17,656 nucleotides of DNA from assembly GCA_026785985.1 (NCBI GenBank), contig JAJAYX010000806.1, positions 1 through 17,656 on the forward strand. The letters are read 5' to 3'. The position numbers and the translations under genes are program-made. The notes under the pieces are model-generated. The model searched no databases, was not told the DNA's origin, and saw nothing but the letters and a program-made list of their open reading frames with translations. Position 1 is the first letter of the stretch, and each line of letters begins with the position of its first letter. Source of the DNA: Rudanella sp. Its GTDB lineage: Bacteria; Bacteroidota; Bacteroidia; Cytophagales; Spirosomataceae. Positions 1 to 17,656 of this stretch are shown piece after piece.

Positions 1-486
1 AGCCACTTTATAGTAGTATCTGGTGGTGATCATTCGGTGCAGAAACTTAACAGTCCACTGTTCGTCGGCGGCCTGCTGAATATAAAAAGCTTGTTCTTGT
101 TTGTTTTCAAGTGGCATCAGGATACGGTAATGCGACCAGCACAGTTCACTTCGGAGGTGTTTTCGAAGTCTCGCTAATTCTCTCCCGTTTGTGGATAGAA
201 TTGGAAAAGCTAAAAAAAACTGCTTAAACTTCCACATATTCGGTAAGCTATATCCTTTTCCAAAAGCCTCAGTCAATTGAAGTGACAGGCTTTCGATTAA
301 ATGAATCCCATAATCAGCCCGCAGTTGACCTTGTTGCTCGATCTCAACTGTGATACGGCCAATATGCCAATACGCTTCAACCAGAGCAAACTTTGGATAA
401 GGAGTTCGTGCTGCCTCGGCACTATCAACCAGGGTACGTAGGTAGAGGAATAACTCGACTGATTGAACTATTTGGGGTGATTCCAT
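1..486 (-). CDS. DUF1016 (YhcG-type) N-terminal domain protein, partial
   Basis: The reading frame is open from an ATG at 486 down to the window edge, giving 162 residues with no stop, so the C-terminal half lies outside. The translation matches the DUF1016 N-terminal helical domain as I know it: LVEAYWHIGRITVEIEQ, then RADYG, LSLQL, GKGYS, FFLAFP and, near the end, LCWSHYRIL and FYIQQA, followed by a W-T-V-x-F-L motif. Full-length family members of about 330-380 residues carry a PDDEXK nuclease-like fold in the C-terminal half, which cannot be judged here. Such genes are often found on mobile elements and next to restriction or defence genes. A purine-rich AAGGAG lies about 30 bases upstream, too far for a normal ribosome site. 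In-frame upstream codons run to a TAA with no other ATG, which fixes the start. Function in the cell is not established. Confidence 0.8.
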   Translation of the reverse strand, partial: MESPQIVQSVELFLYLRTLVDSAEAARTPYPKFALVEAYWHIGRITVEIEQQGQLRADYGIHLIESLSLQLTEAFGKGYSLPNMWKFKQFFLAFPILSTNGRELARLRKHLRSELCWSHYRILMPLENKQEQAFYIQQAADEQWTVKFLHRMITTRYYYKVA

Positions 487-787
487 ATCATTGTGGATTG
501 CGTTTAGCGTTTCTGGTTCTCCTTTAGACGCACATTAATTGGCGAATGTTAGGCGGTAAAGTTATCATTTTTGCTTAATTCATTTTTACGAATACGCTAA
601 AAGCAACAAGGTGTCAATAAGTGCGATCAAACTCACACTATTGGTGGTGGCTAAACCCACCCAAAATCAATTTTCAACAATTCATACAAAACATAATTTG
701 TACAATGTTGAAAAATCTCCGAACGATTCGTTTATTTCTGTGCCGTATATCGGGGTTCTGGAGAAAATCTGTTGACGTAAACAGGAT
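487..787. other. non-coding stretch between the DUF1016 gene and the partition sites
   Basis: About 300 bases, visibly richer in A and T than the neighbouring genes. The only open frame (621-803, GTG start) has a composition unlike a real protein (WWW run, basic C-terminus) and runs into the first partition-like palindrome, so I do not call it. The notable structure is the inverted repeat at 671-714, listed separately. I see no tRNA, no tandem iterons and no replication initiator gene. Confidence 0.5.
671..714. repeat. 44-bp interrupted inverted repeat
   Basis: The outer arms TTTTCAACA (671-679) and TGTTGAAAA (706-714) are perfect reverse complements. Inside them TACAAA (685-690) and TTTGTA (697-702) pair as well, two bases out of register with the outer arms. 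It could be an AT-rich operator or the hairpin end of a transcript. It has no GC-rich stem with a following T-run, so it is not a classic intrinsic terminator. Its position, downstream of parB and upstream (on the minus strand) of the DUF1016 gene, would suit either role. Confidence 0.45.
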
Positions 788-822
788 CAGACTAAAGTGG
801 TAAATTTTACCACTTTAGTCTG
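788..822. promoter_or_regulatory. parS-like palindrome 1
   Basis: Perfect inverted repeat with 17-base arms around one central T at 805. The core is GTGGTAAATTTTACCAC. The 25 bases 793-817 are identical to 864-888 in the second palindrome, and the centres are 71 bases apart. Two copies of one long palindrome just behind parB are what a centromere-like partition site or a ParB operator would look like. The core does not resemble the chromosomal parS of Bacillus or Caulobacter (GTTTCACGTGAAAC), so specificity would be its own. Confidence 0.6.
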
Positions 823-848
823 GAGGTTCTGATTCGGACAGGTAGCCC

Positions 849-903
849 TGGATGAAGCCCGATTAAAGTGGTAAATTTTACCACTTTAATCGGGCTTCAT
901 CCA
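849..903. promoter_or_regulatory. parS-like palindrome 2, overlapping the parB stop
   Basis: Perfect 55-base inverted repeat: 27-base arms around a central T at 876. It shares the 25-base core of palindrome 1 and extends further through GGATGAAGCCCGAT and its reverse complement. The parB stop codon (886-888) and the last five codons of parB lie inside the right arm, so the left arm is an inverted copy of the end of the gene. In RNA it would fold into a very long hairpin that could also end or stabilise the parAB transcript, but there is no T-run. Confidence 0.6.
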
Positions 904-1857
904 AACTGTCTTTGGGGCCAGTTCAGACAGAACGTTTTCCAGTAGATCCCTCATTTGCCGACACTGATCCTGAAGCCGTATACCCTCCTGCTCGTTGGTT
1001 GGGTAAGCAAGTGTTTTAGCCATCGCTCTCACTTTATCCAGAGTGATGGCTAAAGGGCTACGCAAATCGTCAGGCGTTGACGAATCGGATAGGGCTGCTT
1101 GCTTCGGATTCTGACTGGTGATTTCCTCGACGGTTTTGATTAACTCCATTTGCACGGACGAGTCACCCAGGGCGATGATGTCGCTTTTGTTGACTTTGAC
1201 CGTTCGGCCCAATACCTTTTTCTTAAGGGGTTCATCCAGCTTGTCGATTCCTTTGGCGTAGCGGGCATCCAATCGAATTGACTTGGGGCTTACCTGAAAC
1301 TGATCGGCCAAAAGCTGATCGGTGCGCGGAGCTTGTTTGGTTTCAGCCGGTGAATCCTCTGACCGGGTAAGACTCGACTCCGAACCACTCTGCGCGGGTC
1401 GGCCCGCCTGTCGTTTCATGGTCAGGTATTTCAGTCCTCTCAAATAGGCCATCCGCTCAGGAGTCAGGTTCCGGCGACCCAATTGATTATCAATCATGTA
1501 ATTTTTGACCTGCTCCAAATCAGGAAAGTCCCGCAATAGAATTTTGAAATCTATCCTGTTTCGTTGGCAGATGCCGTACCGGTTATGCCCATCAATCAAC
1601 ACGTAGACCGCATCCCCATTATCTGGCTGACCAATCTTATCGAAGGTAGTGTTCCAAAGCAGGAGGGCTTCCCGGCAACCTTCCTGCTTAATATTGGTTT
1701 CCAATTGACGGTACTCATCATCAGTCAGGGCCGGAATAAGCGACTCCAGTTCGGGCAGAATCATGATCCTGTCTTTAATGGATTCCTGCTGAACAAGCGA
1801 ACCGCTCTCCTTCCGAATCAGGGTTTTATCGCCGAATTGATTGAGGATTTTTTTCAT
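886..1857 (-). CDS. parB: ParB-like partition protein
   Basis: The 323-residue protein has the ParB/Srx layout: a conserved VLIDGHNRYGIC motif at residues 87-97 in the place of the nucleotide-binding motif, NQLGRRNLTP at 124-133, and a predicted helix-turn-helix around residues 178-200 (DQLLADQFQVSPKSIRLDAR). A low-complexity Ser/Glu linker lies near 155-180. In the family this protein binds centromere-like sites, and current understanding is that it acts as a CTP-dependent clamp. Residues equivalent to GERR in chromosomal ParB are DGHNR here, as in many plasmid homologues. The ATG overlaps the parA stop by four bases (ATGA), a sign of translational coupling. Two large palindromes lie at and just beyond its 3' end and are the natural candidates for its binding site. 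Confidence 0.85.
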   Translation of the reverse strand: MKKILNQFGDKTLIRKESGSLVQQESIKDRIMILPELESLIPALTDDEYRQLETNIKQEGCREALLLWNTTFDKIGQPDNGDAVYVLIDGHNRYGICQRNRIDFKILLRDFPDLEQVKNYMIDNQLGRRNLTPERMAYLRGLKYLTMKRQAGRPAQSGSESSLTRSEDSPAETKQAPRTDQLLADQFQVSPKSIRLDARYAKGIDKLDEPLKKKVLGRTVKVNKSDIIALGDSSVQMELIKTVEEITSQNPKQAALSDSSTPDDLRSPLAITLDKVRAMAKTLAYPTNEQEGIRLQDQCRQMRDLLENVLSELAPKTVWMKPD

Positions 1858-2807
1858 AGGTTAAGGGTGGCGATATATTCTTTAGCCAATTGCCGATAGT
1901 CCTGCGCGCCGGGCGAATTGGGACTATACTGGAAAATATCCATCTGGGCATACTGCGACTCTTTCAGGGCGGTGTTGAGTCGAATTTCGGTAGTAAATAC
2001 CGAAAATTTAACCAGGTCCTGCCGGATTGTCTGAATCATTTCTTTATGGATCACCAACCGTCCGTCAACCCGCGTCAGCACGATGCCATCAATCATCAGC
2101 CGTTCATTGAAATACTGCCTGATTTCGCCAATCAACTCAAAGAGGTTATTGATTCCCTTCACGGCTGAGGTTTCGGGTTCTAAAACGACCAATGCGGACG
2201 AAGAGGCAATCAGAGAAGAATTGGTAAAGATATTCAACGCGGGCGGGCAGTCGATCAGAATAAAGTCATACTGATTGATGAACGGAGCCAGCACCGCCTT
2301 AAGCCGGAGTGCCCCGCTCGGCGAATGAGTCAGGTCGCGTTCGTATTTAGCCAGTTCGAGATTACTTGGAGTCACGTCGAAGTTCTCGACCACCGGATAA
2401 ATTGGTAAGTCCTGCTTATGGATAAGGGCCTCAAAAAGTTGCCTCTCCGGGTTATCCATGCCCACGCACTGCGACAAATTACCCTGTGAATCCATATCAA
2501 TTACCAATACCTTGTATTTCTGCAAGGCCAACGCTCGCCCCAGATTAATGGTCGTAGTGGTTTTGCCCACTCCGCCTTTATGGTTGACAATTGAAACGAT
2601 TCTGGCTTTTCGGTCGGTAAAGGTCGAAAACCCGTACTGCATCAGCACCGGCTCCAGAGCCTGCAGATGTTTGGCATTCAACGTGCGTTGACCTGCGATA
2701 GCTTTGGGCAGAGTGCTAACAGGAAGGCCAGCTTCCTTAGCAATCGTGGAGACGGAGAGGGCAGACTTTCGGGCAAAAAAATTGACGACCTCCTGGTTAG
2801 TAATCAT
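1854..2807 (-). CDS. parA: ParA-family partition ATPase with N-terminal helix-turn-helix
   Basis: With the ATG at 2807 the protein has 317 residues. Residues 3-60 look like a small DNA-binding helical domain (VSTIAKEAGLPVSTLPKAIA), as in plasmid ParA proteins that repress their own operon. The ATPase part follows: deviant Walker A KGGVGKTT at 77-84, DMDSQGN at 104-110 and Walker B ILIDCPP at 183-189. In the family it binds DNA non-specifically with ATP and moves ParB-bound DNA. The frame stays open to a GTG at 2873, but I prefer 2807: the start of the HTH domain fits, and a perfect TAAATTTG promoter box (2866-2859) would lie between the two starts. It forms an operon with parB (four-base overlap) and is divergent from the recombinase. 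Confidence 0.88.
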   Translation of the reverse strand: MITNQEVVNFFARKSALSVSTIAKEAGLPVSTLPKAIAGQRTLNAKHLQALEPVLMQYGFSTFTDRKARIVSIVNHKGGVGKTTTTINLGRALALQKYKVLVIDMDSQGNLSQCVGMDNPERQLFEALIHKQDLPIYPVVENFDVTPSNLELAKYERDLTHSPSGALRLKAVLAPFINQYDFILIDCPPALNIFTNSSLIASSSALVVLEPETSAVKGINNLFELIGEIRQYFNERLMIDGIVLTRVDGRLVIHKEMIQTIRQDLVKFSVFTTEIRLNTALKESQYAQMDIFQYSPNSPGAQDYRQLAKEYIATLNL

Positions 2808-2858
2808 ACGGCAAGGGGACTTATTTGCCCCAATTTTAGGGCATTTTTTGAATATTGT

Positions 2859-2866
2859 CAAATTTA
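2859..2866 (-). promoter_or_regulatory. candidate parA promoter -7 box
   Basis: The minus strand reads TAAATTTG, an exact match to the Bacteroidota -7 consensus TAnnTTTG, about 52 bases before the ATG at 2807. An AGTGGT half-site (minus strand, 2874-2869) just upstream repeats one arm of the partition palindromes (AGTGGTAAA), which would suit autoregulation. No convincing -33 TTTG at the usual spacing is seen, so this is tentative. Confidence 0.4.
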
Positions 2867-2902
2867 TGACCACTATTTATGGCAAAAAAGGACAATTATA
2901 AG

Positions 2903-2910
2903 CACCTTTG
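2903..2910 (+). promoter_or_regulatory. candidate promoter box of the tyrosine recombinase
   Basis: CACCTTTG matches the TAnnTTTG consensus in five of its six fixed bases (A and TTTG; T replaced by C) and ends 23 bases before the recombinase ATG. The same octamer occurs in two island promoters (11026-11019 and 16953-16960). There is no TGA-N6-TCA site at the island's spacing in front of it, so it is not part of that regulon. Confidence 0.3.
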
Positions 2911-2933
2911 CCCTGAAAAGAACGTATCCGTTT

Positions 2934-4151
2934 ATGGCCCGACATCGCTTGACCCCTGCTCTATCAGACATCCCCGACACGGCGGTCGGCTCAGTTGGCA
3001 CTCGTCCGGTATCCGTTGGCCAATTCATCAACCAGTTTACAGCCTGGTTAACAAAGCCGGGGAATTATCCCCGTTTGGCCCGGCAGTTCGTACTGTATTG
3101 CCTGGAACATGGGCTACCCATCGACCTAGGCAGTCTTCGTATCTACGCTGGCGACAAGGCGGGTAATCAGGTTTCGCCAGTAAAGAAATTTCTGTTTTTT
3201 TACCAGATGCAGGGAATGCCGACCATTGTGCCAGACGCGTCCGCTCACAAGCGGATTTCACCAGCCGCCAACGAACTTATTCTGGGATACCTATCTGAAG
3301 CCACCCACCTGCGGGGCGATAAAACTAAAGAGAATTATACCCAGGCTCTCAACGCTTTTTTCACCTACATCGCCGACGAACAGAACGAGGGCCGGACGGC
3401 TTCGTTTTCAGCCCAGACCATCGGGCAGTACGTCAATGACCTGCGTAGGCGGGGTCTGTCGGCGTTCACGGTTAACTTCTACCTCTCCCCCATTAAGCAA
3501 CTAACCGAGTGGGTAATCAAACACCGGACTCGGTTGGGGTTGACCAATGAGCAGGTTGACGGCCTGCGCGATGTGCAGACTATTCGCGGATTGACCATTG
3601 AGCGGGGGTTTTATAAAGACAGTCTCAACGAGGCCGAACGCGATCAGTTGCTGGCCCACATCGACGACCCCACCGACCGGGCCATCGTTGCCCTTTTAGT
3701 GCTGGAAGGACTGCGGACAGTGGAGGTGATTCGCCTGACGGTCGGCGACGTTGAGTTTGACCGGGAGCAGTTGCAGGTACGGGGCAAAGGCAAAAGCACC
3801 AAAAAAGCGATCAAACTTTTTTCGCCCTGCGCCAACGCGCTACGGCACTACCTACAATCGGGTACGGGCGTATCGCTCGTGGCTCCTCACTCCTACCCGC
3901 TTTTTCCAAATTTGAAAACGGCTCAGATTCGTTATCGGGTCGATAAATACCTCAAGGCTCTTGACCTCAAACGCCCCAAAATGTCGGCGCATAGCTTACG
4001 GCATACCACCGGCCAGATTATGATTGACAAGGGGGTAGAACCCATGTGGGTACAGCGGCATCTCCGCCACGAACTGTTTGAGACAACCCAGTTCTACATC
4101 AAGAAGCAGACCGAGCGGGACTACTTTGTGAAGATGCCGGATCAGGTTTAA
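2934..4151 (+). CDS. tyrosine recombinase (XerC/D-like integrase)
   Basis: The 405-residue protein has a SAM-like core-binding domain (about 107-200; TKENYTQALNAFFTYI, and FTVNFYLSPIKQLTEWVIK) and a C-terminal catalytic domain. The catalytic set is complete: Arg261 in LEGLRTVEV, Lys in GKGKSTKK (284-291), HSLR at 353-356, His379 in HLRHE and the nucleophile Tyr388 in FYIKK. The family cuts and rejoins DNA at specific sites, for multimer resolution or integration. I start at ATG 2934 because the frame upstream overlaps parA on the other strand and does not look like protein. The extra N-terminal residues 1-100 also contain a helical segment like a second core-binding domain. On a replicon with parAB, dimer resolution is the likeliest job. 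No attachment or resolution site could be identified. Confidence 0.85.
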   Translation: MARHRLTPALSDIPDTAVGSVGTRPVSVGQFINQFTAWLTKPGNYPRLARQFVLYCLEHGLPIDLGSLRIYAGDKAGNQVSPVKKFLFFYQMQGMPTIVPDASAHKRISPAANELILGYLSEATHLRGDKTKENYTQALNAFFTYIADEQNEGRTASFSAQTIGQYVNDLRRRGLSAFTVNFYLSPIKQLTEWVIKHRTRLGLTNEQVDGLRDVQTIRGLTIERGFYKDSLNEAERDQLLAHIDDPTDRAIVALLVLEGLRTVEVIRLTVGDVEFDREQLQVRGKGKSTKKAIKLFSPCANALRHYLQSGTGVSLVAPHSYPLFPNLKTAQIRYRVDKYLKALDLKRPKMSAHSLRHTTGQIMIDKGVEPMWVQRHLRHELFETTQFYIKKQTERDYFVKMPDQV

Positions 4152-4273
4152 TTCCCTTAAAACCTGTTTCCAACAGATTGAGGACTTTCGACAAGCCAAA
4201 AAGTACAAACATCGCTTGTCAGACATTGTTCTCATATTTGTATCTATCTCAGCAATGGACAGGAGATTACGCA
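4152..4273. other. spacer between replicon backbone and stress island
   Basis: No convincing gene. A short stem CTGTT/AACAG (4164-4176) lies just after the recombinase stop, too weak to call as a terminator. Codon-like structure and the stress gene content start beyond this point, so this is a plausible boundary of the cargo segment. Confidence 0.4.
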
Positions 4274-4607
4274 TCAACTACCAGAAAACCCTGGCAACCC
4301 ATTGGTACTGGCCAGCGGCTCGCCCGCTTTGGCGATAACCGATATATCGACACTTCCCTTATGATACTCCGCATCAATCGCTGACGAAGGCGCGTCAGCC
4401 GGAGCGGAACCGGCGTTTTGCCCTCGTTGGTCTCCGGCCCACAGGCGTGGACGAGTACTTGCCGGGCGTGGAGTTTTTGGCCAGTTCGTGGGCGTAGTCA
4501 GCCGCCCGAACATTGCCGAACAGGTCAGTTGCGAAGATGATTATTTCTACAGGCGCGGGGATTTGCGGATTCATCCGCTTAGAGTAGTTAAAAGGTGTAC
4601 GCTGCAA
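4274..4607 (-). pseudogene. universal stress protein remnant
   Basis: Directly downstream of the phosphoketolase gene and in the same direction. One frame gives VEIIIFATDLFGNVRAADYA then HELAKNS, which parallels the N-terminus of the UspA proteins in this window (for example MKTIILATDFSPMANQAAMF). After about residue 55 that frame turns into Arg-rich nonsense and stops. A second frame then reads EYHKGSVDISVIAKAGEPLA, which resembles the middle of a Usp domain, and stops at 4274. No second half with a G-x9-GS loop follows. I read it as a frameshifted and truncated usp gene that was once the last gene of the ackA-xfp operon. The match is short, so it may instead be unrelated. Confidence 0.4.
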
Positions 4608-4626
4608 TGGAAGGGGAATCCCTAAC

Positions 4627-7005
4627 CTATTGCCAGTCCAGCACCTGCGGCATATCCTGACCGTTGGTTCGGATGTAATCCGTATGTTGGGCCAACTGCT
4701 CCGTACACCAGGCAGTCAATGCGTCAACGCCGGGCCGTTCGCCAACTCGTTTAAGAGCTGCCAGTACCAACTGATAGCGACTCATGTTGTTGAGTACCAG
4801 CATATCGAAGGGAGTGGTGGTGCGGCCCTCTTCCATGTAACCCCGCACGTGGAAGCGGGTTGGATTGGGGCGGTGATGCAGCAGTTCGTGGATCAGCGTC
4901 GGGTAGCCGTGGAAAGCGAAAATCACCGGTTTAGTATCGGTAAACAGGGCCTCAAACGTTTCGTCGGATACCCCGTGCGGGTGATTGTCGGGCGAAGCCA
5001 TCGCCAGCAAATCCACTACGTTCACCACCCGCACCCGCAAGTCGGGCAGGTGTTGTTTGAGGATGGCCGCAGCCGCCACAATCTCGTTGGTCGGCACGTC
5101 GCCCGCAGCCGCCAGCACCACACTGGGGGGCTGGTGGGTATGATTACTCGCCCAATCCCAGGCCGAAATACCCCGTCGGCAATGGGCTTCGGCTTCGGTC
5201 TCGGTCAGCCACTGCGCCTGACTCGCTTTGGAGGCCACAATCAGATTTACATAGTCGCGGCTCCGCAGGCAATGATCCATCACCGACAGCAGGCAGTTGG
5301 CATCAGGCGGCAGATAAACCCGCGCCACGTTGCTTTTTTTGGCCACGACGGTATCAATAAAACTCGGCACCTGGTGGGTATAGCCGTTGTGATCCTGCCG
5401 CCAGAGGTGTGAGGTAAGCAGGTAGTTGAGCGATGCCAGGGGCTTACGCCAGGGGGTTTCCCGGCTCACTTTCAGCCACTTGACGTACTGATTGAGCATC
5501 GAATCAATGATCGGGATAAACGCTTCGTAACAGCCAAACAGCCCGTGTCGCCCCGTCAGCAGGTAGCCTTCCAGCCAGCCCTGACAGGTGTGTTCACTCA
5601 AAATTTCCATCACCCGCCCGTCAGGACTCAGGTACTCGTCGGTCTCCACCATTGGCCCCAGCCAGGCCCGTTGCGTAGCTTCAAACAGCGGACTCATGCG
5701 GTTCGAGGTGGTTTCGTCGGGACAGACGATGCGGAAATTTTGGGTGGCTTCGTTCAGCCGGAACACGTCGCGCAGGTAGTGGGCCAGCACGTTGGTACCC
5801 TCCGCCGAGGCCACACCCGGCGACGGAACCGCCACTGCATAGTCGGCAAAATCCGGTAACGCCAGCGGTTTCAGGAGTTGCCCGCCGTTGGCGTGGGGGT
5901 TCATCCCGATCCGACGGTTCCCTGTCGGGCAAACGCTCAGTACGTCCACAAACGCACGACCCTGTTCATCGAACAATTCTTCCGGGTGGTAGCTGCGAAG
6001 CCAGGTTTCAAGGGTCGCCAGCTGCGAGGGCTTCCCCACCGGGTTAGACACGGGCAACTGGTGAGACCGGAACGTGTTTTCAATCGGCTGCCCATCCACC
6101 GTCAGCGGGCAAGTCAAGCCTTTTGGTGTTTGCAGAATCAGCATCGGCCAGGCCGGTGCGCCCTCCTGTCCGCCCGTCCGGGCCTTCTGCTGAATAGCGA
6201 TAATTTCCCTGTGCGCCCAGTCCATTGCCTGCCACATAGCCGCATGAACCTGCGCCGGGTCGCTGCCACCCACCATCCGCACCTGGTAGCCGTAGCCGGT
6301 GAACAGGCTGGTCAGAGCCTCGTCGCTCATGCGCCCAAACAGGGTGGGGCCGGAGAGTTTGTAGCCGTTGACGTGCAAAATAGGCAACACCGCCCCCGAC
6401 GTAGCCGGGTTGAGGTAGTAGTTGGAATGCCAGGCAGCAGCCAGCGGGCCGGTTTCGGCTTCGCCATCGCCGATGACGCAGGCCACCAGCAGGTTGGGGT
6501 TGTCGAGGGCGGCTCCGTAGGCGTGGGAGAGGCAGTAGCCCAGTTCGCCCCCTTCCTGAATCTGACCGGGTGTGCCGGGTACGAGGTGACTCGGCAATCC
6601 AGACGGCCACGAAAACGACCGGATCAGGTTGCTTAGACCCGCTATGCCCGGCTCGTACTGCGCGTCGAATTCACCCAGAGTGCCTTCCAGAAACAGGTTG
6701 GCAAAGTTGGCAGGTGCGCCGTGACCCGGCCCCGTCACGAGCAGAACGCTGGCATCGGTATCCTGCACGAGCCGGTTCAGGTGAGCATAAATCAGGTTCA
6801 GGCCCGGCACCGTTCCCCAATGTCCCAGCAACCGGGGTTTGATGTCGGTAGCCAGCAACGGACGGTCGAGCAAGACGTTATCGCGCAGGTAAAGCTGAGC
6901 GGCAGCGAGGTAGTTGGTGGCCTGCCAGTAGCGATGCAGGTGGGCCAGACGTTCCGATTTGGGGACGGTCGGGGCGGCAATTTCGGGGGCAATGAGTTGG
7001 TTCAT
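4627..7005 (-). CDS. xfp: phosphoketolase (xylulose-5-P/fructose-6-P)
   Basis: The 792-residue protein is full length for the family. It splits xylulose 5-phosphate (or fructose 6-phosphate) with phosphate into acetyl phosphate and glyceraldehyde 3-phosphate (or erythrose 4-phosphate), using thiamine diphosphate, in the cytoplasm. Visible signatures are GHWGTVPGLN (61-70), TGPGHGAP (91-98), GELGYCLSHAYGA (153-165) and the ThDP-binding GDGEAETGPLAAAWHSN (179-195). Further on come HVNGYKLSGPT, the PDETTSNRM segment of the pyrimidine domain and a C-terminal HVRGYMEEGRTTTPFDM. It starts six bases after the stop of the shortened acetate kinase, so the two form one operon, the usual xfp-ackA pair by which acetyl phosphate is turned into ATP. 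The likely promoter is the activator-dependent one at 7598-7640. Nothing in the gene looks damaged. Confidence 0.96.
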   Translation of the reverse strand: MNQLIAPEIAAPTVPKSERLAHLHRYWQATNYLAAAQLYLRDNVLLDRPLLATDIKPRLLGHWGTVPGLNLIYAHLNRLVQDTDASVLLVTGPGHGAPANFANLFLEGTLGEFDAQYEPGIAGLSNLIRSFSWPSGLPSHLVPGTPGQIQEGGELGYCLSHAYGAALDNPNLLVACVIGDGEAETGPLAAAWHSNYYLNPATSGAVLPILHVNGYKLSGPTLFGRMSDEALTSLFTGYGYQVRMVGGSDPAQVHAAMWQAMDWAHREIIAIQQKARTGGQEGAPAWPMLILQTPKGLTCPLTVDGQPIENTFRSHQLPVSNPVGKPSQLATLETWLRSYHPEELFDEQGRAFVDVLSVCPTGNRRIGMNPHANGGQLLKPLALPDFADYAVAVPSPGVASAEGTNVLAHYLRDVFRLNEATQNFRIVCPDETTSNRMSPLFEATQRAWLGPMVETDEYLSPDGRVMEILSEHTCQGWLEGYLLTGRHGLFGCYEAFIPIIDSMLNQYVKWLKVSRETPWRKPLASLNYLLTSHLWRQDHNGYTHQVPSFIDTVVAKKSNVARVYLPPDANCLLSVMDHCLRSRDYVNLIVASKASQAQWLTETEAEAHCRRGISAWDWASNHTHQPPSVVLAAAGDVPTNEIVAAAAILKQHLPDLRVRVVNVVDLLAMASPDNHPHGVSDETFEALFTDTKPVIFAFHGYPTLIHELLHHRPNPTRFHVRGYMEEGRTTTPFDMLVLNNMSRYQLVLAALKRVGERPGVDALTAWCTEQLAQHTDYIRTNGQDMPQVLDWQ

Positions 7006-7011
7006 AATCGG

Positions 7012-7554
7012 TCAGACGTTGATTGGTTGGTTCGCGTTGGAAAGTACATCCCGCGTGTGGCGGGCAATGATTTGTTCTTCGTTCGCAGGAATAACCCGCA
7101 CCGTCACCCGGCTGCCATCGGGTGAGATAACGGGGGCGTTTTCGCCGGTGCCACCCGTGAACACGAGTGTATCCAATTCGTTCAGGACGGCTACCAACGT
7201 GCCAGGTTTTTTGGCGGTGTAGCAAAAAAGCCCGATAGCCTCGGTTGCGTGGGGGTTATGAGGAGCCGCTTCGAGCAATTCCCGCACATCATGGCTCAAT
7301 CCCAACACGCCCCGCAGCCCCGACTCGTTATTCAATAAATGACCAGGGGTCGGCACGTCCATGGGGTTGTTCGTGAGCAGATAAAGCAGTACGCCAGAGT
7401 CGAGATCACCCGTGCGGATACCCATCATCAGGCCAATACGGGTCAGTTTGCCCGACATCCGAATTTCTGCCCCGTCCAAGTCGTATAGCGCGAACTTCAG
7501 GCTCAATGAACCGCTATTGAGTATGAGTAGCTGAAGGGGTGAACCGCTGGTCAT
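7012..7554 (-). pseudogene. ackA: acetate kinase with large in-frame deletions
   Basis: The frame codes for 180 residues, against about 400 in acetate kinase (acetyl phosphate + ADP to acetate + ATP). The N-terminal strand LLILNSGSLSLKFALYD and the GKLTRIG segment are present. The protein then jumps straight to LMMGIRTGDLDSGVLLYL, which in complete enzymes lies near residue 220. About 180 residues are missing, including the acetate-binding and catalytic region with its essential histidines. A second gap follows TGGTGENAPVI, which continues directly with the C-terminal SRVTVRVIPANEEQIIARHT motif. FCYTAKKPGTLVAVL also looks a few residues short. The frame is kept throughout. I expect no kinase activity. 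It still has an activator-type promoter upstream and xfp six bases downstream, so it may survive as the leader gene of that operon. Confidence 0.85.
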
Positions 7555-7597
7555 AAAACAAGGTAAGTTTAACCAACACCGGGGTAAAATGATCCCG

Positions 7598-7640
7598 CAA
7601 AATTGACGTATTGAGCCGTCGCCCGTCCTGACTTCGGTCA
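7598..7640 (-). promoter_or_regulatory. CRP/FNR-type site and promoter box of the ackA'-xfp operon
   Basis: TGACTTCGGTCA lies at 7629-7640 (centre 7634.5), inside the longer palindrome CCTGAC-TTCG-GTCAGG (7627-7642). On the minus strand CAATTTTG ends at 7598, so its G is 36.5 bases from the site centre, the class II spacing seen at five other island promoters. The start codon at 7554 is about 44 bases further. As RNA, CCTGAC-TTCG-GTCAGG could form a tetraloop hairpin, but it would lie upstream of the start of transcription. A weaker TGT-N6-TCA half-match follows at 7651-7662. Confidence 0.7.
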
Positions 7641-7659
7641 GGTGGCAGGCTGTTTGTAA

Positions 7660-8202
7660 TCAGGTGGTTTTAAAAAGACTCGCCCGGCAAGTCGGCATGA
7701 CCGCTTCGCCGATGCCGACCTGTTGGTGATGGCCTCCAGAGGGGCCAGTGGGCTAAAAGAAGCCCTGTTGGGATCAAACGCCGAAGACATCATCCAGCAA
7801 GCCATCCTACCCGTGCTGGTCTTGAAAAATGTCCCTAATCACCTTGACCTCAAAACGGTGGTATTTGCGTCGGACTTCCACGACCATTATGATAACTCGA
7901 TTGATTTTCTGAAAACCCTTCTGGGTGGCTTCAGGCAGCCGGCCGTTCATCTGCTGTTTGTCAACACGCTTAGTCGGTTTGTGCCGACCCATGAGATCAG
8001 GCCGCGTATGGAGGCCTTTACCGCTCGGTATGCGCTGGACAGATGCACGATCAACCATCAGGACGAATTTGATGTGGAGACGGGGGTGCTGGGGTTTGCG
8101 GAGGCAAAGAAGGCGGATTTGATTGTGTTGGGTACGCACGGCCGGGAGGGTCTCAGTCGACTGGCTTGGGTCGGTCGTTGGTGTCATCATCGTAAAGCGT
8201 GA
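7660..8202 (+). pseudogene. universal stress protein, truncated at both ends
   Basis: The frame is open from 7660 (after a TAA) and reads DRFADADLLVMASRGASGLK then EALLGSNAE, the end of the first Usp domain, followed by a second domain (VVFASDFHDHYDNSIDFL to DLIVLGTHGREGLSR). It is closest to the protein at 11175-12002, in which the same motif begins near residue 105; the first hundred or so residues are therefore missing. No ATG precedes the conserved part; the first possible start is a TTG at 7723. At the other end the second ATP-binding loop breaks off after GREGLSR and the frame ends in unrelated AWVGRWCHHRKA inside the 3' end of the convergent gene. I consider it a gene remnant; a TTG-started short protein cannot be excluded. 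Confidence 0.7.
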
Positions 8203-8989
8203 GTAACGGTACGGCTGGCGCAAAGGACTTCGAGCGGGTGTTCCGGCTACTGGTTGATAGCTCGGTGCGGGCGTTACCCGCAGGTATCGTCACCAGCAGG
8301 TCAACCAAATTAGCGGTCAGGAAGGCATCAATACCCTGTTTGGCAGTCGGTGATTGTAACCGGGCAACATTCGGTATAATCGGGAGGAGAAACTGCCGGA
8401 TGTGGGCCTCCTGTTCAACATTAATGACTGCCTTGTTGGGCGTGTCGATGGTCAGCAGCGTGAGCGTGGCTCCTTTGAGGCTCACCAGGTCTTTGACGGG
8501 TTCCAGCAATTTGCTGTTTTTCAGATTGGCAAAATCAGCCGCCAAAACAATTCGCCGAATCAGCCTGGGTTCAGAATTACCCGGCACCACCAGCACGTTG
8601 GCTTTGAGCTGACGAATCAGGTCTATGGCGCTGTTACCAAATAACTCATTGGTCTCGTTCGGCTGAGGGCCAATAACGACAAAGTCATACGCTTCCTCTG
8701 TAATTGCCTGCTCAACGACATTAAGTGGCTTGCCTGGCCGGGACGAGGAACGGTACGTGTGCCAATCGTTGGTAGCCTCGCGGTGCAACTCGGTTATTAT
8801 ATGCTGTAACTGACTGGCATAGTTCATGCGCGTTGTTTGGGCAACGTTAGCCGGACTAATGGCAGGTTCCAGCGAATTGGCACACAACAAATGAAAGTTG
8901 ACGACAGAATCACTGAAGAAAGAGCGGGCAAACGCCAGCGCATTATGGGAAGCCTCCGAAAAATCGGTCAGCAGGAGAATCTTTTTCAT
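8153..8989 (-). CDS. universal stress protein, tandem Usp domains
   Basis: The 278-residue protein has two UspA domains in tandem: MKKILLLTDFSEASHNALAF at the N-terminus and IRRIVLAADFANLKNSKLLE opening the second half near residue 165. The nucleotide loop of domain 1 is degenerate (VIGPQPNETNELFGNSA instead of the usual G-x2-G-x9-G-S/T), and domain 2 has no recognisable loop at all. It therefore probably does not bind ATP in the standard way. Usp proteins are cytoplasmic and linked to survival of starvation, low oxygen and energy stress; their mechanism is mostly unknown. It follows the 121-residue gene at 9074-9439 by 84 bases in the same direction and has no activator site of its own, so it is probably co-transcribed with it. 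Its stop overlaps the convergent usp remnant by about 50 bases. Confidence 0.88.
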   Translation of the reverse strand: MKKILLLTDFSEASHNALAFARSFFSDSVVNFHLLCANSLEPAISPANVAQTTRMNYASQLQHIITELHREATNDWHTYRSSSRPGKPLNVVEQAITEEAYDFVVIGPQPNETNELFGNSAIDLIRQLKANVLVVPGNSEPRLIRRIVLAADFANLKNSKLLEPVKDLVSLKGATLTLLTIDTPNKAVINVEQEAHIRQFLLPIIPNVARLQSPTAKQGIDAFLTANLVDLLVTIPAGNARTELSTSSRNTRSKSFAPAVPLLTLYDDDTNDRPKPVD

Positions 8990-9073
8990 ACTTTGTTGGC
9001 TGATTCAATCAGAGTAGTCATGTTTGTATGTTTACCCGTAAGTGGCCCATCTATCGTAGTGGTATGGAACCGG

Positions 9074-9439
9074 CTATTGGCAAAGCACTTTATCAGGTAC
9101 GACTATGCCAACTCCCTGCTGGTTTTGTTGCTCCAGCGTCTGGTGTGGGGTGTCGCCTGTATCGTGCCAGGCACAGCCCGTCCAGCGATCAACGCGAACC
9201 GTCAACCCAAAACACTCTTGTAGGTTAGCATATAATTCGGCGACGTTCATGTCGCCTTCAACCAAAAAACACCACGATGACGGACCGCGCCCCAAGGTTT
9301 CCATGGTTACCTTCTCTCCCAATTTTCCGGGAATGCGTTTGACCCCGGTATGCTCCATCCGCAAACAGGGAAACCGTTCGGCAAAGCACTGCTGGAGGTG
9401 CGTCAGGGTCATCGTTGGGTACACGTCAAAGGTTTTCAT
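9074..9439 (-). CDS. uncharacterised small protein, family member A
   Basis: 121 residues, no signal peptide or membrane segment. I know similar sequences only as hypothetical proteins of Bacteroidota and can name no function. It is a paralogue of the protein at 11989-12372: both begin MKT-F/L-x-VYPxMTLxxL, share FxxxFPxL, then CFLxEGxMxxAxL, FQECxGLxVRxxRWTGxAWHDTxDT and TLEQQNQxG. The conserved acidic, aromatic C-terminal part suggests a folded domain that binds a partner rather than an enzyme with an obvious active site. Both copies neighbour universal stress genes and both have the same TGAC-N4-CTCA activator site, so I infer a role in the same stress response. The ATG at 9439 is the first in frame and aligns with the paralogue's start. 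Confidence 0.8.
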   Translation of the reverse strand: MKTFDVYPTMTLTHLQQCFAERFPCLRMEHTGVKRIPGKLGEKVTMETLGRGPSSWCFLVEGDMNVAELYANLQECFGLTVRVDRWTGCAWHDTGDTPHQTLEQQNQQGVGIVVPDKVLCQ

Positions 9440-9509
9440 AAAACAGTGGGGGTTAGAGGATTAGTTCAGATAATTGTCTGGATAACAGCTACTTCGGCTT
9501 CCCGGTGGT

Positions 9510-9552
9510 CAAAACTATCAGTTGCCTGTTTGCGTAACCATGACCTCACTCA
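9510..9552 (-). promoter_or_regulatory. CRP/FNR-type site and promoter box of the 121-residue gene
   Basis: TGACCTCACTCA at 9541-9552 (centre 9546.5). On the minus strand TAGTTTTG ends at 9510, a full match to TAnnTTTG, with its G exactly 36.5 bases from the site centre. The ATG at 9439 is 71 bases beyond the box. The site's outer TCA is also the stop codon (TGA on the minus strand) of the 144-residue gene and lies inside one arm of a hairpin (9549-9592). Confidence 0.65.
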
Positions 9553-9592
9553 ATCAAGGGTATGACGTTGAGCAGGATGACCCTTGATTGAG
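9549..9592. repeat. hairpin at the end of the 144-residue gene
   Basis: CTCAATCAAGGGT (9549-9561) and ACCCTTGATTGAG (9580-9592) are perfect 13-base arms around an 18-base loop. The arms contain the last codons and stop of the minus-strand gene ending at 9550. There is no T-run on either strand after the stem, so if it ends transcription it does so without the classic tail. It partly overlaps the activator site of the next gene. Confidence 0.6.
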
Positions 9593-9984
9593 CAGGCCAA
9601 CAAACTGAATTGGGTAGCTTCCTGCTGATCCAGTAACTCTTGTTTGGTTTCAAACAATGTTTTCTGGGCGGAAAACAACGGTACGTTCACGCTTATTCTG
9701 GGCGACCCGTCATGCTCACCGAGCGGTTTCAGATCATACACCGCACTGTCTATCAGCAATTCATGAATCTCCTTCCTTTGCCGGATAGCCGTGGTATCCG
9801 TCAGACTGCTGCTGTTCAGGATAATCTGCATAATTCGTCCCTGGAAATAAGGCTGTGGGGTATCATCTCCGCAAGGTTGAGCAACCCAGACCGGGTCACC
9901 AACCAAAAAAGGTATATGGAGGAGGTTCAGAGAAAGGTTCATCGGCTTGTGAATTGACTGGTTAAATACGGTTGGCAATTGCAC
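9550..9984 (-). CDS. hypothetical protein downstream of a usp gene
   Basis: 144 residues; I do not recognise the family. ATG 9984 lies 26 bases after the stop of the usp gene at 10011-10829, in the same direction, so the two are probably one transcript. A second in-frame ATG at 9942 (MNLSLNLLHIPFLVGDPVWV) may be the real start, because the segment before it is short and untypical. Visible features are a short GDPVWVA strand near residue 30, GRIMQIIL near 50, a charged helix RQRKEIHELLIDSAVYDL around 70-87, and a Gln/Glu-rich helix TLFETKQELLDQQEA near 110-125. There is no signal peptide or membrane segment. The alternating strand/helix pattern looks like a small folded cytoplasmic protein. 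The stop codon sits inside a 13-base-arm hairpin. Confidence 0.6.
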   Translation of the reverse strand: MQLPTVFNQSIHKPMNLSLNLLHIPFLVGDPVWVAQPCGDDTPQPYFQGRIMQIILNSSSLTDTTAIRQRKEIHELLIDSAVYDLKPLGEHDGSPRISVNVPLFSAQKTLFETKQELLDQQEATQFSLLACSIKGHPAQRHTLD

Positions 9985-10010
9985 TCATTTGGAAACCCGG
10001 CCCGTCGTCG

Positions 10011-10829
10011 TCAGACAACTGCCAGCAGGGGAATATCAGTCAGGCGGGCCATGCGCTGGGTTTCGCCTTCAGAAAATAGCTTCCAGAACCAGTTCCGCAT
10101 TTGGGGCAGCATCATAATCAGATTCGCTTTGCTATCGTGAGCAAAGTTGAGCAAGGTGTCATGAATTTCGCCCTCGCCAGCGTTAATGGTGAACGTATGG
10201 GGTTGCTGAATCAGCAGTTGTCGAATCTGCTTGGCCTGCTCGTGGGTATCCGCGTCATCCATGTTATAACTTACGCACAGCACGTTAATCACACTACCAA
10301 ACGACCGGGAAAAACCCAATGCCCTGCCAAAAGCGATGGTGTCTGGGGGAGCAGCCAGATTAATGCACAACACCACGTTTTTTAGTCCGCCGTAGGTAAC
10401 GCCGGGCGGAATCAGCAGGAGCGGTATCTCCGTCTCAGCAATCAGTTCGCTGGCAACGCTACCCATAATCTGAGCCGTTCGTGGCGTTGAGCCTACGGTG
10501 GACATCATCAGCAGATCAGCCCCTTCGGATTGGCTCACCAGGCGGAGAGTTGCCTTCACCGACCCTTCGTGGGCGATACACCGAATGGGTACGGCCATAC
10601 CCCCTTCGCCGAGGGTGTCGGCCAGCCGTTGCAACGCTTCTTCGCTGTTTGCCCGAACCGTATCTTCCGACCGAAACACATCATCCGTCCGGGCCGGATC
10701 AGTCGCCCATCCCTGGTAAATGTGCAACAAAATCAGGCTCGCTTTTTGGTCATGGGCCAATTGGTTGGCAAACATAGCCGCCTGGTTTGCCATTGGCGAA
10801 AAGTCGGTAGCCAGAATAATCGTTTTCAT
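10011..10829 (-). CDS. universal stress protein, tandem Usp domains
   Basis: 272 residues with two Usp domains. Domain 1 starts MKTIILATDFSPMANQAAMF and has a nucleotide loop in the right place: STVG at 110-113, nine residues, then GS at 123-124. Domain 2 begins at about residue 150 (KNVVLCINLAAPPDTIAF) and its loop region (MLPQMRNWFWKLFSEG) has lost the glycines. Domain 1 may bind ATP; domain 2 probably not. The start codon overlaps the stop of a 52-residue frame by one base (TGATG), which points to translational coupling. Upstream of that frame lies an activator-type promoter (11019-11061). The 144-residue gene follows 26 bases downstream. Role by family: survival under energy, oxygen or starvation stress. 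Confidence 0.92.
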   Translation of the reverse strand: MKTIILATDFSPMANQAAMFANQLAHDQKASLILLHIYQGWATDPARTDDVFRSEDTVRANSEEALQRLADTLGEGGMAVPIRCIAHEGSVKATLRLVSQSEGADLLMMSTVGSTPRTAQIMGSVASELIAETEIPLLLIPPGVTYGGLKNVVLCINLAAPPDTIAFGRALGFSRSFGSVINVLCVSYNMDDADTHEQAKQIRQLLIQQPHTFTINAGEGEIHDTLLNFAHDSKANLIMMLPQMRNWFWKLFSEGETQRMARLTDIPLLAVV

Positions 10830-10987
10830 CAGTGATACTTTATAGGGTTGAAAAAAGGGAATGAACAGGGGGTGATTGGTATGTACACCCGCTCGCCTGT
10901 TCGGGTGGCCACGAAGGTTAGGTCGCCTTTTCTGAACAACATGGGCAACACAAAAGCGAGCAGATGAGCAATCGGTTCAAAGGTCAT
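10829..10987 (-). CDS. possible 52-residue protein coupled to usp
   Basis: The minus strand from ATG 10987 reads MTFEPIAHLLAFVLPMLFRK then GDLTFVATRTGERVYIPITP and a short Phe/Pro-rich tail, with a TGA whose last base is the first base of the downstream usp ATG (TGATG). I do not know the family. An activator-site promoter ends at 11019, which puts the start codon about 32 bases downstream of the -7 box; this is a normal leader and supports translation. Without it the usp gene would have an unusually long 190-base leader. The first 18 residues form a hydrophobic helix, then a short beta-like segment. It could also be only a coupling leader whose product does not matter. Confidence 0.45.
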   Translation of the reverse strand: MTFEPIAHLLAFVLPMLFRKGDLTFVATRTGERVYIPITPCSFPFFNPIKYH

Positions 10988-11018
10988 GGTCGTAGGTAAA
11001 GGAGGTGAAACAAGTCAA

Positions 11019-11061
11019 CAAAGGTGGCCGACCGAGCCATACCAGACCATGACGGTGGTCA
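11019..11061 (-). promoter_or_regulatory. CRP/FNR-type site and promoter box of the small-ORF/usp operon
   Basis: TGACGGTGGTCA at 11050-11061 is a perfect TGAC-N4-GTCA palindrome (centre 11055.5). On the minus strand CACCTTTG ends at 11019, 36.5 bases from the centre. The same octamer at the same spacing precedes the thioredoxin-fold gene. A second site for the divergent gene lies only 36 bases away (centre 11091.5), so two dimers could sit side by side in this intergenic region. Confidence 0.65.
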
Positions 11062-11085
11062 GTAGGCGGGCTGATTTTGCACACC

Positions 11086-11150
11086 TGATAAAAGTCAGAT
11101 CTTTAACTAAGCGTCCTCATGCGTACAGTCTTGCCAAGTGGGTTGTTTTG
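11086..11150 (+). promoter_or_regulatory. CRP/FNR-type site and promoter box of the usp gene at 11175
   Basis: TGATAAAAGTCA at 11086-11097 (centre 11091.5), within CTGA-N6-TCAG. TTGTTTTG at 11143-11150 is the best -7 box before the gene; its last G is 58.5 bases from the site centre. That is exactly 22 bases, two helical turns, further than the class II promoters, and equals the spacing at the outer-membrane gene. I therefore call it class I-like. The ATG is 25 bases after the box. Confidence 0.6.
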
Positions 11151-11174
11151 TAATGACATTAACTGATCTTGCGC

Positions 11175-12002
11175 ATGAAAACGATACTCGTTCCAACCGA
11201 TCTTAGCCCCATGACCGACAACGCCCTGTCGGTAGCCGTTAGCCTCGCCCGTTTATACCAGGCCGAGGTGCTTTTGCTCCATTCGGTGATGTACCCCGTA
11301 CCCGCCCCGATGTACGCCGAGGCTCCCGGTATGACCCCCGATTATGCCGTATCAACTTACCGGGAAATCGAGGCCGATGCCCGCGAGACCTTAGACCGGA
11401 TAGCGCACAACCCCACTTACGCTGGTGTGACCATCAGACCAACGCTGCTCACCAACGGGCAGGGATTGGTGCATAACGTGACTCAACAACCCGCCGACCT
11501 GATTGTGATGGCTTCGGAGGGGGCATCGGGCTTAGAAGAGATGCTGCTTGGCTCCAACGCCGAAGTAATTGTTCGTCATGCCCACTGCCCGGTGTTGGTG
11601 GTGAAGCACCCCATTGCCCATTTCCGCCCCGAAAACATCGTTTGCGCCGTTGACGTGGACGATCAACTCAAACACATTCACCATTTCCCGTTCCAGATGG
11701 GCGAGCAGGGACTGCACCAGTTTCTGTACGTGCGTACCCCCAGCGACAATCGCGACCCCGAAGGCGTGCGCGACTGGGTGAATGAGTTCACCTACGCCAA
11801 GGGCATCACTGAATTTGATTTCATTGTGCGCCCGGCCAAAACCGTCCCTGAAGGTATCATCCGCTACGCCAACGACGTGCAGGCCGACCTGATCGTGGTG
11901 TTCACTCACGGCCACACGGGTCTGCGGCATATGCTGACCGGCAGCATTGCCGAAGATGTGCTGAACCACGCCGACATACCCGTGCTGATTATGCGGGCGT
12001 GA
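11175..12002 (+). CDS. universal stress protein, tandem Usp domains with two intact loops
   Basis: 275 residues from ATG 11175; the TTG two codons upstream is less likely, because MKTILVPTDLS is the usual Usp start. Both domains keep the ATP-binding pattern: domain 1 has ASEG (113-116), nine residues and GS (126-127) in the VMASEGASGLEEMLLGSNAE motif; domain 2 has FTHG (243-246), nine residues and GS (256-257). This is the best-preserved Usp of the island and the likeliest to bind nucleotide. The middle of domain 2 (HHFPFQMGEQGLHQFLYV) is typical of Bacteroidota tandem Usp proteins. It is transcribed divergently from the small-ORF/usp operon, with its own activator site, and its 3' end overlaps the convergent hypothetical gene by 14 bases. 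Confidence 0.95.
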   Translation: MKTILVPTDLSPMTDNALSVAVSLARLYQAEVLLLHSVMYPVPAPMYAEAPGMTPDYAVSTYREIEADARETLDRIAHNPTYAGVTIRPTLLTNGQGLVHNVTQQPADLIVMASEGASGLEEMLLGSNAEVIVRHAHCPVLVVKHPIAHFRPENIVCAVDVDDQLKHIHHFPFQMGEQGLHQFLYVRTPSDNRDPEGVRDWVNEFTYAKGITEFDFIVRPAKTVPEGIIRYANDVQADLIVVFTHGHTGLRHMLTGSIAEDVLNHADIPVLIMRA

Positions 12003-12372
12003 TTTTATCAAACGAAACAAGAACCACTTTTCCGCTCACTTGTGCCCCTTTCTGGTTCTGTTGTTCGAGTGTCCAGTCGCGGGTGTCGTCGGTGTCGTGC
12101 CAGGCGTAACCTGTCCAGCGTTTAATCCGAACCGCGAGGCCGTAGCACTCCTGAAAGTCGGATTCCAAATCCGCGATGAACATGTTGCCTTCGATCAGAA
12201 AACAGCAATGGGTAATGGCCCCGGCTAACTCGTCCATCGTTTGCCCGTCGAGAGTCTTGTCCGATTTGGAATGGTCGGTAACAAGGTCAAGTTCCAGATG
12301 TGGAAACGTTTTGGTGAAGTGGTGCCGGAGCTGATTCAGCGTCATTTCGGGATAAACTTCAAGGGTTTTCAT
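11989..12372 (-). CDS. uncharacterised small protein, family member B
   Basis: 127 residues from ATG 12372. An earlier in-frame ATG at 12444 would add 24 residues that do not resemble the paralogue and would lie beyond the promoter box, so I reject it. It is a paralogue of the protein at 9074-9439: MKTLEVYPEMTLNQLRHHFT, CCFLIEGNMFIADLESDFQE, CYGLAVRIKRWTGYAWHDTD, TLEQQNQKG. Spacing and order of motifs are conserved, with differences mainly in the loop after the FP motif. Two members with the same type of promoter beside different usp genes suggest duplication of a usp-plus-partner unit. No catalytic motif, membrane segment or signal is seen. Its stop lies inside the 3' end of the convergent usp gene. 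Confidence 0.8.
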   Translation of the reverse strand: MKTLEVYPEMTLNQLRHHFTKTFPHLELDLVTDHSKSDKTLDGQTMDELAGAITHCCFLIEGNMFIADLESDFQECYGLAVRIKRWTGYAWHDTDDTRDWTLEQQNQKGAQVSGKVVLVSFDKITPA

Positions 12373-12415
12373 GCTCAGGTTATCGTTGACGAGCCTACAT
12401 CTGGCTTGTGTACCC

Positions 12416-12458
12416 CAAAATAGCTGCCTTTCCAGACACCACACCCTGACTTGACTCA
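12416..12458 (-). promoter_or_regulatory. CRP/FNR-type site and promoter box of small protein B
   Basis: TGACTTGACTCA at 12447-12458 (centre 12452.5), in CCTGA-N6-TCAG context. On the minus strand CTATTTTG ends at 12416, 36.5 bases from the centre. The second half-site CTCA, rather than GTCA, is shared with the site of paralogue A. The ATG at 12372 is 44 bases beyond the box, the same as at ackA'. Confidence 0.65.
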
Positions 12459-12607
12459 GTGTCCGGATTAATTTTAATCAGGCATACAGGAAACAAAGTT
12501 TAACTGGACACCCGAACGCAACGGCAAACCACCCGAATTTGCCACGAAGTGGCCAGAATGAGCCAATGGCTCCCGTTGATGACTCCGTGGCGGAAAGCGT
12601 TGGCTGC

Positions 12608-13260
12608 TTAGAACCCAATGGTGTGTTCAAGCAATTTTTCCTCGGCCTGACCAACGGCAACCAGGCCCCGCAAAAACACGTCGGGGTTGAACGACAGGCT
12701 ATTGATACCTTCTTTCACCAGAAATTCGGCAAAGGCCGGGTTGTCGCTGGGGCCTTGCCCGCAGATGCCCACCGGCGTGCCGGTGTGATGCGCCGACAGC
12801 AAGAGCATGGCAATCAGGTCGCGCACAGCCGGGTCGTTTTCGTTGAACAGACCCTGTACTGTCGAGGAGTCGCGGTCAACGCCGAGGGTGAGTTGGGTGA
12901 GGTCGTTGGAGCCGATGGAAAACCCGTCGAACAGCCGACCAAAGTCCTGTGCGCGGATGATGTTACTCGGTATTTCGGCCATCACATACACTTCAAGCCC
13001 GTTTTCGTGTTGCCGCAGCCCGTTTTGTGCCATTTGGTTCAGCACCACGTTTTCGCCCAGCCCCCAACTGCCCGTGATGAGCATGAGGTTATTGTGGCCC
13101 GAATCGGGATCAATGGTGAAACACACGCCCGAACTGGCCGGGTCAGAGCGCACCATCCGCTGTACTCCCACCGATAGGGCTACTTTCAGGTGATCGAAGC
13201 CGTTGTCATTGCGGTATTTGATGGCCCGGTCGGTAAATAAGGAAGCATAACAGGCGCGGC
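12608..13260 (-). pseudogene. ppsA: phosphoenolpyruvate synthase remnant (5' truncation and internal deletion)
   Basis: PEP synthase (pyruvate + ATP to PEP + AMP + phosphate) has about 790-870 residues; about 215 remain. The remnant enters at ACYASLFTDRAIKYRNDNGF, which in full proteins is well inside the ATP-grasp domain, and continues as VGVQRMVRSDPASSGVCFTI to GLGENVVL. It then jumps in frame to a C-terminal part reading HENGLEVYVMAEIPSN, DGFSIGSNDLTQLTLGVDRD and GICGQGPSD. More than 400 residues are missing, including the phosphohistidine domain. The frame upstream of 13260 is open only to a TAA at 13283-13285 and has no ATG; the first possible start is a GTG at 13171. I see no way for it to be active as a synthase. 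Confidence 0.85.
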
Positions 13261-13295
13261 AGGCCCACAGAGCTGAGGGCCGTTAGGGATTCGGC

Positions 13296-13307
13296 TGAGT
13301 TTGGTCA
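13296..13307. promoter_or_regulatory. orphan CRP/FNR-type site
   Basis: TGAGTTTGGTCA, in CTGA-N6-TCAGG context (centre 13301.5). It lies about 40 bases upstream of the first homologous codon of the PEP synthase remnant, but no TTTG box exists at 36.5 or 58.5 bases on that strand. The simplest reading is that it drove the intact ppsA gene and that the deletion removed the promoter box together with the start of the gene. The outer TCA is also the present stop codon (TGA) of the outer-membrane gene. Confidence 0.5.
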
Positions 13308-13994
13308 GGCTGGTGGGTGCTGTTTCTTACTGCTTTCGAAAGCCACCCCCGCCAACCCCCAGCGTGATGTAGAACCCGTGCGGAGCGTAGCGAGTGGGAG
13401 ATAGATGGGGGTGGGGCTGTCGCCGTGCCACTCTGCCGAGGCCGTTGTTCGCCGATACCCGGCCCGAACGCTCAACATTGGTCCCGCCAGTAGCATCGGA
13501 TCAGCAGCCGGTTTGGCAACAAGCCAGTCGAAAGTGAGGCCGATATCAGTGGAGAAACCATCCAGCGAGGTTGTCGTCACCGCACCATTAGCCTTTGTCG
13601 CGTTGATATTGAACGCGTTGATACCGGGGCCAAGACTGGGATACAATTTGGCCCGCTTCGACTGCCAGGCCACCCAACCGACCCAGATGTGGGCGTTCGA
13701 TGCCGACGATTCGATCCGTGGCTGACTACCAGCGGCTGATCCCGGCTTATTGACCAGGGCCGACACGTTTAGGCCCACCAACCAGCGATTGACCCGCACA
13801 TACGTTTCCGCCCCAAACAGCGCGTATTGATCGTTACCCGGTACTACAGTCTGACTTTGCTGTTGCACCATCCTGGCCGAGCCAGGCAATACAATCTGTC
13901 CACCATACAGAAAACCGGCTCCACCCCGAATGGGCTGCGCCCATGTGATGAATGAATACAGGAGCAGAATGAGTAAAAGAGAGAGAGTTTGCAT
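13305..13994 (-). CDS. outer-membrane-type protein with signal peptide; probable 3' frameshift
   Basis: 229 residues. Residues 1-19 form a typical signal peptide (MQTLSLLLILLLYSFITWA, cut before Gln20), so it is exported. The rest alternates short amphipathic strands with Gly/Ser turns (YALFGAETYVRVNRWLVGLN, HIWVGWVAW, TDIGLTFDWLVA), as in small Bacteroidota beta-barrel proteins; I cannot assign a named family. In the present frame the end reads TLRTGSTSRWGLAGVAF and stays unstructured. In the -1 frame the same DNA (about 13324-13390) reads RYAPHGFYITLGVGGGGF then RKQ and a stop, which looks like a genuine last beta strand ending in an aromatic residue. A one-base indel near 13385-13410, close to a C-rich stretch, is therefore likely. 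It has its own activator-type promoter upstream. Confidence 0.7.
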   Translation of the reverse strand: MQTLSLLLILLLYSFITWAQPIRGGAGFLYGGQIVLPGSARMVQQQSQTVVPGNDQYALFGAETYVRVNRWLVGLNVSALVNKPGSAAGSQPRIESSASNAHIWVGWVAWQSKRAKLYPSLGPGINAFNINATKANGAVTTTSLDGFSTDIGLTFDWLVAKPAADPMLLAGPMLSVRAGYRRTTASAEWHGDSPTPIYLPLATLRTGSTSRWGLAGVAFESSKKQHPPA

Positions 13995-13997
13995 AAG

Positions 13998-14016
13998 CCA
14001 GAAAGCGGTTTTCTGG
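13998..14016 (-). repeat. small hairpin in the leader of the outer-membrane gene
   Basis: CCAGAAA and TTTCTGG form perfect seven-base arms around five bases. It lies 4-22 bases before the ATG at 13994, just downstream of the promoter box, so it would sit in the mRNA leader over the ribosome-binding region and could affect translation or stability. Confidence 0.4.
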
Positions 14017-14018
14017 CA

Positions 14019-14083
14019 TAAAAGTAGCCCACCCGTCTGCCGGAGACGATGAGCAGGCTTAGGCCCGCAGGTGACTTTAGTCA
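14019..14083 (-). promoter_or_regulatory. CRP/FNR-type site and promoter box of the outer-membrane gene
   Basis: TGACTTTAGTCA at 14072-14083 (centre 14077.5), a perfect TGAC-N4-GTCA. On the minus strand TACTTTTA (14026-14019) is the best -7 box; its last base is 58.5 bases from the centre, the same class I-like spacing as at the usp gene at 11175. The first 17 bases from 14072 match the ackA' site region at 7629 in all but two positions (TGACTTnnGTCAGGTGG). Confidence 0.6.
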
Positions 14084-14097
14084 GGTGGGGATACTAT

Positions 14098-15174
14098 TCA
14101 CCAGTTGGCCCGGCGGAGCTTGTCAGGCTGCACCACCCGGATACAACCCGTTGGCATTTGTTCGATCAGTCCATTCTGTTTGAACTCGCTCAGGATACGA
14201 ATCAGCGATTCCGTAGCCGTGCCGATCATGGCCGCCAGATTGTCGCGCGAGAGTTGAATCACGCCATCGGGCTGTTGGTCGTGCAACCGAAGCAGCGTGT
14301 CGGCCACTCGTCGGCGGAGCGAACTGTAGGCCATGCCCAACAACTGGGTTTCGCGCTCGGCGACGCGGCCCGCCAACAATTTGATAAACTGACCGCTTAC
14401 CGTCGGGTTAGCCAGCAGCAACTGCCGAAAGTCAACGTCGGGAATATAAACCAGTTCCGAATCGTCCAGCGTCACGGCGGAGTCGGGGTATTCGCCCCCT
14501 TCCAGCAGGGCGAAGTAGCCAAAAAAGTCCCCTTCCTGGTAGATACCCGTGATAAACTCCTTCCCATCGGCATTACTTCGAACGGTTTTGACTTTCCCCG
14601 ATTTTAGAAAATAAAGCCGGGTGGGTTCATCTCCTTCCGAATACACGTACTGCTTTTTCCGCACGGCATGAGTCTTCCGGTCTGCCGACAGGTTTTGTAG
14701 ATTCCCCATCTGCCGGACATCGGTCAAAAACTGGTTTAGACCGTCCTGTTGTAGATCGTATTCCGGTTTCAGGTTGGCCGGTCGGAGTGCCGCGTCGCCG
14801 ACGTTTCGGAAGCGGTTCAAGCGCCCTTCGATGGCACTGAGCAGTTCCGATTCCTCGAACGGTTTGGTGAGGTAATCGTCGGCCCCTAATTCCATACCCT
14901 TGCGAAAGTCGTTGCGTTCGATTTTGGCAGTTAGAAAAATGAAGGGAATCCCCGATAGCTGCGGGTTTTTATTGAAAATGTGCAGTACCCCGTAGCCGTC
15001 CAGCACCGGCATCATAATGTCGCAAATGACCAGATCAGGTTTATGGGCCAATGCTTTTTCGACCCCGATTTTACCGTTTTCTGCCGTGTGGACGGTGTAG
15101 CCGGTCAGTTCGAGAATCTCGGCGGTGTTTTCGCGGATGGCCTCATTATCTTCAATCAGCAGAATGGTTTTCAT
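14098..15174 (-). CDS. response regulator fused to CRP/FNR-type DNA-binding module
   Basis: 358 residues in three parts. A receiver domain (1-120) has the acidic pair Glu8-Asp9, phospho-acceptor Asp52 (VICDIMMPVLDG), Thr82 and Lys104. A cyclic-nucleotide-binding fold (about 165-275) contains VYSEGDEPTRLYFLKSGKVK and EGDFFGYFALLEGGEYPDSA. A Crp-type winged helix (about 280-348) has recognition helix GTATESLIRILSEF. Glu322 and Arg326 occupy the positions of CRP Glu181/Arg185 and FNR Glu209/Arg213, which read the GA of a TGA half-site. There are only two cysteines, so no FNR-type iron-sulphur cluster. It should be switched by phosphorylation and activate sigma-dependent promoters. The ATG lies inside the kinase gene (23-base overlap), so the pair is co-expressed. 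I infer that it binds the TGAC-N4-GTCA sites of this island. Confidence 0.93.
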   Translation of the reverse strand: MKTILLIEDNEAIRENTAEILELTGYTVHTAENGKIGVEKALAHKPDLVICDIMMPVLDGYGVLHIFNKNPQLSGIPFIFLTAKIERNDFRKGMELGADDYLTKPFEESELLSAIEGRLNRFRNVGDAALRPANLKPEYDLQQDGLNQFLTDVRQMGNLQNLSADRKTHAVRKKQYVYSEGDEPTRLYFLKSGKVKTVRSNADGKEFITGIYQEGDFFGYFALLEGGEYPDSAVTLDDSELVYIPDVDFRQLLLANPTVSGQFIKLLAGRVAERETQLLGMAYSSLRRRVADTLLRLHDQQPDGVIQLSRDNLAAMIGTATESLIRILSEFKQNGLIEQMPTGCIRVVQPDKLRRANW

Positions 15175-16768
15175 AGGGAAGCGTTAAGGTAACTGTGGTG
15201 CCTTCGTTCAATTCACTCCTCAAGTTTACCTGCCCCCCCATCAACTCCACGTAGCGGCCCACAATGTGCAGACCAAGCCCCGTACCCGGTACATTGACGC
15301 TGTTGGTGGCCCGAAAAAATCGCTCGAACAAGTGCGCTTGATCGGCCTGGGAAATGCCCACGCCCTGATCCGTAACGATGAGCGTGAGTTTATTTTCTAC
15401 GCACGTTCCGCACACGGTTACAACCGATCCCGGCCCCGAATATTTCAGGGCGTTAGACAGCAGATTGACCAGAATTTTGCGCAACAGCGACGGGTCGAGC
15501 CAAATCAGGTCAGTAGCCAACAGGTCAATAGTCACCCGTTGGTTAGGTTTTAGCATTGCCTGTATGTCGGTTATGGTCTCGGCCACCAGTTCGGCCACAT
15601 TGACCTTGGCGGGGTGGGTATCAATCTTACCCTCTTCGAGTCTGCCCACCGATAAAAACTCCTCCAGAATATCGTTCAGATGGTTCACCGATGAACGGAT
15701 ACGGCTCAGGTGCTTGTCGCATTTGTCAGGCTGATTGAGGCCGATGTACTTCTCGATCAGGGTAGCCGAGGTCTGCAACACCGTCAGTGGGGTGCGAAAC
15801 TCGTGGGAAGCCATCGACACAAACCGCGATTTCAACTCGCCCAGCCGTTGCTCGGCGGCTAATGCTTTGGTCAGTTCATCTTTCGACTGTTTCAACTGAT
15901 CGAGGGTGTTCATCAGGGCATTGGTGCGGTCGGCTACTTTCTGCTCCAGGTCGGCGTTGAGCCGCTGAATATCGTCGCGGTGGGCCAGCAGTTGCCGTTC
16001 GGCGGCTTTCTTCACGGTGGTGTCAATGATGTAGGCCACTGCGTACAATTCGTCTTCTAACCGAAAATGACTCAGGCTGATCTCAACGGGGAACACCGAC
16101 CCGTCTTTTCGCCGGGCGTGCAGATCGCGGTTGCGGCCCATTTCCCGCACCTGCGGATTCTGGTTGAAGGATTCCCGGAGTTTCTTGTGGTAATGGCTCA
16201 CGGTCATCGGCACTAAGTCCTCGACGGTCAAGGCAATTAACCCACCGGCTTCGTAGCCGAATAACTCCGTCGCCAAGTGGTTGGCCGACATCACCTGTCC
16301 CTGCTGATTACAGACCACAATGCCGATGGCGGCATACGAGAAAATGGCTTCGTACCGTCGGACGCTGTGATCCAGGTCGCGCTCGGTTTGGTGGAGCCGC
16401 CCCCGGTCGATCAGCCGGACGAGGGCATAGGGTTTGCTGTCGGCGGTAAAAGTACTGAAAATGACCTGTCCCCAGAATGTCTGACCGTCCTGCCGCCCGA
16501 TCTGAGTAGTTTCCTCGTGCTGCCCGGCCTGAATAATGCGGGCAATCAGGCTGGTTCGGTGTTCATCGACCAGTGGCTCGGCCCGCACCGAGCGCGACCG
16601 CACAGGGTCGGTCAACAGGGCCTGTTCTGAATCGAAACCCAGCAACCGCACTCCGGCCTGGTTGACGCGCACAAATTGCTCATGGGTCAGGTCGTAGATA
16701 CCGATAAAGTCGTCGCTCTTCTCGAAAAGCAAGTCGGTCAGAGCATTCGAATAAAGGTCGTTGAGCAT
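15152..16768 (-). CDS. PAS-domain histidine kinase, soluble
   Basis: 538 residues from ATG 16768; the open frame continues upstream, but those codons overlap the promoter box and look non-coding. Two PAS domains (about 10-120 and 132-255; the second is followed by a PAC-like YAVAYIIDTTVKKAAERQL) lead into a coiled-coil linker (255-310). HisKA follows with phospho-acceptor His322 in FVSMASHEFRTPL. The ATPase domain has an N box KILVNLLSNALKYS (431-444), DQGVGI (467-472) and GTGLGLHIVGRYVE (495-508). It has no membrane segment or signal peptide, so it senses something inside the cell; PAS domains of this type often respond to redox, oxygen or metabolites, which cannot be read from sequence. It is the obvious partner of the overlapping REC-CRP regulator. 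Confidence 0.93.
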   Translation of the reverse strand: MLNDLYSNALTDLLFEKSDDFIGIYDLTHEQFVRVNQAGVRLLGFDSEQALLTDPVRSRSVRAEPLVDEHRTSLIARIIQAGQHEETTQIGRQDGQTFWGQVIFSTFTADSKPYALVRLIDRGRLHQTERDLDHSVRRYEAIFSYAAIGIVVCNQQGQVMSANHLATELFGYEAGGLIALTVEDLVPMTVSHYHKKLRESFNQNPQVREMGRNRDLHARRKDGSVFPVEISLSHFRLEDELYAVAYIIDTTVKKAAERQLLAHRDDIQRLNADLEQKVADRTNALMNTLDQLKQSKDELTKALAAEQRLGELKSRFVSMASHEFRTPLTVLQTSATLIEKYIGLNQPDKCDKHLSRIRSSVNHLNDILEEFLSVGRLEEGKIDTHPAKVNVAELVAETITDIQAMLKPNQRVTIDLLATDLIWLDPSLLRKILVNLLSNALKYSGPGSVVTVCGTCVENKLTLIVTDQGVGISQADQAHLFERFFRATNSVNVPGTGLGLHIVGRYVELMGGQVNLRSELNEGTTVTLTLPYENHSAD

Positions 16769-16789
16769 ACAGTAGTGAACCGGCCTGAA

Positions 16790-16797
16790 CAAATGTA
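16790..16797 (-). promoter_or_regulatory. candidate promoter box of the kinase-regulator operon
   Basis: The minus strand reads TACATTTG, an exact TAnnTTTG match, 21 bases before the ATG at 16768. No TGA-N6-TCA site exists at 36.5 or 58.5 bases upstream, so the regulatory pair itself seems not to be under the control it is proposed to exert. A clear -33 TTTG is not visible. Confidence 0.4.
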
Positions 16798-16904
16798 AGT
16801 CGGCGTTACGGGCTAAGTTACTGTAAATCTTATGGAACGGGCGAACGGCCCGGCAAATACCGAATTGTCGGGCCGCCCCGCCCCGGACGGTCCTGGGGCA
16901 ATAA

Positions 16905-16920
16905 TCAGGTGTCCACCTGA
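16905..16920. promoter_or_regulatory. inverted repeat next to the thioredoxin-fold gene's activator site
   Basis: TCAGGTG and CACCTGA are perfect arms around TC. The right arm shares its TGA with the activator site at 16918-16929, giving three half-sites (TCAGGTG, CACCTGA, ATCAGG) in 26 bases between two divergent genes. It may be a second binding site with the half-sites in inverted order, or an overlapping operator for another protein. Confidence 0.4.
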
Positions 16921-16960
16921 CGAGCATCAGGTTGGTTGGCCGATAGCCGGGCCACCTTTG
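16918..16960 (+). promoter_or_regulatory. CRP/FNR-type site and promoter box of the thioredoxin-fold gene
   Basis: TGACGAGCATCA at 16918-16929 (centre 16923.5), in CCTGA-N6-TCAGG context. CACCTTTG at 16953-16960 ends exactly 36.5 bases from the centre, and the ATG at 16989 follows 29 bases after the box. Confidence 0.65.
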
Positions 16961-16988
16961 CCGTTATTATTTCCCCATCCCCGTGCTT

Positions 16989-17339
16989 ATGAACCCCGAC
17001 GATCCCCACCCGGTATTGCTGACTGCCCGGTCGGCGGTGTTACTGATTTTTTTTATGCCATCGGACTATATCAACCGTCCGCAATGGGTAGTTCTGGCGG
17101 CTTTGGCTGATTCCATTCAGGCTCAGTTAGGCAGTTTAGTCCGAGTGCTTCGTATTGACGAAGAGGGCCACCCTGACGTGGTACAGACGTTTACCATCAC
17201 TCAAACGCCCACGTTTGTCCTGCTCCGGCGCGGGGTCGAACTGTGGCGGCAGCAGGGTTTGTCGGATAAGGCCACGCTGGTGGGCCTGATTCGGGGGTTG
17301 CTCGCTGACGATCCGGTCAAGAATCAGCTATTGACCTGA
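16989..17339 (+). CDS. thioredoxin-fold protein lacking the CxxC motif
   Basis: 116 residues from ATG 16989 (a GTG two codons upstream is an alternative). The layout is that of a thioredoxin fold: a hydrophobic strand AVLLIFFMPSDY where thioredoxin has its active-site loop, a helix with QWVVLAALADSIQAQLG, a strand VRVLRIDEEG, then VVQTFTITQTPTFVLLRRG with the cis-proline TPTF, and a C-terminal helix. The redox-active Cys-x-x-Cys is replaced by Ser-Asp-Tyr-Ile-Asn-Arg, and the protein has no cysteine at all, so it cannot act as a disulphide reductase. A binding or scaffold role is possible. It is followed by a usp gene 62 bases downstream, has the island's activator site in front, and its stop codon TGA is a half-site of the next activator site. 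Confidence 0.8.
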   Translation: MNPDDPHPVLLTARSAVLLIFFMPSDYINRPQWVVLAALADSIQAQLGSLVRVLRIDEEGHPDVVQTFTITQTPTFVLLRRGVELWRQQGLSDKATLVGLIRGLLADDPVKNQLLT

Positions 17340-17379
17340 TGTGCGTCAGGGTTTGCGCGGGAAGACAGCCATTGCTTTG
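17337..17379 (+). promoter_or_regulatory. CRP/FNR-type site and promoter box of the last usp gene
   Basis: TGATGTGCGTCA at 17337-17348 (centre 17342.5), in a CCTGA-N6-TCAGG context. TTGCTTTG at 17372-17379 ends 36.5 bases from the centre. The ATG at 17402 is 23 bases after the box. The first TGA is the stop codon of the thioredoxin-fold gene. Confidence 0.65.
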
Positions 17380-17401
17380 CCCAACTAAAAACCTGTTTAT
17401 T

Positions 17402-17656
17402 ATGAAGACCATTCTGGTGCCGACCGATTTGAGTGAATTAGCCAATAATGCTCTCCACGTGGCCGTTGACATCGCCCGTGATTACAATGCCGAGATCCTG
17501 CTGGTGCATTACCAGCCCTTTTCAATAGCCCGCGCCAACACCGCCGAAGGCTCTTTATCCATGCTCAGTTACCTCGACGAGCAGGAAGACAATGACAAAG
17601 CCGAATTGCAGAAAATCGCCGAAAACCCGGCCTACCACGACGTTCGTATCCGTCCG
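17402..17656 (+). CDS. universal stress protein, N-terminal part (runs off the window)
   Basis: 85 residues are visible and the frame is open to the window edge. MKTILVPTDLSELANNALHV is the standard opening of a Usp domain and is closest, within this window, to the protein at 11175-12002 (MKTILVPTDLSPMTDNALSV); both continue with a strand ending in LLLH or LLVH and a segment ending in ...NPAYHDVRIRP or ...NPTYAGVTIRP. The nucleotide loops lie beyond the edge, so binding cannot be judged. It is probably again a tandem protein of about 275 residues. It has its own activator-type promoter in addition to possible read-through from the thioredoxin-fold gene. Confidence 0.9.
   Translation, partial: MKTILVPTDLSELANNALHVAVDIARDYNAEILLVHYQPFSIARANTAEGSLSMLSYLDEQEDNDKAELQKIAENPAYHDVRIRP

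Follow-up and report, generated by a model that had tools for sequence, protein, structure and literature searches.

Six TGA-N6-TCA sites in the window (the whole stretch of DNA analysed, 17,656 nt) are, with a probability that we put at roughly three in four from the sequence data, the proximal boxes of tandem FNR-box-like promoters under the control of a receiver–CRP fusion protein (RR-CRP; 14098–15174, minus strand) and an oxygen-sensing histidine kinase encoded beside it. The window contains 17 TGA-N6-TCA sites against 3.94 expected, a count reached in none of 200 shuffles, and 13 of the 17 fall within 7598–17379. The initial annotation had proposed a nine-site regulon with fixed promoter geometry for this interval. 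All nine sites were recovered on recounting, but the list was incomplete, lacking an intergenic site at 11006 and three sites inside genes (11779, 14181 and 17108). The six TTTG boxes that it paired with sites each lie exactly 36.5 bases from the centre of their own site (spacing 27), whereas, over all 17 sites in both orientations, no spacing between 0 and 57 other than 27 is seen more than once. When TTTG was scored at spacing 27 in 1,000 dinucleotide shuffles of the window, the six occurrences observed compared with a mean of 0.039 and a maximum of 2. With all spacings from 0 to 60 considered, the highest count was 3, reached in 2 of the 1,000 shuffles. The geometry holds for six of the nine sites and fails for 11086–11097, 13296–13307 and 14072–14083 (no strand assigned), which have no TTTG at the fixed spacing on either strand. 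An Rfam search of the window returned no matches at the gathering score.

The promoter unit is a pair of boxes 22 bp apart. A partial second box, missed by the initial annotation, lies exactly 22 bp upstream of the proximal box in all six window promoters, matching on average 4.67 of the 6 core bases at this offset; none of 21 other offsets exceeds 2.67. Four of the promoters are on the minus strand, with distal boxes that retain 5 of 6 core bases: 7598–7662 (−7 box 7598–7605, proximal 7629–7640, distal 7651–7662), 9510–9574 (9510–9517, 9541–9552 and 9563–9574), 11019–11083 (11019–11026, 11050–11061 and 11072–11083) and 12416–12480 (12416–12423, 12447–12458 and 12469–12480). The other two, on the plus strand, have distal boxes with 4 of 6 core bases: 16896–16960 (distal 16896–16907, proximal 16918–16929, −7 box 16953–16960) and 17315–17379 (17315–17326, 17337–17348 and 17372–17379).

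The first of these promoters precedes a shortened acetate kinase gene (ackA; 7012–7554, minus strand; 180 amino acids, with a Pfam match covering profile positions 233–338 of 392), and the phosphoketolase gene xfp (4627–7005, minus strand) lies only 6 bp behind ackA and is therefore probably part of the same operon. The second and fourth precede open reading frames for small proteins of unknown function on the minus strand: one of 121 amino acids (9074–9439), for which a search of 5.77 billion proteins yielded a single relative besides itself at E 0.001, and a paralogue of 127 amino acids (11989–12372) recognized by BLASTP clustering. The third lies upstream of a universal stress protein (Usp) gene (10011–10829, minus strand), 190 nt from its start codon. 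On the plus strand, the targets are a gene for a thioredoxin-like protein (16983–17339; Pfam E 0.00012, just under the Pfam cut-off) and a further Usp gene, which clusters with Usp proteins and is cut by the window end (17402–17656).

Genome-wide, only the tandem form is specific. In the genome of origin, spacing 27 was not enriched for single sites: among the 100 matches listed of 240, it accounted for 6, where an even share over the 11 spacings would be about 9 and spacing 28 held about 19. Single-site scans were dropped because of this lack of enrichment among the listed matches. Of 291 Cytophagales genomes, in contrast, 106 carried the tandem pattern (two boxes plus TTTG), and the reversed-pattern control gave a single match there; of 395 genomes of the phylum, 42 carried it, and the control gave none. 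In 80 loci, TTTG spacings peak at 27 (118 occurrences), 49 (119), 50 (42) and 71 (25) over a median of 8, and site-to-site distances at 22 (73) and 23 (22) over a median of 0, although the promoters of these loci are partly homologous and the counts are not independent. TTTA likewise peaks at spacing 27 in the 80 loci (49 versus a median of 6), but allowing for it leaves 11086, 13296 and 14072 in the window still without a box at that spacing. The A of TAnnTTTG, which was not part of the search pattern, is found in 95% of 90 tandem promoters. A chance alignment of common words in one window, or codon bias, would fit the frequency of TGA and TCA words and the unenriched single-site geometry among the listed genome-wide matches, and is contradicted by the shuffles, the reversed-pattern controls and the offset control alike; we give it almost no weight.

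The genes behind the tandem promoters form an oxygen-limitation set that includes cbb3 oxidase, CcoI, HemN and Usp proteins. For the tandem-promoter gene set, 87 were kept and 18 without a reading frame were left out, some of the latter because the far promoter of a divergent pair had been truncated; in the downstream-gene count of the 80 loci, 4 of 118 promoters were left out for want of a frame of at least 70 amino acids. In the 80 loci, such promoters also precede the genes of a family of 14 small proteins similar to the thioredoxin-like protein of the window. The regulon had been described as local, but the same code precedes oxygen-limitation genes throughout Cytophagales and in other Bacteroidia, and its recurrence elsewhere together with its downstream genes rules out a purely local regulon. 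Oxygen limitation may be the inducing signal, the kind of downstream gene being the only pointer to it.

As at FNR-type class II promoters, the proximal site stands at a fixed distance from the −7/−10 element. The earlier assignment to a class II CRP/FNR activator acting with the Bacteroidota −7 element is now strongly supported by the recurrence in many genomes and the linkage to CRP-family genes, with the −41.5 position presupposing a start about 5 bases after TTTG. The boxes might instead be read by another kind of regulator—one large protein or a tetramer on a 34-bp repeat, or a repressor—with CRP-family genes near them by coincidence. The two-box unit is very regular and the binding of CRP-family proteins to it is a prediction, both of which would suit such a regulator; nevertheless, CRP/FNR proteins recognize TGA-N6-TCA as their core, CRP-family genes adjoin the motif in two unrelated arrangements and the downstream genes are typical FNR targets, and we consider this reading very improbable.

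RR-CRP combines Pfam domains Response_reg, cNMP_binding and HTH_Crp_2 and belongs to the CRP/FNR superfamily (PF00027, E 2e-22; PF13545, E 4.3e-16; each passing the curated cut-off). The TGA core is read by a Glu and an Arg of the recognition helix (E181/R185 of CRP and E209/R213 of FNR), to which, matching by eye, we take E322 and R326 of RR-CRP to correspond; each is kept in 79 of 80 RR-CRP proteins, with one gap, and the receiver residue D52 in 79 of 80. The cAMP ligands of CRP, E72 and R82, were not found in RR-CRP, where the positions aligned by eye are Y220 (78/80) and D231 (D in 74 and E in 6 of 80). Classical cAMP–CRP was rejected as the regulator on the basis of these residues. Cysteines for an FNR-type cluster were not found either: 64 of 80 RR-CRP proteins have one cysteine (C51, in the receiver) and the window protein has two. 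Despite the receiver with D52, RR-CRP is not of the FixJ type, given that its output domain is HTH_Crp_2 and not a LuxR-type HTH. The initial annotation drew no connection between the sites and the RR-CRP and kinase genes of the same window.

The motif lies close to RR-CRP genes far more often than expected. Of 163 listed motifs (150 from the Cytophagales scan and 13 from the phylum scan), 129 come from the 48 genomes for which an RR-CRP gene is listed, and 53 of these are within 25 kb of such a gene, compared with 1.55 expected. In a second island of the genome of origin (contig C21), sites surround RR-CRP genes as they do in the window. The motif was present in 30 of 33 genomes with RR-CRP versus 4 of 11 without in family f12, and in 9 of 10 versus 12 of 31 in family f19 (both at E 1e-80). 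For family f1, the figures were 14 of 19 versus 2 of 27 at a cut-off of E 1e-130, a post hoc choice prompted by the lack of the motif with relatives near 1e-100; f1 genera with such relatives have almost none. One genus has RR-CRP at about 1e-145, yet the exact tandem is absent in 3 of 3 genomes.

Because 12 of the 31 f19 genomes without RR-CRP carry the motif, RR-CRP is not the sole protein able to use it. At seven f19 motif loci, the boxes adjoin the gene for a stand-alone CRP/FNR protein that has CxxC and additional cysteines; six of these genomes have no RR-CRP at 1e-80 and one (G064) does. Using the 150 listed Cytophagales-scan motifs and the listed stand-alone genes, 22 of 81 motifs (32 genomes) are within 5 kb of such a gene, compared with 0.2 expected. 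The recognition helix of the stand-alone protein is nearly identical to that of RR-CRP, and its cysteine spacing differs from that of Escherichia coli FNR. Judging from these genes, stand-alone CRP/FNR proteins seem to work through this code in other genomes. It is conceivable on these three grounds—the f19 loci, the proximity and the shared helix—that a stand-alone chromosomal regulator works the boxes here as well, with RR-CRP only a neighbour, target or co-regulator, but the motif tracks RR-CRP and clusters around it in f1 and f12, and sites surround RR-CRP genes in both the window and the C21 island, which makes this unlikely.

The neighbour of RR-CRP is the PAS histidine kinase (15152–16927, minus strand), the proposed oxygen sensor, whose gene overlaps that of RR-CRP and likely starts at 16768, judging from its relatives. 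The kinase was recognized by Pfam and by PDB matches to DosP and FixL: its PAS domain matched 12 PDB sequences at E ≤ 0.001, 11 of which carry the label DosP, heme PAS sensor, yddU or FixL. The proximal His and distal Arg of the FixL/DosP type are present (H247 in 72 of 74 and R267 in 65 of 74). FixL-like residues may also occur in heme-free PAS domains.

We propose that a CRP/FNR-family activator dimer—here most likely RR-CRP—would bind the proximal box, centred near −41.5. A second dimer would sit 22 (sometimes 23) bp, or two helical turns, further upstream, near −63.5, and the two would jointly recruit RNA polymerase to nAnnTTTG, the −7 element of Bacteroidota. RR-CRP would be phosphorylated by the overlapping kinase, with its PAS domain resembling heme oxygen sensors, and low oxygen would induce universal stress proteins, cbb3 oxidase along with the supply of copper to it, and enzymes of fermentation or energy saving (acetate kinase/phosphoketolase and D-2-hydroxyacid dehydrogenase). 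The rhizobial FixL–FixJ–FixK cascade would thereby be condensed into a kinase and one FixJ- plus FixK-like protein. The sequence data themselves show the geometry, the tandem arrangement and its recurrence, the genes downstream, the gene neighbourhood and the conserved residues, whereas the pairing of protein with DNA, the heme, the oxygen signal, activation and the start of transcription are inferred.

FNR/ANR-type regulons use class II promoters and share with this system the TGA-N6-TCA core, a proximal site at class II distance and the targets cbb3 oxidase, HemN and Usp; they differ in that the recurrent form here is two boxes 22 bp apart with a Bacteroidota −7 element, and RR-CRP is without FNR-type cysteines. 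The mycobacterial DosRS dormancy regulon, in which a heme kinase and a response regulator control Usp genes at low oxygen, is alike in its kinase/response-regulator control of Usp, although DosR is LuxR-type and not CRP-type. In rhizobia, hFixL signals via FxkR to FixK and fixNOQP, according to excerpts of PMC7888657 (the FixL–FixJ–FixK cascade also appears in excerpts of PMC9104804 and PMC4999443). A FixL-like PAS kinase, a response regulator, a CRP/FNR-family effector and a cbb3 oxidase target are common to both systems, whereas receiver and CRP-type effector are fused here and heme and oxygen control are predicted. E. coli CRP sites are centred at −61.5 (class I), −41.5 (class II) and −93.5 (class III) in the excerpted text of PMC5957442. 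E. coli promoters with several CRP sites resemble the arrangement proposed here in having two or more CRP-family dimers ahead of a single promoter, but the distal box here is at about −63.5, abuts the proximal box and is kept over many genera, and RR-CRP lacks the cAMP ligands. Among the open-licence literature matches listed, none described this promoter code, the receiver–CRP fusion or such oxygen-responsive regulons of Bacteroidota.

More tentatively, and somewhat short of even odds, the code may be Bacteroidota-wide: two abutting CRP/FNR dimers 22 bp apart on nearly one DNA face would activate as a unit, with interchangeable regulators (a cysteine-bearing FNR-like protein in some lineages and, in others, a FixJ–FixK fusion controlled by a FixL-like heme kinase). 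Within the fusion, neighbouring dimers might touch through their phosphorylated receivers and so bind cooperatively, and the sensor chemistry would have been exchanged without any change in the DNA code. The 16-base signature has almost no control background and would allow such regulons to be predicted directly from genomes. If true, a receiver–CRP fusion controlled by a FixL-like kinase would amount to a condensed FixLJ–FixK cascade, and the shared code would represent natural regulator replacement on unchanged DNA sites.

The initial annotation had proposed nine TGA-N6-TCA sites (7629, 9541, 11050, 11086, 12447, 13296, 14072, 16918 and 17337) as a local CRP/FNR-type promoter set, with TTTG-ending −7 elements at 7598, 9510, 11019, 12416, 16960 and 17379, and all of these coordinates were confirmed. 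The window contains 17 such sites, of which 13 lie within 7598–17379 (shuffle expectation, 3.9). TTTG occurred exactly 27 bases past a site on the promoter side (36.5 bases from centre to G) in six cases and at most once at any other spacing from 0 to 57. This fixed geometry withstood 1,000 dinucleotide shuffles, which gave a mean of 0.039 and a maximum of 2 at spacing 27, and a best count of 3 at any spacing. The sites at 11086, 13296 and 14072 have no TTTG box at the fixed spacing, so the promoter set comprises six members rather than nine. The class II position proposed for them assumes a transcription start approximately 5 nt past TTTG.

Using the window's receiver–CRP fusion protein (RR-CRP; 14098–15174, − strand), the proposed activator, as a query, we collected 80 loci, none longer than 21 kb (1.54 Mb in total), mostly from Spirosoma, Larkinella, Fibrella, Runella and Hymenobacter. 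Promoter counts in these loci take in homologous promoters and are not independent: TTTG followed the site at spacings of 27 (118 cases), 49 (119), 50 (42) and 71 (25; median, 8), with a 22-bp step between peaks, and site-to-site distances peaked at 22 (73 pairs) and 23 (22 pairs; median, 0). In every one of the six window promoters an incomplete box lies upstream at an offset of exactly 22 bp, matching 5, 5, 5, 5, 4 and 4 of the 6 core bases (mean, 4.67, as compared with 0.33–2.67 at 21 other offsets tried). Given the 22-bp steps and these partial upstream boxes, the promoter unit is, as read from sequence, two boxes and a −7 element. An A three places 5′ of TTT, a position outside the search pattern, is present in 95% of 90 distinct tandem promoters and agrees with the Bacteroidota promoter element TAnnTTTG; the median distance from G to the start codon was 32 nt (121 of 124 promoters with a frame). 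TTTA also peaks at fixed spacing in the 80 loci (L031–L110; 49 at 27, 41 at 49; median, 6), and the −7 box may therefore tolerate A in its last place.

The regulon had been described as local; the tandem code extends well beyond the window. A search for the strict pattern, in which 16 bases are fixed, gave matches in 106 of 291 Cytophagales genomes and a single match for the control (the pattern read backwards). In a phylum sample, 42 of 395 genomes had it (control, 0); our own count of the table puts 39 of these among the 98 genomes of the class and 3 among the other 297. The genome of origin (assembly 72% complete, 891 contigs) has it at five places, and it matches none of the six window promoters because their distal boxes are partial. 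Among the motifs listed in the two scans, 14 divergent promoters were counted by eye in which both directions use the same two boxes, the proximal box of one gene being the distal box of its partner. One of these (locus L141, about 2107–2202) is on contig C21 of the genome of origin, which carries a second RR-CRP island (81% identity), and lies approximately 5.6 kb from that RR-CRP gene.

Proximity and co-occurrence connect the motif to RR-CRP. Of the 129 listed tandem motifs from 48 genomes in which an RR-CRP gene was listed, 53 lay within 25 kb of such a gene (1.55 expected). The motif was present in 30 of 33 genomes with RR-CRP versus 4 of 11 without in family f12, in 9 of 10 versus 12 of 31 in family f19 (both at an E cut-off of 1e-80) and in 14 of 19 versus 2 of 27 in family f1, where the cut-off was 1e-130 because genera with relatives near 1e-100 have no motif. 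The 12 f19 genomes that have the motif and lack RR-CRP argue against its exclusivity. Beside the boxes of seven f19 motif loci lies a gene for a stand-alone CRP/FNR protein that has CxxC plus additional cysteines, with Usp-like or CcoI-like genes (by eye) as neighbours; RR-CRP is absent from six of these genomes and present in one (G064). Among 81 motifs from 32 genomes, 22 had a listed stand-alone CRP/FNR gene no more than 5 kb away (0.2 expected), and 67 of 150 listed Cytophagales motifs were near a gene of either type and 83 near neither. The stand-alone recognition helix (GTATETVIRLLSEFK in five of the seven loci) is almost identical to that of the window RR-CRP (GTATESLIRILSEFK). E322 and R326 of RR-CRP, each conserved in 79 of 80 proteins, align by eye with the TGA-core-reading residues of CRP and FNR. 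Genus g2 likewise argues against exclusivity: all three of its genomes have close RR-CRP relatives, and none has the exact tandem. In genus g5, with relatives near E = 1e-100 (~50% identity), no exact tandem motif was found; these relatives may read a different site.

The receiver aspartate is conserved in 79 of 80 RR-CRP proteins. cAMP ligands are absent from the CRP part of the 80 aligned proteins and 64 have a single cysteine (two in the window protein), which makes cAMP and an FNR-type cluster both unlikely as signals. Having failed the cysteine test for FNR and the ligand test for CRP, RR-CRP was rejected as either; judged by its sequence, it is a response regulator with a CRP/FNR-superfamily output. 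The PAS histidine kinase gene (15152–16927, − strand) overlaps the RR-CRP gene, and 73 kinase-like frames adjoin 79 RR-CRP homologues. The first base of the kinase frame falls inside the 16918 box; comparison with relatives suggests a true start at 16768. A PDB search with its PAS domain gave 12 matching sequences with E of 0.001 or below. One is another kinase, and the remaining 11 carry the labels DosP, heme PAS sensor, yddU or FixL. H247 (conserved in 72 of 74) and R267 (65 of 74) align with the heme-binding histidine of DosP and the arginine on its oxygen side, respectively. On the basis of these matches and residues, the kinase is a probable oxygen sensor, although such residues may be present in other PAS domains too. 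The kinase and RR-CRP resemble FixL–FixJ–FixK as a signalling pair, except that a single protein would cover the roles of FixJ and FixK, and the tandem-box code would act as an FNR regulon does. Descriptions of the 22-bp tandem as a recurrent form, or of the fused regulator, were not among the entries listed by searches of open-licence PMC papers.

The window island appears to be decaying, with its promoters persisting. Three of its genes occur in shortened form only: those for acetate kinase (7012–7554), one Usp (7723–8202) and a PEP synthase-like protein (12608–13171). At 886–4151, a ParA-like ATPase, its neighbour without a Pfam match (ParB-like by eye) and a tyrosine recombinase point to a plasmid or some other mobile element. 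The small paralogues at 9074–9439 and 11989–12372 each have a separate tandem promoter, and a protein search with the former gave one relative beyond itself at E = 0.001. A locus titled Flavobacterium sp. SUN052 (L032) encodes an RR-CRP 83% identical to that of the window, as close as those of Fibrisoma and Fibrella; the organism name may be wrong.

The 114 reading frames scanned behind 118 promoters of the 80 loci include cbb3 oxidase (fused CcoN/CcoO; 20 COX1 and 18 FixO matches), CcoI-type ATPases (11), D-2-hydroxyacid dehydrogenases (5; D-lactate type by our reading), PAS kinases (5), Usp (3), zinc alcohol dehydrogenases (2), globins (2) and a phosphorylase (2 matches to one gene behind two sites); the rest belonged to other families or had no family match. 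Because these loci had been picked by their regulator, we added a genome-wide set of 87 frames behind tandem motifs, 29 from the Cytophagales scan and 58 from 40 non-Cytophagales regions and 20 regions that mostly lie at a distance from RR-CRP genes. This set contained 13 Usp, 12 P-type ATPases (10 with a CcoI-type metal-binding domain), 4 HemN, 4 CcoN, 2 ATP-cone proteins and single cases that include a nitrous oxide reductase propeller and PPDK. By its predicted functions, the tandem-promoter gene set looks like an FNR-type oxygen-limitation regulon, of which the window set (shortened ackA with xfp, two Usp, a thioredoxin-like protein and the two small paralogues) would form the energy and stress arm.
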